54,908 nt of DNA, taken from positions 1 to 54,908 of the forward strand of contig VGTH01000037.1 in the NCBI GenBank assembly GCA_016874755.1, written 5' to 3'. Of the stretch, positions 1 to 54,908 are shown piece by piece. Below the pieces are notes generated by a model, which was given only the letters and a program-made list of their open reading frames with translations, searched no databases and was not told the DNA's origin. This stretch comes from Deltaproteobacteria bacterium. Lineage in GTDB: Bacteria; Desulfobacterota; Binatia; UBA9968. Numbering within the stretch: the first letter of the stretch is position 1; every line of letters begins with the position of its first letter. The position numbers were made by a program, and so were the translations under genes.

Positions 1-256
1 AAGTGGACCGTAAAGGCAAACAAATTCTTTCTACGGATTGTGAGAAGGGCTGCGGGATTGAAAATCGTTCAGCGTCACGGGTTTGCGCCTGGCCAGGCGA
101 AGGCATCGGGCGACGACACGATAGATTCGCTTTGATCGAGGGTTTGGTTCGCTTTTTATCTGCAACCTTAGTCTTGACAATTCCCCCCCTAGATAGCAAA
201 TTAGAGCCATTCGCGGATCGTAGGCTGCGTGTAACCATTTTGGGAGGAAACCGTTT

Positions 257-1234
257 ATGACGATATCGAAGCGACGCTTGTTTACCTATGTCGTAGGCTT
301 TATCGCAGTGCTCTGGTCGTCACAGATTATCCTTGAAACCTATGCAGAAGCCCGCGCCGGTAGCGGCCGCTCCGGTGGCTCGCGTGGCTCGCGCAGTTTC
401 CAATCGCCGGCAAAACAAACACCGGCCAGTCCAGCGCAACCGCAGCGTGAAACCATGGCTCAGCCTTCGCCCATGGCCCCTCAAGCCGGTGGTTTCATGA
501 GAACCTTTGGCATGGCGATGCTTGGCGGCTTCCTCGGATCGATGCTCTTCTCCGGCCTCGCCCACGCCACCGGCATGGGTGGTTTTGGTGGCAGCGGCTT
601 TGGCATGATTGAGTTGTTGCTTTTGGCTGGCGTCGGCTTTTTCCTCTTTCGCATGTTCAAGAATCGCGCCGCCATGGCGGGTGCCGGCGGCGGCTCGATG
701 CAATACCAGGGAACGACTTATCAGCCGCCGGTTAATACCGGCACCGCGACCTACCAGGCTCCGGCCAGCGCGCCAGTGCAACAGCCGGCAACCGCCGTCG
801 ATTACAGCTCCATCACGATGATGGACCGAAGCTTCCACCCAGACCAGTTCCTCAAGTCTGCCCAAGACATATTTTTCAAAGTGCAAGGCGCGTGGAATAA
901 GCAGGACGCCAACGCGCTGCGCAACGTGGTCGGCAACGAGTTACTGCAGAACTGGGAACAAGAGCTAAACGATCAACGCAGCAAGGGCCAGCAGAACAAG
1001 ATGGAAAACATCGCTTTGCGCGAAAGCGACATCACCGAAGCCTGGACCGAAAACGGTGAGGACTACATCACCGTACGATGGCTCGCCAACCTGCTGGACT
1101 ACACGGTGGATACCAAGACCGGCGCCGTGGTCAGCGGCAGCAACAGCGACCCGATCCAGTTCGAAGAATACTGGACCTTCAGCCGCCCAGTGGGACCGAA
1201 TGGCTGGAAGCTAAGCGCGGTCAATCAAGCTTAG
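257..1234 (+). CDS. Tim44-like domain membrane protein
   Basis: The 325-aa protein has an N-terminal hydrophobic segment (about residues 8-27, possible signal or anchor) and then a Ser/Gly/Pro/Gln-rich linker. Two glycine-rich hydrophobic stretches follow (about 85-102 and 115-132). The C-terminal part (about 195-325) has the layout of the Tim44/MRPL45-like domain: a DQFLKSAQDIFFKVQGAW helix, NALRNVVGNELLQ, then a beta-rich EEYWTFSRPVGPNGWKLS end. Bacterial proteins of this type are anchored in the inner membrane and their role is not settled. The start is well supported by a GGGAGG box about 8 bases upstream of the ATG. It is followed by a strong terminator and so appears monocistronic. Confidence 0.82.
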   Translation: MTISKRRLFTYVVGFIAVLWSSQIILETYAEARAGSGRSGGSRGSRSFQSPAKQTPASPAQPQRETMAQPSPMAPQAGGFMRTFGMAMLGGFLGSMLFSGLAHATGMGGFGGSGFGMIELLLLAGVGFFLFRMFKNRAAMAGAGGGSMQYQGTTYQPPVNTGTATYQAPASAPVQQPATAVDYSSITMMDRSFHPDQFLKSAQDIFFKVQGAWNKQDANALRNVVGNELLQNWEQELNDQRSKGQQNKMENIALRESDITEAWTENGEDYITVRWLANLLDYTVDTKTGAVVSGSNSDPIQFEEYWTFSRPVGPNGWKLSAVNQA

Positions 1235-1260
1235 TAGCTCGGGCAGCTTTCTGAAACGAA

Positions 1261-1299
1261 AAACGGACGCAAGCGTTGGGCTTGCGTCCGTTTTTTTTT
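1261..1299 (+). terminator. Rho-independent terminator
   Basis: A perfect 12-bp stem (1263-1274 with 1280-1291), a 5-base loop GTTGG and a following run of T define a classic intrinsic terminator. A-rich bases upstream also pair with the T run, so it may work in both directions between the Tim44-like gene and the convergent amidohydrolase gene. Confidence 0.92.
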
Positions 1300-1330
1300 G
1301 CAGCCTAGCCGCGCCTCAAGCCTTCCGAAA

Positions 1331-1365
1331 CTATTGCCTGTTGCCTACTGTCTATTGCCTTGTTC
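1331..1365. repeat. Degenerate heptamer array (unit about CTATTGC)
   Basis: Five consecutive 7-base units fit the pattern CTAYTGC. The array overlaps the 3' end of the amidohydrolase gene, so its last four residues (GNRQ) and stop codon are read from repeat sequence. The minus-strand unit GGCAACA recurs in the array at 38681-38715. Confidence 0.65.
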
Positions 1366-2529
1366 GAGATGATCTAGCTGAAAAAACTTAATCGCATTCC
1401 CCGCCGCCATTTTGTGTTTTTCTGCCGCCGGCACGCCCATCGTCTGTTCATCCAAAACTTTTAGCGAATTGGGCCAGCTCGTCACGATGTGGGGAAAGTC
1501 CGTCGACCACAGGATGCGGTCGACGCCAATTTCGTGGCGCAGCTTCATGCCGATGCGGTCTTCGAAAAAGCCCCAGTGGGCGTTGGTTTTCAAATATTCG
1601 CTGGGCTTTTGTTTCAGGCGCGGCAGGCCCAAATAGTTCTCTACCCAATAGTGATTGGTCTCGTACTCTTTGTCGATCTGCTCGCCAAAATAGGGCAGCC
1701 AGCCGACGTTGTTCTCTGCCCAGTAGATTTGCAGCTTGGCAAAGCGGTCAAACACGCCGGCGACGATCAACTGGCTCACTTCCACGGAGCCGGAATGGTG
1801 CGGCGCCTGGCGCGCGAAGCGCTGCACAAAATCGGTCGGTGGCCGCTCTTCGCCTTCGGGCTCTTTGGGATATTTGAACAGCGGCGTTTCACGTGAACCC
1901 ACTTTGGTGGGAAAGCTCGTGTGAATCACCAGCGGCATGTCGAGGTCCAAAGCCGCGGCCCAAAAGCGATCGTCTTCCGGCAAGGGGAAGCTCTTGGCGC
2001 TGGGAAAGGTGCTGAGCCATGCGCCTTTGAAGCCGAGTTTCTTGCAGCGCTCCATTTCGGCGATGTCCTCGGCCACGCCGCTATTGGGCAGCACCGCCAT
2101 GCCGATCAAACGATCGCGATCGACGGCGCAATATTCTTCGGCAAAAAAATCGTTGAAGCCCTGCACCACCGCGATACGCGCGGCTTTGTCGCGAATCGAC
2201 GAATTGCGCACATCGAGGGCGAACAGCACCTCGGCGTCGATGCCGTCTCTATCCTGCTCGCGCAGACGCTGCTTGGCGTCGCCGCAGCCCGGCGTATTGT
2301 CATAGTCCAACCAGGTCGGGTCGAAGTCTTTGGGATCGCGGCCGCCAAACAGGCTCGTGCCGCCGTAGATCAGCGGCTTGCCTTCCATGGCTAACGCGTC
2401 TTTGCCGTTAGCCAATTTAATCCGCCGCGGCGCGCGCTCGCGATATTGTTTAGCCACCCGGTGCGTCCAATGTTCGGGCGGCGATTCATAGTGACTGTCT
2501 GCGGAAATGAACCGATAGTTTCTTGCCAT
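1345..2529 (-). CDS. Amidohydrolase family 2 (TIM-barrel metal-dependent hydrolase)
   Basis: The 394-aa protein has the metal-binding signature of the amidohydrolase-2/ACMSD superfamily. An N-terminal ISADSHYE motif is an H-x-E variant of HxH, a mid-protein histidine lies in LVIHTSFP, and a late aspartate lies in LWSTDFPH. The family contains hydrolases and non-oxidative decarboxylases that act on ring acids and their breakdown products, so the substrate cannot be named. It is a cytoplasmic protein with no signal peptide. It lies upstream of the TctC-type binding protein gene of opposite order on the same strand, 75 bases apart, so they may be cotranscribed. The final residues come from a heptamer repeat. 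Confidence 0.8.
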   Translation of the reverse strand: MARNYRFISADSHYESPPEHWTHRVAKQYRERAPRRIKLANGKDALAMEGKPLIYGGTSLFGGRDPKDFDPTWLDYDNTPGCGDAKQRLREQDRDGIDAEVLFALDVRNSSIRDKAARIAVVQGFNDFFAEEYCAVDRDRLIGMAVLPNSGVAEDIAEMERCKKLGFKGAWLSTFPSAKSFPLPEDDRFWAAALDLDMPLVIHTSFPTKVGSRETPLFKYPKEPEGEERPPTDFVQRFARQAPHHSGSVEVSQLIVAGVFDRFAKLQIYWAENNVGWLPYFGEQIDKEYETNHYWVENYLGLPRLKQKPSEYLKTNAHWGFFEDRIGMKLRHEIGVDRILWSTDFPHIVTSWPNSLKVLDEQTMGVPAAEKHKMAAGNAIKFFQLDHLEQGNRQ

Positions 2530-2604
2530 GGCGTTTGTCCGTCGCTCTTCTATCGAGACTTCGCGGGGCGCGATGAATCGCGCCTCTAGCCTCCCTGATT
2601 AAGC

Positions 2605-3633
2605 TTATTTCAATGTCTCCTTCAACCGCTGCGCCACCGCCGGTTTGAGTGCAAACAGCCGGTCGACAATTTTCTTGAGCTCTTCGCCGCTTGCCGGCTC
2701 GGCAAGCAGGCGCGCGCGCTGCACGTCGGCGAGAAAATCGCTCGACGTCCAAGTATCCGTCAATGCTTTGCGCATCACCTGCACGCGGTCTTGGGGAGTC
2801 GACGGCGGCAGCGAGTACGCCAAGCTGATCAAAGCTGGAAACTGCACACCGGCTTCGATCAACTGGCGGTCCTCGTCGTTGGTCGCCCAATCCATGATGT
2901 AAGGAACTTTGGGCAGATCGGCGATCGGCGGCGCTTCGGTCTGCACCACCACCGACACATCGCCCGCTTCGATCTGCTTGCCCCAGAGCAGCTTCAAACC
3001 ATCCCAGCCGCCGCAGGCGCCGGCCAACTCACCGCTGTCCGCCGCCAAGCGGATTTCCGCGAAACCTTTGTAGCCGGTGATAATTTGCGTCGGCAGACGA
3101 TACACGGCCATGAGAATTTTCGGGATGTCGACGAGATTCGACCCCGGCGCCGTGCCGCCGACTTTCACCGGCGCCTTGGCGTTTTTCCACGCGTCGAAAC
3201 TGGTGATGCCGCTCGCTTTGGTAAACGCGCATACTGAATCAAACTTTGTCGGCACACCAAGATATTCAAACCTGCGCCCGTCGAACTCCACGCCGGGACG
3301 CCCCAAAACTTGCAGCATGAGCAGACCGCCGCTAAATGTTGCCACTGTCAAACCGTCGGCGCGCACCGACTTGTAAACTTGGTTGGCGAGAATCAAGCCG
3401 CCGGCGCCGGTGACGTTTTCTGCCACCACCACCGGATTGCCGGGAAGGTGTTTACCCAAATGGCGCCCGGTCATGCGCCCCCAAGTATCGAATGCACCGC
3501 CGGCCGAAGCACCGATCAAAATGCGCACGGTCTTGCCGCGGTAGAAATCATGTGTGGTCGCTTGCAGCGGTGCGACAAAGGCAAAAGCAACAGTGCTGGT
3601 CAATCCAATGAAAGCCGAAGCCTTACAAACCAT
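2605..3633 (-). CDS. TctC/Bug-family tripartite tricarboxylate transporter binding protein
   Basis: The 342-aa protein begins with a signal peptide (hydrophobic to about residue 25, cut near LQATTHDFYRG). It continues with the Bug-family start DFYRGKTVRILIGASAGGAFD and the typical VVAENVTGAGG motif. Members bind carboxylates or aromatic acids in the periplasm and hand them to TctA/TctB membrane proteins. No TctA or TctB gene is nearby, so it is an orphan binding protein. The start is supported by an AGGAGGTCGAGG box. The divergent neighbour is a sigma-54 activator gene. Confidence 0.85.
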   Translation of the reverse strand: MVCKASAFIGLTSTVAFAFVAPLQATTHDFYRGKTVRILIGASAGGAFDTWGRMTGRHLGKHLPGNPVVVAENVTGAGGLILANQVYKSVRADGLTVATFSGGLLMLQVLGRPGVEFDGRRFEYLGVPTKFDSVCAFTKASGITSFDAWKNAKAPVKVGGTAPGSNLVDIPKILMAVYRLPTQIITGYKGFAEIRLAADSGELAGACGGWDGLKLLWGKQIEAGDVSVVVQTEAPPIADLPKVPYIMDWATNDEDRQLIEAGVQFPALISLAYSLPPSTPQDRVQVMRKALTDTWTSSDFLADVQRARLLAEPASGEELKKIVDRLFALKPAVAQRLKETLK

Positions 3634-3862
3634 AACCCTCGACCTCCTGGCAACTACCGTTTCTTATCACAATTCTCACAGGCCAGTCAGGCTTTGTCCC
3701 GAAAGATCCGCACTCGACGAGCCTGTTCCTCAATCTTCCTTCAAGTCTCCGCAAATCCTTCATTGGCCCGCGCCTGCCCCGTCTTCGCTAAATCACGAGG
3801 AAAACTTCTGAATAGAATAAGAATTCAAAGGTCTAAGGGAAGGCAGCAAGCCGAAACTTTTG

Positions 3863-3892
3863 TTGACAATTCTGCGGGCGATCCTTTACACT
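3863..3892 (+). promoter_or_regulatory. Sigma-70-type promoter of the sigma-54 activator gene
   Basis: A consensus -35 TTGACA (3863-3868) is followed after 18 bases by TACACT (3887-3892). The predicted transcript would start near 3899, about 29 bases before the chosen ATG. This supports the short start at 3928 rather than the longer open frame upstream. Confidence 0.65.
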
Positions 3893-3927
3893 TTCGGTTT
3901 ACGGAAGCGTCAGCTCAGCGACAAAAC

Positions 3928-5001
3928 ATGGCAGAGACTCCCCTAAAGATGATCGGCGAGCATGCGTCGATCATACGAATCCAGGAAATCATCAAACGTG
4001 TGGCCGTGGCCGACGCTCGAGTCTTGGTCACCGGCGAGAGCGGCACCGGCAAGGAGTTGGTCGCCCGGGCGATTCACAATTTGAGCCCCCAAGCCGAGGG
4101 GCCGTTCGTGCCGGTCAACTGCGCCGCCATCCCTGAAACCTTGCTGGAAAGCGAACTGTTCGGCCACGCGCGCGGCGCGTTCACCGGCGCGCATAACAAC
4201 CGCCCTGGGTTGTTCCAACTGGCGCACCAAGGAACGATTCTTCTCGACGAAGTCGGCGAAATGCCACTGTCTCTCCAGGCCAAGCTGCTGCGCGTCCTGC
4301 AAGACGGCGAGGTGCGGCCGTTGGGTGCCAAGCACCCGGTGCCAGTCAAGGTTCGGGTCATTGCCGCCACCAACAAAGAGCTTGAACATCAGGTAGAAAA
4401 AGGCTCGTTCCGCGAGGACCTGTTCTTTCTTTTGCAAGTTATCCCGATTCACTTGCCGCCGTTGCGCGCGCGCCGCTCGGACATTCCGATATTGGTGCGC
4501 TACTTTCTCGACAAGGCTAACAAAAAGCTTGGCCTCTCGGTCAAGATCACCCAGGAAGCGGTGGTGGTTTTATGGGAGTACGATTGGCCCGGCAACATCC
4601 GCGAGCTCGAAAACGTCGTCGAGCGCCTGGTGATCTTGGCCGACGGCAGTTGCGCCGACGTTCAGGACCTCCCCTCGAACATTCGTTCCTGCGTAAGCGA
4701 CAAAAAGGGCCAGCAGATCTTGCCCGTCGGCGACGACCCAGTCGACATGCGCGACATGCGCGAAGCCACCGACCGGCTGCAGCAGCAGTTGATGGAGCAG
4801 GCGCTGCGCGTCACCAATGGCAACAAAAGCAAAGCGGCCAAGATGCTCGGCCTCAAGCGCACAACCCTAGTTGCCAAACTGCGCAAGAACGGCACGAAGA
4901 AAGCGAAGATTCTTGTCAAAGACACCCGCGCGCTCGAGGAAAGCTTGAGCACCTATCAAGCAGCCACCGAGCCGGGCAAAAAGCAGAAGCTTAACTCTTG
5001 A
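3928..5001 (+). CDS. Sigma-54-dependent transcriptional activator (AAA+ and Fis-type HTH, no receiver)
   Basis: The 357-aa bacterial enhancer-binding protein starts almost directly with the AAA+ domain. Walker A is GESGTGKE (about residues 36-43), the sigma-54 contact motif is GAFTGA, Walker B is GTILLDEVGEM, and the sensor/arginine region is REDLFFLLQVIPI. A C-terminal Fis-type helix-turn-helix (NGNKSKAAKMLGLKRTTLVAKL) follows. There is no N-terminal sensory domain. The open frame extends further upstream but that part is not homologous to anything I recognise and precedes the promoter. The next gene, 8 bases on, is a free receiver domain, so the pair may be a split response regulator. A sigma-54 promoter at 31248 is a possible distant target. 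Confidence 0.9.
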   Translation: MAETPLKMIGEHASIIRIQEIIKRVAVADARVLVTGESGTGKELVARAIHNLSPQAEGPFVPVNCAAIPETLLESELFGHARGAFTGAHNNRPGLFQLAHQGTILLDEVGEMPLSLQAKLLRVLQDGEVRPLGAKHPVPVKVRVIAATNKELEHQVEKGSFREDLFFLLQVIPIHLPPLRARRSDIPILVRYFLDKANKKLGLSVKITQEAVVVLWEYDWPGNIRELENVVERLVILADGSCADVQDLPSNIRSCVSDKKGQQILPVGDDPVDMRDMREATDRLQQQLMEQALRVTNGNKSKAAKMLGLKRTTLVAKLRKNGTKKAKILVKDTRALEESLSTYQAATEPGKKQKLNS

Positions 5002-5009
5002 GGGGGCTT

Positions 5010-5465
5010 ATGCAATCCGATCCGACCGCACAAGCGGAAAAACCCAGAATCCTCATCGTCGACGACAACAAGGGCGTGCTCGATTTTCTGATTCTGTTGT
5101 TGTCGAAGCATGAATTTTGCGGCTTGGGGGCTTCCAGCGGCGCGCAGTGTTTAGAAATCGTGCGCGAGCAGCCCATCGATCTGATCATCCTCGATGTCAT
5201 GATGCCGGTGATGGACGGCCTGCAGGTTTGCCAGGAGCTGAAAAAAATCGCGCCGGAAATACCCGTCATTCTCCTCACGGCCCGCGATGACATGGTAACC
5301 CGCGCCACGGCGATGGAGCTGGGCGTCAGTGAATTTGTCGCCAAACCCGTCAACAACCGCGACCTGCTCAATCGAGTGCGCACCCAGCTGCGCGGCGTCG
5401 AATGGGAAAAAGCCAACGAGCAGGCGTTTTCAAGAATCAGCGCCAGCGCAGCAACCAAGCACTGA
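5010..5465 (+). CDS. Stand-alone response regulator receiver (CheY-like)
   Basis: The 151-aa protein is nearly all receiver domain. It has ILIVDDN with the acidic pair at the N-terminus, the phosphoacceptor Asp in LIILDVMMPVMDG, the conserved Thr in VILLTARDD and the Lys in EFVAKPVN. There is no output domain. The ATG at 5010 follows a GAGGGGG box that overlaps the end of the sigma-54 activator gene, so the two genes are cotranscribed. It may act as the missing receiver partner of that activator or pass phosphate to another protein; no kinase gene is adjacent. Confidence 0.88.
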   Translation: MQSDPTAQAEKPRILIVDDNKGVLDFLILLLSKHEFCGLGASSGAQCLEIVREQPIDLIILDVMMPVMDGLQVCQELKKIAPEIPVILLTARDDMVTRATAMELGVSEFVAKPVNNRDLLNRVRTQLRGVEWEKANEQAFSRISASAATKH

Positions 5466-5492
5466 GCAGCTTTTCTGCGACCCGTAATAACG

Positions 5493-5525
5493 AAGGGCCC
5501 GGAGTGAGGCACTCCCGGGCCCTTT
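5493..5525 (+). terminator. Rho-independent terminator
   Basis: An AAGGGCCCGG...CCCGGGCCCTT stem has an inner AGTG/CACT pairing and an AGG loop, with one bulged C. It is followed by TTTGTGTTT. It closes the activator/receiver transcript and sits before the convergent SDR gene. Confidence 0.8.
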
Positions 5526-5606
5526 GTGTTTGCGGGCAGAGCAGACGAGTCCTAGACCCGCTGCACGGCTTTGGCTCTTTTGCGCTCGTTGCGGTTTTTT
5601 CTAGAG

Positions 5607-6353
5607 CTAGTCCCGGATCGCGAGAGCGCCACCGTCCACAGGTAGATCGACCGCGTAGATAAATTCCGATTCATCTGAAACCATGAAGACCACTGCTTTG
5701 GCAATGTCCATTGGCACGCCGCGCCGGCCGGCGAGATTTTTTACGAAACGGTTTTCCGGCACATCCTGTTGACCGACCGGCGAGCCGATCCGGTTCGGCG
5801 ACACGGAATTGACCCGAATGCCCTCCGGCGCCAACTGCACGGCAATGGAGCGAGTCAAATTCAGCACGCCGGCTTTCGCTGTCGTATACGCGGTCGCTTC
5901 TTTGCGGCCCCAATGGCCCGAGGTCGAAGCGATGTTGACGATGCGCCCTTTGCGCTTTTGATCGATCATGACTTTTGCCGCGGCGCGCGTGCAGTACCAG
6001 ACGCTGCGCAAGCACACGTCCATGGTGCGGTTCCATTCCTCTTCGGAGATATCGAAAATGGTTTTGTGGTCGGTCCAAGCGGCGTTGTTGACCAGAATAT
6101 CAACGGTGCCGAACTGTTTCACGACGGTTTGCACCATGCTATCGACGGACGAGGCCGACGACACGTCGCAAACAACCGAGATCGCCTTGCCGGGATTTTT
6201 CTCGTTGATTTGATGGGCCACGGTGCTGCCGCGGCCCGGATCGAGGTCGACCACCGCCACCTTGGCGCCTTCTTGCACAAACAATTTCGCCACGTCTTCG
6301 CCGATATTGCGACCAGCGCCGGTGACAATCGCCACCTGATCTTTCAGTCTCAT
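5607..6353 (-). CDS. SDR-family oxidoreductase
   Basis: The 248-aa classical short-chain dehydrogenase/reductase has the cofactor motif VTGAGRNIGE (Asn replaces the usual Gly in GxxxGxG), acidic DLDP after beta-2 suggesting NAD(H), the NNAA motif, the catalytic Ser in NIASTSG and the Y-x3-K pair in AYTTAKAG. The C-terminus DGGALAIRD is typical. The substrate is unknown. The start has a CGGAGGA box eight bases upstream. It lies 160 bases from an NMT1-type binding protein gene on the same strand. Confidence 0.87.
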   Translation of the reverse strand: MRLKDQVAIVTGAGRNIGEDVAKLFVQEGAKVAVVDLDPGRGSTVAHQINEKNPGKAISVVCDVSSASSVDSMVQTVVKQFGTVDILVNNAAWTDHKTIFDISEEEWNRTMDVCLRSVWYCTRAAAKVMIDQKRKGRIVNIASTSGHWGRKEATAYTTAKAGVLNLTRSIAVQLAPEGIRVNSVSPNRIGSPVGQQDVPENRFVKNLAGRRGVPMDIAKAVVFMVSDESEFIYAVDLPVDGGALAIRD

Positions 6354-6513
6354 GATTTCCTCCGTTATGAATTGCTACTAAAGTCTGTCCATAACAGAAG
6401 GACTGAGAAAGGTCCAGACGGAAAAATTAAAGACACGAATCCGCTCCACCCATCGTCGTGCGGAGGGAAAAAAGACAGGCGCAGGGAAGCAAACTTCCGA
6501 CGTTTGCCGGTTT

Positions 6514-7521
6514 TTAGAGACTCACTTTCTCGGTGTAGAGATCTTTCAGAAACTTGCTGTTCTTCAGTTCGTCGAGAAAGCGCGGCTCGATGATATCCGC
6601 CGGCTTCACCGGCTTGGCGCGTTTGTCGAGCGCAGCGCCGACGTCGACCAACGCTTGCAACGCCTCGCCGTTGAGATCCGGCAGCGGGCGCAGCTGGGCG
6701 GAGAAGCTGTCATGCATCGCATCGACCGTCATGCTTTGGTTGCTCGGGAAATATTTTTTCAGAATTGCCAGGCTTTCATTGCGCTTGGTGACAAAGTGGT
6801 GAATCGCCTCAGCGTAGCCCTTCATGAAGCGGCGTAGCGTCTCCTCTTCGCGTTTGACCAGCGTGCGCGTCGTCATCAGCAAATCGGTGATCACCGGCAC
6901 GGTTTTCACTTCGAGCACTTTGATGCCGATTTTTTTTGCTTCGTTGGCGACGTCTTCACCAAGGGGCGCGCCTTGGACCAAATTCTTCGAAAGCGCCAAA
7001 GCGCGCGCTGGGGCGAGACCGGCCGCCACCAACTCAACGTCCTTGGCCGGATCAAGCCCAGCCCGGCGTAAGATCACGCGAGCGATGAGATCCGAACGAG
7101 CGCCCAAAGCCGACACGCCAACCTTTTGGCCTTTGAGATCCTTGACCGAGCTAATCGCCGAAGTGACGCCCATGCCATATTGGTAAAAGCTCACATGGCC
7201 GCCGAGAAAGGCCAAATCCGCGCCGCTTGCGACCGGCTGGAGAATCGCCAGCGGATTGCCAAAGCCGATCAAAATATCGACGCCCAGAAGCGACTGAACG
7301 CCGGCCGAAAGCGTGTCGCGGATCGGCAATTCTTCGATGTCCACGCCATTTTTCTTAAACAGCCCGGAGTCGACGCCGACGTACGCCACCGCCGTGCCGA
7401 TCTCCCAGCCGGCATAGGCCAACCGTAGTTTTCGACCATTCTCCGCAGCCGCGGCCGGTAACGAGAAGAAAGCCAGCGCACCGAGCACCACAACGACACA
7501 AAAACCACGGCGAATTCTCAT
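6514..7521 (-). CDS. NMT1/SsuA-type ABC transporter substrate-binding protein
   Basis: The 335-aa protein has a signal peptide (h-region VVVVLGALAFFSLPAAAA). It carries the NitT/TauT binding-protein pattern: LRLAYAGWEIGTAVAYVGVD near the N-terminus, a GADLAFLGG segment, DLKGQKVGVSALGARSDL, and a C-terminal helical part with EETLRRFMKGYAEAIHHF. These proteins capture small organic anions, thiamine precursors or aromatic compounds in the periplasm. No permease or ATPase gene is next to it. The ligand is unknown. Confidence 0.85.
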   Translation of the reverse strand: MRIRRGFCVVVVLGALAFFSLPAAAAENGRKLRLAYAGWEIGTAVAYVGVDSGLFKKNGVDIEELPIRDTLSAGVQSLLGVDILIGFGNPLAILQPVASGADLAFLGGHVSFYQYGMGVTSAISSVKDLKGQKVGVSALGARSDLIARVILRRAGLDPAKDVELVAAGLAPARALALSKNLVQGAPLGEDVANEAKKIGIKVLEVKTVPVITDLLMTTRTLVKREEETLRRFMKGYAEAIHHFVTKRNESLAILKKYFPSNQSMTVDAMHDSFSAQLRPLPDLNGEALQALVDVGAALDKRAKPVKPADIIEPRFLDELKNSKFLKDLYTEKVSL

Positions 7522-7746
7522 ATGAAAAACCTCACACGCCTAAAACCTATATCGCACATTCTTACATTGTCCAATATTAAGATCGTGCCGTGCAAGCGAC
7601 TTTGTTAACTTCTCGCGCCAAGCGCAGCTGAGCGCGACCCCGTCGTAGGCGCCGGCGGGATTTTGCGTTGCAACCATGGAGCGTGAGACCGCTGACGAGT
7701 TGCCAAATGCCGCTAGCCTGATTTGCAAGAACTCATGATTTCATCT

Positions 7747-7759
7747 ACGATAATATCGT
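7747..7759. promoter_or_regulatory. 13-bp palindrome upstream of the ferredoxin gene
   Basis: ACGATAATATCGT is a perfect odd palindrome 46 bases upstream of the ferredoxin ATG. A related half-site (CACGATAAAATC) follows about 20 bases later. The position and the embedded TAATAT (a possible -10) suggest an operator. This is inference; no regulator is identified. Confidence 0.35.
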
Positions 7760-7804
7760 TTCTCTCCGGTGAAATTCACGATAAAATCTTGGAGGTTTGA
7801 CCGA

Positions 7805-8620
7805 ATGGCGACGATGATCACAACCGATTGCATCAGCTGCGGCGCGTGCGAACCGGAGTGTCCGAACAACGCGATCTCGCAGGGCGATCCGATCTTCGTC
7901 ATCGACGCCAAGCTCTGCACCGAGTGCGTCGGCTTTCACGATTACGAGGCCTGTGCCGCGGTCTGCCCGGTCGATTGCTGTGTCACCGATCAGAATAATA
8001 TTGAGAGCGAAGAGGTTTTGATCGCCCGCGCCAAACAGCTCCACCCCGAAACTCAGTTCGGCGACAATTTCGAGTCGCGTTTCCGCAAAGGCCAGGGTAA
8101 AGCCGGAGCGCCGGCAAACGGCGGAGCCGCCGCAGCGGTAGCCAACAGCGACGGGGCCGCAGCCACAGGCCAACCAGCCGCTGCCGGTGTCCCGGTGTAC
8201 GCGGAGGCGGAAGTCAACTTCCAAGAGCTGCCGCCCATCGATTCGTGGACCGTGCCGATGCGCTGTTACAAGTGCAACGAGCCCCATGTCGAGCCGGTCA
8301 CCAACTTCGCCATCGGCAATGTTATTTTCTGCCCGCACTGCCACAAATCCACCGTCGTGCGCGACAACTTGAACTACCACATCCGCACGCTGCTCAAAGA
8401 CGCCTACGACAAGTGGGAGACCGAGCAGGCGCAGTTCTTGGCGCGGCGCGAGCAAGAGCTGGCGCAACTGATGGAGAAGCGCGCCAAAGAAGCGGAAACT
8501 TTTGAGACCCATCAAAAGCACGAGCTCGAACGGATCCGCCAGCAATTGGATGTCATCGGCGACAATTACGATGCCCCGGGCAAACCGCTCAGGAAGGGCA
8601 ATCGCTTTCGCTGGAGCTAG
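7805..8620 (+). CDS. 4Fe-4S ferredoxin with C-terminal zinc-ribbon and coiled-coil extension
   Basis: The 271-aa protein starts with a 2[4Fe-4S] ferredoxin fold. The first motif is CISCGACEPECP and the second is CTEC-x8-C-x3-CPVDC, with the eight-residue insertion before the third Cys that is typical of Alvin-type or benzoyl-CoA-reductase ferredoxins. After an Ala/Gly-rich linker (about residues 97-132) comes a CYKC...CPHC pair, probably a zinc ribbon, and then a charged helix rich in Glu and Arg (about 205-255) that looks like a coiled coil. The start at 7805 follows a TTGGAGG box. The C-terminal part is not a known ferredoxin partner domain to me. It overlaps no gene; a membrane protein gene follows 9 bases later. 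Confidence 0.82.
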   Translation: MATMITTDCISCGACEPECPNNAISQGDPIFVIDAKLCTECVGFHDYEACAAVCPVDCCVTDQNNIESEEVLIARAKQLHPETQFGDNFESRFRKGQGKAGAPANGGAAAAVANSDGAAATGQPAAAGVPVYAEAEVNFQELPPIDSWTVPMRCYKCNEPHVEPVTNFAIGNVIFCPHCHKSTVVRDNLNYHIRTLLKDAYDKWETEQAQFLARREQELAQLMEKRAKEAETFETHQKHELERIRQQLDVIGDNYDAPGKPLRKGNRFRWS

Positions 8621-8629
8621 CGCCGTTTC

Positions 8630-9103
8630 ATGTTCAACGTCTGGCTGCATCTCGTCGCCCTCGTCGTTTTCCTGGGGGCCGTGGTCGGTTTTTGGCTGAT
8701 CTTTTTGCCCTCGGTGACCGCGCTCGACAAGCACGAGCAGCGGGTTCACTTTCTCACCCGCGGCTTAAAACTATACAATCCGTTGCAAATTGGCGCCCTG
8801 GGTATCGTCCTGTTCACCGGCGCATTTCAGCTAACCGAGCTCAAAGCCGCCTATCGCGAGATGTTCATCAAGCAGCTGGGCTACCCGCTCGCCATCAAAC
8901 TCACCTTGGTTTTTTTCCTGGTCATCTTCGCGGTTTATCAATCGATGGGCATCGGCCATCGCTTTGTGCGGCGCCAGGAGAGCGGCGAGACCTACAATCC
9001 AGAGCAGTTGGCCGGCATCCTCAAGCGGCTCAGCAGCGCCACTTGGCTGATCTTGGTTTTCGCCGCCCTGACGCTTTGGTTTGGTTTGCGCCTGCGCGCC
9101 TAG
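8630..9103 (+). CDS. Four-helix membrane protein (CopD/DUF4149-like)
   Basis: The 157-aa protein has four predicted membrane helices (about residues 5-25, 50-70, 88-108 and 135-153). Histidines lie at the start of helix 1 (LHLVALVVFLG) and near GIGHRFV. It resembles the small CopD/DUF2269/DUF4149 group of four-helix integral membrane proteins, whose role is unclear, some of them haem-binding. It follows the ferredoxin gene by 9 bases and is surely in the same transcript, so it might anchor or reduce that ferredoxin. A second protein of this general type is encoded at 29591-30100. Confidence 0.6.
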   Translation: MFNVWLHLVALVVFLGAVVGFWLIFLPSVTALDKHEQRVHFLTRGLKLYNPLQIGALGIVLFTGAFQLTELKAAYREMFIKQLGYPLAIKLTLVFFLVIFAVYQSMGIGHRFVRRQESGETYNPEQLAGILKRLSSATWLILVFAALTLWFGLRLRA

Positions 9104-9111
9104 CCTGCGGC

Positions 9112-9139
9112 ATCTCAGATCTCAGATTTCAAATCTCAC
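9112..9139. repeat. Degenerate heptamer array (unit ATCTCAG)
   Basis: Four contiguous 7-base units fit ATYTCAN; the first two are identical (ATCTCAG). The array lies just after the stop codon of the membrane protein gene. Confidence 0.7.
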
Positions 9140-9231
9140 AAGCGTGGCAGTGTAAGTGTATTGAGTGCTCGCATTTTCACTCGCGTTGATGCTATGAATT
9201 CGAGAGCTATCGCACGGGAAGGGGAAAAATC

Positions 9232-10164
9232 ATGGCCAACAAGAAACTACGAATCATCTATCGCTCCAACGCCCATGCGCCGCTTTGGCTGGTGGCCGAT
9301 AAGTCCGGCGTCTGGGGCAAGAACGGCTTGGAAGTCGACACCTCGCCGCAGCTGGTGCGCGAAAAGGCGGTCGAAGCGCTAAAGAATGGCCACGTCGACT
9401 TGATCTCCGGCAACCATCACAATCTGTATATCCGCAACGCCCAGGGCGAAGACTTCGTCCATCTGGCCCAGGCGACCAATGATTGGACTGAAAACAAACT
9501 CGTCACCAACAAGCCCGTCAAGTCGGTGCAGGAGCTGCGCGGCAAAACCGTGGTGGCCGACAAACTGAGCTCGCATGCCGGCTTGAACATCTGGTTATTC
9601 TTAAAGCAAGCAGGGCTGGACGCCGACCGCGGCGACGTTAAACTGGTCGAGATGCGCGGCTCTTCGGAAGAGCGCTGGAAAAAAGTTCTGAGCGGCCAAT
9701 ACGACGCGACTTTCGTCACGCTGCCGCACGACGAGCGCGCCAAAAAGGCCGGCGGCTACGCCATGGACGTGCCCGCGATTCCGATGATCCGCGGCGTCAC
9801 CCTGACGACGACCACCACTTTCGTCAAGCAGCACGAAGAAGAGATTCGCCGTTTGATCCGCGGCTTTGTCGACGCCATCCATTTTTTCATCACGCGCAAA
9901 GAGGAAACCTTGGAAATCCTCAAGGAGAACGCCTCGCCGGTTCTCAAGCTCGAAACCGACGCCGAAGTCGAGCGGCTGTACGATGAATGGGCTGCCGCTC
10001 TCGAGCGCAAGCCCTATCCCAACGTCGATGCCATCGCCAACGTCTTTCAATTGGCGGTGCGCCGCAACCCGGAGATCGCCAACTTCAACCCGCTCGCGCT
10101 GTGGAACACCCACTATGTGCGCGAGTTGGACGACAGCGGCTACATCGAAAAATTATACAGCTAG
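9232..10164 (+). CDS. NMT1-type substrate-binding-like protein without a signal peptide
   Basis: The 310-aa protein is clearly of the NitT/TauT/THI5 binding fold (LRIIYRSNAHAPLWLVADKSG, VDLISGNHHNLYI, SVQELRGKTVVADKLSS, EEEIRRLIRGFVDAIHFFI). It starts directly at MANKKLRIIYRS with no hydrophobic leader. The ATG follows a GGGAAGGGG box, and no upstream in-frame start would add a leader. It should therefore stay in the cytoplasm unless exported by another route. It could be an enzyme of the THI5/decarboxylase-like branch, or a secreted protein that lost its leader. A hairpin (10179-10207) follows. Confidence 0.78.
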   Translation: MANKKLRIIYRSNAHAPLWLVADKSGVWGKNGLEVDTSPQLVREKAVEALKNGHVDLISGNHHNLYIRNAQGEDFVHLAQATNDWTENKLVTNKPVKSVQELRGKTVVADKLSSHAGLNIWLFLKQAGLDADRGDVKLVEMRGSSEERWKKVLSGQYDATFVTLPHDERAKKAGGYAMDVPAIPMIRGVTLTTTTTFVKQHEEEIRRLIRGFVDAIHFFITRKEETLEILKENASPVLKLETDAEVERLYDEWAAALERKPYPNVDAIANVFQLAVRRNPEIANFNPLALWNTHYVRELDDSGYIEKLYS

Positions 10165-10178
10165 CCCACGCCCAGCCC

Positions 10179-10207
10179 TTTCAATACTGTGCGCAGCAAT
10201 ATTGAAA
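10179..10207 (+). terminator. Possible terminator hairpin
   Basis: TTTCAATA (10179-10186) pairs with TATTGAAA (10200-10207), with CTG/CAG pairing inside. No T run follows, so it could be a transcript-stabilising hairpin instead of a true terminator. Confidence 0.4.
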
Positions 10208-10252
10208 AGGCAAAAAGTATTATGTAAAGCGTTACCGAGCCCAAGATGCAGC

Positions 10253-11227
10253 ATGGGGCAATCGGTGACACATTATTCAAGCATCAAGAATTTGCGGCGA
10301 ACGGGTTCGGTTCTATTTCACACCCTCAAAACCTCCGCCCACCTGGGTATCCCGGGCACGGTTTTACATTTCGGCACGGCGTTGGGAGATGACCTGTTAT
10401 GCACCGTGGTGTTCCGTGAACTCGCCAAACGCGGCAAGAAAAACCTCTGGATCATGAGCGAACACCCGGAGCTATTTGAGCACAACCGGGATGTCGCCAA
10501 AGTCATACCGATCGATGAAAACTATGGCTTAGGGTTAGAGTTGCTCGGGTCGCGATATAAGCTACTTCAATATGGCGCCATCGACCTCGCCACCGATCGC
10601 ACCGTGCCGCCACAACGGCACATGATCACCGAGCTTTGCGCTTGCGCCGGCGTTCAAGGCGAAATCGCTCTGCGCCCTTACTTCCATGTGGACGATAGCG
10701 CCAAGGCGCGGGCGTCTTGGGCGCAAGGCTCGATCGCCATCCAAACCAGCGGCCTTGGAGCTCGGTTTCCAACTGAAAACAAGGAGTGGTATCCCGAGCG
10801 TTTCCAGGCCGTCGTCGATGCGCTCGGCAAGGAATGCCAGTTCGTCCAAATCGGCTCGAAGACGGATCCAGAAGCGGTAGGGGCCTGCGATCTGCGCGGC
10901 AAAACCACGATCCATGAAGTGGCAGCGATCTTGGCTAACAGCCGATTGTATCTCGGCGGCGAAGGCTTCCTGATGCACCTGGCGCGGGCTGTCGACTGTC
11001 CGTCGGTCATTGTGTTTGGCGGCCGAGTCACCCCTTGGCAGTGCGGCTACAGCTGCAACACAAACTTGTATTCGGCCTTGCCCTGCGCTCCCTGCTGGCT
11101 ATGGCAACCCTGCGATTACGAGCGGCGTTGCATGCAGGACATTTCGGTTGCCGCGGTCATCACCGCCATACGTGAGCGGCTGGCTCTGCCGCGCGCACCA
11201 CTCGCCGTCGACACCCATCTCCTCTAG
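10253..11227 (+). CDS. Glycosyltransferase family 9 (heptosyltransferase-like)
   Basis: The 324-aa protein shows the GT9 layout. The N-terminal half has GTALGDDLLCTVVFRELAKRG (the GD(x)L nucleotide-sugar-side loop) and the C-terminal half has RFPTENKEWYPERFQAVVD, DLRGKTTIHEVAAILAN, GGEGFLMHLARAVDCPSVIVFG and a cysteine-rich tail (CAPCWLWQPCDYERRC) seen in several GT9 proteins. These enzymes add heptose or related sugars to lipopolysaccharide or other glycans at the cytoplasmic face. The longer open frame upstream overlaps the previous gene and is not homologous, so I start at 10253. It is a single gene outside any sugar cluster. Confidence 0.75.
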   Translation: MGQSVTHYSSIKNLRRTGSVLFHTLKTSAHLGIPGTVLHFGTALGDDLLCTVVFRELAKRGKKNLWIMSEHPELFEHNRDVAKVIPIDENYGLGLELLGSRYKLLQYGAIDLATDRTVPPQRHMITELCACAGVQGEIALRPYFHVDDSAKARASWAQGSIAIQTSGLGARFPTENKEWYPERFQAVVDALGKECQFVQIGSKTDPEAVGACDLRGKTTIHEVAAILANSRLYLGGEGFLMHLARAVDCPSVIVFGGRVTPWQCGYSCNTNLYSALPCAPCWLWQPCDYERRCMQDISVAAVITAIRERLALPRAPLAVDTHLL

Positions 11228-11244
11228 GCGCAAAGCATTATCGG

Positions 11245-11997
11245 TCACTTCGTCAATGGCAGCTTGACCGTGAACGTCGTACCGACATTCGGCGTGCTGC
11301 GATAACTGACGGACCCGTGGTGCGCCGCGACGATTTGGCGCACGATCACCAGACCGAGCCCGGTGCCGGCTGGCTTGGTGGTCTTAAACGGTTGAAAAAC
11401 GTCCACTCCGTCGGGAATCCCAACACCGCTATCGCTGATCTCGACGATCACCTCGGCGCCGTCACACACAGCGTGCACGCCCAGCGTGCCGCCCTGGGGC
11501 ATCGCTTCAACGCCGTTTTTGCAGAGGTTGAACAGCACTTGCTTGAGCTTGTCGCGGTCCGCCGACAGCTCTGGAATATCCGGTGCCACCGATTCGTCGA
11601 TGTGAATGCCTCGGCTCACGTAGTTCGGCCGCTCTAGGTTGAGCACATCGCGAATGACCGCGGCGATCGAGGTTGGCCGAAACTCGTAGCGGTCCTCGCG
11701 ATAGAACGTGCGAAACTCACTCAGCAGGCTGTTCAGCCGGCCCATCTCACGCAGAATGCGACGAAATGAGGTCAGGAGGGTTTCGTCATCCAAACCGGCG
11801 TTGACCAACCGGCGTTCGAGGAGTTGCCCGGTCATGTACATGCCGTTGAGCGGGTTGCCGATTTCGTGGGCGAACTTGGCCGCGATCGCACCCACCGCCG
11901 CCAGGCGCTGCTTTTCGGCCAATTCGGTTTGCAGCGTGGTCTTCTCGGAAATGTCGCGGATGAAGGCAGCATAGTTGACTTCGCTGCCTGCCATCAC
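11245..11997 (-). CDS. Histidine kinase catalytic half, separated by an amber codon from its sensor half
   Basis: The 250-aa downstream piece begins with the end of a PAS domain (AAFIRDISEKTTLQTELAEKQRLAAVGA). It continues with the HisKA H-box (KFAHEIGNPLNGM) and the HATPase domain: N box NLCKNGVEAMPQGG, G1 box DSGVGIPDG, and the TGLGLVIVRQI segment. It lies in exactly the same frame as the sensor gene upstream, with only a TAG (11998-12000) between them. The apparent GTG/ATG start falls within the PAS core. I read the two as one gene, probably inactivated or read through. Taken alone this piece would be a cytoplasmic kinase domain without an input. Confidence 0.85.
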   Translation of the reverse strand: MMAGSEVNYAAFIRDISEKTTLQTELAEKQRLAAVGAIAAKFAHEIGNPLNGMYMTGQLLERRLVNAGLDDETLLTSFRRILREMGRLNSLLSEFRTFYREDRYEFRPTSIAAVIRDVLNLERPNYVSRGIHIDESVAPDIPELSADRDKLKQVLFNLCKNGVEAMPQGGTLGVHAVCDGAEVIVEISDSGVGIPDGVDVFQPFKTTKPAGTGLGLVIVRQIVAAHHGSVSYRSTPNVGTTFTVKLPLTK

Positions 11998-13578
11998 CTA
12001 AGTTACCGATAATTCAATGGGAAAGTCCTCGCCGCCCTTGCGCCGCCCCACCACGGTGCGAGTCTTGCCGATGGCGCGAGCCTCGCCGGTTCTCTTGTAA
12101 CGCGTTATATAAGCGTCATGCTCGCTGGCGTAAGGCTCGCCCATGAGCATGTTGACCTTCTGACCCTCGACCTCGGCTTTGCTGTAGCCAAAGATTTTCT
12201 CCGCCGCTGGGTTGAACATCACGACGCGCGCTTCCCGGTCGATGGAAATCACCGCGTCCTGGGTGGTTTCTATCAGCCCCTGCAGCCAGGCCTCGCGCTT
12301 TTGCACTTCGGACACATCGCGCAGCATGACCAGATTGGCGCGCCCCTCGGCCCACGGGATCCGCGCCGCCGCCGCTTCGACCTCGGCTATGGCGCCGTCG
12401 AAACGAAGCCACTTTTGCAGCAGCGGTGGATTCTGTTGGCCGGTCTGGCTCAACTGACGCATGCGACCGCGCACCGTTTCGTGACAGTCCGGATGAAGAA
12501 GGTCGAACAGCGAGCGGCCCAACAGCGCGTGATCATCCGCGGCCGCTAACAAGCACACCATAGCGGCGTTGACGTAAACGATCGTACCGCTCAAACTGAC
12601 AAAAGCCGCATCCGGACTTAGATCGATCAGCCTGCGGTAGCGCTCTTCGCTTTCTCGCAGCGACTGCTCGCTTTGCAGACGCGCAGCAATCTCCCGTTCG
12701 AGATGTTTGTTGGCTTTTTTGAGTTCGGCCGTGCGCTCTTCGACCCGCAGCTCCATTTGATCGCGCGATTCGTTGAGCGCCCGAGCCGCAGCCTGCAATC
12801 GCGCCGCCATGCTGTCCATCGCTTGGCCGATGCTGGCAAGCTCATCTCGGCCAGTTAGGCCCACGCGGGCTTCGAGGTTACCCGCCGCCAAAGCCGCCGT
12901 AGTGCCGACGATCTTGCCGATCCGTTGACGCGCCAAGGCGTGGCGCAGGAAAAATAACAACGCGCAAAAACCAGCGCCAAATAGCAGCCAGACGAGCACC
13001 AGGCGTCTGCTAGCCTCGGCTTTGGCGGTGTTCTTCGGGCGGCTCAGATCGTGAGTCGATAAAATATAGCCGGTCGCCTCGCGTGCGAGATCGCTCACGT
13101 CGTTGGGGAAAGCCGCTGGATAGCAGGCAAATAGGCTCGTGCGGTCGGCGCTGATCTGAATGACGCCGCGCCAACGATTACCTTTGCAGCCGGCCAGTTG
13201 GCCGCCCAGCTCCGGCACCGCCGACGCCAGCGGCTGGCCCAACAGCGCAAGGCGAGTCGCCGCGATGATTTTTTCCTGCTTATCGATGAACAACACATGC
13301 TTGCTGTATTCATGAAAGCCTTGGTTAGCGATAACATTTTGCACTCCTGGCATATCCTGCTGACGCAAGCGAAACGTGATCGCGCCTTGCAGATTCGACA
13401 TCTTGACGGCGACATCGGCGCGCGCCCGCTCCTCGACTCGGCGCACCGTTTGGTCGAGATCGAAAACCGTAAAGCCGACCAATCCCGCGAAACCCGCGAC
13501 ACCGAGGATTAAGGGCAGCCAAAACCGGATCGGCCGCGGGCTGTTTGTGTCTGGTTGGCGAGCCACGGCGGCATCCAT
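11998..13578 (-). CDS. Sensor half of a HAMP-PAS-PAS histidine kinase, ended by an in-frame amber codon
   Basis: The 526-aa piece has a first membrane helix (about residues 18-42), a periplasmic part of about 130 residues, a second helix (about 190-212) and a HAMP domain (IVGTTAALAAGNLEARVG). A coiled coil and two PAS domains (about 305-420 and 425-526) follow. The second PAS stops in its beta sheet at PIELSVT, just where GAG or CAG to TAG would interrupt it; the kinase core continues in frame. The start ATG overlaps the stop of the lipoprotein gene (TGATG), so translation is coupled. The binding protein and the kinase probably form one sensing unit. Confidence 0.85.
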   Translation of the reverse strand: MDAAVARQPDTNSPRPIRFWLPLILGVAGFAGLVGFTVFDLDQTVRRVEERARADVAVKMSNLQGAITFRLRQQDMPGVQNVIANQGFHEYSKHVLFIDKQEKIIAATRLALLGQPLASAVPELGGQLAGCKGNRWRGVIQISADRTSLFACYPAAFPNDVSDLAREATGYILSTHDLSRPKNTAKAEASRRLVLVWLLFGAGFCALLFFLRHALARQRIGKIVGTTAALAAGNLEARVGLTGRDELASIGQAMDSMAARLQAAARALNESRDQMELRVEERTAELKKANKHLEREIAARLQSEQSLRESEERYRRLIDLSPDAAFVSLSGTIVYVNAAMVCLLAAADDHALLGRSLFDLLHPDCHETVRGRMRQLSQTGQQNPPLLQKWLRFDGAIAEVEAAAARIPWAEGRANLVMLRDVSEVQKREAWLQGLIETTQDAVISIDREARVVMFNPAAEKIFGYSKAEVEGQKVNMLMGEPYASEHDAYITRYKRTGEARAIGKTRTVVGRRKGGEDFPIELSVT

Positions 13579-14612
13579 CAGAACAGACTGTCGAGCGCCA
13601 CCGGCCGGCGCAGCAGTTGTTTTTCGAGCATGGTTTCCATGATGCGCCGGGCCGGCGCGAGGAGTTCCGCCGGGCGGCCGCCGAGCAGTTTTCGATTCTC
13701 CTCCGGCGTCGGGAAATGGATATCGCTCAGCGTGCGGTGAAACTGTTCGGCCGTGAGCCCGGAACGCGGCGCTATCCGCTCGGCGGCATCCTTGGGCTGA
13801 GTCCGCAGATAATCCAGAGCACGATACCAGGCTGACTGGAGCTGTTGGACATCGTTCGGGAAGCGTTCGGCAAAGTCGCGCTGCACGATGAGAATATCGA
13901 CGATCTCGCCGGGAATCTCACGGCTGCTGAACAGCTCGCGCAGGCCGGCCGCCTTCAGGCGCGTGCGCACCGGATCAAAAGTAACCACTGCGTCGACTGC
14001 GCCGGCTTGATAGACGCGTTCGTGCTCGGACACCACCGCCGCAACGATGTGAACCTCGTCATGCCGCAAGCCGCCCTTCTGCAAAGCCCGCTGCAAGACA
14101 TAGGCGCCGGTGGCAGAATTTTCCACCGCCACGCGCCGGCCCTTGAGAGCCGCCAGTGACGCGATCTCGGGGCGGGTGAGTACTACGTCGGCGCCGTTGG
14201 AGAAATCGAGCACCTGCGCGATCTTCAACGCCACCCCATCTTCTACTAGCTGCAGCGCTTCGTCGAGCGTCAGAGCCGCCGCCTCGACCGTGCCGTTGCC
14301 AAAAGCGCGCATGCAATCGCTCGCCGACAAATATTCCATCAGTTGGATGTCGTTGTCGTTGAAGTAGCGCAGCGAGCGCGCTAGGTAAAGCGGCTCATAG
14401 CCTGTCCACTGGTTGGTGCATACATGCAGCACCGGGTCGAGCGGGGGGCTGCAACCAAGCCAGAGGCTCAGGCATACCGCAACTAAAGCGAGGTGGGTGC
14501 GGAACCTATCGGATGAAAAACCAAGAGGCGCGCGGCGAGAAAAGTCACCCCGCGCCGGCGCACCGATTATTGCTTTGCAGCGATGGAGGATCATCGCTAT
14601 TGTTTTTCCCAC
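13578..14612 (-). CDS. NMT1-type substrate-binding lipoprotein coupled to the sensor kinase
   Basis: The 344-aa protein contains a lipobox (LSLWLGC, about residues 48-54) after a hydrophobic segment, so it is likely a lipoprotein; the long positively charged N-terminus before it suggests that the true start may be an internal one. The mature part has the NMT1 pattern (VCTNQWTGYEPLYLAR, AAALTLDEALQLV, GRRVAVENSATGAYVLQRAL, AVDAVVTFDPVRT, a YRALDYLRTQP helix). The stop codon overlaps the kinase start by one base. The coupling and the lack of permease genes suggest a role in ligand sensing and not transport. Confidence 0.82.
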   Translation of the reverse strand: MGKTIAMILHRCKAIIGAPARGDFSRRAPLGFSSDRFRTHLALVAVCLSLWLGCSPPLDPVLHVCTNQWTGYEPLYLARSLRYFNDNDIQLMEYLSASDCMRAFGNGTVEAAALTLDEALQLVEDGVALKIAQVLDFSNGADVVLTRPEIASLAALKGRRVAVENSATGAYVLQRALQKGGLRHDEVHIVAAVVSEHERVYQAGAVDAVVTFDPVRTRLKAAGLRELFSSREIPGEIVDILIVQRDFAERFPNDVQQLQSAWYRALDYLRTQPKDAAERIAPRSGLTAEQFHRTLSDIHFPTPEENRKLLGGRPAELLAPARRIMETMLEKQLLRRPVALDSLF

Positions 14613-14774
14613 TCTTACCGGGCCATTGCAACGTTAGAAATCCGAAGCCGTTCGGTAAACTTCCGGCATAGAAAAACGAGTGGGGTGGAAGGTCCGATGT
14701 GTGCGACCCGTGTGGTCGCCCGTCCGGCAGACACGCAGGCCCCTAAAAAACCCGGAGGCGCTCGCTGGCGCTTT

Positions 14775-15365
14775 CTACAAACCCAACGCCGTCTCCAGAT
14801 CCCGGGCGATTGTCAAATAGCGCTCGTGGGTGCCGGCGCCCATCTCGGCGGCCTCGTGCTCTGCGAAGCGCGCCCGCATCTGCTCCAGCTCCTCGGCGGG
14901 AATGGCGTTTTCCGCCATTGGGTAGAGAATTTGATCTTCCTTTTGAATGTGCTCTCGCAGCAAACGGATGTAAGCGCGTGCGTTTTGCACAACCGTCTCA
15001 TTCGCCGCACGATCCCGCGCAGCCACTGCTTCTAACGCCGCAGCCATCGCCCGCACATAGCCCCGGCCCTCTTCATGTTCGAGCAGCATCATACCGATGG
15101 GCCCGCCCTCCTTGGGAATGCCGCGCTCTTCCATCGCCGGGAACAGCACCTGTTCCTCTTTGAAGTGGTGGCACTGGTCGGCAAAGCAGCGAATGAAATC
15201 CAGGGCTTTCTGCCAATGCTCGAGCGCTTGCGGTATTGGTCGGCGAGTTAGCGCTTCCAGCGCGCTGAGCACACGCTCGATCACCCGGTGCTCGTCACTA
15301 AGAATCTCCGTGGGCTTGACCGCCCCATGGCCGCAGCCACAATTATGGGCAAAGCTTTGTTCCAT
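14775..15365 (-). CDS. Hemerythrin HHE-domain protein
   Basis: The 196-aa protein matches the HHE hemerythrin-like family. Helix 1 has ILSDEHRVIERVLSALE, helix 2 CHHFKEEQVLFPAMEE, helix 3 LLEHEEGRGYVRAM and helix 4 LREHIQKEDQILYPMAE. These supply the His and Glu ligands of a non-haem diiron centre. Family members bind O2, NO or iron, or repair Fe-S clusters. The N-terminus has an extra HNCGCGHG motif that may bind metal. The next gene in the same direction upstream is a ferritin-like protein, so the pair may serve oxygen or iron stress in a partly anaerobic cell. Confidence 0.85.
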   Translation of the reverse strand: MEQSFAHNCGCGHGAVKPTEILSDEHRVIERVLSALEALTRRPIPQALEHWQKALDFIRCFADQCHHFKEEQVLFPAMEERGIPKEGGPIGMMLLEHEEGRGYVRAMAAALEAVAARDRAANETVVQNARAYIRLLREHIQKEDQILYPMAENAIPAEELEQMRARFAEHEAAEMGAGTHERYLTIARDLETALGL

Positions 15366-15634
15366 CGTTTACTCCTTGTGAGGGCTAGCGCGCTTGTCTG
15401 CATACCGCCAGCCGCTTGATTTGGTAAGTGATCGCAGCAGGATGCATGCCAGAGGATCTCCGAGCGATAGTGCTCCGGGCCGACGGCGCGAAGGACGAAT
15501 CCAATTTCGCAAGATTGACGAAACCGCCCGGCTGAATTCGCGCGTGTCGGAAAACTCGCGGCTCTCAAACAGCCTCTACGACAAACAGTTTGTTGGGCTG
15601 AGCCCACAGCAAGAGTCGGAGCCTATATTTGCCA

Positions 15635-16222
15635 TCAGGCGGTTTCCGCCGCCACTGCCAGCTTCCGCTGCCGCGCTCCGGACCGGCCTTCCGCCAGTCT
15701 GTCGCGAAGAAACTCGAGCATACCGAGATGTTTGTAAGAATCGTGAATCATCGTGCCATAGAGCAAGGAAAATACTTCGCGATACATTCCTTGGCTCTGG
15801 GTTTTCAAGCGCTTGTATTCTTTTATGCCCTGGCGCTCCGCTTCGATGAAACGATTGATCGATACCAGGAGCTGCTTGCCCTTTGCCGCTGGCTCAAGTG
15901 CCCGCCGCGGCAGCCCCTTGGAGCGGCTCCACGCCAATTCCTCTCTCAGCTTTGTGACCATGCGGCCGGTCAGGTCATGATGCCGCTCTTCGTCGGCAAC
16001 GATGAGCGCCAAGAGAAACCGGATCAATGGATCGCTGGCCTCCTTGGCGCTGGCGCGGTACTCCTCCAACCAGCGCTCTTCCTGCTCGGCATGCGACTGA
16101 AATTCGTGCATCAAGCGTTCGACGGAAGAGAACTCCGGCGATTCGGGGATGCCCCACATAGCGTCTTCCGCCCATTGGTTGGAGATTTTCCTGACCATTT
16201 TGGCTCGCGGCGTTCGTGCCAT
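15635..16222 (-). CDS. Ferritin-like/rubrerythrin-like diiron protein
   Basis: The 195-aa all-helical protein has a ferritin-like pattern: HEFQSHAEQEERWLEEY in helix 1, a helix-2 E-x2-H motif in ALIVADEERHHDL, FIEAERQGIKEYKRL in helix 3 and GTMIHDSYKHLGMLEFL in helix 4. These give the Glu/His set expected for a diiron site. The exact subfamily is not recognised; it has no rubredoxin CxxC domain. The start has a weak GGAGCT box. It lies 269 bases upstream of the hemerythrin gene. Confidence 0.6.
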   Translation of the reverse strand: MARTPRAKMVRKISNQWAEDAMWGIPESPEFSSVERLMHEFQSHAEQEERWLEEYRASAKEASDPLIRFLLALIVADEERHHDLTGRMVTKLREELAWSRSKGLPRRALEPAAKGKQLLVSINRFIEAERQGIKEYKRLKTQSQGMYREVFSLLYGTMIHDSYKHLGMLEFLRDRLAEGRSGARQRKLAVAAETA

Positions 16223-16292
16223 TGGACAGCTCCTTTCGTTTCACCAGCGCCCTCAATGTCATAGGCAGCAAGGCCTATGCCACTTGCAAACC

Positions 16293-16587
16293 CAAGATTG
16301 ACCGGCGTTGCGCGAAAGAAAACTAATTACCAGCGCAACGATCGAGGCGGAACTCTGGCGAAGCGAAGGGCAATCTTCACCGCTGCGCTCGGCGCAATTT
16401 CAAGCGCTGCGTTCTGACGGATGAGAATTTCTCACCGCACTTTCCAATTACTGCGAAGAAAACCCGGCGCATCGATTGGAGGTTGATCTCGCCATGACAC
16501 GATCGACTTATGCTGAGGCCTTCGGCGTTGCGCAGGACAGACTCAAGATTCACCGGTCTCGCAGGAGAATTAATTGCCACAAAACGG
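16293..16587. repeat. Imperfect direct repeat upstream of the bcr operon
   Basis: Two related tracts of about 45 bases occur at 16293-16340 and 16544-16587. Both start CAAGATT-S-ACCGG and contain GA-rich DNA followed by TAATTRCCA. The word GGCGTTGCGC also occurs at both places. A short hairpin (CATAGGC/GCCTATG, 16260-16279) precedes them. The 270-base stretch 16223-16493 holds no other gene. The repeats may be operator half-sites or an old small duplication. Confidence 0.4.
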
Positions 16588-16643
16588 TGGCACTCATATT
16601 GCTCCCTTGCCGGCTCAAAAGCGTGCCGCAGGGTGGCCAATGA
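16494..16643 (+). CDS. Possible small leader ORF coupled to bcrC
   Basis: A 49-codon frame starts at an ATG with a GGAGG box 11 bases upstream. It ends with a TGA that overlaps the bcrC start as ATGA. The bcrC start itself has only a poor ribosome site, so coupling would explain its translation. The peptide is basic with two Cys and a short hydrophobic part (TVALILLPC) and matches nothing I know. It could also be chance, since part of it lies in the imperfect direct repeat. Confidence 0.3.
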   Translation: MTRSTYAEAFGVAQDRLKIHRSRRRINCHKTVALILLPCRLKSVPQGGQ

Positions 16644-17797
16644 CAACTGTCGAGAGCATTCTTTCTCGTTATCGTGAACCCCTCGAAAACTTTCCACTCG
16701 AGCTCGCCGCAGATTGGAAAAAACGTCACGCCGATAAAAAACTAGTCGGCTGCTATCCGGTCTACCATCCCGTCGACCTGATTCACGCCGCCGGCATGGT
16801 GCCGGTGGGCGTCATCGGCGGCGGTAATCGCCTGGAAATCGCCCACGCCGACTCGCGCTTTCAGTCCTTTGTCTGCTCCATCGTCAAGAGCACTCTCGAG
16901 CTTGGCCTGACCGGCCGGCTCGATTTTTTGGACGGCATCGTCTTTCACTCGATCTGCGATCCGGCGCGCAATTTGGGCAGCGTCTTCAAGCGCAACTTTC
17001 CCAAGCTGATGGTCGACTACATCCACTTTCCGCAGAATATGACCTCGCCGTATACGATCGACTATCTCGCCTCGGAATACCTGCGCCTCAAGACCAGCTA
17101 CGAAGCGCTGACGGGCCGGCCGATCAAAGACGACGATCTACGCCGGAGCATCGCGCTTTTCAACGAGCAGCGCCGGCTGCTGCGCGAGCTCTACGCGATC
17201 CGCGCCGAGCAGCCCGAGAATCTCTCGACCGTGGAAAGCTATGTTTTGCTGCGCATCGGCACGCTGATGCCGCCGGAAGAGCATATCCCGATCCTCAAAG
17301 AAGCGCTGGCCGACATCCGCGCACGCAAGGAAAAACCCAAAGACCGCATCAAAGTTGTCCTCGAAGGGTCTTTCTGCGAACAGCCGCCACTTGAGCTGAT
17401 CGAATCGCTGGAAGCGGCCGGCTGCTACATCCTCGATGACGATTTTCTTTTGGGCTGGCGCTGGTTCCTGGAGGACATCGCCACCGACGGCGATCCGCTG
17501 CGTAATCTCGCCAACGGCTATCTCAGGCAAAGCGTCTACTCCGGCGTCAAGCACGACACCCGCGAACCGAAAGCCAAGCACCTGATCGATAAAGTGCGCG
17601 AGACCGGCGCTGCCGCCGCGCTCATCTTGTCGGCGAAGTTCTGCGAGCCAGCGTTGTTTGACTATGCGCTCTATAAACGGGCGCTGGAGAAAGAAGGCAT
17701 CCCGCATTTGTTCTTAGAATTCGAAGAAAAGATGTGGATTTTCGACAAGGCACGGACAGAGATCGAGACGTTCGTGGAATCGATGCTGTTCGACTGA
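16640..17797 (+). CDS. bcrC: Benzoyl-CoA reductase-type subunit C (HgdB/BcrC family)
   Basis: The 385-aa protein belongs to the 2-hydroxyacyl-CoA dehydratase/benzoyl-CoA reductase catalytic subunit family. It shows LVGCYPVYHPVDLIHAAGMVPVGV near the N-terminus and candidate Fe-S cysteines at about residues 38, 79 (FVCS) and 106 (SICDPARN). The length fits BcrC/BzdN/BadD (about 380 aa). With BcrB it would carry the Fe-S centre that reduces the aromatic ring. The gene order C-B-A-D with two different ATPase subunits points to class I benzoyl-CoA reductase and not to a hydroxyacyl-CoA dehydratase, which has one activator. The substrate could be a ring-substituted benzoyl-CoA. Confidence 0.72.
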   Translation: MTTVESILSRYREPLENFPLELAADWKKRHADKKLVGCYPVYHPVDLIHAAGMVPVGVIGGGNRLEIAHADSRFQSFVCSIVKSTLELGLTGRLDFLDGIVFHSICDPARNLGSVFKRNFPKLMVDYIHFPQNMTSPYTIDYLASEYLRLKTSYEALTGRPIKDDDLRRSIALFNEQRRLLRELYAIRAEQPENLSTVESYVLLRIGTLMPPEEHIPILKEALADIRARKEKPKDRIKVVLEGSFCEQPPLELIESLEAAGCYILDDDFLLGWRWFLEDIATDGDPLRNLANGYLRQSVYSGVKHDTREPKAKHLIDKVRETGAAAALILSAKFCEPALFDYALYKRALEKEGIPHLFLEFEEKMWIFDKARTEIETFVESMLFD

Positions 17798-17803
17798 AAA
17801 CGT

Positions 17804-17865
17804 CCGAGTTGCGGGTTACGGATTTCGAGCTCCAACTCGAAACGCGAAACTCGCAACCCGAAACC
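17804..17865. repeat. Heptamer array in the bcrC-bcrB spacer (unit about AACTCGA)
   Basis: The second half (17834-17865) reads as consecutive 7-base units of the type AACTCGM/AACSCGA. The first half holds the same kind of unit in the opposite direction (GAGTTGC, GGGTTAC). The array therefore has an inverted arrangement that could fold in the mRNA. A closely related array lies in the bcrA-bcrD spacer. Confidence 0.75.
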
Positions 17866-17878
17866 AATGGAGCCCCCG

Positions 17879-19180
17879 ATGGCACAAACCGCTGACACCG
17901 CGAAGACCAGCTACCAGGGCCAGATGCATCTCTTGCAGAAAGAGATCATGGGGCGCTATTTCGAACGGGTGACGCGAGCCGCCGAACAAGGCGACGGCAA
18001 AGCGGTCTTCATGTTGATCAGCGGCAACCCGGTGGAGCTGGTGCATGCATTCGACATGATCCCGGTCTATCCCGAGATCGACGCCCTGCAGCTCGCGGTC
18101 AAGAAGGCTGCCTTACCCTTCATTCAGAAAGCCGAAGAGCTCGGCTACTCAATGGACAACTGCGCCTATGTCAAAGCCGATGTCGGACTTTTTCTCGGCG
18201 GTCGCAAGACGCCTTTTGCCACTATCCCCCTGCCGTCGTTGATACTGTGCAACTACGTCGGCTGCAATGTCTACCTCCAGTGGTTCGAGCACCTGGCCGA
18301 GTATTGCGACGGCAAGATTTACAATCTCGATATTCCGTTCATGCGCGATCCATCTGGCAAGCCGTCGCCGGAGGACATCGCCTACGTCGTGCACCAGCTC
18401 GAAGAAGTGATCGCCATCTGCGAAGAGCTCACCGGCAAGAAACTCGATTGGGATAAGCTGAAAAGAATCGTCGCCCTCTCCGGCGAGACTGGCGAGCTGT
18501 GGGCCAAGATCAAGTCGCTGACTAAACATATTCCCTCGCCTTTCGACAACTACTTCGATTCAGTGACCATGATGGCGCCGCTCTATTGCCTGCGCGGCAC
18601 CGAAGACGGGCTCAAGTTTTTCCAGACAGCGCTCAGAGAGATGGAAGAAAAGGTCCAGATGGGCAGCGGCCCGCTGCCCGAAGAGCGCTTCCGTTTCGTC
18701 ATCGAAGGGCCACCGCCCTGGCCCTATCTGCGCACCTTCCGCGACCTCTTCGCTAAATGGGGCGCAGTCGCCGTCGCCTCCACCTATTCCACCGTCGGCG
18801 GTTTGTGGGAGTTTGGCTTCAAGCACGACCCCAACCGGCCCTTGGAGTCGATTGCCGAGCACATGCTGCAGTGGAACGTCACTAATCGAAACTTCTTGCA
18901 GCGCTACGAGCAGATTCGCCGCTACATTCAGGAATGGTCGGCCGACGCGCTGGTGATTCATTCCGTCAAGAGCTGCCGGCTCTTCTCCGCCGGCCAGGGT
19001 GATATGCGCGAGTATTTTACCAAAGAGTTGGGCATTCCGACGCTCCTGATCGAATCCGATCTTGAAGACCCGCGCTATTTTTCCGAAGCGCAGATCAAAA
19101 ACCGCATCGACGCCTTCTTCGAATCGCTCGAACACCGCAAACTGACGCACAAGACCCAGGCCGCGGGAGCAACGTTATGA
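17879..19180 (+). CDS. bcrB: Benzoyl-CoA reductase-type subunit B (HgdA/BcrB family)
   Basis: The 433-aa protein is the larger catalytic subunit of the same family as bcrC. It shows [16 protein letters not shown], conserved cysteines at about residues 95 ([13 protein letters not shown]), 124 and 129 ([10 protein letters not shown]), and late motifs [15 protein letters not shown] and [13 protein letters not shown]. The length fits BcrB/BzdO/BadE (about 430 aa). The ATG at 17879 is preferred over that at 17867 because a GGAG box lies seven bases upstream. The gene ends in a 4-base ATGA overlap with bcrA, so the two are translationally coupled. Confidence 0.75.
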
Positions 19181-20025
19181 TCTACGCCGCCGGTATCGAC
19201 GTGGGCTCGACCCAGACCAAGGGCATCATCATCGACGAGGAGCGCCGCATCCTCGCCCGCGCGCTCAGCATGACCGGCGCCAACGTTACCCGCGCCGCCG
19301 AGAACTGCTTTGTCGAGTCGCTCAAGCTCGCCGGCATCGAACGGGCTCTGGTGCGCTACATCGTCGGCACCGGCTACGGCCGCTACAAAGTGACCTTCGG
19401 CGACGCGCAGATCACCGAGATCAGCTGCCACGCCCGCGGCGCCTATCACCTCTTTCCGAACACGAAGACGGTCATCGACATGGGCGGCCAGGACGCCAAA
19501 GGCATCCGCGTCGGCGAGGGTGGCGAGGTCAAAGACTTTGTCATGAACGACAAATGCGCCGCCGGCACCGGCCGTTTTCTCGCCAGCGCCGCCGACGCCC
19601 TGATGTTGAGCTTGGACGAGATCGGCGAGATATCGCTCAAAGCTAAAAATCCCGTGCGACTGACGACCGTATGCACGGTCTTCGTCGAATCCGACATCAT
19701 GTCCTACCTGGCCCAAAACAAAAAAGTCGAGGACATCCTGGGCGGCGTCCGCAGAGCCATCGCGGCGCGGACCATTTCGCTAGTGCGCCGTGTCGGCATC
19801 GAGCCGGAAGTGACGTTCACCGGCGGCGTATCGCGCAACCTCGGCATGGTGCGCGCTTTGGAAGAGAAACTTGAATTGAGACTCAACGTCAGCCCCGACT
19901 CGCACTACGTCGGCGCCCTCGGCGCGAGCTTGTTCGCACTGGAAAGAGCGCTCGCAACAGTGTCGGGCTCCGAGTATCGGGTTTCGGGTTCAACTCGGAA
20001 CGCGGAACTCGAAACTCGAAACTGA
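19177..20025 (+). CDS. bcrA: Benzoyl-CoA reductase-type ATPase subunit A (BcrA/BadF/BzdP-like)
   Basis: The 282-aa ASKHA-type ATPase has phosphate-1 [14 protein letters not shown], phosphate-2 [12 protein letters not shown] and the adenosine motif [12 protein letters not shown]. The two cysteines that hold the bridging [4Fe-4S] cluster are at residues 127 ([11 protein letters not shown]) and 166 ([11 protein letters not shown]). These are the same positions as in the HgdC activator. It hydrolyses ATP to push low-potential electrons into the BcrBC ring-reducing subunits. It is short, like the Azoarcus bzd type, not the about 430-aa Thauera BcrA. Its last 20 or so residues (from about VSGSEYRVS) are coded by a heptamer repeat. 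Confidence 0.75.
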
Positions 20026-20029
20026 ACCT
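19966..20029. repeat. Heptamer array at the bcrA-bcrD junction (unit about ACTCGAA)
   Basis: Seven-base units of the types GGGTTTC/GGGTTCA in the first half and ACTCGAA/ACGCGGA in the second half run through the last codons and stop of bcrA. Sequence and inverted layout resemble the array at 17804-17865, so the two operon spacers share one repeat family. Confidence 0.75.
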
Positions 20030-20038
20030 GGAGGTTCC

Positions 20039-20866
20039 ATGACCTACGTCGCCGGCATCGACATGGGAGCGAAATCGACCAAAGCCGTTATCCTCGACGG
20101 TGACCGAAAGATGCGCGGCCAGGCGTTCATCCGCACGCGACCTGACTTTGTTGCCATCGCCAAGGAAGTCCTGCAGGCGGCGCTGCAAGATGCCGAGCTG
20201 AAGGAAGCCGATTTGAGCTATATCGCCACCACCGGATTTGGCCGCTACAACGTGCCCTTCCGCGATGTTCAGATCACCGACATCACCTGCGTCGGCACCG
20301 GCGCAGTATTTTTATTTCCTAAGACCCGCTCGGTGCTCGACATCGGCGCCCAGAGCACGCGGGCGATCCGCGTCTCCGAGACCGGCAAGGTCAAAGAGTT
20401 CCGCACCAACGACAAATGCGCCGCCGGCGCCGGCGGCTTCATCGAGCGCGCCGCCAAATATCTCGAGACCGGCATCGAAACCGTCGGCGAATTGTCGCTC
20501 CAGTCGACCAAGCCGCAAACCATCAGCAGCGTCTGCGCCGTGCTCGCCGAATCGGAGATCATCAACCACGTCTCTTCCGGCGAGAGCGTCGAGAAGATTC
20601 TCCGCGGCGTGCACAACTCGCTCGCCAGCCGCGCCCTGGCCCTTCTCAAACGCGCCGGCATGGAGGACGAAGTCACTTTCGTGGGCGGCGTGGCGCGCCA
20701 GAAAGGCATGGTCAAAGCGCTCGAAGAGACGCTCAAGCGCAAGATCAACGTCAGCGACCAGCCGCAGATGATCGGCGCCCTGGGCGCGGCCCTGCTGGCG
20801 CTGCGCCGCTTGGAAAAACTCCGCGCGGAACAATCGAATGTCACTCCGGAAGCGAGGGTCGCATGA
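20039..20866 (+). CDS. bcrD: Benzoyl-CoA reductase-type ATPase subunit D (BcrD/BadG/BzdQ-like)
   Basis: The 275-aa second ASKHA ATPase has GIDMGAKSTKAVIL, YIATTGFGRY, VLDIGAQSTRAIRV, the cluster cysteines at residues 127 (NDKCAAGAGGFIE) and 166 (SSVCAVLAESEIIN) and a VTFVGGVARQKGM adenosine motif. The SVCAVLAESEIINHVS segment and CAxGxGxFxE-x2-AxYL pattern fit the BcrD branch better than BcrA. It should form a heterodimer with the preceding ATPase around one [4Fe-4S] cluster. An AACCTGGAGG box precedes the start. The stop overlaps the next start as ATGA. Confidence 0.75.
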   Translation: MTYVAGIDMGAKSTKAVILDGDRKMRGQAFIRTRPDFVAIAKEVLQAALQDAELKEADLSYIATTGFGRYNVPFRDVQITDITCVGTGAVFLFPKTRSVLDIGAQSTRAIRVSETGKVKEFRTNDKCAAGAGGFIERAAKYLETGIETVGELSLQSTKPQTISSVCAVLAESEIINHVSSGESVEKILRGVHNSLASRALALLKRAGMEDEVTFVGGVARQKGMVKALEETLKRKINVSDQPQMIGALGAALLALRRLEKLRAEQSNVTPEARVA

Positions 20867-21627
20867 TGAATCTTCAAGACCGAATTGCCTTGGTGGCCGG
20901 CGGCGGCGGCGGCATCGGCCGCGCCGTGGCGTTGGCGCTGGCGAGCGCCGGTGCGAAAATCGCCGTCGCAGACATCGTCCAAGCCAATGCCGAGAAAGTC
21001 AAATGTGAAGTGCAGGGCTTGGGGATCCGAGCGATGGCTTGCCCGGTCGATCTTACCAAGAAAGCCGACGTCGATCGCATGGTTGATGAGGTCATCAGCC
21101 GCTATGGCCAGATCGATATTCTAGTCAACTGCCAGGGCTGGGATCGGCTGGAGCCCTTCGTCGAGAGCAATGAAGAGACTTGGGACAAACTCTTGGCGAT
21201 CAACTTCAAATCGGTGCTCTACACTGCCCGCGCCGTGCTGCCGCGCATGATCGCGCAAAACTTCGGCAAGATCGTCAACATCAGCTCCGACGCCGGCCGC
21301 GTCGGCTCGAGCTGGGAAGCGGTTTACGCCGGCGCCAAAGGCGCGGTCATCGCGTTTTCTAAAACCATCGCGCGCGAAGTGGCGCGCCACAAGATCAATG
21401 TAAACGTCGTCTGTCCGGGCCTGACGGAAACACCGCTGCTCCAAGCCGTGCGCGGTCAGTCGGAGCAAACCGCCAAAATCATCGACGCGGTGACCAAAGC
21501 GACGCCGTTTCGACGACCGGCCCAACCGGAAGAGATCGCCGAAGCGGTGCTTTTTCTAACCTCGCCGTCGGCGACTTTTATTACCGGTCAGACGCTCAGC
21601 GTCAGCGGCGGGTTGACGATGCTATGA
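20863..21627 (+). CDS. SDR-family dehydrogenase of the bcr operon (BadH-like candidate)
   Basis: The 254-aa classical SDR has a glycine-rich GGGGGIG cofactor motif (residues 13-19), an NCQG motif replacing NNAG, the catalytic Ser in NISSDAG, YAGAK for Y-x3-K and a TGQTLSVSGGLTM end. It overlaps bcrD by four bases, so it is part of the same operon. In Rhodopseudomonas the 2-hydroxycyclohexanecarboxyl-CoA dehydrogenase BadH is an SDR of this length encoded beside the reductase genes, and a 3-hydroxyacyl-CoA dehydrogenase role is the natural guess. Sequence alone does not prove the substrate. NAD is likely (AVADIVQ after beta-2). Confidence 0.75.
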   Translation: MMNLQDRIALVAGGGGGIGRAVALALASAGAKIAVADIVQANAEKVKCEVQGLGIRAMACPVDLTKKADVDRMVDEVISRYGQIDILVNCQGWDRLEPFVESNEETWDKLLAINFKSVLYTARAVLPRMIAQNFGKIVNISSDAGRVGSSWEAVYAGAKGAVIAFSKTIAREVARHKINVNVVCPGLTETPLLQAVRGQSEQTAKIIDAVTKATPFRRPAQPEEIAEAVLFLTSPSATFITGQTLSVSGGLTML

Positions 21628-21673
21628 GATTGCTAGTTCAAAGCCCACAGCCCCCGGATCCTGTTCCCCTTCT

Positions 21674-21710
21674 TAATCTTGAATAGGAAATCTGGAATCT
21701 GGAATTGAGG
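21674..21710. repeat. Heptamer array before the operon amidohydrolase (unit AATCTGG)
   Basis: Five contiguous 7-base units of the type AATCTGG/AATAGGA fill the spacer and run up to the ribosome-binding box GAGGG of the next gene. The unit AATCTGG is nearly the one used in the array at 46521-46555. Confidence 0.72.
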
Positions 21711-21716
21711 GACCCT

Positions 21717-22562
21717 ATGCGCAACGCTATCGACTTCATGTACTACGTCGCCACTCCAGCATTCATTGCGCGCTGGAATGAAGCGAAAAAAGGTGAGCTG
21801 ATTTGCCGTATGGAGAAAGCCATCGGCGGACTGCCGCACTACGATAGCTTTGAAACCATGCTCGCCAAGATGGACGAAGCCGAGGTTGAGAAAGTCTTCA
21901 TCACCCAAACCAAAATGTGGTCCTACCGCAACAAGTGGATGTACATGGACACCCAGCTTGAAGAGGTAGCCCAGTACACCCAGCGCTACCCCGATCGTTT
22001 CGTCGGACTGGCCGGCTACAATCCGTTTCGCATCAAAGAATCGCTCGCCGAGATCGAGCGCGCGGTCAAAGAATACAAGTTCAAAGGCGTCTATGTGCAT
22101 ATCTACGGCTTCGACATCCCGATTCACGACGCCAAAATGTACCCGCTCTACGCCAAATGCGACGAACTGAAAGTCCCCGTGTCGCTGCAAGTCGGCCATG
22201 TGCTCGAGGCGATGCCGAGCGAGCATGCCCGGCCGATCTATCTCGATCGCATCTCTAGCGATTTTCCCGATCTCAAACTGGTCGGCGCCCACACCGGTTG
22301 GCCCTGGGTCGAGGAGCTGATTTCGGTTTGCTACAAATGGGACAATGTTTACTTCGGCGTTGATGCCTGGATGCCCAAATACATGAAGCCGGAAATCCTC
22401 CACTATATTAATAGCCGCATGGGCGCCGATCGCTGCCTGTGGGGCACCAACGGTCTGCCGTGGAAGGAAAGCTTGGATCAGTGGGACGAAATGGGCTTGA
22501 AGGAAAACGTCAAGCGCAAATTGTTGCGCGACAACGCGGTGGAGCTTTTTGGCTTGCACTAA
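21717..22562 (+). CDS. Amidohydrolase-2-fold protein lacking the usual metal ligands
   Basis: The 281-aa TIM-barrel protein is recognisable as amidohydrolase-2 by DSFETMLAKMDEAEVEKVFI, RYPDRFVGLAGYNPF, KFKGVYVHIYG, FPDLKLVGAHTGWPWVEEL and the late CLWGTNGLPW. The N-terminal H-x-H is replaced (AIDFMYYVATP) and the late catalytic Asp of the usual TDxP motif is Asn (GTNGLP). A metal-dependent hydrolase role is thus doubtful. Its place inside the ring-reduction operon, between the SDR and the crotonases, suggests a step on a cyclic acyl-CoA or acid. A GAGG box precedes the ATG at 21717; the alternative TTG at 21705 is within the repeat. Confidence 0.72.
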   Translation: MRNAIDFMYYVATPAFIARWNEAKKGELICRMEKAIGGLPHYDSFETMLAKMDEAEVEKVFITQTKMWSYRNKWMYMDTQLEEVAQYTQRYPDRFVGLAGYNPFRIKESLAEIERAVKEYKFKGVYVHIYGFDIPIHDAKMYPLYAKCDELKVPVSLQVGHVLEAMPSEHARPIYLDRISSDFPDLKLVGAHTGWPWVEELISVCYKWDNVYFGVDAWMPKYMKPEILHYINSRMGADRCLWGTNGLPWKESLDQWDEMGLKENVKRKLLRDNAVELFGLH

Positions 22563-22582
22563 CGAAACATAAGGAGAGCGCC

Positions 22583-22831
22583 ATGATGTGCCGATTTTTA
22601 GCTGCCGATTTCGAGCTCGATCTGAAGTGTCCGGTGGATCGAGAAACTCATCACGTTCGCTTCCAAGCCTACCCCCAGCTGCGCGGCCACGCTCTCGATG
22701 TCGTCGCCTGCGACGCGGCAACGAACATCGATCAGTTATGCTGCAGCAAGAACTGCCGAGCGCTGCTCGAAAGCGGCGAATACTGGCAGCGGACTTATCC
22801 GGAATCGGTGCAATACGCCGAGAATCGGTAG
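22583..22831 (+). CDS. Small cysteine-rich protein, 82 aa, unknown
   Basis: A short frame with a strong AAGGAGA box lies six bases before its ATG. It is packed 20 bases after the amidohydrolase and 19 bases before the crotonase, and codon use is like its neighbours. The cysteines are at residues 3, 16, 43, 53, 54 and 58; the last group is CDAATNIDQLCCSKNC. His23-His24 and an acidic N-terminus are also present. The CxxP...CD...CCxxxC spacing suggests a zinc or Fe-S site. I do not recognise the family. Candidate roles are a small assembly or redox factor of the ring-reduction operon. Confidence 0.6.
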   Translation: MMCRFLAADFELDLKCPVDRETHHVRFQAYPQLRGHALDVVACDAATNIDQLCCSKNCRALLESGEYWQRTYPESVQYAENR

Positions 22832-22850
22832 CTCTGGAGCGGGTGCAGCG

Positions 22851-23630
22851 ATGTATCAAACTCTCAAATATCGCGAAGACGGCGCGGTGGCGACGATCCA
22901 GCTCGACCGGCCGGAGAAGAAAAACTCACTGAACGGCGCCATGCGTGAAGAGCTAAGCCATCTTCTCGACGAGCTGGCGAGCAAAGCGGTGATTCGCGCT
23001 GTGATTGTCACCGGCGGCGACGAGGTCTTTTGCGCCGGCGCCGACATCGGCGAGATGGGCGGGCCGGCCAACGCCGAAGCCTCCTATCATCATGCGCGGG
23101 AGTTTCAGATCCTTTTCGATAAAGTCGAATCGCTGCCACAGCCGGTGATTGCCGCGGTGTCCGGCTACGCGCTCGGCGGCGGCTGCGAGTTGGCGCTCGC
23201 CGCCGACTTTCGCTTGGCCTCAGAGAGCGCCAAATTGGGCTTGCCGGAAATTAAAATTGGCGCCTTTCCAGGCGGCGGCGGCACCCAGCGGCTGGCGCGC
23301 TTGGTCGGCATCGCCAAAGCCAAAGAGATGATCCTACTAGGCGATCCCATCGGCGCCCAAGAAGCACTTGCCGCCGGCTTGGTGATGCAAGTCGCCGCGA
23401 AAGAAAAATACTCTGACGAGGCACAAGCGCTAGCGCGCAAACTTGCTGAGCTGCCGCGCCTGGCGCTGCAAGCGTCGAAGATGCTGATCAACCGCAGCCA
23501 GAATATTGACTTGGCCACCGGACTGGAGTTCGAGGCACGCACCTTCGGCGCCATCGCGCACACCCATGACTTAGCCGAGGGGACTCGGGCTTTTCTAGAG
23601 AAGCGCAAAGCCAATTTTACCGGCACTTGA
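22851..23630 (+). CDS. Enoyl-CoA hydratase (crotonase family) of the bcr operon
   Basis: The 259-aa protein is a canonical crotonase. The oxyanion-hole region is EVFCAGADIGEM, and both catalytic glutamates of hydratases are present, in GGGCELALAADFRLA and LGLPEIKIGAFPGGGGTQRL. It should hydrate a 2,3-unsaturated acyl-CoA. In this operon the likely substrate is the dienoyl- or cyclohexenoyl-CoA made by benzoyl-CoA reductase (Dch- or BadK-type step). The start at 22851 is within a compact operon; upstream in-frame codons overlap the small cysteine protein and are not homologous. Confidence 0.82.
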   Translation: MYQTLKYREDGAVATIQLDRPEKKNSLNGAMREELSHLLDELASKAVIRAVIVTGGDEVFCAGADIGEMGGPANAEASYHHAREFQILFDKVESLPQPVIAAVSGYALGGGCELALAADFRLASESAKLGLPEIKIGAFPGGGGTQRLARLVGIAKAKEMILLGDPIGAQEALAAGLVMQVAAKEKYSDEAQALARKLAELPRLALQASKMLINRSQNIDLATGLEFEARTFGAIAHTHDLAEGTRAFLEKRKANFTGT

Positions 23631-23687
23631 AAGCTTCGGCGGAGCAGCTATCGTCGACACAAATATCCATTGGAGGACGGCAGAAGC

Positions 23688-24482
23688 ATGGCATACACCA
23701 GTTTCGTTTTTGAAAACAATGACGGCGTGGCGACGATCCGATTGAACGACCCTGACCATTTGAATGCTCTGACTTTTCAGGTTTACGGCGATCTAGAAAA
23801 AATCTTCGCGGAATTGGCTCATGATAGCTCGGTAAAAGTCGTTGTCCTCACCGGCACCGGCAAAGGTTTCTGTTCCGGCGGCCGGGTCGACGATATCATC
23901 GGACCGCTGCTCAAGATGAAAGGCGACGAGCTTTACAAGTTCACCCGCATGACCTGCAACGTGGTCAAGAATATGCGCAACTTGAGGAAACCGATCATCG
24001 CCGCCGTCAACGGCATCGCCGCCGGCGCCGGGGCCATGCTGATGCTCGCATCCGATCTGCGGCTTTTTTCCGACAAGGCGCGCGCCGCCTTCTTATTCGT
24101 CAAGGTCGGGCTGTCCGGCGCCGACATGGGCGCGCTCTATTTGCTGCCGCGCATCGTCGGCTTGGGAAAAGCGACGGAACTGGTTTATTTCGGCGACACT
24201 ATCGACGCCCAAGAAGCGCACCGCGTCGGTTTAGCCAATCGCGTGGTGCCCGGTGAAACGCTTATGGAAGAAGCCTATAAGTGGGCAGCGCGTTTGAAGG
24301 ACGGCCCTCTGTATGCGCTCGGCGTCACCAAAGAACTGCTCGAATACGAGGCCAACGTCAATTTGGAAACCGCATTGGAGATGGAAGCGGCGGCCCAAGC
24401 GCGCTGCATGGAGACCCCGGATTTCATCGAAGGCTACAACGCGTTTATCGAAAAGCGGCCGCTGCGGTTTAACCGTTCGTGA
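23688..24482 (+). CDS. Divergent crotonase-family protein lacking both hydratase glutamates
   Basis: The 264-aa crotonase fold has the GFCSGGRVDD oxyanion segment. At the first catalytic position it reads GIAAGAGAMLMLASDLRL (no Glu) and at the second FLFVKVGLSGADMGALYLLPRIVG (no Glu but an Asp). It is therefore unlikely to be a normal hydratase. The VGL-x2-ADxG signature recalls dienoyl-CoA isomerases, in which an Asp takes part. A hydrolase, isomerase or decarboxylase in the ring-cleavage part of the pathway is possible. It is too short for 6-oxocyclohex-1-ene-1-carbonyl-CoA hydrolase (about 375 aa). The ATG at 23688 lies 12 bases after a TTGGAGG box. Confidence 0.75.
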   Translation: MAYTSFVFENNDGVATIRLNDPDHLNALTFQVYGDLEKIFAELAHDSSVKVVVLTGTGKGFCSGGRVDDIIGPLLKMKGDELYKFTRMTCNVVKNMRNLRKPIIAAVNGIAAGAGAMLMLASDLRLFSDKARAAFLFVKVGLSGADMGALYLLPRIVGLGKATELVYFGDTIDAQEAHRVGLANRVVPGETLMEEAYKWAARLKDGPLYALGVTKELLEYEANVNLETALEMEAAAQARCMETPDFIEGYNAFIEKRPLRFNRS

Positions 24483-24490
24483 TTTCGGTT

Positions 24491-24524
24491 ATCTCGCGCA
24501 GAGGCGCGGAGGACGCAAAGTCGG
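24491..24524. repeat. CGCAGAGG-type spacer repeat
   Basis: The tract TCTCGCGCAGAGGCGCGG and following bases repeats a CGC-A/G-GAGG word at 9-10-base steps. It matches, with about three changes in 25 bases, the reverse complement of the tract at 45788-45812. It lies in the 91-base spacer before the GNAT gene. Confidence 0.6.
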
Positions 24525-24573
24525 ACTGAAACATATTCACCACGAAGACGATTCTCGTGCCCCGGAGGCGATC

Positions 24574-25026
24574 ATGAACAAAGACATCGACGTGAGAAAT
24601 TTAGAAAAGCGCGATCTGCCGGCGATCGTCGACATGGAAGAACGACAGACCGGCGTCGCCCGGCCCCATTACTGGGAAAAGCGCATCGAAATGTCCGAGG
24701 CGATTCGCCCGCACTGGACTTCTCTGGTCGCCGAGATCGATAACCGCGTCGTCGGCTTTCTACTGGGCCGCACCGGCGAACTCGAATTTGGTCTTCCCGG
24801 CACCGTGGCTTGGATCGAAATGATCGGCGTCGACCCGGTCTTTCGCCGCCGCGGCGTCGCCCAGGAGCTGGTCGAAAAATTTACCGAATCCGCCGAGGAT
24901 CACGGCATTCGCACGGTCTTCACCCTGATTACGGCCAATCAGGGCGAAATACAGCATTTCTTCAGCCGCCTCGGCTTTGTCCACGGCAAGATGCTGCACT
25001 ATCAAAAGGAAATCGACGCCGACTAG
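24574..25026 (+). CDS. GNAT-family N-acetyltransferase
   Basis: The 150-aa GNAT protein has the acetyl-CoA pyrophosphate-binding motif VFRRRGVAQEL preceded by AWIEMIGVDP, and the late FFSRLGFVHGKML motif. A GGAGG box precedes the ATG. It probably closes the benzoyl-CoA-type operon. An acetyltransferase gene (badL) is known in the Rhodopseudomonas benzoate cluster, which makes a role in handling aromatic amines or side products conceivable, but the acceptor cannot be read from sequence. Its stop codon shares the CTAG with the stop of the convergent deacetylase gene. Confidence 0.82.
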   Translation: MNKDIDVRNLEKRDLPAIVDMEERQTGVARPHYWEKRIEMSEAIRPHWTSLVAEIDNRVVGFLLGRTGELEFGLPGTVAWIEMIGVDPVFRRRGVAQELVEKFTESAEDHGIRTVFTLITANQGEIQHFFSRLGFVHGKMLHYQKEIDAD

Positions 25027-25886
25027 TAGCCCTTTTCCAAGCACCAGTTGGCGATCTCGATGCGGCGCGCGAACCAGACATTGGTAAAGCCTTTGGCGTA
25101 GCGAATGAACTCGTCGATGATCTTGGTGCGAAACGGCACGCCGGAAACGAACGGGTGTAAATTGAAAGCAAAGAACTTTGGCGCGCCCTGCTCACCTTCC
25201 CAATAGAGATAGTCGAACTGGTCTTTCATTATCTGGAAAAGATCGCGCGGCGTGCGTCCGGCGCCATAGGTCGAATAGTCGTTGCAGCCGGGCACGTTGT
25301 ACGGCACGACGACAACCTTGCGGCCGTTGGACTCGACCGTGTACGGATTATCTGAGTTCAACGGATCGGCCCACCAGACGAAGCCCGCCTCCGCCACCAA
25401 CTCCAACGTATTCGGCGTCGAGGCGTGGCCCGGCGACAGATATCCGGTTGGCTTTTGTCCCAGAACTTTTTCGAAAGCAGCCACGGTCTTCTGAATCGAC
25501 TCGCGCTCCTGTTCGCGCGTGTACATGAACGAATACTCATGCTCGTAGCTTTCTGAAGAAAACTCATGCCCCTGCGACTTGAACTTTTTACACTCGTCGG
25601 CGAACTGCTCGACTTTCAAGCCGTTCATCAAGAAGGTCACTTTCAAATTATGGCGCGCGAACATGTCCATGATGCGCCAGATACCGATGCGGTCGCCGTA
25701 CTCTCGTTCGGTCACCGCCGCCATGTTTTTCTTGAACACCGCGTTGGCCGGTGGAATCGTGTGCGTGCCGTGGCGCTGCAGCGACTCGCGGGTGGCGAAA
25801 TTCTCCGGCCAGACTTCCCAAGGAATGATAAACGTCACGCAGATCTTCGCCCTATCGGGCCATTCAATGATTCTCGGTCTTGGCAT
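25023..25886 (-). CDS. Polysaccharide deacetylase (NodB-fold, PuuE-like)
   Basis: The 287-aa NodB-fold protein has VTFIIPWEVW at strand 1, VTFLMNGLKVEQFADECKKF, the metal-region HEFSSESYEHEYSF (replacing the usual H-x3-H spacing), a GYLSPGHASTPNTLELVAEAGFVWWAD segment and the final FFAFNLHPFVSG histidine. It resembles the cofactor-free allantoinase/PuuE-like branch more than secreted chitin deacetylases. It has no signal peptide. In related genomes such enzymes act on cyclic amides or N-acyl groups. The exact substrate is unknown. Confidence 0.78.
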   Translation of the reverse strand: MPRPRIIEWPDRAKICVTFIIPWEVWPENFATRESLQRHGTHTIPPANAVFKKNMAAVTEREYGDRIGIWRIMDMFARHNLKVTFLMNGLKVEQFADECKKFKSQGHEFSSESYEHEYSFMYTREQERESIQKTVAAFEKVLGQKPTGYLSPGHASTPNTLELVAEAGFVWWADPLNSDNPYTVESNGRKVVVVPYNVPGCNDYSTYGAGRTPRDLFQIMKDQFDYLYWEGEQGAPKFFAFNLHPFVSGVPFRTKIIDEFIRYAKGFTNVWFARRIEIANWCLEKGY

Positions 25887-25923
25887 AGACGACTCCTCCC
25901 GGTCTTCGGTCTCGGATTATCCC

Positions 25924-25955
25924 CGCAAAAACGCAAAGCACGCAAAGCAAGAAAC
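25924..25955. repeat. ACGCAAAGC-type spacer repeat
   Basis: Units of the type ACGCAAAGC repeat at 8-9-base steps upstream of the deacetylase gene. The rest of the 480-base gap 25887-26366 contains no gene that I can support; a short frame with a hydrophobic stretch from 26153 was rejected. Confidence 0.55.
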
Positions 25956-26366
25956 AGTAAAACCATCGTCGCCCGTATCCCGCCCGTGCTCATAAAAACC
26001 ACCCAACGCCAATTTCGCGCTCCCGCTGTCCATTGCCGTTACTCTGCTCTAGGTTCCTCCTTAGCGACAACTGGTTTTAACTAGGAACAAAGAGCAAGGT
26101 CAGTGTCAGACGGTCATAGATCATTACGTCAAGAACAGCCCTACATGACGCGATGATGTCCCGTCGGATTCCTACAGATAAGAGTTTCATTGCCAACATT
26201 TACGAGTTTATAATTTTAGGGCCGCGGCTTTTTACGATTCGGATGGCCGCAAGTATTCTTTTCCCCCTGCTAGCGGGAGTTCTTGCTGCCTTTCTATCGA
26301 AGAATCTCTAAAGACCGCTTTTCCCGGGAACTCGTCGGAGACCTTGAGGCCCACCACTTTAATCAA

Positions 26367-26968
26367 TCACCGGAGTTTGAAAATGTCGTTCCAGATTTTT
26401 AGATAACGGGGAAATTCTTGTAATCGGCCAGCGTGATCGCATAATTCTTCTCAGGCCGTACTTTGTCGGTCGGCTCCACCTTGGGATGAGCCGGGATGCG
26501 GCCGCCCAGAGCCATGGCCTTTGTCCTTCTTCACTGATGACCCAGCGATACCAGAGCCAGGCAGCTTTGGGATGGGGCGCATTCTTCGCCATCGCCACCG
26601 CGACGATGCTGCCAATTCCCTCGGTGAGCATAAAATTCACCGGCGCGCCCGTTTTCATTCTGGATAGTGGTGCGCGTAACAAGTCACACAGAGGGTGCCC
26701 TGGCCCGCGACCAGAAACTCTGCCAGCTCCGAGTGACCCTTGTGAAACTTTATGTTGTTGGCGGCGATTTGTTTAACAACGCAATCGCTTTCTCCTCGTT
26801 GCCGAATTTGTGTTTTAGCGCGACCAGCAACTCGACATCTCTGGGTTCGGCGATGAGCCGGTCTTTCCATCTGGGGTGGGTAAAATTCTCCAGCTGAGTC
26901 GGCTCTTCTTCTTTCTTGACCAATTTGGTGTTCCACGCCGGGACGATGAACTGCCACGGTGATTCCAA
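26367..26968 (-). pseudogene. Decayed family 1 extracellular solute-binding protein (iron-type)
   Basis: Parts of one protein can be followed across at least three frames. WQFIVPAWNTKLVKKEE and RWKDRLIAEPRDVELL come first (about 26750-26968). IAANNIKFHKGHSELAEF and AGQGTLCVTCYAHHY follow after a frameshift near 26755. GAPVNFMLTEGIGSIV and AAWLWYRWVISEEGQ follow near 26660, then ALGGRIPAHPKVEPTDKVRP and a C-terminus readable as FPRYLKIWNDIFKLR only after restoring one base near 26398. The N-terminal third including any signal peptide is missing. It is a clear multi-frameshift, 5'-truncated remnant. Confidence 0.85.
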
Positions 26969-27042
26969 TGATAGAGTACGGGTAGCTCGCGTGTATCCAT
27001 CAGCAACCCCTCCTGTGCCAACGGCCCAAGGGGTAAAACCAA

Positions 27043-27483
27043 CTATTTTTTCTTCGCTGCCGCCGATTTACGGATGATGCTCGCGCAGGTAGCCGCGTCT
27101 TTCTCTGACGCAAAACCAAAGACCGCGGAAAAGCGCCGGCCCACAACCTGCGCCACAACAAAATCCATGCTGATGCCCGCATCGGCGATGGCTTGCGAAG
27201 TTGCGTAGCCTATGCCTGCTCGATTGTCGCCCTCAACCAGCAAAGCGGGTATCGGCGAAGCACCGAAGCCAGCTTCCCTCGCCGCCGCGATCGATTTCTT
27301 ACCCGTGACGGGATACAGCTCGATGGCGGCCTTTCCTTTATTGCCAGGGGATCGGTAAGCCATAACCACCTGTATATTAGTTCCCGCATGGGCCAACGGC
27401 GCCAGCGCGTTGGCGAGAATCCCGGGCTGGTCGTCCGCCACTTCTTTACGCCACAGAACAATCTTCCTAACGGTCACAGCCAT
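27043..27483 (-). CDS. ACT-domain-like protein
   Basis: The 146-aa protein has two ACT-like halves. The first is VRKIVLWRKEVADDQPGILANALAPLAHAGTNIQVVMAY, and the second runs from AGIGYATSQAIADAGISMDFVVAQVVG. ACT domains bind amino acids or other small ligands and control enzymes or regulators. No enzyme domain is attached. Two ATGs are six bases apart; I use the second (27483) because the AGGAGG box lies at proper distance from it. It sits alone between two decayed genes. Confidence 0.75.
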   Translation of the reverse strand: MAVTVRKIVLWRKEVADDQPGILANALAPLAHAGTNIQVVMAYRSPGNKGKAAIELYPVTGKKSIAAAREAGFGASPIPALLVEGDNRAGIGYATSQAIADAGISMDFVVAQVVGRRFSAVFGFASEKDAATCASIIRKSAAAKKK

Positions 27484-27693
27484 AACCATTCCTCCTTTTA
27501 GTTTTGGATGAGTTTGTACTTTGCGGCAGTAAGCAACGTCAAGAAGACTGCTGAACGAAGCCCCTCACGAACGGCCGTTGTGAATCATTTCCAGATGCCA
27601 GCCGTACCGTTCACTCACATAGGTGCCGCCCGTGTCGGCGCTGAAGTCTGGCCGGGTTCTGGTTCATTTGTGGTCTACACATGTCACACCTTG

Positions 27694-27786
27694 CTATTTG
27701 TTGATCTTGGCAAACTCCTCGACGAACGACTTGGCTTTGAAAGCATCATTGATCTTCGGCTTGTCGCCTTTGTAGATGATGTTCAG
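27694..27786 (-). pseudogene. C-terminal scrap of a substrate-binding protein
   Basis: About 30 codons read NIIYKGDKPKIND and then KSFVEEFAKINK followed by a stop. This is the typical end of NMT1-type or related binding proteins. It is fused in frame to the broken radical SAM gene, so the join marks a deletion that removed the 3' part of one gene and the 5' part of another. The gap 27484-27693 contains nothing else that I can support. Confidence 0.6.
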
Positions 27787-28048
27787 CCACCCGCAGACCT
27801 GCGCTACTCGCGTATGAAATGATGTCGAAGATGTCGGAACGTTTGGCCGGATCGCCTCCGGTTAGAACAAAAATCGGATAAGGCGCGCCGAAACTCTTGA
27901 TGTCGTAAACCAGTTTTTCCACATGGCGAAACGCCAACTCCCGCGCATCGCGCTGCGGCAGCGCATCGGCACGGCAGTGCAGGCACGCCAAGTCGCAAGC
28001 CCGAGTGGTCTCCCAAATCACGGTGAACGGGCGCTCCTCGAAATCCAT
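27787..28048 (-). pseudogene. N-terminal fragment of a radical SAM protein
   Basis: About 87 codons encode RPFTVIWETTRACDLACLHC with the CxxxCxxC [4Fe-4S] motif, then FVLTGGDPAKRSDIFDII (the GGDP SAM-binding motif) and SSAGLRVA. Family members (haem-biosynthesis/NirJ-like radical SAM proteins) are about 350-400 aa, so over three quarters of the gene is missing. The open frame continues only into the binding-protein scrap. The fragment cannot make a working enzyme. Confidence 0.8.
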
Positions 28049-28178
28049 TGAATCGTCAAAGGAGCATGATGCATGCCACGGATTTTGCGCCCTGAGCGCG
28101 CTTGCAGCCAGGGGAATTTCCCCAACTTAGGAAAACTACGCGCCCCGATTACTGCTTGTCGGAAATGAAGAAACCAGC

Positions 28179-28652
28179 TCAACGGGTGTCGGCTCGGGGT
28201 TTAAATTCCATCAAAGCTAAGATCGCAAACGCGCGCGTGACACAAGCGAAGAACCCGATATAGAGAGGCACCACCGCAACGAGAAAAAGAACATAGTCGT
28301 CTGAGCTATCCAGTCCCGGCAAGAAAGCAACTCGCAGCCGGTACTCAAAGTGATTTAGCAAGAAAAATAGCATCAAGCAGATCATACCCAGAAAAAAGAA
28401 AAGACCGGCGCGCCGCGCGGGTGTCGAGTCTGATCGCTTGCGCTGAACAAACGTGTAGAAGAGCGTGAACAAGCCAACCAGCGACGCGATCGGAATCGCT
28501 ATCGGCGCCGTCGATTGGCCATAGGAATCGCTTGGCAGCGGAATCACTCGGAATAGTGTATCGGCGAGCGGAAAGAGCACCGTCACGCCGCCGAGCGCGC
28601 CCCACAGCGAACTCATGTAGCGGAGAAAATCACGGAGATCGTCGCTGGCCAT
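28179..28652 (-). CDS. Four-helix membrane protein of unknown function
   Basis: The 157-aa protein is mainly hydrophobic, with four likely membrane helices (about residues 14-34, 50-68, 82-100 and 122-147). A polar loop QRKRSDSTPARR lies between helices 2 and 3. I do not recognise the family. Codon use is normal for the window. It is transcribed in the same direction as the secreted protein gene upstream but 118 bases away, so it may have its own promoter. Confidence 0.5.
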   Translation of the reverse strand: MASDDLRDFLRYMSSLWGALGGVTVLFPLADTLFRVIPLPSDSYGQSTAPIAIPIASLVGLFTLFYTFVQRKRSDSTPARRAGLFFFLGMICLMLFFLLNHFEYRLRVAFLPGLDSSDDYVLFLVAVVPLYIGFFACVTRAFAILALMEFKPRADTR

Positions 28653-28770
28653 GAATTCTGGATGACCTGTATTTTGTGCTCTTTTCGCCGTATCAGGATT
28701 ATCTAAGAGCCGCTAGCCTGAACCCGATAGGCAGGCTCCAGGCCGAATGCCTCCCGTCTGTATCGCCGCC

Positions 28771-29331
28771 TCACGGTAGATCCACAAGATAACCTGACAC
28801 GGTAAAATAGAAATTCGCCGAGCCCGTGGTTCTACTTCGCTCAACTCCCGCGAGACCGAAACCGATAGCGCCCCCGAGCGAGTAGAGGCGAATCGGCTGG
28901 CTGGCGCGATAGCGATCATCACCCCAGTCTCCCTGTGATGTCAGAACCAGAGAATGCAAAATCTCACCCAGCTTGAGATAGGCAACCACTCTTTGTCCGT
29001 CGGGTATCAACGCATCGACGGTCACATGTTCGATGACGACGCGCTGATTGGCGTTACCAACCCGCGGCAATACAGCTTCCCCGGCACCTTCCCCACGTCC
29101 GAGTGAAAAACGCACGTCAACTTGAAAAGGCTGGAACGCTGGGTTTTGAATCTCTCCTACCGGTATCGGTATCTTTGGCGTGTTGACGACTGTAACGTTC
29201 GGTTGGTTGACAACTTGCACATCGACCGGAGCAACGGGGATCTCAGCGGCATTGAGTTTGACCTCATACGGAAGAGTCAATGTCACGATGCTGGACACAG
29301 CGACAAAGAGCGCTTTGCAAATAAGCTTCAT
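28771..29331 (-). CDS. Secreted protein of unknown function
   Basis: The 186-aa protein begins with a signal peptide (ALFVAVSSIVTLTLPYEVKLNAAE; cut near NAAE). The mature part has the repetitive VVNQPNVTVVNTPKIPIPV stretch seen in many secreted hypothetical proteins, then a beta-rich domain. It has no cysteine after the leader and no catalytic motif. The start is well supported by a GAGGAGG box. The function is unknown. The 259-base gap 29332-29590 shows nothing else. Confidence 0.62.
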   Translation of the reverse strand: MKLICKALFVAVSSIVTLTLPYEVKLNAAEIPVAPVDVQVVNQPNVTVVNTPKIPIPVGEIQNPAFQPFQVDVRFSLGRGEGAGEAVLPRVGNANQRVVIEHVTVDALIPDGQRVVAYLKLGEILHSLVLTSQGDWGDDRYRASQPIRLYSLGGAIGFGLAGVERSRTTGSANFYFTVSGYLVDLP

Positions 29332-29590
29332 GGCGGCCTCCTCGGAAGTTATTGTTACATTGTTTACTCTGACCTACGCCTCACCTCCTTTTCTGGACGG
29401 AAACCTAGGGCTTCGTTTTTGGTGCGAAGCAAAAATAACGCCAGAGCCTTAGTCAATCTGCCGCGGCCAATGGCTACGGGTGAGCCTCCGGAAGTGAATC
29501 CGTTGATCGCTCTCGGCCAGCCACGTCGCGTCACGAACAAGCCGGCAAAAAATCGTGAATTTGTGTAACCGGAGACTTGAAGCACTTCGA

Positions 29591-30100
29591 TTACCAAATC
29601 CCGCCGCGCACGAGCATCACCCCCAAAATCGTCACCGCCAGGGCGAGAATTAAATTGAGCCGCCCTAGGCGCACCGCCTCGCGCCGCAGCCGGGCAATTT
29701 CCGCTGCAGTGCGATCGGCTTCCCAAGCTGCGGTCGCGCGCGGACCGATGTGAAAATCATGAAAAGCACTCATCGCGAAGATCAGTGCCACGAAAGCCAG
29801 TTTGATCGCGAGCGTCGTGCCAAACGAGCTGCGCCAAAACTCAAGCGATTGAAAATCGCTCCAGGTCAAGCCGCGAAGAAAAAGATTCGCCGTGCCGGTC
29901 ATCAGGAATATTCCAAAACAAAGCCAACTCACCCAGCGAAATCTGATCGCCGTCCAGCGGATCAACCGGAGCGCAACTGCGGAGAACTCGGGCCGGCGGA
30001 TGGCTGGGATGAGAGCAATGACCATAAAGATCGTGCCGCCGAGCCAGACCACCGCAGCCATGATATGGAGCCAAACCGACAGGAGATAAAGCGCATGCAT
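29591..30100 (-). CDS. CopD-like four-helix membrane protein
   Basis: The 169-aa protein has four membrane helices and CopD-like histidines: LYLLSVWLHIMAAVVWLGGTIFM at the N-terminus, FGIFLMTGTANLFLRG, LAIKLAFVALIFAMSAFHDFHIG and a final LILALAVTILGVMLVRG. The HIMAAVVWLGG motif is characteristic of the CopD/DUF2269 group, linked to copper or haem handling. A cupredoxin-like gene starts divergently 235 bases away, which supports a copper-related role. It resembles the protein encoded at 8630-9103 in layout. Confidence 0.7.
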   Translation of the reverse strand: MHALYLLSVWLHIMAAVVWLGGTIFMVIALIPAIRRPEFSAVALRLIRWTAIRFRWVSWLCFGIFLMTGTANLFLRGLTWSDFQSLEFWRSSFGTTLAIKLAFVALIFAMSAFHDFHIGPRATAAWEADRTAAEIARLRREAVRLGRLNLILALAVTILGVMLVRGGIW

Positions 30101-30334
30101 CGTCGGGTTTAATCCTTTGGCAATTCACATACCGCCACGTTCAACAAGCAATTGCGAAGGCACGCGATATAGTTTTCGCATTTGCGCTAATCTGACGCTC
30201 GCTTCTTCTCGAAATTCGGAAACCTTTGGCATGCAACGGTACTCTCCCTCCGCGAAAGCCACTGACTTCATTTTCTGGCCTTCGTTTTGCTCGAATTCCT
30301 TCGCAAATATTTTGTCCACACGAGGAGGCTCTCG

Positions 30335-31060
30335 ATGAATCATTTCTCTATGAGTGTGTCCTTAGCGGTCGCGTTGGGCATCGGCGCATATCTCAGCAGT
30401 AGTGCCGACCAACCCAATAAGGCTCTCGCGGCATCGCCTGCTGGCGCCATTTCCGGCCGCGTCGTCTTCACTGGCGATGCACCGGCAGCAAAAAAAATCA
30501 AAGTTACCAAAGACGGCGAGAAATGCGGCGCTGAAGTCACCAGCGAAGAGCTCGTTGTCGGTCCGGATAAAGGCGTCGAGTTCGCCGTGGTTAGCGTTGC
30601 CGGTTTCAAAGGCACACCGCCCAAGCCGACAAATCCATCGACCATCGATCAAAAAGGCTGCGTCTTTCGCCCGCATGTGGCTATCGTCGGCGTCGGCGCG
30701 CCGCTCGATATTTTGAACAACGACGGTATTTTGCACAATTTTCACACCCACGGCACGGAAAACACACCGATGAACCGGGCGCAGCCGGCGTTCCGAAAAA
30801 AGATGACCGAGACCTTCGCCCAAGCTGAGACCGTCAAAGTGAGCTGCGACGCCCACCCGTGGATGTCAGCCTGGGTGGTGGTCACCGACCATCCCTACAT
30901 CGATGCCACCGACAATGGCGGCAACTTCAAAATCGCCGACGTGCCGCCGGGCAATCATACAGTTGAAGTTTGGCATGAAACCCTAGGCAAGATGACCAAG
31001 ACTGTGACGGTCAAGGCGGGAGAAGAAGCGAAGGTAACTTTTGAATTGAGCAAGAAGTAG
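30335..31060 (+). CDS. Periplasmic cupredoxin-like protein with a carboxypeptidase-regulatory-like end
   Basis: The 241-aa protein has an N-terminal hydrophobic signal (about residues 5-32), then a beta-sandwich with a cupredoxin-type site. The first His lies in LHNFHTHGTEN and the Cys, His and Met in KVSCDAHPWMSAWVVVT. The C-terminal part (FKIADVPPGNHTVEVWHETLG) is a carboxypeptidase-regulatory/Ig-like segment. Such methylamine-utilisation-type plastocyanin-like proteins are thought to carry copper and electrons. The ATG at 30335 follows GAGGAGG. It lies just before the sigma-54 promoter of the Mo-enzyme operon and could be an electron partner; a terminator separates them. Confidence 0.8.
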   Translation: MNHFSMSVSLAVALGIGAYLSSSADQPNKALAASPAGAISGRVVFTGDAPAAKKIKVTKDGEKCGAEVTSEELVVGPDKGVEFAVVSVAGFKGTPPKPTNPSTIDQKGCVFRPHVAIVGVGAPLDILNNDGILHNFHTHGTENTPMNRAQPAFRKKMTETFAQAETVKVSCDAHPWMSAWVVVTDHPYIDATDNGGNFKIADVPPGNHTVEVWHETLGKMTKTVTVKAGEEAKVTFELSKK

Positions 31061-31086
31061 CGACTCTACTTGAGTGCCGCATTTCG

Positions 31087-31127
31087 ACGCCGAGCGTGCA
31101 GAAACCCTGCGCGGCTCGGCGTTTTTT
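31087..31127 (+). terminator. Rho-independent terminator
   Basis: ACGCCGAGC pairs with GCTCGGCGT, with further GCAG/CTGC pairing inside, and six T follow. It ends the cupredoxin transcript and insulates it from the sigma-54 promoter downstream. Confidence 0.88.
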
Positions 31128-31247
31128 GTTGGTCTGCATCACGAACAAATCACTCGCGAAACCTGGAAACCGGCAGGCCGATTTTCTTATTTTTAACAAA
31201 TTTCCGTTCGCCAGCAGACGTTTGCACCGAGAAAACCCAGTTCCAAC

Positions 31248-31263
31248 CTGGCACAACGATTGC
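31248..31263 (+). promoter_or_regulatory. Sigma-54 (-24/-12) promoter
   Basis: CTGGCACAACGATTGC matches the consensus YTGGCAC-N5-TTGC exactly. The -24 GG (31250-31251) and -12 GC (31262-31263) are 12 bases apart. The predicted start is near 31275, 35 bases before the Rrf2 gene. It would drive the Rrf2 and Mo-enzyme genes and needs a sigma-54 activator such as the one encoded at 3928-5001. Confidence 0.85.
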
Positions 31264-31309
31264 GGCTCCAAGGGAGTCAACGGACTGAAATCATCCACTG
31301 ACTCTAAGA

Positions 31310-31723
31310 ATGAAACTGGGCAAGGAAAGTCGCTATGCGATCGACGGACTGCTGGTGTTAGCCAAGAAGCGATCGGGAACCATCATGCAACTGCAAGATA
31401 TCGCCGATGCAGCCGGCGCACTAGCCAACTTCCTGGCCAAGACTTTTCAGAAACTCAACCGGGCTAACATCGTAACCTCCTCCCGCGGCGCCGTGCGCGG
31501 CTACGCCCTGGCCCGACAACCTAACGCGCTCAAAGTGAAAGATATTTTCGTCGCCGTCGAAGGCACGGATATCTTCGACCGTTGTTTGTTTTGGAGCGAC
31601 CGCTGCGCCGATGAGTCGCCCTGCCCCATGCACTTCAGGTGCAAACCGGCGCGGCGAACCATCGCAGGATTGATGCAGCGAATGACTTTAGCCGACTTGG
31701 CGGCCGACAACCGGCGCCGATGA
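31310..31723 (+). CDS. Rrf2-family transcriptional regulator with a putative Fe-S cluster
   Basis: The 137-aa winged-helix Rrf2 protein starts MKLGKESRYAIDGLLVLA, with the recognition helix near ANFLAKTFQKL and the wing SSRGAVRGYALAR. Cysteines at residues 92, 99 and 105 closely match the cluster ligands of IscR (92, 98, 104), and a fourth is at 111. It is thus likely to sense iron-sulphur state, redox or NO. It is the first gene after the sigma-54 promoter and lies 34 bases before the Mo-enzyme genes, so it probably controls this operon and itself. BadM in Rhodopseudomonas is also an Rrf2 regulator of aromatic catabolism. Confidence 0.87.
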   Translation: MKLGKESRYAIDGLLVLAKKRSGTIMQLQDIADAAGALANFLAKTFQKLNRANIVTSSRGAVRGYALARQPNALKVKDIFVAVEGTDIFDRCLFWSDRCADESPCPMHFRCKPARRTIAGLMQRMTLADLAADNRRR

Positions 31724-31757
31724 CAGATCACTGTCGATCTGAGGAAGAGAGTTCACA

Positions 31758-33338
31758 ATGAAGTTGTTTCTTTCGTTGGCCCTTGCGGTCGTACTCATCA
31801 TCGGCGGCCTCACGCTGGTCAAATCTGCGGATGTGAAGTCTCCGCCGGTGACACCGCAGCTGCTCGCCCAGGGTAAACAGATCTACGCCCAGCAATGCGC
31901 CGCCTGTCACGGCGACACGGGCCGCGGGGATGGCGAGGCGGCCTACCTGCTCTACCCCAAGCCGCGCGACTTAGTTGCCGCCAAGTATCGCCTGGTTTCT
32001 ACGTGGGACCGCGTGCCCACCGATCAGGACCTATTCGACACGATCACGCGCGGCATGCCGGGGTCCTCCATGCCCTCTTGGGCACATTTCACCATGGAGC
32101 AGCGTTGGGCGCTGGTTCACTATATCAAGACGCTGGCCGCCAAACCTCTTGTGGTTCGACCGGCTAAAGCTCCCAACGCCGAGGGGAGCGGCGGCGAAGG
32201 GATTATCCAACCACCGCCAGCTCCGCCCTACGACGCGGCGGGGCGGGCGCGCGCGCTGGAAATGTACAAAGAGGCTTGCGCGTCCTGCCACGGCGCCAAT
32301 GGCCGAGGCGATGGCACCGAGAAGCAAATAGACGAAGAAGGCTATCCAACCAGACCGCGTGATTTGACTGCCGGAATTTTCAAAGGCAGCCACGATCCGG
32401 TCTCGCTCTATCGCCATATCATAGCCGGCATTCCGGGCAGCCCGATGCCGATGAGCGATTGGGCCTGGGGCAATGATGCGTGGCACCTGGTCCACTACGT
32501 GCGCTCGCTCTCCAGTGAAACGCAGCGCGAACGCGTCGAGATGAAAAAGTTCACCATCAACGCGGTTCGCGTACAAGCGCTTCCCGATCATCCCGAGTCC
32601 GGCATCTGGCGCAGCGCGCCGCCGGTCAATTTGCACTTGATGCCGCTGTGGTGGCGCAGTGAGCGGCCCGAAGAAGTCACGGTGCGGGCGATTCACGATG
32701 GCAAGGAAGTGGCGATTCTAATGGTTTGGCAGGACGATACCGACGACACCACGGCGCTAAAACCGCAAGAGTTTCGCGACGCCGCCGCAATCCAGTTTTC
32801 GCTGACCGCCAATCCACCCTTCTTCGCCATGGGCGAGAAAACCGAGGCGGTCAACATCTGGATGTGGAAATCGGAGCGGCAAGCGGATTTAGATGTGGCA
32901 TTTCAGGAGATCGAAAAGGCCTACCCGAACGTCGGCATCGACTCTTATCCGAACCTGATGCGCTCCGCCGTGGAGCAGCCGTTTCGCCACGCGCTGACTC
33001 TGCAATCCGATCCGACCTACGTCACCGGCTGGGGCGCGGGCAATATCGTTTCCGATCCGCAGCGAAAAACTCCGGCGGAAGATCTCACCTCGCGCGGCTT
33101 CGGCACGCTGCAAGCGCGACCTAAGATCGATCAAAAAGTCGACGCCCGCGGCATTTACGGTTCGGGCTCCTACCGTGTGATGTTTCGCCGCTCGCTGGGA
33201 CGCACCGGACAAGGCGCCGTCAATTTGGTACCCGGAGCGACCGTGCCGGTCGGCTTCGCCGTCTGGAACGGCAGCGCCGGCGATCGGGATGGGAAGAAGT
33301 CGGTGACGATTTGGCAAGACTTAAGAATCAGGCCGTGA
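31758..33338 (+). CDS. Fusion of two cytochrome c domains with an ethylbenzene-dehydrogenase-type gamma subunit
   Basis: The 526-aa protein has a signal peptide (FLSLALAVVLIIGGLTLVKSA), then two cytochrome c modules with CAACH (residues 47-51) and CASCH (174-178), each followed by a Met-containing loop (MPGSSMPSW; IPGSPMPMS). Residues about 270-526 form an EB_dh/NxrC/DdhC-type haem b domain (HLMPLWWRS, FFAMGEKTEAVNIWMWKS, PVGFAVWNGSAGDRDGKKS). In known type II Mo enzymes the gamma subunit holds one haem b and passes electrons to a separate cytochrome c; here the chain is fused into one periplasmic wire. The start has a GAGGAAGAG box. Confidence 0.88.
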   Translation: MKLFLSLALAVVLIIGGLTLVKSADVKSPPVTPQLLAQGKQIYAQQCAACHGDTGRGDGEAAYLLYPKPRDLVAAKYRLVSTWDRVPTDQDLFDTITRGMPGSSMPSWAHFTMEQRWALVHYIKTLAAKPLVVRPAKAPNAEGSGGEGIIQPPPAPPYDAAGRARALEMYKEACASCHGANGRGDGTEKQIDEEGYPTRPRDLTAGIFKGSHDPVSLYRHIIAGIPGSPMPMSDWAWGNDAWHLVHYVRSLSSETQRERVEMKKFTINAVRVQALPDHPESGIWRSAPPVNLHLMPLWWRSERPEEVTVRAIHDGKEVAILMVWQDDTDDTTALKPQEFRDAAAIQFSLTANPPFFAMGEKTEAVNIWMWKSERQADLDVAFQEIEKAYPNVGIDSYPNLMRSAVEQPFRHALTLQSDPTYVTGWGAGNIVSDPQRKTPAEDLTSRGFGTLQARPKIDQKVDARGIYGSGSYRVMFRRSLGRTGQGAVNLVPGATVPVGFAVWNGSAGDRDGKKSVTIWQDLRIRP

Positions 33339-33490
33339 GGACTCAGGAGTAAGGAGTGAGGGGGGTTTCGGAATCGGATAGCGGTGAATGAAGGGGTAAT
33401 CTTTATGAGCAATAGGATTGTACGAGACGAAGTGACAAGAAGCTCCGTTGGCCGATCTCCTGACTCCTCACTCCTGACTCCTTGCTCTCC
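33339..33490. repeat. Opposed heptamer arrays flanking the alpha-subunit start (GGAGTRA and ACTCCTG)
   Basis: An array at 33339-33366 uses the unit GGAGTRA and begins right after the gamma-subunit stop. A second at 33456-33490 uses the unit ACTCCTG, which is the reverse complement type, and lies within the coding frame, giving alpha-subunit residues about 18-29. Together they could fold over the alpha start codon and ribosome site in the mRNA. Confidence 0.75.
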
Positions 33491-36400
33491 CGGCGGCGTA
33501 TCCCGCCGCGACTTCTTGAAGTTCCTCGGCATTGGCACCGGCAGCGCCGCCCTAGCGACGGGCTTGCCGTTGAATCTCCTAGCCGCCGCCAACCCCAACG
33601 ACAATCCGCTCGCCGGCGCGGTCGATCGCAACTGGGAAAAAATCTATCGCGATCAATATAAGTACGACCGCATGTTCGATTGGGTTTGCTCGCCTAACGA
33701 TACTCATGCCTGCCGGGTGCGCGCCTATGTGCGCAACGGCATCGTCACACGCCTGGGCAGCACCTACGATTATCAAAAGTACGCTGACCTCTACGGTGAT
33801 AAAGCGACAGCAAATTGGAATCCGCGCCAGTGCGCCAAAGGCTACACGTTTCACCGCGTCATCTACGGTCCTTATCGTTTGCGCCATCCGATCGTGCGCA
33901 AAGGGTGGAAGGCTTGGGCCGACGCCGGCTTCCCGGAGCTCACTCCGGAAAACAAGAAGCGCTACATGTTCGATAGCCGCGGCCAAGACGAATTCGTGCA
34001 GATCTCTTGGCCCGACGCCTTCGACTCCATCGCCAAAGCGTTGGTCGCCATCGCCGCACGCTACAGCGGTGAAGCAGGCAAGAAACTCTTGCTCGCTCAA
34101 GGCTACCAGCCCGAGATGGTCGAAGAGATGGGCGGCGCCGGCACGCGCACGGTGAAAATGCGCGGTGGCATGGGACTCTTGGGCGTCATCGGCAAGTACG
34201 GTATGTATCGGCTGAATAATTCTCTCGCGCTGCTCGATGCCAAAGTGCGCGGCGTCGGACCCGACAAAGCGCGCGCCGGGCGCAACTGGTCGAATTATAC
34301 TTGGCACGGTGATCAAGCGCCGGGCCATCCCTGGGTGCACGGCTTGCAAACTTCCGAGTGCGACTTCAACGATCTGCGCTTCTCCAAGCTGATTATCATG
34401 GACGGGAAAAATCTCGTCGAGAATAAGCTCACCGACTCGCACTGGTTCATCGAATGTATGGAGCGCGGCGCCAAGATCGTCGTCATCGCGCCCGAGTACG
34501 GGCCGCCGTCGACCAAGGCCGATTATTGGATTCCGATCCGGCCGCAGACCGACGCCGCGCTCTGGCTCGGCATCACCAAGATCATGATTGAGAAGAAGTG
34601 GTACGACGAGAACTTCGTCAAGCGCTTCACCGATTTCCCGCTGCTGGTGCGGACCGATAATCTGCGCCGGCTGCGCGCCCACGAAGTATTTCCTAATTAC
34701 AAATCGGCACTGTCCGCTGACGGGCCATCAATAAGGGTACAGGGGCTGACGGCGCAGCAGCATCAGCAGCTCGGCGATTTTGTCATCTGGGACAGCAAGA
34801 AGAATGCGCCGGCAGCGATCACCCGCGACGACGTCGGCGAAACTCTCGCAAAGAAAGGCTTGGATCCACGGCTGGAGGGAACTTTCAAGGTCAAACTCGC
34901 CGACGGCAAAGAGATCGAAGTCGCTACTCTCTGGACGCTCTACCAGACCCATTTAAAAGACTACGACCTCGACAGCGTCGCCGACATCACCCACGCGCCC
35001 AAGGCGATGATTCAACAGTTGGCAGAGGACATCGCGACCATGAAGCCGGTGGCGATCCATCAAGGCGAGGGGATCAATCACTGGTTCCACGCCACCGAGA
35101 TGAATCGCGCCGCCTACCTGCCGCTGATGCTTACCGGCAACGTCGGCAAGCCGGGCGCCGGCGGCCACACCTGGGCCGGCAACTACAAAGCCGCGCTGTT
35201 TCAAGGCTCGGCTTGGGCTGGCCCAGGCTTTAAAGGCTGGGTGGCGGAGGATCCGTTCAAGATCAATTTGAATCCCAACGCCAACGGCAAAGATATTGCG
35301 GCCACCGCCTACACTAAAGACGAAGAGCCGGCCTACTGGAACCACGGCGATCTCGCTTTGGTTGTCGACACGCCGAAATTTGGCCGCAAGAATTTTACCG
35401 GCAAGAGCCACATGCCGACGCCGACCAAGGCGATGATCTTTACCAACGTCAACTTGATCAACAACGCCAAGTGGGCCTACGGCATGATCAAGAACGTCGA
35501 CCCCAACGTCGAGATGATCGTCTCGGTCGATATTCAGATGACCGCGTCGATTGAATACTCGGACATCGCCCTGCCGGCAAACTCGTGGTTGGAATCCGAA
35601 GGCTTGGAAATCACCGCGAGCTGCTCCAACCCGTTCCTGCAAATCTGGAAAGGCGGCATCCCGCCGGTGTTCGATACCAAAGACGACGCCGACGTGCTCG
35701 CCGGCATCGCCAATGCGCTCGCCAAAGTCACCGGCGACAAGCGTTTCAGCGACTACTTCGCCTTCGCCGCACCCGATAAACGGAACGTCTACATCCAGCG
35801 TTTGCTCGACGGCTGCACGACAACCTCCGGATACAAACTAAATGACATCATGGCCGGTAAGTATGGTCCTCCGGGCGGCTGCCTGCTCAATTTCAGAACT
35901 TATCCGCGCATCCCGTTCTACGAACAGGTGCACGACAGCGAGCCCTTCTACACCGACACCGGCCGCATGCATGCCTACGCCGACGTTCCCGAAGCGATCG
36001 AGTACGGCGAGAACTTCGTCGTTCACCGCGAAGGTCCGGAAGCGACGCCCTATTTGCCCAACGTGATCGTCAGCTCGAATCCATTGATCAGGCCAGAAGA
36101 CTACGGCATACCAGCCAACGCCGAGCACTGGGACCAGCGCACCATCCGCAACATCAAAATGCCCTGGAGTAAGGTCAAGGAAACGAAAAATTTCCTCTGG
36201 GAGAAGGGCTTTCAGTTTTTCTGCCTGACTCCCAAGACGCGCCATCGCGTCCACAGCGGCTGGTCCAACGTCGACTGGCATATGCTGATGGACTCCAACT
36301 TTGGCGATCCCTATCGCATCGACAAGCGCGCCCCCTGCGTCGGCGAGCATCAGTTGCATATGAATCCACAGGCGGCGCGCGATCTCGGCATCAATGACGG

Positions 36401-36935
36401 CGACTATGTCTATGTCGACGCCAACCCCGCCGACAGGCCCTATTTGGGCGCCAAACCGGACGACCCATTCTACCGCGTCTCGCGCTGCATGCTGCGCGTC
36501 ACCTACAACCGCGCCTACCCGTACAACATCGTGATGATGAAGCATGCGCCTTTCATCGCCACGGAGAAGAGCGTCAAAGCCCACGAGACTAGGCCTGATG
36601 GCCGCGCGTTGTCGGAGAACACCGGCTATCAGGCCAACCTGCGCTACGGCTCGCAGCAGTCGGTGACGCGCAACTGGCATATGCCGATGCACCAGACCGA
36701 TACCTTGTTCCACAAGGCCAAGGTGTCGATGAGCTTTATCTTCGGCGGCGAAGCCGACAACCACGCCGTCAACACCGTCCCGAAAGAGACGCTGGTGCGC
36801 GTGACCAAAGCCGAAGATGGCGGCCTGGGTGGCAAAGGCATCTGGAAGCCGGCGACCACCGGCCATTCGCCGGATAATGAGAATGAGATGATGAAGCGGT
36901 ATTTGGCGGGCGATCTAACCAAGGTGAAGCCATGA
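33405..36935 (+). CDS. Type II DMSO-reductase-family molybdopterin alpha subunit (NarG/Nxr/Ebd-like), Tat-exported
   Basis: The 1176-aa catalytic subunit has a Tat signal SRRDFLKFLG (residues 33-42). The [4Fe-4S] FS0 motif is C95-x3-D99-x3-C103-x39-C143, with Asp where Cys is usual and Cys where His is usual. Mo-bis-PGD-binding motifs follow (NYTWHGDQAPGHPW, LTGNVGKPGAGGHTWAGNYKA, NNAKWAYGMIKNVDPNVEM). The late EYGENFVVHREGPEATPYLPN and TPKTRHRVHSGW complete the fold. Its length fits NarG and NxrA (about 1150-1250 aa) rather than EbdA (about 976). Substrates in this group include nitrate, nitrite, chlorate, selenate and hydrocarbons. The ATG at 33405 has a GAAGGGG box. Confidence 0.88.
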   Translation: MSNRIVRDEVTRSSVGRSPDSSLLTPCSPGGVSRRDFLKFLGIGTGSAALATGLPLNLLAAANPNDNPLAGAVDRNWEKIYRDQYKYDRMFDWVCSPNDTHACRVRAYVRNGIVTRLGSTYDYQKYADLYGDKATANWNPRQCAKGYTFHRVIYGPYRLRHPIVRKGWKAWADAGFPELTPENKKRYMFDSRGQDEFVQISWPDAFDSIAKALVAIAARYSGEAGKKLLLAQGYQPEMVEEMGGAGTRTVKMRGGMGLLGVIGKYGMYRLNNSLALLDAKVRGVGPDKARAGRNWSNYTWHGDQAPGHPWVHGLQTSECDFNDLRFSKLIIMDGKNLVENKLTDSHWFIECMERGAKIVVIAPEYGPPSTKADYWIPIRPQTDAALWLGITKIMIEKKWYDENFVKRFTDFPLLVRTDNLRRLRAHEVFPNYKSALSADGPSIRVQGLTAQQHQQLGDFVIWDSKKNAPAAITRDDVGETLAKKGLDPRLEGTFKVKLADGKEIEVATLWTLYQTHLKDYDLDSVADITHAPKAMIQQLAEDIATMKPVAIHQGEGINHWFHATEMNRAAYLPLMLTGNVGKPGAGGHTWAGNYKAALFQGSAWAGPGFKGWVAEDPFKINLNPNANGKDIAATAYTKDEEPAYWNHGDLALVVDTPKFGRKNFTGKSHMPTPTKAMIFTNVNLINNAKWAYGMIKNVDPNVEMIVSVDIQMTASIEYSDIALPANSWLESEGLEITASCSNPFLQIWKGGIPPVFDTKDDADVLAGIANALAKVTGDKRFSDYFAFAAPDKRNVYIQRLLDGCTTTSGYKLNDIMAGKYGPPGGCLLNFRTYPRIPFYEQVHDSEPFYTDTGRMHAYADVPEAIEYGENFVVHREGPEATPYLPNVIVSSNPLIRPEDYGIPANAEHWDQRTIRNIKMPWSKVKETKNFLWEKGFQFFCLTPKTRHRVHSGWSNVDWHMLMDSNFGDPYRIDKRAPCVGEHQLHMNPQAARDLGINDGDYVYVDANPADRPYLGAKPDDPFYRVSRCMLRVTYNRAYPYNIVMMKHAPFIATEKSVKAHETRPDGRALSENTGYQANLRYGSQQSVTRNWHMPMHQTDTLFHKAKVSMSFIFGGEADNHAVNTVPKETLVRVTKAEDGGLGGKGIWKPATTGHSPDNENEMMKRYLAGDLTKVKP

Positions 36936-36940
36936 AAACC

Positions 36941-37025
36941 CGTTCAACGGTTCAAATGCTCAAGGTTCAACGTTGAACTCCGGTTGCGAGACCTTGAACT
37001 GTTGAACCTTTGAACTTTGAACCCG
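36941..37025. repeat. Heptamer array between alpha and the small gene (GTTCAAC/CTTTGAAC units)
   Basis: Units such as GGTTCAA in the first half and CTTGAAC/TTTGAAC in the second half repeat at 7-8-base steps with opposed orientation, centred on a TTCAACGTTGAA palindrome. It fills nearly the whole spacer and would form stem-loops in the mRNA. Confidence 0.78.
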
Positions 37026-37044
37026 AGCGACGAAGGAGCGAGTG

Positions 37045-37404
37045 ATGCCCTTTAAAGATCCCGATCCCAGTGATCCCAACATGCTGGTCGGCGTGATGCT
37101 GCCGGCGGACGCCGAAGCAACCCGCGACATGGCCTACGTCTTCGCCGAAGAGTTCGCCCGCATGGGCTACACGCGCGAGCAATTGCTTTGGCTTTTCAAA
37201 AATCCTTTCTACGGCGGCGCCCACGGAGCCTATCGCTCGCTTGGTGAACAAGAAACACTTTCAATCATCGATGAATGTCTGAACGTATGGGGTAACATCA
37301 AAGTCTCTATTTTGGATTCCGCATTGCCCGCTGACCCGGAGCTCGACGATCCGAGTTCAGAATCCAAAATCGAAAATCCAAAATCTAAAATGGAAAAGGC
37401 GTGA
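37045..37404 (+). CDS. Small unknown protein between the Mo-enzyme alpha and beta genes
   Basis: The 119-aa protein has a conserved-looking acidic core: PNMLVGVMLPADAEATRDMAY, FAEEFARMGYTREQLLWLFKNPFYGGAHGAYRSLG and SIIDECLNVWG. It is helical and has no signal peptide, metal motif or membrane segment. Its last 15 or so residues (from SESKIENPK) come from a heptamer repeat and are probably not functional. The ATG at 37045 follows GAAGGAGCG. Its place between the two enzyme subunit genes suggests an assembly factor or a small subunit. I do not recognise the family. Confidence 0.65.
   Translation: MPFKDPDPSDPNMLVGVMLPADAEATRDMAYVFAEEFARMGYTREQLLWLFKNPFYGGAHGAYRSLGEQETLSIIDECLNVWGNIKVSILDSALPADPELDDPSSESKIENPKSKMEKA
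37361..37396. repeat. Heptamer array (unit AATCCAA) at the end of the small gene
   Basis: Five contiguous 7-base units of the type AATCNAA, the last with two changes, end just before the beta-subunit start. They code the C-terminal residues of the 119-aa protein and keep an open frame throughout. Confidence 0.8.
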
Positions 37405-37412
37405 AGGTAGGT

Positions 37413-38678
37413 ATGCCCAAGGTTCACAACTGGCAGATCGGCCGCGAAATGAACTATCCCTACCCGCAGGCATTTCCGCGCCGGCAGTTTGCGTTTGTCT
37501 TCAACATCAACCGCTGCATCGCTTGCCAGAGCTGCACGATGGCCTGCAAGTCGACTTGGACCTTCAGCAAAGGCCAGGAACATATGTGGTGGGCCAATGT
37601 CGAGACCAAGCCCTACGGCGGCTACCCGCAGTTTTGGGATGCGAAAATTCTCAGCCTCATGGAACAAGCCAATCCCGGCAACCAACAATGGTCGGGTCGA
37701 CCTTCCAACGATAAGAAAAAGCCCTACGGCCAATTCGACGGCAAGACCATTTACGAAGCGCAGAACATGTTGACGCCGGACAGCGCGCGCGTGTTGGGCT
37801 ACTTGCCCACCGATGAGGAATGGAACCTGCCGAATATTTTCGAGGATAATCCGGTCGGCAAGCGCGGTGTTAAAAACGAGCTCGACAAAGAAGGCACGGC
37901 GCTGCCCGAGCACAAGACATGGTTTTTCTACCTGGCGCGCATCTGCAATCATTGCAGCTACCCGGCGTGCCTGGCCGCCTGCCCGCGCAAAGCGATCTAC
38001 AAACGGCCGGAAGACGGCATCGTCTTGATCGACCAGAAAGAATGCCGCGGCTATCGCAAATGCGTCGAGGCTTGCCCGTACAAAAAAACCATGTACCGCG
38101 GCAACACACGGGTGTCGGAAAAATGCGTCGCCTGCTACCCGCGCGTCGAAGGCAAAGACCCCGAGAGCGGCGGCCAACCGATGGAGACCCGCTGTATGGC
38201 GGCCTGCATCGGCCAGATTCGCATGCAGGGCTTGGTAAAAATGAACAACGACGGCACCTGGGCCGAGGACCGCTACAATCCGCTCTACTACATGGTCCAC
38301 GTCGCCAGAGTCGCCCTGCCCCTCTACCCGCAGTTCGGCACCGAGCCGAATGGCTACTACATCCCGCCGCGCTGGGTGCCGCGCGATTACTTGAAGCAAA
38401 TGTTCGGCCCCGGCGTCGACGAGGCGATCGAGCGCTACTCGTATCCAGATCGCGAGCTACTCGCGGTCCTGCAACTGTTTCGCCGCTCGAACCGGATCAT
38501 CTTCCGCTACGAGATCAAAGAAGGACCGAAGGTTTATGAGGCGACACTGCGCGGGCGCAAAGTGACCATGTACAACGACACCGTGATCGCCTATGGCCAG
38601 GACGGCAAAGAAATTTTTAGAACGCAAGTCGAAGAGCCGGTCCACGTGCGGCCCAATAAGCATGCGAACTCGATTTAA
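37413..38678 (+). CDS. Type II DMSO-reductase-family beta subunit (NarH-like, four Fe-S clusters)
   Basis: The 421-aa electron-transfer subunit has four cysteine groups: CIACQSCTMACKSTW, CNHCSYPACLAACP, CRGYRKCVEACPYKK and CVACYP with the later ETRCMAACIG. In NarH the third group has Trp at the position of Tyr in CRGY; there it goes with a [3Fe-4S] cluster, so that cluster type is uncertain here. The length fits NxrB/NarH-like proteins better than the about 350-aa EbdB. It has no leader and would be exported with the alpha subunit by the Tat route. I prefer the ATG at 37413 over the GTG at 37401. Confidence 0.9.
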   Translation: MPKVHNWQIGREMNYPYPQAFPRRQFAFVFNINRCIACQSCTMACKSTWTFSKGQEHMWWANVETKPYGGYPQFWDAKILSLMEQANPGNQQWSGRPSNDKKKPYGQFDGKTIYEAQNMLTPDSARVLGYLPTDEEWNLPNIFEDNPVGKRGVKNELDKEGTALPEHKTWFFYLARICNHCSYPACLAACPRKAIYKRPEDGIVLIDQKECRGYRKCVEACPYKKTMYRGNTRVSEKCVACYPRVEGKDPESGGQPMETRCMAACIGQIRMQGLVKMNNDGTWAEDRYNPLYYMVHVARVALPLYPQFGTEPNGYYIPPRWVPRDYLKQMFGPGVDEAIERYSYPDRELLAVLQLFRRSNRIIFRYEIKEGPKVYEATLRGRKVTMYNDTVIAYGQDGKEIFRTQVEEPVHVRPNKHANSI

Positions 38679-38680
38679 GC

Positions 38681-38715
38681 AGCAACAGGCGTGAGGCAAC
38701 AAGCAACCGTGAAGC
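38681..38715. repeat. Heptamer array (unit GGCAACA) after the beta gene
   Basis: Five 7-base units of the type RGCAACM/GGCGTGA fill the spacer between the beta stop and the chaperone start. The unit GGCAACA also occurs, on the other strand, in the array at 1331-1365, 37 kb away. Confidence 0.7.
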
Positions 38716-38729
38716 CAAAGAGAATCTGT

Positions 38730-39560
38730 ATGAATGAAAACATAGAGAGAACCGAGATGGCAGGTGCCCCAGGCTCATCTCCATCTCAAACCGAGATCGA
38801 TTGCGCCTATTGCCGTGCGGCGATCTACAGCGCACTGGCGCTCGGCTTTCAAGAGCCTACCGACGAAACTCTGTCCCGACTGATGACACTGGACAGCCGT
38901 GCCTCTTTGGCCCATGCCGCGTCGCTACTCTACGGCGACGGCGCTGCGGAAATTACCGCGGCCATCGAGGCGCTGCCTCGTTGGCAGAGAAGCAACGCCG
39001 AAGACCTGGCAGCACGGCATCGGCTCCTGTTTGGCCATACGGCGCGTGGGGTTATTTCACCGTACGAGACCGAATACGGCAACGAAGCGTTGTTTCAACA
39101 ACCGCAGGAGTTGGGCGATCTGATGGGTTTCTATCGCGCCTTCGGCTTGACGCCCGGACAAGGCGTGCATGAACGGCCCGATCATGTCAGCTGCGAGTGC
39201 GAGTTCTTGATGTTTCTCGCTCTCAAAGAAGCCTATGGGCTGGAACAAGACGAGGGCGACATGTTGAGCGAAACCCGCAAGGCAGAAAGACTTTTCCTGC
39301 GCGATCATCTGGGCCGTTTTCTGCCGGCTTTCGCCGCCAGCCTCGATCGAGAAGATCCTGCTGGTTTCTTCGGCGCGCTGGCTCAGCTAGCGGGCCGCTT
39401 CATCGCCGCAGAGTGCGCGCGCCTGGACGTCACCCTGGGTCCGGGGAACTTGGGACTTCGCCCCGCGGAGGACAACAATGTGCCCATGGCCTGCGGTAAC
39501 GCCGGTGATTGCGCCGCCTTGGCCGGCGCCTGCGCCTCGGAGCAAGCAGAGGTCGAATGA
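38730..39560 (+). CDS. TorD/NarJ-family molybdoenzyme chaperone
   Basis: The 276-aa all-helical protein has the TorD/DmsD/NarJ pattern: CAYCRAAIYSALALGFQEPTDE at the start, LAARHRLLFGHTARGVISPYETEYG, LMGFYRAFGL, ERPDHVSCECEFLMFLALKEAYG and FLRDHLGRFLPAFA. Such chaperones bind the Tat signal and guide cofactor insertion in the alpha subunit. The C-terminus carries extra cysteines (MACGNAGDCAALAGAC) not usual for the family. The ATG at 38730 is chosen; the one at 38757 is possible. It ends in an ATGA overlap with the next gene. Confidence 0.82.
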   Translation: MNENIERTEMAGAPGSSPSQTEIDCAYCRAAIYSALALGFQEPTDETLSRLMTLDSRASLAHAASLLYGDGAAEITAAIEALPRWQRSNAEDLAARHRLLFGHTARGVISPYETEYGNEALFQQPQELGDLMGFYRAFGLTPGQGVHERPDHVSCECEFLMFLALKEAYGLEQDEGDMLSETRKAERLFLRDHLGRFLPAFAASLDREDPAGFFGALAQLAGRFIAAECARLDVTLGPGNLGLRPAEDNNVPMACGNAGDCAALAGACASEQAEVE

Positions 39561-40504
39561 GCGCCGCGCTGCCCATCCACTACGAGCCCAAGCTTGTCGA
39601 AGAAGCGGTCTTCCAAGCCGGGTACACCTCTGCGCCTGCGCAACTCAACATCGCGCGCGATCGCCTCTATGAAATCGCCGATGGTGAACAACGCGAACGC
39701 GCTTTTCAAGCCCTTTACCGAACCTGGTTTGCCAAGCTGGGATTGAGCCTGACCATCGAAAAGGCGCTGCAAGAGCAACCGCTCATCGCCGAATCCGTCG
39801 GCGCTTGCTTCGTGGTTTACGCCGCCCATGCCAAGCAGGAAGGCGCGGAGCTTTACGTGAAGGACGAGCGGCGCACCTTACGCCTCGCGCTGCGTCCGGC
39901 AGCACTGCGCAATGCTGACGCGCTGCAATCGTTTTTGCGCAAGGAACTATTTCATATCGCCGACATGCTCGATCCAGCATTCGGCTACGAGCCCACCCTG
40001 CCGAAAAGTCCCGACGGGCCGACCTACGATAATTTTATCACCCATCGCTATCGCGCGCTGTGGAACATCACGATCACCGGGCGTATCGCGCGCCGCGGCT
40101 GGCTAGCTCCGACCGCGCGAGAGGAGGCTCTGAACGAATTCATCGCGGCCTTTCCCATGCTCCAGGAAAATGGCGAAAAACTTTTCAGCCGCTTCTACGA
40201 CAGCGACCACCCGCGCCATGCGGAGCTGACCCCGTTGGCTTTCGATCCGGCCGCCACAGTGGATGGTTCGCGCCCCCATTCCGCTCAAGCGACCCATTGC
40301 CCGCTCTGCAAATTTCCCACTTACGCCTTCGAACCGGCACCGCAAAATCTCGGCGCCGACACCCAAGCCGAGATTACCGCGGACTTCCCCGATTGGTCGC
40401 CGGAAAAAGGGCTTTGCAACCAATGCGCCGATCTCTACCGCGGCCGCCGGATGTCGCTTGCCGCGTTGAAAATGCTGCCAGGCTGGCATTCGCCGACAGT
40501 TTGA
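39557..40504 (+). CDS. Unknown protein with C-terminal zinc ribbon, last gene of the Mo-enzyme operon
   Basis: The 315-aa cytoplasmic protein has a helical N-terminal part (HYEPKLVEEAVFQAGYTS, REDL-like charged helices), a central FVVYAAHAKQEGAELYV segment and FLRKELFHIADMLDPAFGYEP with a conserved-looking E-x2-H. It ends with paired CPLC (about residue 250) and CNQC (about 292) motifs that look like a zinc ribbon. It is coupled to the chaperone gene by ATGA. I do not recognise the family. The coupling to a TorD-like protein suggests a role in maturation of the Mo enzyme. Confidence 0.7.
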   Translation: MSAALPIHYEPKLVEEAVFQAGYTSAPAQLNIARDRLYEIADGEQRERAFQALYRTWFAKLGLSLTIEKALQEQPLIAESVGACFVVYAAHAKQEGAELYVKDERRTLRLALRPAALRNADALQSFLRKELFHIADMLDPAFGYEPTLPKSPDGPTYDNFITHRYRALWNITITGRIARRGWLAPTAREEALNEFIAAFPMLQENGEKLFSRFYDSDHPRHAELTPLAFDPAATVDGSRPHSAQATHCPLCKFPTYAFEPAPQNLGADTQAEITADFPDWSPEKGLCNQCADLYRGRRMSLAALKMLPGWHSPTV

Positions 40505-40554
40505 CCAAAACTGAGATGTTCTTTCTTGCGGCCATTTTTACCCGAGCATAAACC

Positions 40555-40727
40555 ATGCGAAATTTCGACGCACTCCTCGCCCAATCCTCATCCACCCACG
40601 GCCACAGCTGTGCCGGGCAAGTTTTAGGCGTGCGGATGGCAATGGTGGGGTGCCGCGAAATCGGCATCGACGAGCCGCGCGGCTGCGAAAAGTTGATCGT
40701 CTACGTCGAAATGGACCGCTGCGCCAC
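40555..40727 (+). pseudogene. N-terminal fragment of an FmdE-like protein
   Basis: About 57 codons encode HGHSCAGQVLGVRMAM and EKLIVYVEMDRCAT, the metal-binding start of FmdE-domain proteins (formylmethanofuran dehydrogenase subunit E-like). Homology stops at MDRCAT, and the frame runs on into the reverse complement of a P-type ATPase fragment. The remaining three quarters of the gene is missing. Confidence 0.75.
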
Positions 40728-41838
40728 CGCGTGGGCGGTAAGCGGATGGTCGCCGGTAATCATGATGGTTTTGACGCCGGCCCGCAGGCTGAGATCGATC
40801 GCGGTTTTCGCTTCCGGACGGGGCGGATCGATCATCCCCACCAAGCCGAGAAAGATCATGTCGCGCTCACACGCCTCGTCATCCAAAGTCACGCCGGGTC
40901 TGTAAGCCACCGCCAAGACTCGCAACGCTTCATTCGCCATGGCGCGCGCGCTGATGACGACGCTGCACGACACGCCGCAAGGCATGGCGGCGTACGCCAA
41001 AGGCGCGCGGCTGACCGCGCCACAAGCCGAGGCCAACGATCAATAGCACTACGACGATAGCCGCCCGCGCCAGCGCGTGGCCGACGCGATCGAGATTCTG
41101 CTGCAGCGGCGTCTTGCCGCTCTCAACCGTCTGCCGGAGCCGCGCGATCTTGCCAAACTCCGTCTGCATGCCGGTGGCAACCACCACCGCGCGGCGCCGC
41201 CCATAGGTCGCCGCGGTGCCGGCAAAGGCCATATTCCTGCGATCGCCCACCGCGACATCGACGGCGCCAAGTGCCGCCATATGCTTTTCCACCGGCAGCG
41301 ATTCACCGGTGGGCGACGCTTCTTCGATTTTCAAGTTAAACGCTTCCAGGAGCCGCGTATCGGCCGGAATGCCGTCGCCGGTGTGCAAGAGAACGATATC
41401 TCCCGGCACGAGCTGGCGCGCCGCAAGGCTGCGCTCCTCGCCGTCGCGCACCACGGTCGCGGCCGGCGCCGCCATGCGACGGAGCGCCTCCATGGCCCGC
41501 TCGGCGCGGTACTCCTGGACGAAGCCCAACAGCACGGCAAACAGCACGATGATCGCGATGGCGATCGCTTCGACGGTGTGGCCGAGAAAGAGCGACAGGA
41601 TGACCGCCACCAGCAGAATCACAATTAGAACATTCTTGAATTGCGCCATCAGCAGATGCAGCGGCGCAACCCGCGCCACCGCTTGCAGCTCGTTGGGACC
41701 TTGCTCGGCCAAGCGGCGCTGCGCCTCCGCTTCAGTCAAGCCGCCAGCGGCATCGCTGCAGAATTGGGTCAGCACTGCGCTGGGCTCCAATTGGTGCCAA
41801 GGCGTCCCATTGATCGGCGCGGCAGGCATGTTGTGCAT
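40728..41838 (-). pseudogene. P-type (Ca2+-type) cation ATPase with internal deletion and lost C-terminus
   Basis: The N-terminal 270 codons are intact: HQLEPSAVLTQFCSDAAGGLTEAEAQRRL, the A-domain TGES motif (EEASPTGESLPVE), TM1-2 and the start of TM3. Then the sequence jumps, with a frame change near 41030, to a piece of the P domain (ANEALRVLAVAYRP, TIMITGDHPLTAHAVA). The phosphorylation motif DKTGT and the whole nucleotide-binding domain are absent, and everything after TGDHPLTA is lost at the junction with the FmdE fragment. It cannot work as a pump. Confidence 0.87.
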
Positions 41839-42046
41839 TTGGGTCTGAGCTCCTGGCCTGGAAGCGGGCAAAGGCTAAGCCAGCAATGTCACAAGCGAAG
41901 GGCGCGCGTATTATCACAAATGAGATGCACGGCGATTTTTTTCGCACGACCGAGACGCCTGTGCATCGGCTGGTGCGATGGAGGGTCCGGTGGCGCTGCG
42001 TCATCTGCTAACGGTTACAATGGCTGAGACAGCCCCCACCGGGCGG

Positions 42047-42757
42047 CTAGTCGCTTTTGCGGCTTTTCGCGGTGGAGGTACTTGGCGCGCATACTCCAGC
42101 GGCGGGGAGTAGCGCCATTTCGAGCGATAGCTGTTCAGCCGGCGGGTTCTTTTGCATGCGATTGGCCTCGAGCTGGCCTGGCATCGGCGCTGGACTTTCT
42201 TCGCTCACTTGCAAGGCGGGAATTGCAAACTCACGGTTGTTCAGCACGAGCTTGCCGGTGACCGGCAAGCGCTTGCGCATCGACGTAACCGTATGGCAGC
42301 CGTGGCCGGCCAGCTGGGCGACCTGCAGCACCCGCTCCGTCGGTGTGCCGCTCTTGATGCGAATCGTAAACTCGAAGCTCTTGGTTGCGCTGGCGAAGTC
42401 GCCCAGGCGGCGCTGCACGCTCATGTCGTAGGCCATGCACAAATCCAGCTCGGCGTCGTCGATGGCGACGCCATGGCGCGCGGCAAACCACGCCATCTTG
42501 CTGAACATGCAAAACCCGATGGAAGCGACGATGAATTGGAGCGCCGACGGACCGCGGCCGGTTTCGCTCTGGTACGGCTCGTGATTGCAGGAGACTGTCA
42601 GGTCGGAGACCGACTCGATGCGGGAGAGTTGGTCGTTTAAGCGAATGACGGCGCGCTGGACTAAGATATAGTCCGCGTCGTCGCCCGCTGATTCTCGTTT
42701 TTCCTCGTAAGCTACGCGAAATTTTCCGAGATCGATGCTTCCCGGAACCGTGGCCAT
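42047..42757 (-). CDS. OsmC-family protein
   Basis: The 236-aa protein has the OsmC fold. The first redox Cys lies in VASIGFCMFSKMAWFAARHG and the second in AGHGCHTVTSMRKRLPV, with SVSDLTVSCNHEPYQSETGRGPSALQF before them. Classic members reduce organic hydroperoxides with the two cysteines. The extra C-terminal 50 residues are low-complexity. The start lies only three bases after the stop of the xanthine-dehydrogenase-type gene and lacks its own ribosome box, so the two are translationally coupled. Confidence 0.8.
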   Translation of the reverse strand: MATVPGSIDLGKFRVAYEEKRESAGDDADYILVQRAVIRLNDQLSRIESVSDLTVSCNHEPYQSETGRGPSALQFIVASIGFCMFSKMAWFAARHGVAIDDAELDLCMAYDMSVQRRLGDFASATKSFEFTIRIKSGTPTERVLQVAQLAGHGCHTVTSMRKRLPVTGKLVLNNREFAIPALQVSEESPAPMPGQLEANRMQKNPPAEQLSLEMALLPAAGVCAPSTSTAKSRKSD

Positions 42758-42760
42758 GCG

Positions 42761-44989
42761 TCACTTCGCGCCGTTGAGCGCCTCGTAGATTTTCTCCGCA
42801 GTGATCGGCAGGCTGGTGATGCGCACGCCGCAGGCGTCCGCCACCGCGTTGGCGATCGCCGCCGCGGTCGGCACGTTGGCGGTCTCGCCGATCGGCATGC
42901 TGGCGTAGGGCCCAGCGCCCTTTTCACGCTCGAAGACCGAGCTGCGAAACGTCGGCACGTCTTTGATGGTGGGAATCTTGTACTCGCCGAAGTTAGCGGT
43001 CGCGACTTTGCCGTCGTTGATGGTGACTTGCTCCATCAGCGCATAGCCGATGCCGGTCATCGCCGCGCCTTCGATCTGCCCCTGGTGCATGAGCGGGTTT
43101 AACACCGTGCCGCCGTTGTGCGTCGAGGTGAATTTTCTCAGCTGCACTTGGCCGGTGGCCGGATCGACTTCCACCTCGGCGATCTGCACGCACATCGACG
43201 CTTCGTGGACCTTCTTGTTGTTGTCGTAGGTCGCTTCGACGCGAATCGGCCCGCCGTTAGCTTTGACCAAGTCAGCATAGGACAAGCGCCGCTCCATGCG
43301 TGGATGGAGCACCGCACCCTTGGCAAGCTGCATCTGCGCCGCATCGCCGCCCATCTGGCTCGCCGCAGCCTGCTTCACCGCTTCGGTGAGCTTGAGCGCG
43401 GCTTGATAGCCGGCGTTGCCGTAGACACGCGTGGCGCGGCTGCCGCCGACGCCGGTGTCTTTGACGCCGTCTTGAGTATTCAATTGTTGAAAACGAATTT
43501 GGCTGAGCGGAACCTTCAGCTCTTCGGCGACGATCTCGCTCAGCACGGTGTAAGTGCCCGCGCCCTGATCGGCCATAGCGGAGGAGATTGTCACCAAGCC
43601 CTTGTCGTCGAGCGTCAGCGCCACCGTGCCGATGCCGCCGTTGGCCATCCATTGGACAAAGGCCACGCCGCGGCCGATGTTTTTCCCTTTGGGCCGGTTG
43701 TAGCCGGAGTCTTCCAGCGCCTGTTTGAGCGTCTCTTCGGTTTTGATGTAGCCGACCTCTTCGCCGATGGGGTCGATGTCGCCGTCATGCATCAAATTTT
43801 TCTGGCGGAACTTGAGCGGGTCGATGCCGAGCTTTTTCGCCACGATGTCGAGATGGCTTTCGTTGGCGAAAAACCCTTGCGGATCGCCCGGCGAGCGCAT
43901 GTGGCCGCAGGGAACCTTGTTGGTGTAGACCATGTGCTCTTCGATCAAGCAGTGTGAAATCTTGTAGGGACCGGCCGAACCGTGCGGGCCGGCGAGAAAC
44001 GCGTTCGGTTTGAAGGCGCCATAGGCACCACTGTCGAAGACAAAATCCATGTGATGGGCGACGATAGTACCGTCTTTTTTCACACCGGTTTTGACTTTGA
44101 TGATCGAGGCGTGGCGCGGGTTGCCGGCGATAAACTCTTCTTCGTAGTCCATCACCAACTTGACCGGCCTGCCGGCCGCCTTGGAGAGCAAGTAAACCAC
44201 CGCGACGTCCATAAAGTCGCCCTTGCCGCCGAAATCGCCGCCGATGAAAACCGGATTGACGACCAATTTTTCATGGGGCAATTGCAACGCGTTGCCGACC
44301 TGCTCGCGAATCGCGAAGGGCACTTTGCTGCAGCACCAGATCTGCGCTGAGCCGTCGGTCTTGGTGTCGACGATGCAGGAATGCGGTTCGATGTAAGCGT
44401 GGTGCACCACTGGCGTGGTGAAGGTGTTCTCAAAAACCATGTCAGCTTGAGCAAAGCCAGTGGCGATGTCGCCCTTCTTCCAGGTGTAGTAGACGAACTC
44501 GTTGGTCGGGCCGTCGAGCGGCTTGGGCAAACCCTTGTAGCTAGCAACGTCAGGGTGGATTCTCTTCGAGCCGGGCCTGAGGGCTTCGACGGGATCGAGT
44601 AGCGGCTCGCTCTCTTGGTACTCGATCTCGATCAGGTTCAGCGCCTCTTCGGCTATATCCTCGGTCTCCGCCGCGACGGCAGCGATTTTTTCGCCGGCAA
44701 AGCGAACTTCGTCGTCGGCGATGATCGGCATGTCGTAGAGGCGCCGGCCGATTTTCAAACCGCGGCAATCGGCGCCGGTGAGCACGGCGTGCACGCCCTT
44801 CAAAGCGCGCGCCTTGCTGATGTCGATGTTTTTGATTTTGCCCGACGGCACCTGGCTGCGCAGCAATTTGCCCCACAGCATGCCGGGCAGCGTCACGTCG
44901 ACGGTGTATTTCGCCTGACCGCTGACCTTCAACTCACCTTCGATTCTCGGCGTGGGGTTACCGATGAACTGTTTGCCTGCTGCTGCCAT
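42761..44989 (-). CDS. Xanthine dehydrogenase-family molybdopterin-binding large subunit (orphan)
   Basis: The 742-aa protein is a full-length Mo-binding large subunit. It has PTPRIEGELKVSGQAKYTVDV at the start, NPVFIGGDFGGKGDF, HMRSPGDPQGFFANE with the conserved Arg, GGSRATRVYGNAG, and the catalytic Glu in MPIGETANVPTAAAIANAV. Enzymes of this family hydroxylate or dehydroxylate heterocycles, aldehydes or CoA-bound phenols. The 2Fe-2S and FAD subunits normally encoded next to it are missing from the window. Relatives include 4-hydroxybenzoyl-CoA reductase HcrA and CO dehydrogenase-like proteins, but I cannot assign a substrate. Confidence 0.88.
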   Translation of the reverse strand: MAAAGKQFIGNPTPRIEGELKVSGQAKYTVDVTLPGMLWGKLLRSQVPSGKIKNIDISKARALKGVHAVLTGADCRGLKIGRRLYDMPIIADDEVRFAGEKIAAVAAETEDIAEEALNLIEIEYQESEPLLDPVEALRPGSKRIHPDVASYKGLPKPLDGPTNEFVYYTWKKGDIATGFAQADMVFENTFTTPVVHHAYIEPHSCIVDTKTDGSAQIWCCSKVPFAIREQVGNALQLPHEKLVVNPVFIGGDFGGKGDFMDVAVVYLLSKAAGRPVKLVMDYEEEFIAGNPRHASIIKVKTGVKKDGTIVAHHMDFVFDSGAYGAFKPNAFLAGPHGSAGPYKISHCLIEEHMVYTNKVPCGHMRSPGDPQGFFANESHLDIVAKKLGIDPLKFRQKNLMHDGDIDPIGEEVGYIKTEETLKQALEDSGYNRPKGKNIGRGVAFVQWMANGGIGTVALTLDDKGLVTISSAMADQGAGTYTVLSEIVAEELKVPLSQIRFQQLNTQDGVKDTGVGGSRATRVYGNAGYQAALKLTEAVKQAAASQMGGDAAQMQLAKGAVLHPRMERRLSYADLVKANGGPIRVEATYDNNKKVHEASMCVQIAEVEVDPATGQVQLRKFTSTHNGGTVLNPLMHQGQIEGAAMTGIGYALMEQVTINDGKVATANFGEYKIPTIKDVPTFRSSVFEREKGAGPYASMPIGETANVPTAAAIANAVADACGVRITSLPITAEKIYEALNGAK

Positions 44990-45034
44990 TGCGCGACCTC
45001 CTGACTCCGAAGAAAAAATCTATTTGGATGGGTG

Positions 45035-45070
45035 GATTCCGCTTCGCCCCCTCGAGCGCGAAGCGGAATC
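45035..45070 (-). terminator. Hairpin after the tRNA-Asn gene
   Basis: A 13-bp perfect stem (GATTCCGCTTCGC with its complement) encloses a 10-base loop. It starts six bases from the end of the tRNA on the minus strand. A T run follows only some 14 bases later, so its strength as a terminator is uncertain. Confidence 0.5.
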
Positions 45071-45075
45071 GAAGC

Positions 45076-45151
45076 TGGCTCCCCGGGACGGGCTCGAACC
45101 GCCGACCCGGTGATTAACAGTCACCTGCTCTACCAACTGAGCTACCGGGGA
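45076..45151 (-). tRNA. tRNA-Asn (anticodon GTT), CCA encoded
   Basis: The 76-base sequence on the minus strand folds as a cloverleaf: acceptor TCCCCGG with CCGGGGA, D arm AGCTCAGTTGGTAGAGC, anticodon stem GGTGA/TCACC with loop CTGTTAA (GTT at positions 34-36), T arm with GGTTCGAGCC, discriminator G and genomic CCA. No integrase gene or direct repeat of the tRNA end is nearby. Confidence 0.97.
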
Positions 45152-45226
45152 AGTAAACGATTTATTTATTTAGCATACGACATTTAGAAATTCTAGGCAC
45201 TGAGCACGTAAACAGCCCGCAATCAA

Positions 45227-45691
45227 TCACACCAACCGCAGCGCTTTCAGCTCCTCCGCCATGCGCTGGTGGTGCGTCGCCGGCCAAAAGATGCGCCGGC
45301 ACTTGGGGCACCAAGAAAACTCCGCCTGAGTGGCAAACACATAGGGCGGCACGATCGTTTCGACCGTTGTTTTATCCCTTGGCTGCAGCACCGCGTTGCA
45401 AGTCAAGCAGCGCGAGAACAGTTTGCCGGCACAGTTTAGCCCGCACTGACGCATCACCTGCTGGAGCTGCTCACGATGATGGTCGCTGGCGATGAAAATA
45501 AACGGCGGCGGCTGTTTCTGTTTGAGCTTGCGGTCACGCGTTAGAATCAACCGGCTCTCGCGCCGCGCCGCGCGGATGAGCCCGTAGCCCGACAGGTGCT
45601 TGCCATAGATCACATCTTGGCCAAGCACCCGCAGCCACTTGGCCAAGCGCCCAAGCATGCGGTCGGCGGCAAATTTGATTTCTTGCGCCAT
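45227..45691 (-). CDS. Mut7-C RNase-domain protein with zinc-binding cysteines
   Basis: The 154-aa protein has the Mut7-C/DUF82 pattern: KFAADRMLGRLAKWLRVLGQDVIYG, SRLILTRDRKLK with the PIN-like acidic residues, and a C-terminal CLTC...WCPKCRRIFW zinc ribbon. It is a predicted RNase. The start at 45691 gives the normal family N-terminus (MAQEIKFAADRMLG); the longer start adds 13 residues with no homology. It lies upstream of, and in the same direction as, the tRNA-Asn gene. Confidence 0.85.
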   Translation of the reverse strand: MAQEIKFAADRMLGRLAKWLRVLGQDVIYGKHLSGYGLIRAARRESRLILTRDRKLKQKQPPPFIFIASDHHREQLQQVMRQCGLNCAGKLFSRCLTCNAVLQPRDKTTVETIVPPYVFATQAEFSWCPKCRRIFWPATHHQRMAEELKALRLV

Positions 45692-45787
45692 CTTTATTAT
45701 TCGCTTGAGTTTCAACCAAAGGCCTAACATATACTCGTAGCCAACTCACGCTAAAGAGCGGCTGCGAAAATAAGTTTCCGAACTTGG

Positions 45788-45812
45788 CGTCCTTTGCGCC
45801 TTTGCGCGAGAT
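45788..45812. repeat. CTTTGCGC-type spacer repeat
   Basis: Its reverse complement TCTCGCGCAAAGGCGC and following bases match the tract at 24491 with about three changes over 25 bases. It lies in the spacer before the esterase gene. Being dispersed and near genes, it belongs with the other short spacer repeats in the window. Confidence 0.6.
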
Positions 45813-45842
45813 ATTCCCAGTCTGCTGTTGCAGGAGGCTCCC

Positions 45843-46499
45843 ATGAACTTAGTTCACACAATCTACGAACCCGACGGCCCCGGGCCGCACCCGACAATTC
45901 TCACCCTGCACGGCCGCGGCGCCAACGCCTTCGACCTGCTCGGCTTGGCGCCCTACCTTTGCGGCGGCAAGTTCATGATGATTTGCCCCCAGGGGCCGCT
46001 CGAAACACCCATCGGTCCGAACCAGGTTGGCTACGCCTGGTACCCGCTCAGCATGGGCGGCCCGGTCGACGTGACGGCAATGCTCGCGTCGCAAAAGGCC
46101 TTGAGAGAATTCACCGAGGAGTGTCCGAAACGCTACCCCGTCGACCCCAAGCGCTTCGCCGTTTTGGGCTTCAGCCAAGGCGGCGTGATGGCGTACGGGC
46201 TAGCCCTAGCAAATCCCAGCCGCTTCACCGCGTTGGCCGCGCTCAGCTCTTGGCTGGCCAAAGAATTGGTCGCCGAGCAAGGTGTCGGCACAGGTGTCGA
46301 AACGCTGCCGACTTTGGTGCAGCACGGCACCCATGACCCGACGATTCAAGTCGACCGCGCGCGCGAGTCCGTCGAAGCGCTGCGCCAATATCGCCTGCCG
46401 CTCACGTATAAAGAATACGACATGGGCCACGAGATTTCCGCGCGCAGCCTAAACGACCTCTCCGCCTGGCTAGACGAAAAGGTCGCCAGAAACACTTAG
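45843..46499 (+). CDS. Phospholipase/carboxylesterase-family alpha/beta hydrolase
   Basis: The 218-aa alpha/beta hydrolase has TILTLHGRGANAFDLLGLAPYL (oxyanion region), the nucleophile elbow VLGFSQGGVMAYGLA, the catalytic Asp in QHGTHDPTIQV and the His in YDMGHEISA. This is the carboxylesterase/thioesterase (YpfH-like) family that cuts short acyl esters. The length is normal. The ATG at 45843 follows AGGAGG; the upstream ATG at 45828 has no ribosome box. The stop codon lies inside the hairpin repeat at 46496-46523. Confidence 0.85.
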   Translation: MNLVHTIYEPDGPGPHPTILTLHGRGANAFDLLGLAPYLCGGKFMMICPQGPLETPIGPNQVGYAWYPLSMGGPVDVTAMLASQKALREFTEECPKRYPVDPKRFAVLGFSQGGVMAYGLALANPSRFTALAALSSWLAKELVAEQGVGTGVETLPTLVQHGTHDPTIQVDRARESVEALRQYRLPLTYKEYDMGHEISARSLNDLSAWLDEKVARNT

Positions 46500-46523
46500 G
46501 GGCGACCGATTGGTCGCCCCTAA
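46496..46523. repeat. GGGGCGACC hairpin element, first copy (likely bidirectional terminator)
   Basis: A perfect 12-bp inverted repeat built on TTAGGGGCGACC with a GATT loop lies between two convergent genes and includes the esterase stop codon. A second, imperfect copy with GGGGCGACCGGCTGGTCG is at 48487-48511, also between convergent genes. The shared sequence suggests a dispersed element reused as a terminator. Confidence 0.7.
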
Positions 46524-46555
46524 TCTGAAATCTGGAATTTGTAGTCTGGAATTCT
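46521..46555. repeat. Heptamer array (unit AATCTGG type) after the esterase gene
   Basis: Five 7-base units of the type NAATCTG/GAATTTG follow directly on the hairpin element. The unit is the same type as in the array at 21674-21710. Confidence 0.7.
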
Positions 46556-46570
46556 TCGCGCCAGCGAAGA

Positions 46571-47446
46571 TTAGCGCATGTAGCTCAAGTCCTTCGACAT
46601 CGCTTCGAGGCGGCGGATGCGCTCTTCCATCGCCGGGTGGGTGCCAAACAGCGACGCGAAGCTGCTGCCGCTAAGCGGGCTGACGATGAACATATGAGCG
46701 GTGGCGTTCTGGGTGCCCTGACTCACCTGCAGCGGAATATTCTGCGCCCCCATGTGCAGCTTGCGCAGCGCGTTGGCCAGCGCCATCGGGTCGCCGGCGA
46801 TCTTCGCGCCGGTGGCATCCGCCATGTATTCGCGCGAGCGCGACACCGCCATTTGGATCAACATCGCCGCAATCGGCGCCACTATCATCATAAAGATCAA
46901 GCCGAACATGCCACCGCCGCCGCCTTCTTCACGGTCGCGGTTGCCGCCAAACATGGCGGCAACCTGGCCCATCTGGGCGAGATAGCTGATCGCGCCGGCC
47001 AGCGTCGCAGCGATGCTGCTGATCAAGATATCGCGGTTTTTCACGTGGGCGAGCTCGTGGCCGATCACGCCGCCGAGCTCTTGGCGATTCAAGATGCGGC
47101 GAATCCCTTGGGTCACTGCCACCGCGGCATGCTCCGGATTGCGCCCGGTGGCGAAAGCGTTCGGCGTGTCTTCCGGGATAACATAAACCTTCGGCATCGG
47201 CAGGCCGCCCTTGGTGGCCAGCTCGCGCACCATGTTGTAGAGCTCGGGGTCCTCGTTGGGTCCGACTTCTTGGCCGCCGTACATCTTGAGCACGATCTTG
47301 TCGCTAAACCAGTAGCTGAAGAAGTTCATGGCGCCGGCCAAGATCAGCGCCATCACTGCGCCGTTGGGGCCGCCGACCATCTGGCCGATCCACACCACCA
47401 ACGCGGTTAGCACTGCGAGGAGAATCGTGGTTCGAAAACCATTCAT
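46571..47446 (-). CDS. htpX: HtpX-type membrane zinc metalloprotease
   Basis: The 291-aa M48 protease has two N-terminal membrane helices (about residues 7-22 and 28-50), the zinc motif HELAH in [13 protein letters not shown], two further helices (about 152-168 and 185-205) and the third ligand Glu in [12 protein letters not shown]. The C-terminal [14 protein letters not shown] and [17 protein letters not shown] are typical. HtpX degrades misfolded membrane proteins. A sigma-70 promoter and an AAAGGAGGG box precede the start. The length and order are those of the family. Confidence 0.95.
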
Positions 47447-47473
47447 ACTCTGCCCTCCTTTAAGTGTGCAGGT

Positions 47474-47501
47474 ATCCTACGAAATAACTAGACCATGTCA
47501 A
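47474..47501 (-). promoter_or_regulatory. Sigma-70 promoter of htpX
   Basis: On the minus strand a perfect TTGACA (47496-47501) is followed after 16 bases by TAGGAT (47474-47479). The start codon lies 28 bases beyond the -10, which leaves room for the AAAGGAGGG ribosome site. Confidence 0.6.
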
Positions 47502-47617
47502 GTAAGAAGTCATTGTCGCGAATTTGCGTATGGTGCGATGACATTTCAAGGGGGTCGTTTCCAACTTGCGCGAATTTGCCTATGATTCGCCCATCTTCAT
47601 TAAAATAGGAGCCACTC

Positions 47618-48490
47618 ATGAGAGTCGGCGTGGTGTTTCCGCAAACTGAAATCGGCAGCGATCCGGCTGTCATCAAAGACTATGCGCAAGCGGCGGAGGA
47701 GTTGGGCTATCTGCATATTTTAGTCTACGATCACGTTGTCGGCGCCAACAGCGCCAGCCGGCCCAACTGGCGCGCGCCCTACACTCACTTAGACAGTTTT
47801 CACGAACCCTTGGTTCTGTTCGGTTATCTGGCTGGGGTGACCAAGAAGATCGAATTCACCACCGGGATTATTATTTTGCCGCAGCGCCAGACCGTCCTGG
47901 TCGCCAAGCAAGCCGCAGCGCTCGACGTGCTAAGCCGCGGCCGGCTGCGCTTGGGTATTGGCATCGGCTGGAACGCGGTCGAATACGAAGCGCTGGGCGA
48001 AAACTTCAACAACCGCGGCAAGCGCTCCGAAGAGCAGATCGAGCTCATGCGCAAGCTCTGGACCGAAGACGCCGTGACGTTTACCGGCAAATGGCACAAG
48101 ATCACCGACGCCGGCATAAACCCTTTGCCGGTGCAGCGACCGATCCCGATCTGGTTCGGCGCGACCGATGATCGCGCGCTGCGCCGCTTGGCTAAACATG
48201 GCGACGGTTGGTTTCCGTTGATGGCACCCGACGACAAATGCCAAGCCGCGATTGAGAAGGTCCGCGGCTACGCCCGCGCGGCGGGGCGGGATCCGGCGCA
48301 GATCGGCATCGAAGGAAGAATCAATTTCGGCCAGGGCTCTGTGGAAAGTTGGCTCAAAGAGCTGGAAGCCTGGAAGAAACTCGGCGCCACCCACGTGAGC
48401 GTCAACACGATGAAGTCGGGACTAGCAAACCCCACAGCTCATATTGAAGCGATCCGCCGCTTCAAGAAAGCGATTGCGGCGATTTTGTAG
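47618..48490 (+). CDS. Luciferase-like (LLM-class, probably F420-dependent) oxidoreductase
   Basis: The 290-aa TIM-barrel protein has the bacterial-luciferase/F420 family pattern: MRVGVVFPQTEIGSDPAVIKDYAQAAEELGY, IEFTTGIIILPQRQTVLVAKQAAALDVLSRGRLRLGIGIGWN, EALGENFNNRGKRSEEQI and PIPIWFGATDDRALRRLAKHGDGWFP. Flavin or F420 use cannot be fixed from motifs alone, though this subfamily in related genomes is usually annotated as F420-dependent. A possible -10 TATGAT (47581-47586) and a TAGGAGC box precede the start. Confidence 0.85.
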   Translation: MRVGVVFPQTEIGSDPAVIKDYAQAAEELGYLHILVYDHVVGANSASRPNWRAPYTHLDSFHEPLVLFGYLAGVTKKIEFTTGIIILPQRQTVLVAKQAAALDVLSRGRLRLGIGIGWNAVEYEALGENFNNRGKRSEEQIELMRKLWTEDAVTFTGKWHKITDAGINPLPVQRPIPIWFGATDDRALRRLAKHGDGWFPLMAPDDKCQAAIEKVRGYARAAGRDPAQIGIEGRINFGQGSVESWLKELEAWKKLGATHVSVNTMKSGLANPTAHIEAIRRFKKAIAAIL

Positions 48491-48511
48491 GGGCGACCGG
48501 CTGGTCGTCCG
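48487..48511. repeat. GGGGCGACC hairpin element, second copy
   Basis: TAGGGGCGACCGGCTGGTCG and the bases after it repeat the element at 46496-46523 with a few changes. It again starts at the stop codon of a plus-strand gene and lies between convergent genes. Confidence 0.6.
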
Positions 48512-48520
48512 GCTTCGGTC

Positions 48521-49753
48521 CTATTTTAGTGTTTGCGCCTGCGGCCGGCGCGCCAGAAACATCAAGAACATCGACAGCAAACTGACAATCGCGAAGATCG
48601 TAAACGCCACGGCATAGCTCTTGGTGAGATCATAGCACAGCCCGGCAATGATCGGGCCGAGAAATGTCCCGCAAGTAGTGATCGATCGGCTGACGCCCTG
48701 AATGGTTGCGAAGGCTTTGGTGCCAAAATAATCGGCGCGAATCGGTTCCTGCAGCGACGCCAGGCCGCCGTAGGCGAGCGAGTAGACGATCATCATCGTC
48801 GTAAACGCCAGCGAACCCGCGGCCCAGCCCATCACGCATACCGACACACTCAACGCCAGCAGCAGCCCCATCACAAGCTTGCGCTTGTCGACCATGTCGC
48901 CCAACCACCCCATGCCGATGCGCGCCGGAGCGCCGATCAAGGCCGACACGCCGAGGAGGCGGCTTGCCGCTTCGGTGCTCCAACCGCGGTCGACCAGTAA
49001 AATAACGAAGTGCACCGAAACGCCTTCGGTGACCATGTGGCGCAGCGCCATGGAGACTGACAGGAACCAAAATGCTTTCAGCCGCAGCACTTCTTTTAAA
49101 CTAAATTGCGGATCGACGGTCGCCTGCGCGCCGCTACCCGTGTGACCCGCAACAAGCGACTCCGTTTTGCGTTCTTCGCCGTCGGCGATGCGATTGATCA
49201 GGTAAGCGATCGGCAAGCTCATGGCAAAAAGGATCAAACCCGACAGCAGCGCCGCCGTGCGCCAGCCCCAAGCGACGATGATCGCGCCGACCAGCGGCAC
49301 GATGGCACCGGACAAGCCCGGTCCCATGCGAAAGATGCCGAAGGCGAAGCTGCGCCGTTCACGAAAAGTTTTGGCGATCAGCAAACTGATCGGCATGTGA
49401 TAGCCCAGGCTCGAACCGAGCACGATGCCGAGCACGATCGAAACGTAAAGCATCGGCAGCGAGTTGACGAAGCTGAGCGACAAAAAGCCTAAGGTGCAAA
49501 TGACGATACCGATGTACATGATGCGCTTGGGCCCGACGCGGTCGACGAAGTAGCCTTCGATGGGGCCGAGAATGCCGGCTTCGATGCGCGCCAGGGAAAA
49601 CGCCCCGGAGATCGCCGTGCGGCTCCAGCCGAACTCACGCTCGAAGGACGGAAAAAATGCGCTCATGCCGAAGTAGCTGAAACCGGTATTGACCGCGTGG
49701 GTAATGCAGCCAAGGATGACCAGCCACCATTTTCGTTCCATGTGGTAAACCAA
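48521..49753 (-). CDS. MFS transporter (monocarboxylate/oxalate-formate-like)
   Basis: The 410-aa protein has twelve predicted membrane helices and the MFS layout. It starts with WWLVILGCITHAVNTGFSYFGMSAFFPSFEREFGWSRT, and the loop 2-3 motif is VDRVGPKRIMYIG. A charged middle loop (ADGEERKTESLVAGH) and a second loop DMVDKRKLVMGL follow. This resembles the monocarboxylate/oxalate:formate antiporter branch, which carries small organic acids. It starts just upstream of, and divergent from, the dipeptidase gene, 104 bases apart. Confidence 0.85.
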   Translation of the reverse strand: MVYHMERKWWLVILGCITHAVNTGFSYFGMSAFFPSFEREFGWSRTAISGAFSLARIEAGILGPIEGYFVDRVGPKRIMYIGIVICTLGFLSLSFVNSLPMLYVSIVLGIVLGSSLGYHMPISLLIAKTFRERRSFAFGIFRMGPGLSGAIVPLVGAIIVAWGWRTAALLSGLILFAMSLPIAYLINRIADGEERKTESLVAGHTGSGAQATVDPQFSLKEVLRLKAFWFLSVSMALRHMVTEGVSVHFVILLVDRGWSTEAASRLLGVSALIGAPARIGMGWLGDMVDKRKLVMGLLLALSVSVCVMGWAAGSLAFTTMMIVYSLAYGGLASLQEPIRADYFGTKAFATIQGVSRSITTCGTFLGPIIAGLCYDLTKSYAVAFTIFAIVSLLSMFLMFLARRPQAQTLK

Positions 49754-49857
49754 CTCCCAGCAGGCAACCGCGAAATTCCCGCCAGACTAGCGGAAATCGG
49801 CGACCAAGGAAACGCGACTTGGCGTTTTGCCGTCTGTTCATGCTATCCAGTAGTTGC

Positions 49858-51135
49858 ATGTCGCTTTCTTCTGAATCTCCCGCGAGTGCTGCGGCGGCGC
49901 TACGCGAGCGCGCCAACGCTCTGCATCAGCAGATACTCACCGTCGACAGTCACATCGATTTCGCGCCGGCCGACCTCACCGGCGAACGCAACTATTCGGA
50001 GCGGCTGGAAACCCAATTCAACTTGCCGCTGATGATCGAAGGCGGCCTGGCGGCGGCGTTCTTCATCGTCTACGTCGGCCAGACCCGCGAGGCGCAGCAT
50101 CCCGAGGCGCTTCAGACAACCGGCTACGAGCGCGCCTACAAGCACGCGGTTGAAAAGTTCGACGCCGTCAAACGCTTTACTACTGAGATCGCCGGCGACA
50201 AGATTGCCCTCGCGCTGACCGCCAGCGATGTGCGCCGCATAACGGACATGGGCAAGAAAGTCGCGTTGATCGGCGTCGAAAACGGTTATCCGCTCGGCGC
50301 GGACATCGCCCGGGTCGAAGAGTTTTACCAGCGCGGCGCGCGCTATCTGTCACTGACCCACAATGGCCACAATCAGCTGGGCGACTCGCACACCGGCGAG
50401 AAAGAAGGCTGGAAATGGCACGGCGTCTCGCCGCTCGGCAAACAAGTCATCGCCGCATTGAATCGCTGCGGCATCATGGTCGACGTCTCGCACGCCTCGA
50501 AAGAAGCGATGCTGCAAACCGCCGCCCTGTCAAAGGCGCCGATCATCGCGTCCCACTCGAGCTGCCGTGCGTTGTGCGATTCGAGCCGCAACTTGGACGA
50601 CGAACAATTATTAGCGCTCAAGCACACCGGCGGCGTCATTCAAATCGTCGCCTACGATCTCTTTCTGAAAAAGCTGACGCCCGATTCACCACAGAGAAGC
50701 TCGGCCCTGGCCGCAGCGCGCCAGGAGTTTGGCCTGCCCGAACCCAACCACTTCGCCAGCCGCGCCCGCTACCACGCGCTGCTGAAAAGTCTTTCCGAAC
50801 ATCAGCGCGCTATCTACGAAGAAAAACTTGCCGCCATCGCTGAAGCCTTCCCCGGCGACCCAGCCACCAGCATCGACGATTTGCTGGACCACGTCGACCA
50901 CGCGGTGAAACTGCTCGGTATTGACCACGTCGGCATCGCGTCTGACTTCGACGGCGGCGGTGGCGTCGCCGGTTGGAACGACGCCGGCGAAACTCGCAAC
51001 GTGACTTTGGAATTAATCCGCCGCGGCTACAGCGCTGCACAGATCGCCAAACTCTGGGGCGGCAATATCCTGCGAGTGATGGAAGCAGCGCAGACGGTGG
51101 CAACGATTTCGCCAACCACACAGTGGCGGCACTGA
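49858..51135 (+). CDS. Membrane dipeptidase (peptidase M19)
   Basis: The 425-aa zinc dipeptidase has the H-x-D metal pair in VDSHIDF, the bridging Glu in ALIGVENGYPLG, the histidines of VDVSHASKE and IIASHSSCRAL, and the final Asp in VGIASDFDGGGGVAGW. M19 enzymes cut dipeptides, often with D-residues, or related amides. No clear signal peptide is present at the ATG 49858; a TTG at 49819 would add 13 residues but not a proper leader. The family often has about 350-400 residues, so the N-terminal 30 residues are an extension. Confidence 0.85.
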   Translation: MSLSSESPASAAAALRERANALHQQILTVDSHIDFAPADLTGERNYSERLETQFNLPLMIEGGLAAAFFIVYVGQTREAQHPEALQTTGYERAYKHAVEKFDAVKRFTTEIAGDKIALALTASDVRRITDMGKKVALIGVENGYPLGADIARVEEFYQRGARYLSLTHNGHNQLGDSHTGEKEGWKWHGVSPLGKQVIAALNRCGIMVDVSHASKEAMLQTAALSKAPIIASHSSCRALCDSSRNLDDEQLLALKHTGGVIQIVAYDLFLKKLTPDSPQRSSALAAARQEFGLPEPNHFASRARYHALLKSLSEHQRAIYEEKLAAIAEAFPGDPATSIDDLLDHVDHAVKLLGIDHVGIASDFDGGGGVAGWNDAGETRNVTLELIRRGYSAAQIAKLWGGNILRVMEAAQTVATISPTTQWRH

Positions 51136-51212
51136 GCCGGTAGAAACGGTAGCGACTTATTAGCGCCCGTTCACAAAAGAAAATGAAACCGTATCTATGG
51201 TAGGTTGGCGAG

Positions 51213-51407
51213 ATGAAACCGTTTGTGCGCTATACGGCCCTGTTTCTAGCCCTTATCTTTCTCGCCGGCGCGGGACTCGCATGGGCAGAGTTGATGCACG
51301 AGGCCGATCTCTTCACTAACCCTAAAGTAAAACCAGCAACGGGGTTTCTCGTCACCGGACTAATATTTCTAGGTCTGGCATTGCGAGGCTGGCGCAGGGG
51401 AAGCTAA
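51213..51407 (+). CDS. Small two-helix membrane protein, 64 aa
   Basis: The frame encodes a hydrophobic segment YTALFLALIFLAGAGLAWA, a polar middle (HEADLFTNPKVKPATG) and a second segment FLVTGLIFLGLALRGW with a basic end RRGS. That gives two membrane helices, or a signal plus one helix. The ribosome site is poor (TTGGCGAG). I do not recognise it. It has a protein-like composition and no better alternative frame, so I keep it at moderate confidence. Confidence 0.45.
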   Translation: MKPFVRYTALFLALIFLAGAGLAWAELMHEADLFTNPKVKPATGFLVTGLIFLGLALRGWRRGS

Positions 51408-51421
51408 CTGCCACTCTCCGA

Positions 51422-52414
51422 TTATCTCCCCGCTTCCAACTCTTTCCAAACCTGCCGGGCAAAAGAGAAGTCGCGCACGTCGTCCACGGTTTTCTTCTTT
51501 TCGTTGCCCAGTCGTTCGATAAAACTCTCCATCTCGGCGTCGCTCATGATGCCGTCACGCAGGATCGATTTCAGCTCGACGTCGTAGGAGCGCGCGGCGA
51601 TCTCGGGTGTCTGTTTCACCCACTGCAGCAGAACTTTGATCGTCTCCGCCTTGTTTTCTTCGATGAAGCGATTGGCGCGCAGCAGGGCGCGCACACCGCG
51701 TCGGACGAATTGGGGGTTTTCTTTGATCAATTTCTCCGAAGTAATCATGCCGGAGGCCGGCATGCCGATCTCCGGCGGGCCGGCGAAGACTTTGCCGCCG
51801 GCTTTCTGCGCCATCAGATCGTGCGGCGGCGACAGCACGGTCACCTCCACCGCGCCGGTAGTGACCGATTGTAAGCGCACCGAGGTGTCGCCCAATGCGA
51901 CCGGCTGGAGCTGCGCGGGATTGAGACCCTTGGATCGCAGCAACTCTTCGGCGACGAGATGATCCGCGCCTCGAATGCTTGAAACGCCGAGCTTCTTGCC
52001 GCGCAGCTCTTGCACGTCTTTGATGCTCGGATGGGCGATCAAATAGTAGACGCCCTTCTTAAATGCGACAACGACGATCTTCAATGGAAATCCGGAAAGA
52101 ATACCGCGCACGGTGCTAACGAACGTGCCCGTAAAAGCAACGTCGCCGTTCAGCAGGGCCATCGTCCCAAGCCGCGGATTGGCTTGAATAATCTCGACGT
52201 CCATCCCCTCGTCACGAAAAAAACCCTTGCTCGCAGCGACGTAGTACGACACGCTGGTGTTGCTGCGGCTGGAGATCGAAATGCTCACTTTCTGAGTCTG
52301 GCCGAGCGCCGAATCGACAAAGAAGACCGCCGCGGTGATACCCATCGCGACCGCCAGAGAAAGCGCGCAAATCCCGAACCGCGCGTCTTCGGTTTTCAAT
52401 TTCCCATTTTTCAT
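51422..52414 (-). CDS. NMT1/SsuA-type ABC substrate-binding protein
   Basis: The 330-aa protein has a hydrophobic leader (ICALSLAVAMGITAAVFFVDSALG) and the NMT1 pattern (VSISISSRSNTSVSYYVAASKGFFRDEGMDVEII, LRGKKLGVSSIRGADHLVAEELL, a C-terminal SYDVELKSILRDG). It is a close paralogue of the next protein upstream. Its first residues (KNGKLKTE) are coded by a heptamer repeat that also supplies the stop of the upstream gene; the true signal begins only after it. No permease gene is present nearby. Confidence 0.85.
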   Translation of the reverse strand: MKNGKLKTEDARFGICALSLAVAMGITAAVFFVDSALGQTQKVSISISSRSNTSVSYYVAASKGFFRDEGMDVEIIQANPRLGTMALLNGDVAFTGTFVSTVRGILSGFPLKIVVVAFKKGVYYLIAHPSIKDVQELRGKKLGVSSIRGADHLVAEELLRSKGLNPAQLQPVALGDTSVRLQSVTTGAVEVTVLSPPHDLMAQKAGGKVFAGPPEIGMPASGMITSEKLIKENPQFVRRGVRALLRANRFIEENKAETIKVLLQWVKQTPEIAARSYDVELKSILRDGIMSDAEMESFIERLGNEKKKTVDDVRDFSFARQVWKELEAGR

Positions 52415-52430
52415 TTTCAATTTCCCAGTT
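52393..52430. repeat. Heptamer array (unit TTTTCAA/TTTCCCA) across a gene junction
   Basis: Five exact 7-base steps alternate between TTTTCAA and TTTCCCA types. On the minus strand the array provides the last codons and TGA of one binding-protein gene and the ATG and first codons of the next. Confidence 0.82.
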
Positions 52431-53373
52431 CTTTCAGCGCCGCCCGGGCAAAGGAAAAATCACGAATCTCGTCGAGCGGCCGCTTCTTGTCCGCCAGTCT
52501 TTCCATCTGCGCTTCGATCTCGGCGTCGGTCATGGTGCCGTCCTTCGACAGCGCTTTGAACTCGACATCGTAGGAACGCGCGGCATATTCGATCTTCTGC
52601 GCCACGTACTGGGTCATGATGCGCAAGGTTTCATCGCGATTGGCCTCGATAAAGCGATTGGCTTTCAACAACGCGCGAATAGTTTTTCGCAGCGCCAACG
52701 GATTCTCTTTAATAAATTTGTCGGCGACGAAGAGCCCGGAGGACGGCACACCGATCTCCGGTGGGCCGGAGATCGCTTTCAAGCCCTGGTTCTGCAAAAG
52801 AATGTCGTAGGGCGGCGGCACGGACACCGCTTGCACGATGCCGGTCACGACCGCTTGCAGACGCAGCGACGGATCGCCCACGGCGATCGCCTGCACCGAG
52901 TTGGGATCGACGCCTTTCATGCGCAAGAGCTCGCGGCCAATGATATGATCCCCGCCATTGACCGCGGTGACGCCGAGTTTTTTGCCCTTTAGATCCTGCG
53001 GCTCTTTGATGATCTCCGGGCGCACCATCAAATAGTACAGTCCTTTTTTTAGCAAGATAAAGACCGTCTTCATCGGGAAACCCTGCACGACGCCGCGAAA
53101 GGTGCTGACAAATGAGGTCGTAAACGTCACGTCGCCGTTCAGCACCGCCAATGCGCCCAGCCGTGGATTGACCTGAATGAATTCGACCTCCAGTCCCTCT
53201 TCTTTGAAAAGTCCGCGCGCCTGGGCGACATAGTAGGTGGTGTTGGTATTGCTGCGGCTCGACAGCGAAATGCGGATTTTTTGCAGCGGCGCCTGCGCCT
53301 GAGCGAAGGGCGCGAAGCTCGCAACCATCGCTACGATCATACCGAGCCCAACGAAATAGCTCCGAACTCTCAT
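52417..53373 (-). CDS. NMT1/SsuA-type ABC substrate-binding protein (tandem paralogue)
   Basis: The 318-aa protein has a signal peptide (LGMIVAMVASFAPFAQAQAP) and then IRISLSSRSNTNTTYYVAQARGLFKEEGLEVEFIQ, DLKGKKLGVTAVNGGDHIIGRELL and KYAARSYDVE-like late motifs. It shares SSRSNT, GPPEIG and RSYDVE segments with the product of the gene at 51422, so the two come from a tandem duplication. They likely bind related anions. The absence of permease and ATPase genes leaves their transport partner unknown. Confidence 0.87.
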   Translation of the reverse strand: MRVRSYFVGLGMIVAMVASFAPFAQAQAPLQKIRISLSSRSNTNTTYYVAQARGLFKEEGLEVEFIQVNPRLGALAVLNGDVTFTTSFVSTFRGVVQGFPMKTVFILLKKGLYYLMVRPEIIKEPQDLKGKKLGVTAVNGGDHIIGRELLRMKGVDPNSVQAIAVGDPSLRLQAVVTGIVQAVSVPPPYDILLQNQGLKAISGPPEIGVPSSGLFVADKFIKENPLALRKTIRALLKANRFIEANRDETLRIMTQYVAQKIEYAARSYDVEFKALSKDGTMTDAEIEAQMERLADKKRPLDEIRDFSFARAALKELGN

Positions 53374-53484
53374 GCCTTGCTCCTTGTCCAGCGGCTGCCG
53401 ATCGGCTGTTTCTCAAACTTTCTCCCTATGTAGGCTAGCCAAAGTCTCTTTACAAGCCGCTCCGATCTAGCTTAGAGTTCCGCG

Positions 53485-53634
53485 ATGAAGCGTTGTCGTT
53501 CTTACTGTTGGTGCAATGTGCTTTCTTCGCGGCCAGTGCCTTGGCCAATCCTCTTCGACAACAGCGTCGTCAATAGCTTGGAGAAAAGCGGATTTCTCAA
53601 GGAGATCTGGGGCAATGAAAACTATCGGCGTTAG
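53485..53634 (+). pseudogene. Internal-deletion remnant of a substrate-binding protein gene
   Basis: The first part encodes a signal peptide (LLLVQCAFFAASALA) that needs a one-base frame change after the ATG at 53485. From about 53548 a different frame gives DNSVVNSLEKSGFLKEIW and a GNENYRR end with a stop. This tail is nearly the same as the C-terminus of the intact neighbour (DNTFVNNLEKSGFMKEIW). Some 300 codons between leader and tail are missing. The remnant tail overlaps the first 20 bases of the intact gene in another frame. Confidence 0.85.
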
Positions 53635-54664
53635 AAGTTCTGCGCAGCAAATCCTCCTTGCGGCCCTCTGGGTCGCATGGTCTTGGTCGGCGGCATTCGC
53701 GACTCACTACTTGCCCAAGCCCGGCGAGAAAACCCTGTCGATGAAAATATCGACCTGCGCCATCTCGGGCGGCTTCGTCCATCTTTACACCGCGCTGGAC
53801 AATGGCCTCTTCGATAAATACGGCATGAAGTTCGAAAACATTTTCATCCGCGGCAGCGCGCAAAACATGACGGCGCTCGCCACCGACGAAGTGCAGTTCA
53901 CCTACTGCGCTGCGGATGGAACCATTCCCGGCCTCGCCACCGGCGTCGATGTCAAACTGGTCGCCGCGCCGCTGATCAAACTGCCCTACGTTTTGATCAC
54001 CCGCAAGGAGATCAAACGGGTCGAAGACTTGAAGGGCAAGGCGCTCGGCATTGCCCGCGCCGGCGACTTAAGCGACCGGCTCTCCCGCGCGGTAGTGAAA
54101 AAATTCGGCATGGCGCCCGACAGCGTGATGATTCGCCCCATCGGCGGCAGCCAGGGGGAACGCTATCAGGCGATGGCGGCCAATGTCGTCCAGGGGGTGA
54201 TCATCACGCCGCCGATGGACGTGCGCGCCAAGAACGAAGGCTACAACGTGCTCTACCGTTTGATCGAGCTCGACTTGCCGTTTCTCTACAGCAGCCTGCA
54301 CACCAGCCATAAGATGCTGCGCGAGCGTCCCGAGATTGTCCAGCGCATGGTCGCTGCCTTCGCCGAGATCGTTCATTTCGTCGACAAGAATCCCGACAAA
54401 GCCAAGGCGTCCATCGCCAAAGCGATGCGCGTCAAAGACGAAGAGGCGCTGCAATCTTCCTACAACGTGTATGCCCGTGAAATCCTCGACCGCACCATGG
54501 TCGTGCCCGGCCGCACCGTCGCCGAAGCCGTCGACCTCGCCCGCGAAGGCGGCACCACGGTGCGGCGCAAACCGGAAGAGATCTACGACAACACGTTTGT
54601 CAACAACTTGGAAAAGAGTGGATTCATGAAAGAGATCTGGGGGAGTGAGAATTACAGACGCTAA
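53615..54664 (+). CDS. NMT1/SsuA-type ABC substrate-binding protein
   Basis: The 349-aa protein has a signal peptide (QQILLAALWVAWSWSAAFATHY). The mature part shows KISTCAISGGFVHLYTALDNGLFDKYGM, VQFTYCAADGTIPGLATGVDVKLVAAP, RVEDLKGKALGIARAGDLSDRLSRAVVKKFG and a helical end with EIVQRMVAAFAEIVHFV. The ATG at 53615 is chosen because upstream in-frame codons belong to the remnant of a deleted paralogue. The ribosome site GGAGATCTGGGG lies within that remnant. The ligand is unknown and no permease gene is next to it. Confidence 0.86.
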   Translation: MKTIGVRSSAQQILLAALWVAWSWSAAFATHYLPKPGEKTLSMKISTCAISGGFVHLYTALDNGLFDKYGMKFENIFIRGSAQNMTALATDEVQFTYCAADGTIPGLATGVDVKLVAAPLIKLPYVLITRKEIKRVEDLKGKALGIARAGDLSDRLSRAVVKKFGMAPDSVMIRPIGGSQGERYQAMAANVVQGVIITPPMDVRAKNEGYNVLYRLIELDLPFLYSSLHTSHKMLRERPEIVQRMVAAFAEIVHFVDKNPDKAKASIAKAMRVKDEEALQSSYNVYAREILDRTMVVPGRTVAEAVDLAREGGTTVRRKPEEIYDNTFVNNLEKSGFMKEIWGSENYRR

Positions 54665-54695
54665 CCTTTACGATGAAGCCACCATGTTTTTCAGG

Positions 54696-54908
54696 CTATT
54701 CTTCCAGCTGTACCAACTCCATCAGTTCGTCTCTAGTTATTTCCTTCCTTAACAGTTCATCCGGCCGAATTACTAAATCAAAGATGTCACGTTTTTGCGC
54801 AAGCTTCTGCTCGATTTTTTCCTCCAAAGTCCCCTTAGCAGTAATCGTGAAGACGATAACTTCTCGTTCCTGACCGATTCGATGAACGCGGTCAATTGCC
54901 TGATCTTC
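54696..54908 (-). CDS. C-terminal end of a SNF2-family helicase (partial)
   Basis: The last 70 codons of a gene that runs out of the window encode EDQAIDRVHRIGQEREVIVF, which is helicase motif VI of Swi2/Snf2 ATPases, followed by KGTLEEKIEQKLAQKRDIFD and an acidic end ELMELVQLEE. Such proteins translocate along DNA and remodel protein-DNA complexes. Only the C-terminus is visible, so no subfamily can be given. It converges on the binding-protein gene. Confidence 0.88.
   Translation of the reverse strand, partial: EDQAIDRVHRIGQEREVIVFTITAKGTLEEKIEQKLAQKRDIFDLVIRPDELLRKEITRDELMELVQLEE

Follow-up and report, generated by a model that had tools for sequence, protein, structure and literature searches.

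The locus and its upstream region

The window analysed here, a 54,908-nucleotide stretch of the genome of an uncultured deltaproteobacterium, carries on its forward strand a compact set of molybdoenzyme genes with the following features.

30335-31060, + strand: cupredoxin-like secreted protein P0008, 241 aa (BLASTP), outside the interval covered by the first-pass annotation of this DNA
31088-31127, + strand: intrinsic-terminator-like hairpin, CGCCGAGC...GCTCGGCG then TTTTTT, read from the sequence, between the cupredoxin and Rrf2 genes
31249-31263, + strand: sigma-54-like -24/-12 site, TGGCACAACGATTGC, matching the pattern TGGC-N7-TTGC
31310-31723, + strand: Rrf2-family regulator, probably Fe-S, 137 aa (PF02082, 1.6e-24)
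31758-33338, + strand: putative fused gamma subunit of a nitrite oxidoreductase (NXR), of alt_NxrC ('alternative NxrC') architecture, 526 aa (Pfam Cytochrom_C and EB_dh; signal peptide by eye)
33405-36935, + strand: predicted NxrA (NXR alpha), Mo-bisMGD catalytic subunit with a Tat signal, 1176 aa (homology to 7b04_B)
37045-37404, + strand: X, a small helical protein of 119 aa between nxrA and nxrB (homologues across the clade)
37401-38678, + strand: predicted NxrB (NXR beta), NarH-like, four Fe-S clusters expected (homology to 7b04_A)
38757-39560, + strand: TorD/NarJ-family chaperone (PF02613, 5.4e-20)
39557-40504, + strand: Y, 315 aa, with a C-terminal CxxC...CxxC zinc ribbon and a possible zincin-like domain (Kuenenia homologue, AlphaFold)

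The seven genes from Rrf2 to Y lie where the first-pass annotation had placed them, and their junctions are overlaps or gaps of at most about 110 bases, which fits a single operon. The Rrf2 regulator that it had included in the operon is confirmed by the Pfam match; of 63 relatives for which 3 kb or more of upstream sequence is available, 17 have an Rrf2 gene in the first 4.5 kb upstream. Its proposal of sigma-54 control survives as a consensus match at 31249-31263. The pattern occurs 9 times in the window against 3.56 expected, and upstream of relatives' operons it is found at 3 of 70 loci (0.8 expected) and at none of the 19 with Rrf2 as first gene, so that a site not kept in relatives leads us to reject sigma-54 control of the operon.

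The cupredoxin-like gene is probably its own transcription unit and probably belongs with the NXR system. P0008 has weak amicyanin and CarboxypepD_reg family matches and, compared by BLASTP as a single sequence with the open frames of 11 anammox-type loci, resembles a gene further up the Kuenenia nxr region (L177 12794-13567, 1.3e-48) more closely than the one adjoining nxrA (L139 7853-8647, 1.1e-22). The chaperone matches TIGR03482 at 2.9e-26, under that model's curated cut-off, and a homologue lies among the anammox nxr genes (1.1e-32 to L139); the anammox comparisons quoted are likewise single-sequence BLASTP, and the profiles were built partly from anammox rows.

Catalytic subunits and the fused gamma subunit

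The alpha subunit aligns with Kuenenia NXR-A (7b04_B) over residues 33-1174 with 1800.9 bits (E=0), against 202 bits for 4ydd, which we take to be perchlorate reductase, a type II enzyme, 172.7 bits for ethylbenzene dehydrogenase (EBDH) and about 106-113 bits for NarG. Beta matches Kuenenia NXR-B (7b04_A) at 604.5 bits (E 1.1e-180). Alpha reaches neither the NarG equivalog model (TIGR01580, 150 bits against a cut-off of 1084) nor the ethylbenzene dehydrogenase model (NF042978, 187 bits against 2000), and its Tat signal scores above the TIGR01409 cut-off. Identity to Kuenenia NxrA is 64.3% over 1147 columns; Kuenenia NXR-A is itself about 60% identical to the NOB/comammox enzymes (PMC8387239).

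All six alpha ligand residues tested are kept (C95, N98, D99, C103, C143 and D303, equivalent to Kuenenia C67, N70, D71, C75, C115 and D275). By the roles assigned in Kuenenia NXR-A (PMC8387239), D303 is the Mo-ligand Asp, N98 the substrate Asn, and C95, D99, C103 and C143 the three Cys and one Asp that ligate FS0. EBDH has Ile at the Asn70 position and a His ligand to FS0, an active site absent from this alpha, which has Asn98 and Cys95 instead. Among 144 alpha rows of anammox/cassette type, in which several genomes are present twice, the N70 position is Asn in 139 (gap in 5) and the D275 position Asp in all 144, while the FS0 Asp is Cys in 3, which we count against an NXR reading.

In a tree of 39 of the 161 alpha rows, with which a separate 70-row tree agrees, six anammox-type rows fall among the clade rows, inside a 33-row group (94/66) and a 36-row group (100/100), and an alpha type of 41-45% identity is separate from the group holding both. 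The best tree does not separate the 27 named fused/X rows (among them L118, where no X was detected) from anammox as a monophyletic group, and such a grouping is not rejected either (p-AU 0.267). Alpha and beta thus very probably represent a periplasmic NXR of the anammox/Nitrospira type, and not an undescribed hydrocarbon or aromatic enzyme, an assignment based on Kuenenia sequences and, for Nitrospira and Nitrospina, on published statements. Passages of PMC12758564 describe the NXR-A of anammox, Nitrospirota and Nitrospinota as grouping together.

The gamma subunit combines two CXXCH motifs (Cytochrom_C, best stretch 37-126) with an EB_dh domain (283-515, 5.4e-23). Its N-terminal part matches 6h5l_B (130.9 bits over 34-252), its C-terminal part NXR-C (7b04_C, 106.9 bits over 307-522), and as a single sequence it aligns by BLASTP over residues 1-519 (2.8e-64) with the alt_NxrC of the Kuenenia nxr cluster, a 547-aa protein likewise having 2 CXXCH and EB_dh. 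M358 and K514, at the positions of Met155 and Lys305, are the haem b ligands and are kept in 57 and 56 of 57 rows, respectively. The protein should carry three haems, one haem b and two haems c. In a gamma-domain tree of fused gamma, anammox NxrC and alt_NxrC (57 rows minus 7 long or fragmentary ones) the fused rows form a single group at 76/23, and fused and alt rows together are not rejected (p-AU 0.441). The fused gamma is the sole EB_dh protein detected in the window's own genome (G000, 99.55% complete). Among 16 non-anammox genomes tested, 6 further ones have one EB_dh place and 9 have 2-4; a sole gamma is therefore not general.

The first-pass annotation was thus right about a type II DMSO-reductase-family Mo enzyme with an NXR/NarG-sized, Tat-exported alpha, a NarH-like beta and a fusion of c-type and b-type haem domains in one 526-aa protein. 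Its premise that known type II enzymes have separate gamma subunits does not hold generally, since the alt_NxrC proteins of Nitrospina, Nitrospira and Kuenenia are fused or haem-c types. Nor is the combination undescribed: alt_NxrC is a published architecture, alpha and beta are of NXR type, and the Kuenenia nxr cluster has a fused gamma and a Y homologue, so that the refuting outcome named in the first-pass annotation, an alpha within a characterised clade already having such a gamma and accessory genes, has largely been obtained.

Conservation of the cassette and proteins X and Y

The gene set proves strikingly conserved in other genomes, as the first-pass annotation had suggested checking. 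The fused gamma is present in 65 of the 66 loci with sufficient upstream sequence, and the exact order X-beta-TorD-Y in 52 of the 56 with sufficient downstream sequence, a count in which L080 was scored without X although X was matched there in two other searches; for the anammox loci it looked only 3' of alpha, their blanks reflecting a different gene order. In L147 and L148, the rows nearest anammox, the fused gamma follows beta and does not precede alpha. Loci of the type gamma-alpha-X-beta-TorD-Y carry labels of more than ten phyla. One scan of viral contigs gave no NXR match, and of 321 plasmid records matching NXR alpha none reaches 60% identity, the four best places covering most of alpha being haloarchaeal (31-38%).

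Neither X nor Y has a Pfam or NCBIfam match, so the two accessory genes do lack a named family, as first described, but a Y homologue is present in the anammox nxr cluster. Of 80 loci, 78 have an X homologue; the other two lie on contigs that break off 2 and 78 bases past the alpha frame. No X was found in eight anammox-type clusters examined, an absence resting on whole-cluster comparisons and not on the downstream order count. The AlphaFold model of X is helical (pLDDT 83.3, pTM 0.62). Among PDB sequences its best match has E 0.1, and fold matches are weak; Pfam Recombinase was considered as a relative and set aside as chance (2 of 73 members, best E 0.0073).

The Y homologue beside Kuenenia nxrA (L139 12189-13157) is 29% identical over 319 columns (BLASTP 1.7e-41). 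Y contains two CxxC pairs, and its AlphaFold model has a pLDDT of 93.4. Sequence searches gave nothing, and no known family can be claimed. In 96 aligned rows (95 loci with scores above 60 plus the window, with some genomes appearing twice) the first residue of a HExxH-type position is His in 67, Arg in 17 and Lys in 2, including the window, which reads KELFH; the Glu is kept in 92 and the second His in 84. The best Foldseek match is 4l7a (E 0.015; VIA Z 5.3, rmsd 4.0, 155 aligned), followed by LTA4 hydrolase chains (Z 4.5-5.0) and 6mdx (4.9), scores at the level of common chance matches, a designed filament tying with 4l7a at 5.3. Y possibly carries a zincin-like domain with a degenerate HExxH-type motif.

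Reaction, alternatives and known systems

As a whole the locus is best explained, and we think with high probability, as a periplasmic NXR of anammox/Nitrospira type with a fused haem-b and dihaem-c gamma. Homology, residue conservation, gene order and the sole EB_dh protein found in the genome underlie this reading, and from it we infer reaction, electron path, localisation, regulation and the roles of X and Y. Alpha would be exported by Tat with beta probably hitch-hiking, its Mo cofactor having been inserted by TorD, and would interconvert nitrite and nitrate at the Mo-bisMGD. Electrons would pass through FS0-FS4 of alpha and beta to the EB_dh haem b with its Met/Lys ligands, cross to the two c haems of the same polypeptide, and continue by a soluble or membrane cytochrome to an aa3-like oxidase, or in reverse for nitrate reduction. 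Rrf2 might adjust expression to Fe-S, NO or redox state, while Y is probably a dedicated maturation factor and X a second assembly factor or small subunit.

As for direction, we lean slightly towards nitrite oxidation, which would give an aerobic heterotroph an additional source of energy. The same complex could instead act physiologically as a periplasmic nitrate reductase in low-oxygen groundwater or sediment, with cytochromes feeding the c haems, haem b and alpha and with no net nitrite oxidation, an alternative to which we give a little less than an even chance. Kuenenia NXR runs in both directions in vitro, and in one published tree the large clade concerned also includes the nitrate reducers Thermogutta and Methanoperedens. 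The remaining Mo-enzyme matches in G000 are frames of 755-974 aa, none NarG-sized, so that this enzyme could be its nitrate reductase. Neither RuBisCO nor NirK was detected in G000, which is thus not obviously an autotrophic nitrifier, making nitrate reduction or a minor role possible. G000 also has a cytochrome-d1-family match, considered as a possible NirS and weak at 35.5 bits although above the Pfam cut-off, with a second piece of 75.3 bits with frame neighbours, and nitrite reduction may follow downstream. Against this, a high-potential Met/Lys haem b with c haems would suit a high-potential partner better than quinol. G000 has one COX1, close to aa3-type models, and of 43 cassette genomes tested 41 encode a COX1-family protein above the curated cut-off, although NO reductases belong to that family too and an oxidase would be compatible with either direction.

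A further possibility, which we consider unlikely, is that X and Y are structural subunits or regulators, X for example capping the alpha-beta interface or replacing the anammox tubule subunit NXR-T. X is small and helical and is found at nearly every clade locus, yet was not found in the eight anammox-type clusters; Kuenenia has NXR-T instead. However, by eye neither X nor Y shows a signal peptide, which makes a cytoplasmic location probable for both; Y carries a zinc ribbon and occurs in the anammox cluster as well, and the purified Kuenenia complex consists of A, B and C subunits. The hydrocarbon or aromatic dehydrogenase of EBDH/Ddh/Clr type favoured by the first-pass annotation is very improbable and is rejected on the alpha scores, the NXR-type substrate Asn and FS0 ligands, the recurrence of the cassette in very different genomes and the occurrence of Y and TorD counterparts among the Kuenenia nxr genes, even though gamma has an EB_dh domain, the nitrate-type substrate is assigned from sequence, and the benzoyl-CoA-reductase-type genes cited in its support are real (two HGD-D and two BcrAD ATPases at 16574-20863), these lying about 10 kb from the operon.

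NXR subunit make-up and the electron exit route are open questions in the field: in the Kuenenia NXR-ABC structure the electron path ends at haem b, and the published passages do not decide what alt_NxrC does in Nitrospira, Nitrospina and anammox. An alt_NxrC-like protein that is adjacent and apparently the only gamma in its genome argues for direct docking on NxrAB, which becomes testable in one expression construct. Tentatively, and with the balance still against it, we propose a six-gene NXR module spread across more than ten phyla (mostly uncultured, often oxidase-bearing, from groundwater, soil and sediment), in which the fused gamma would be the real exit for electrons in the ancestral enzyme, its haem b wired to two c haems in one chain; anammox would later have moved or lost the fusion and X, leaving alt_NxrC as a relic beside an unfused NxrC, and X and Y would be two assembly factors specific to NXR and not described before, the fold of Y being protease-like but degenerate. 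The near-invariant cassette highlights these two conserved accessory proteins and may serve better than nxrA alone to flag heterotrophs that are cryptic nitrite oxidisers or nitrate reducers.

Among known systems, EbdABCD shares the type II family and an EB_dh-fold gamma with Met/Lys haem b, but its gamma is separate and has no c-type domain, and it differs in alpha score and FS0/substrate residues. NXR/NAR enzymes of the Nitrotoga/Hydrogenobaculum type are periplasmic relatives; the alphas of 40-43% identity in the window's own family, mostly second copies next to an unfused gamma and a cytochrome frame with 6-7 CXXCH, may be of Nitrotoga type, judging by identity level and the ~40% given in PMC8387239. 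The putative NxrA of Planctomycetota from the Oslofjord tunnel and of New Zealand groundwater MAGs (PMC10732223, PMC9562985) are likely among the 80 loci, which include the MAG name prefixes OFTM and nzgw. Judging from these names, their alphas have probably been published as NxrA homologues, and in the passages covered neither the fused gamma nor X or Y is mentioned.

According to passages of PMC6606698 and PMC3578206, Nitrospina alt_NxrC has 1-3 c-haem sites and a haem b domain in one protein, and Nitrospira alt_NxrC (alt_nxrC_2, N. moscoviensis) a signal peptide and a dihaem cytochrome c. As there described, the N. moscoviensis gamma candidates lie apart from nxrAB, whereas the window gamma adjoins alpha, and alt_NxrC_2 has a C-terminal transmembrane helix, absent from the window gamma, whose EB_dh matches end at residues 515-522 of 526, 4-11 residues before the C-terminus; in Nitrospina gracilis alt_NxrC exists besides the operon's own NxrC, unlike in the window genome. 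Closest is Kuenenia stuttgartiensis (kustd1699-1713; PDB 7b04), whose alpha is 64% identical and agrees in its catalytic and FS0 ligands, and which shares beta, the Met/Lys haem b ligands, TorD, a Y homologue, cupredoxins and alt_NxrC (dihaem c and EB_dh). It differs in that no homologue of X was found, the gamma adjoining beta is unfused (326 aa, no CXXCH), and the order is NxrC-NxrB-TorD-Y-NxrA-cupredoxin as against gamma-alpha-X-beta-TorD-Y. What stands out in the window is thus a fused gamma directly upstream of alpha, apparently the sole gamma, together with the 119-aa protein X.

Operon layout and genomic setting

Rechecking gene order and positions on the plus strand showed the genes and coordinates of the first-pass annotation to be correct, with junctions that are overlaps or gaps of at most about 110 bases.

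Features of the operon and its upstream flank
30335-31060: cupredoxin-like gene, just 5' of the Rrf2 operon
31088-31127: terminator-like hairpin, read from the sequence, between the cupredoxin-like gene and the operon
31310-31723, +: Rrf2 regulator, first gene of the operon
31758-33338, +: fused gamma, 526 aa; signal-peptide-like start, two CXXCH motifs, EB_dh domain
33405-36935, +: alpha, Tat-exported molybdopterin protein, 1176 aa
37045-37404, +: X, 119 aa
37401-38678, +: beta, NarH-like Fe-S protein
38757-39560, +: TorD-family chaperone
39557-40504, +: Y, 315 aa, two CxxC pairs

The Rrf2 gene goes with the operon in a portion of the clade (17 of 63 loci). The proposal of sigma-54 control fared less evenly: a consensus match is present in the window, but the site is not conserved in relatives (3/70 versus 0.8 expected). 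Over the whole window the sigma-54-like pattern TGGC-N7-TTGC has 9 matches against 3.56 expected, a number reached by 1 of 100 shuffles; one lies at 30276, ahead of the cupredoxin gene, and another two at 16268-16602, close to the genes of benzoyl-CoA-reductase type. By eye, low-complexity spacers occur within the operon (33340-33490, 36940-37035 and 37345-37396): GGACTC/GAGTCC-like repeats surround the alpha start and contribute to its N-terminal extension, GTTCAA/TTGAAC repeats separate the alpha and X genes, and AATCCAAAATC repeats encode the non-conserved tail of X.

Further upstream, a run of four genes, two HGD-D and two BcrAD/BadFG-ATPase (16574-20863), would encode, as judged by family, a BcrABCD-type benzoyl-CoA reductase or a 2-hydroxyacyl-CoA dehydratase; an enoyl-CoA hydratase family gene lies at 22698-23627. 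The xanthine-dehydrogenase-family Mo protein at 42764-44989 (MoCoBD_1/2) is a Mo-hydroxylase large subunit and not a benzoyl-CoA reductase. The P-type cation ATPase at 40933-41871 appears broken, with the N-terminal and E1-E2 domains only in frame and another ATPase-like stretch visible by eye in a different frame (40701-41036). Three NMT1/THI5-like periplasmic binding proteins are encoded within the 55 kb (13581-14612, 52420-53373 and 53516-54661).

Relationship to nitrite oxidoreductase

In a search of solved structures, alpha (residues 33-1174) matched NXR-A, the alpha chain of Kuenenia nitrite oxidoreductase (NXR; 7b04_B), at 1800.9 bits, followed by 4ydd, a type II enzyme taken to be perchlorate reductase (202 bits), ethylbenzene dehydrogenase (173) and NarG (about 106-113), while beta matched NXR-B at 604.5 bits. 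Alpha shares 64.3% identity with its Kuenenia counterpart across 1147 columns and keeps the Asp that ligates Mo, the Asn of the substrate site and all four FS0 ligands (three Cys, one Asp), residues whose roles are described in passages of PMC8387239. The same passages place Kuenenia NXR at about 60% identity to the NXRs of nitrite oxidisers and comammox bacteria, which makes the window alpha about as near to the Kuenenia protein as established NXRs are; they also report that the Kuenenia enzyme runs in both directions. Anammox NXR-A is grouped with Nitrospirota and Nitrospinota in passages of PMC12758564.

Distribution, physiology and phylogeny

A scan of genome contigs found 214 stretches that encode a relative, the best 80 of which are 69-91% identical. 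Their labels, as deposited and almost all from MAGs with possible binning errors, include Deltaproteobacteria, Methylomirabilota, Rokubacteria/Rokuibacteriota, Acidobacteria, Latescibacterota, Neomarinimicrobiota, Gemmatimonadetes, Omnitrophota, Planctomycetota, Verrucomicrobia, Hydrogenedentota, Sumerlaeota and others. The gene set is conserved in these best 80 loci: 65 of the 66 that extend 2 kb or more upstream have the fused gamma (the single miss, L072, shows one CXXCH), and 52 of the 56 that extend 6.5 kb or more downstream show the exact order X-beta-TorD-Y. The other four each have one member undetected, although the "missing" X of locus L080 was detected in a separate search. Among 392 sampled genomes of the phylum of locus L066 (labelled Planctomycetota), 87 carry alpha.

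Among 58 genomes of the window's relatives, its own included, 18 have alpha at E up to 1e-100, in two types (82-94% and 40-43% identical). The second NXR/NAR-type alpha, found in the same family and class (L165-L169, from genomes G012, G009, G008, G007 and G043, and L100-L107), is probably of the Nitrotoga/Hydrogenobaculum type. Several of its loci have a frame for a 6-7 CXXCH cytochrome beside alpha, and gamma is unfused where the locus extends far enough.

The window's genome, 99.55% complete, gave no match for RuBisCO or NirK; its cytochrome-d1-family matches are weak, yet above the Pfam cut-off, and its one COX1 is close to aa3-type models, just under the TIGR02891 cut-off. Among 43 cassette genomes selected from the best 80 of 214, the COX1 family, which also covers NO reductases, is matched in 42 and above the curated cut-off in 41. 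Gene content fits aerobic heterotrophs that might draw additional electrons from nitrite or reduce nitrate at low oxygen; the sequence is compatible with both nitrite oxidation and nitrate reduction.

We built an alpha tree from 39 of 161 rows, none of them from Nitrospira or Nitrospina, and with an assumed root; in it the window groups with its nearest relatives (100/99) and next with rows that carry the labels Acidobacteria, Methylomirabilota, Latescibacterota and Planctomycetota among others (100/100). Anammox-type rows adjoin L121 and L122 of the Planctomycetota sample (89/94; 94 in a 70-row tree). Loci L139 and L177 are taken as Kuenenia from 100% identity to a 100-residue stretch of 7b04_B; the remaining anammox-type loci, 78-97% identical to it, were assigned by that and the tree. 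In the clusters of L121 and L122 (L147, L148), X and a fused gamma are both present, with gamma following beta and Y preceding alpha. L150, L151 and L152, with the fused gamma directly 5' of alpha, branch below the anammox/L121/L122 rows (100/100). At face value, and with moderate inner supports, this branching would make the fusion ancestral and the separate NxrC of anammox bacteria a later change; the gamma tree gives no clear answer on which came first. Intermediate gene orders occur in L147, L148 and L149, nearest to or below anammox NXR: Y stands directly before alpha as in anammox, yet X and the fused gamma are kept, the latter after beta in L147/L148 and before Y in L149.

Accessory proteins and the fused gamma

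X homologues occur in 78 of the best 80 of 214 loci, and the two loci without one lie on contigs that stop 2 and 78 bases past alpha; none was found in eight anammox-type clusters (best E 2.9; BLASTP E-values here and below refer to a small collection of open frames drawn from 11 anammox-type loci). X, first listed as unknown, is predicted to be helical (pLDDT 83.3, pTM 0.62) and has no convincing relatives by sequence or fold comparison.

Y, also first listed as unknown, has homologues adjoining nxrA in all eight anammox-type clusters (Kuenenia: 29% identity, 319 columns, 1.7e-41), which likewise contain TorD homologues (Kuenenia, 1.1e-32). Of the Kuenenia genes, the window cupredoxin most resembles one that lies further up the region (1.3e-48), ahead of the one beside nxrA (1.1e-22). 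Passages of PMC3578206 list a chaperone resembling TorD, two cupredoxin-like proteins and a putative zinc finger protein as common to Kuenenia, Nitrospira and Nitrospina; we infer that this zinc finger protein is Y. The predicted structure of Y has a high confidence score (pLDDT 93.4). Over 96 aligned rows its HExxH-like stretch has H in 67, E in 92 and H in 84, then D in 95, with Lys at the first position in the window; the four Cys of the C-terminal CxxC pairs are kept in 75 to 77 rows, others being mostly gapped there. Structure comparison gave weak matches to zincins (Foldseek E down to 0.015; VIA Z no higher than 5.3), so that the reading of Y as a maturation factor of degenerate zincin-like type is put forward as a hypothesis.

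Gamma residues 34-252 matched the two-haem cytochrome 6h5l_B, presumably a Kuenenia protein, at 130.9 bits, and residues 307-522 matched NXR-C at 106.9 bits; the haem b ligands are conserved in the aligned domains (Met 57/57, Lys 56/57). A larger relative, a 1019-aa frame with three CXXCH and EB_dh, lies 5' of the nxr cassette in a Methylomirabilota locus (L016, 4242-7298), with the haem b Lys replaced by Phe.

The impression that the combination looks undescribed is largely not supported. The gamma layout is known, since alt_NxrC is described in Nitrospina (copies with 1-3 c haems plus a haem b domain; passages of PMC3578206) and Nitrospira moscoviensis (a dihaem alt_NxrC_2; listed in PMC6606698) and is also found in the Kuenenia nxr region. 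The window-type alpha is probably not new either, because NXR homologues across diverse MAGs are in print (passages of PMC10732223 and PMC9562985) and some of the 80 loci carry MAG name prefixes used in those studies. No description of the fused-gamma operon or of X was found in searches limited to open-licence PMC papers, passages of PMC8026999, PMC6050957 and PMC8141241 included.

The Kuenenia fused gamma (L177, 7055-8695; 547 aa, two CXXCH) is 29% identical to window gamma residues 1-519 (2.8e-64), against 3.2e-31 for the match of the window gamma to the EB_dh part of the unfused Kuenenia NxrC (326 aa, no CXXCH). Among 16 non-anammox genomes, seven, the window's included, have one EB_dh place and nine have between two and four; of the three in G040, two may be a single gene. 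In contrast to Kuenenia, the window's fused gamma lies directly upstream of alpha and is the sole EB_dh protein detected in its genome.
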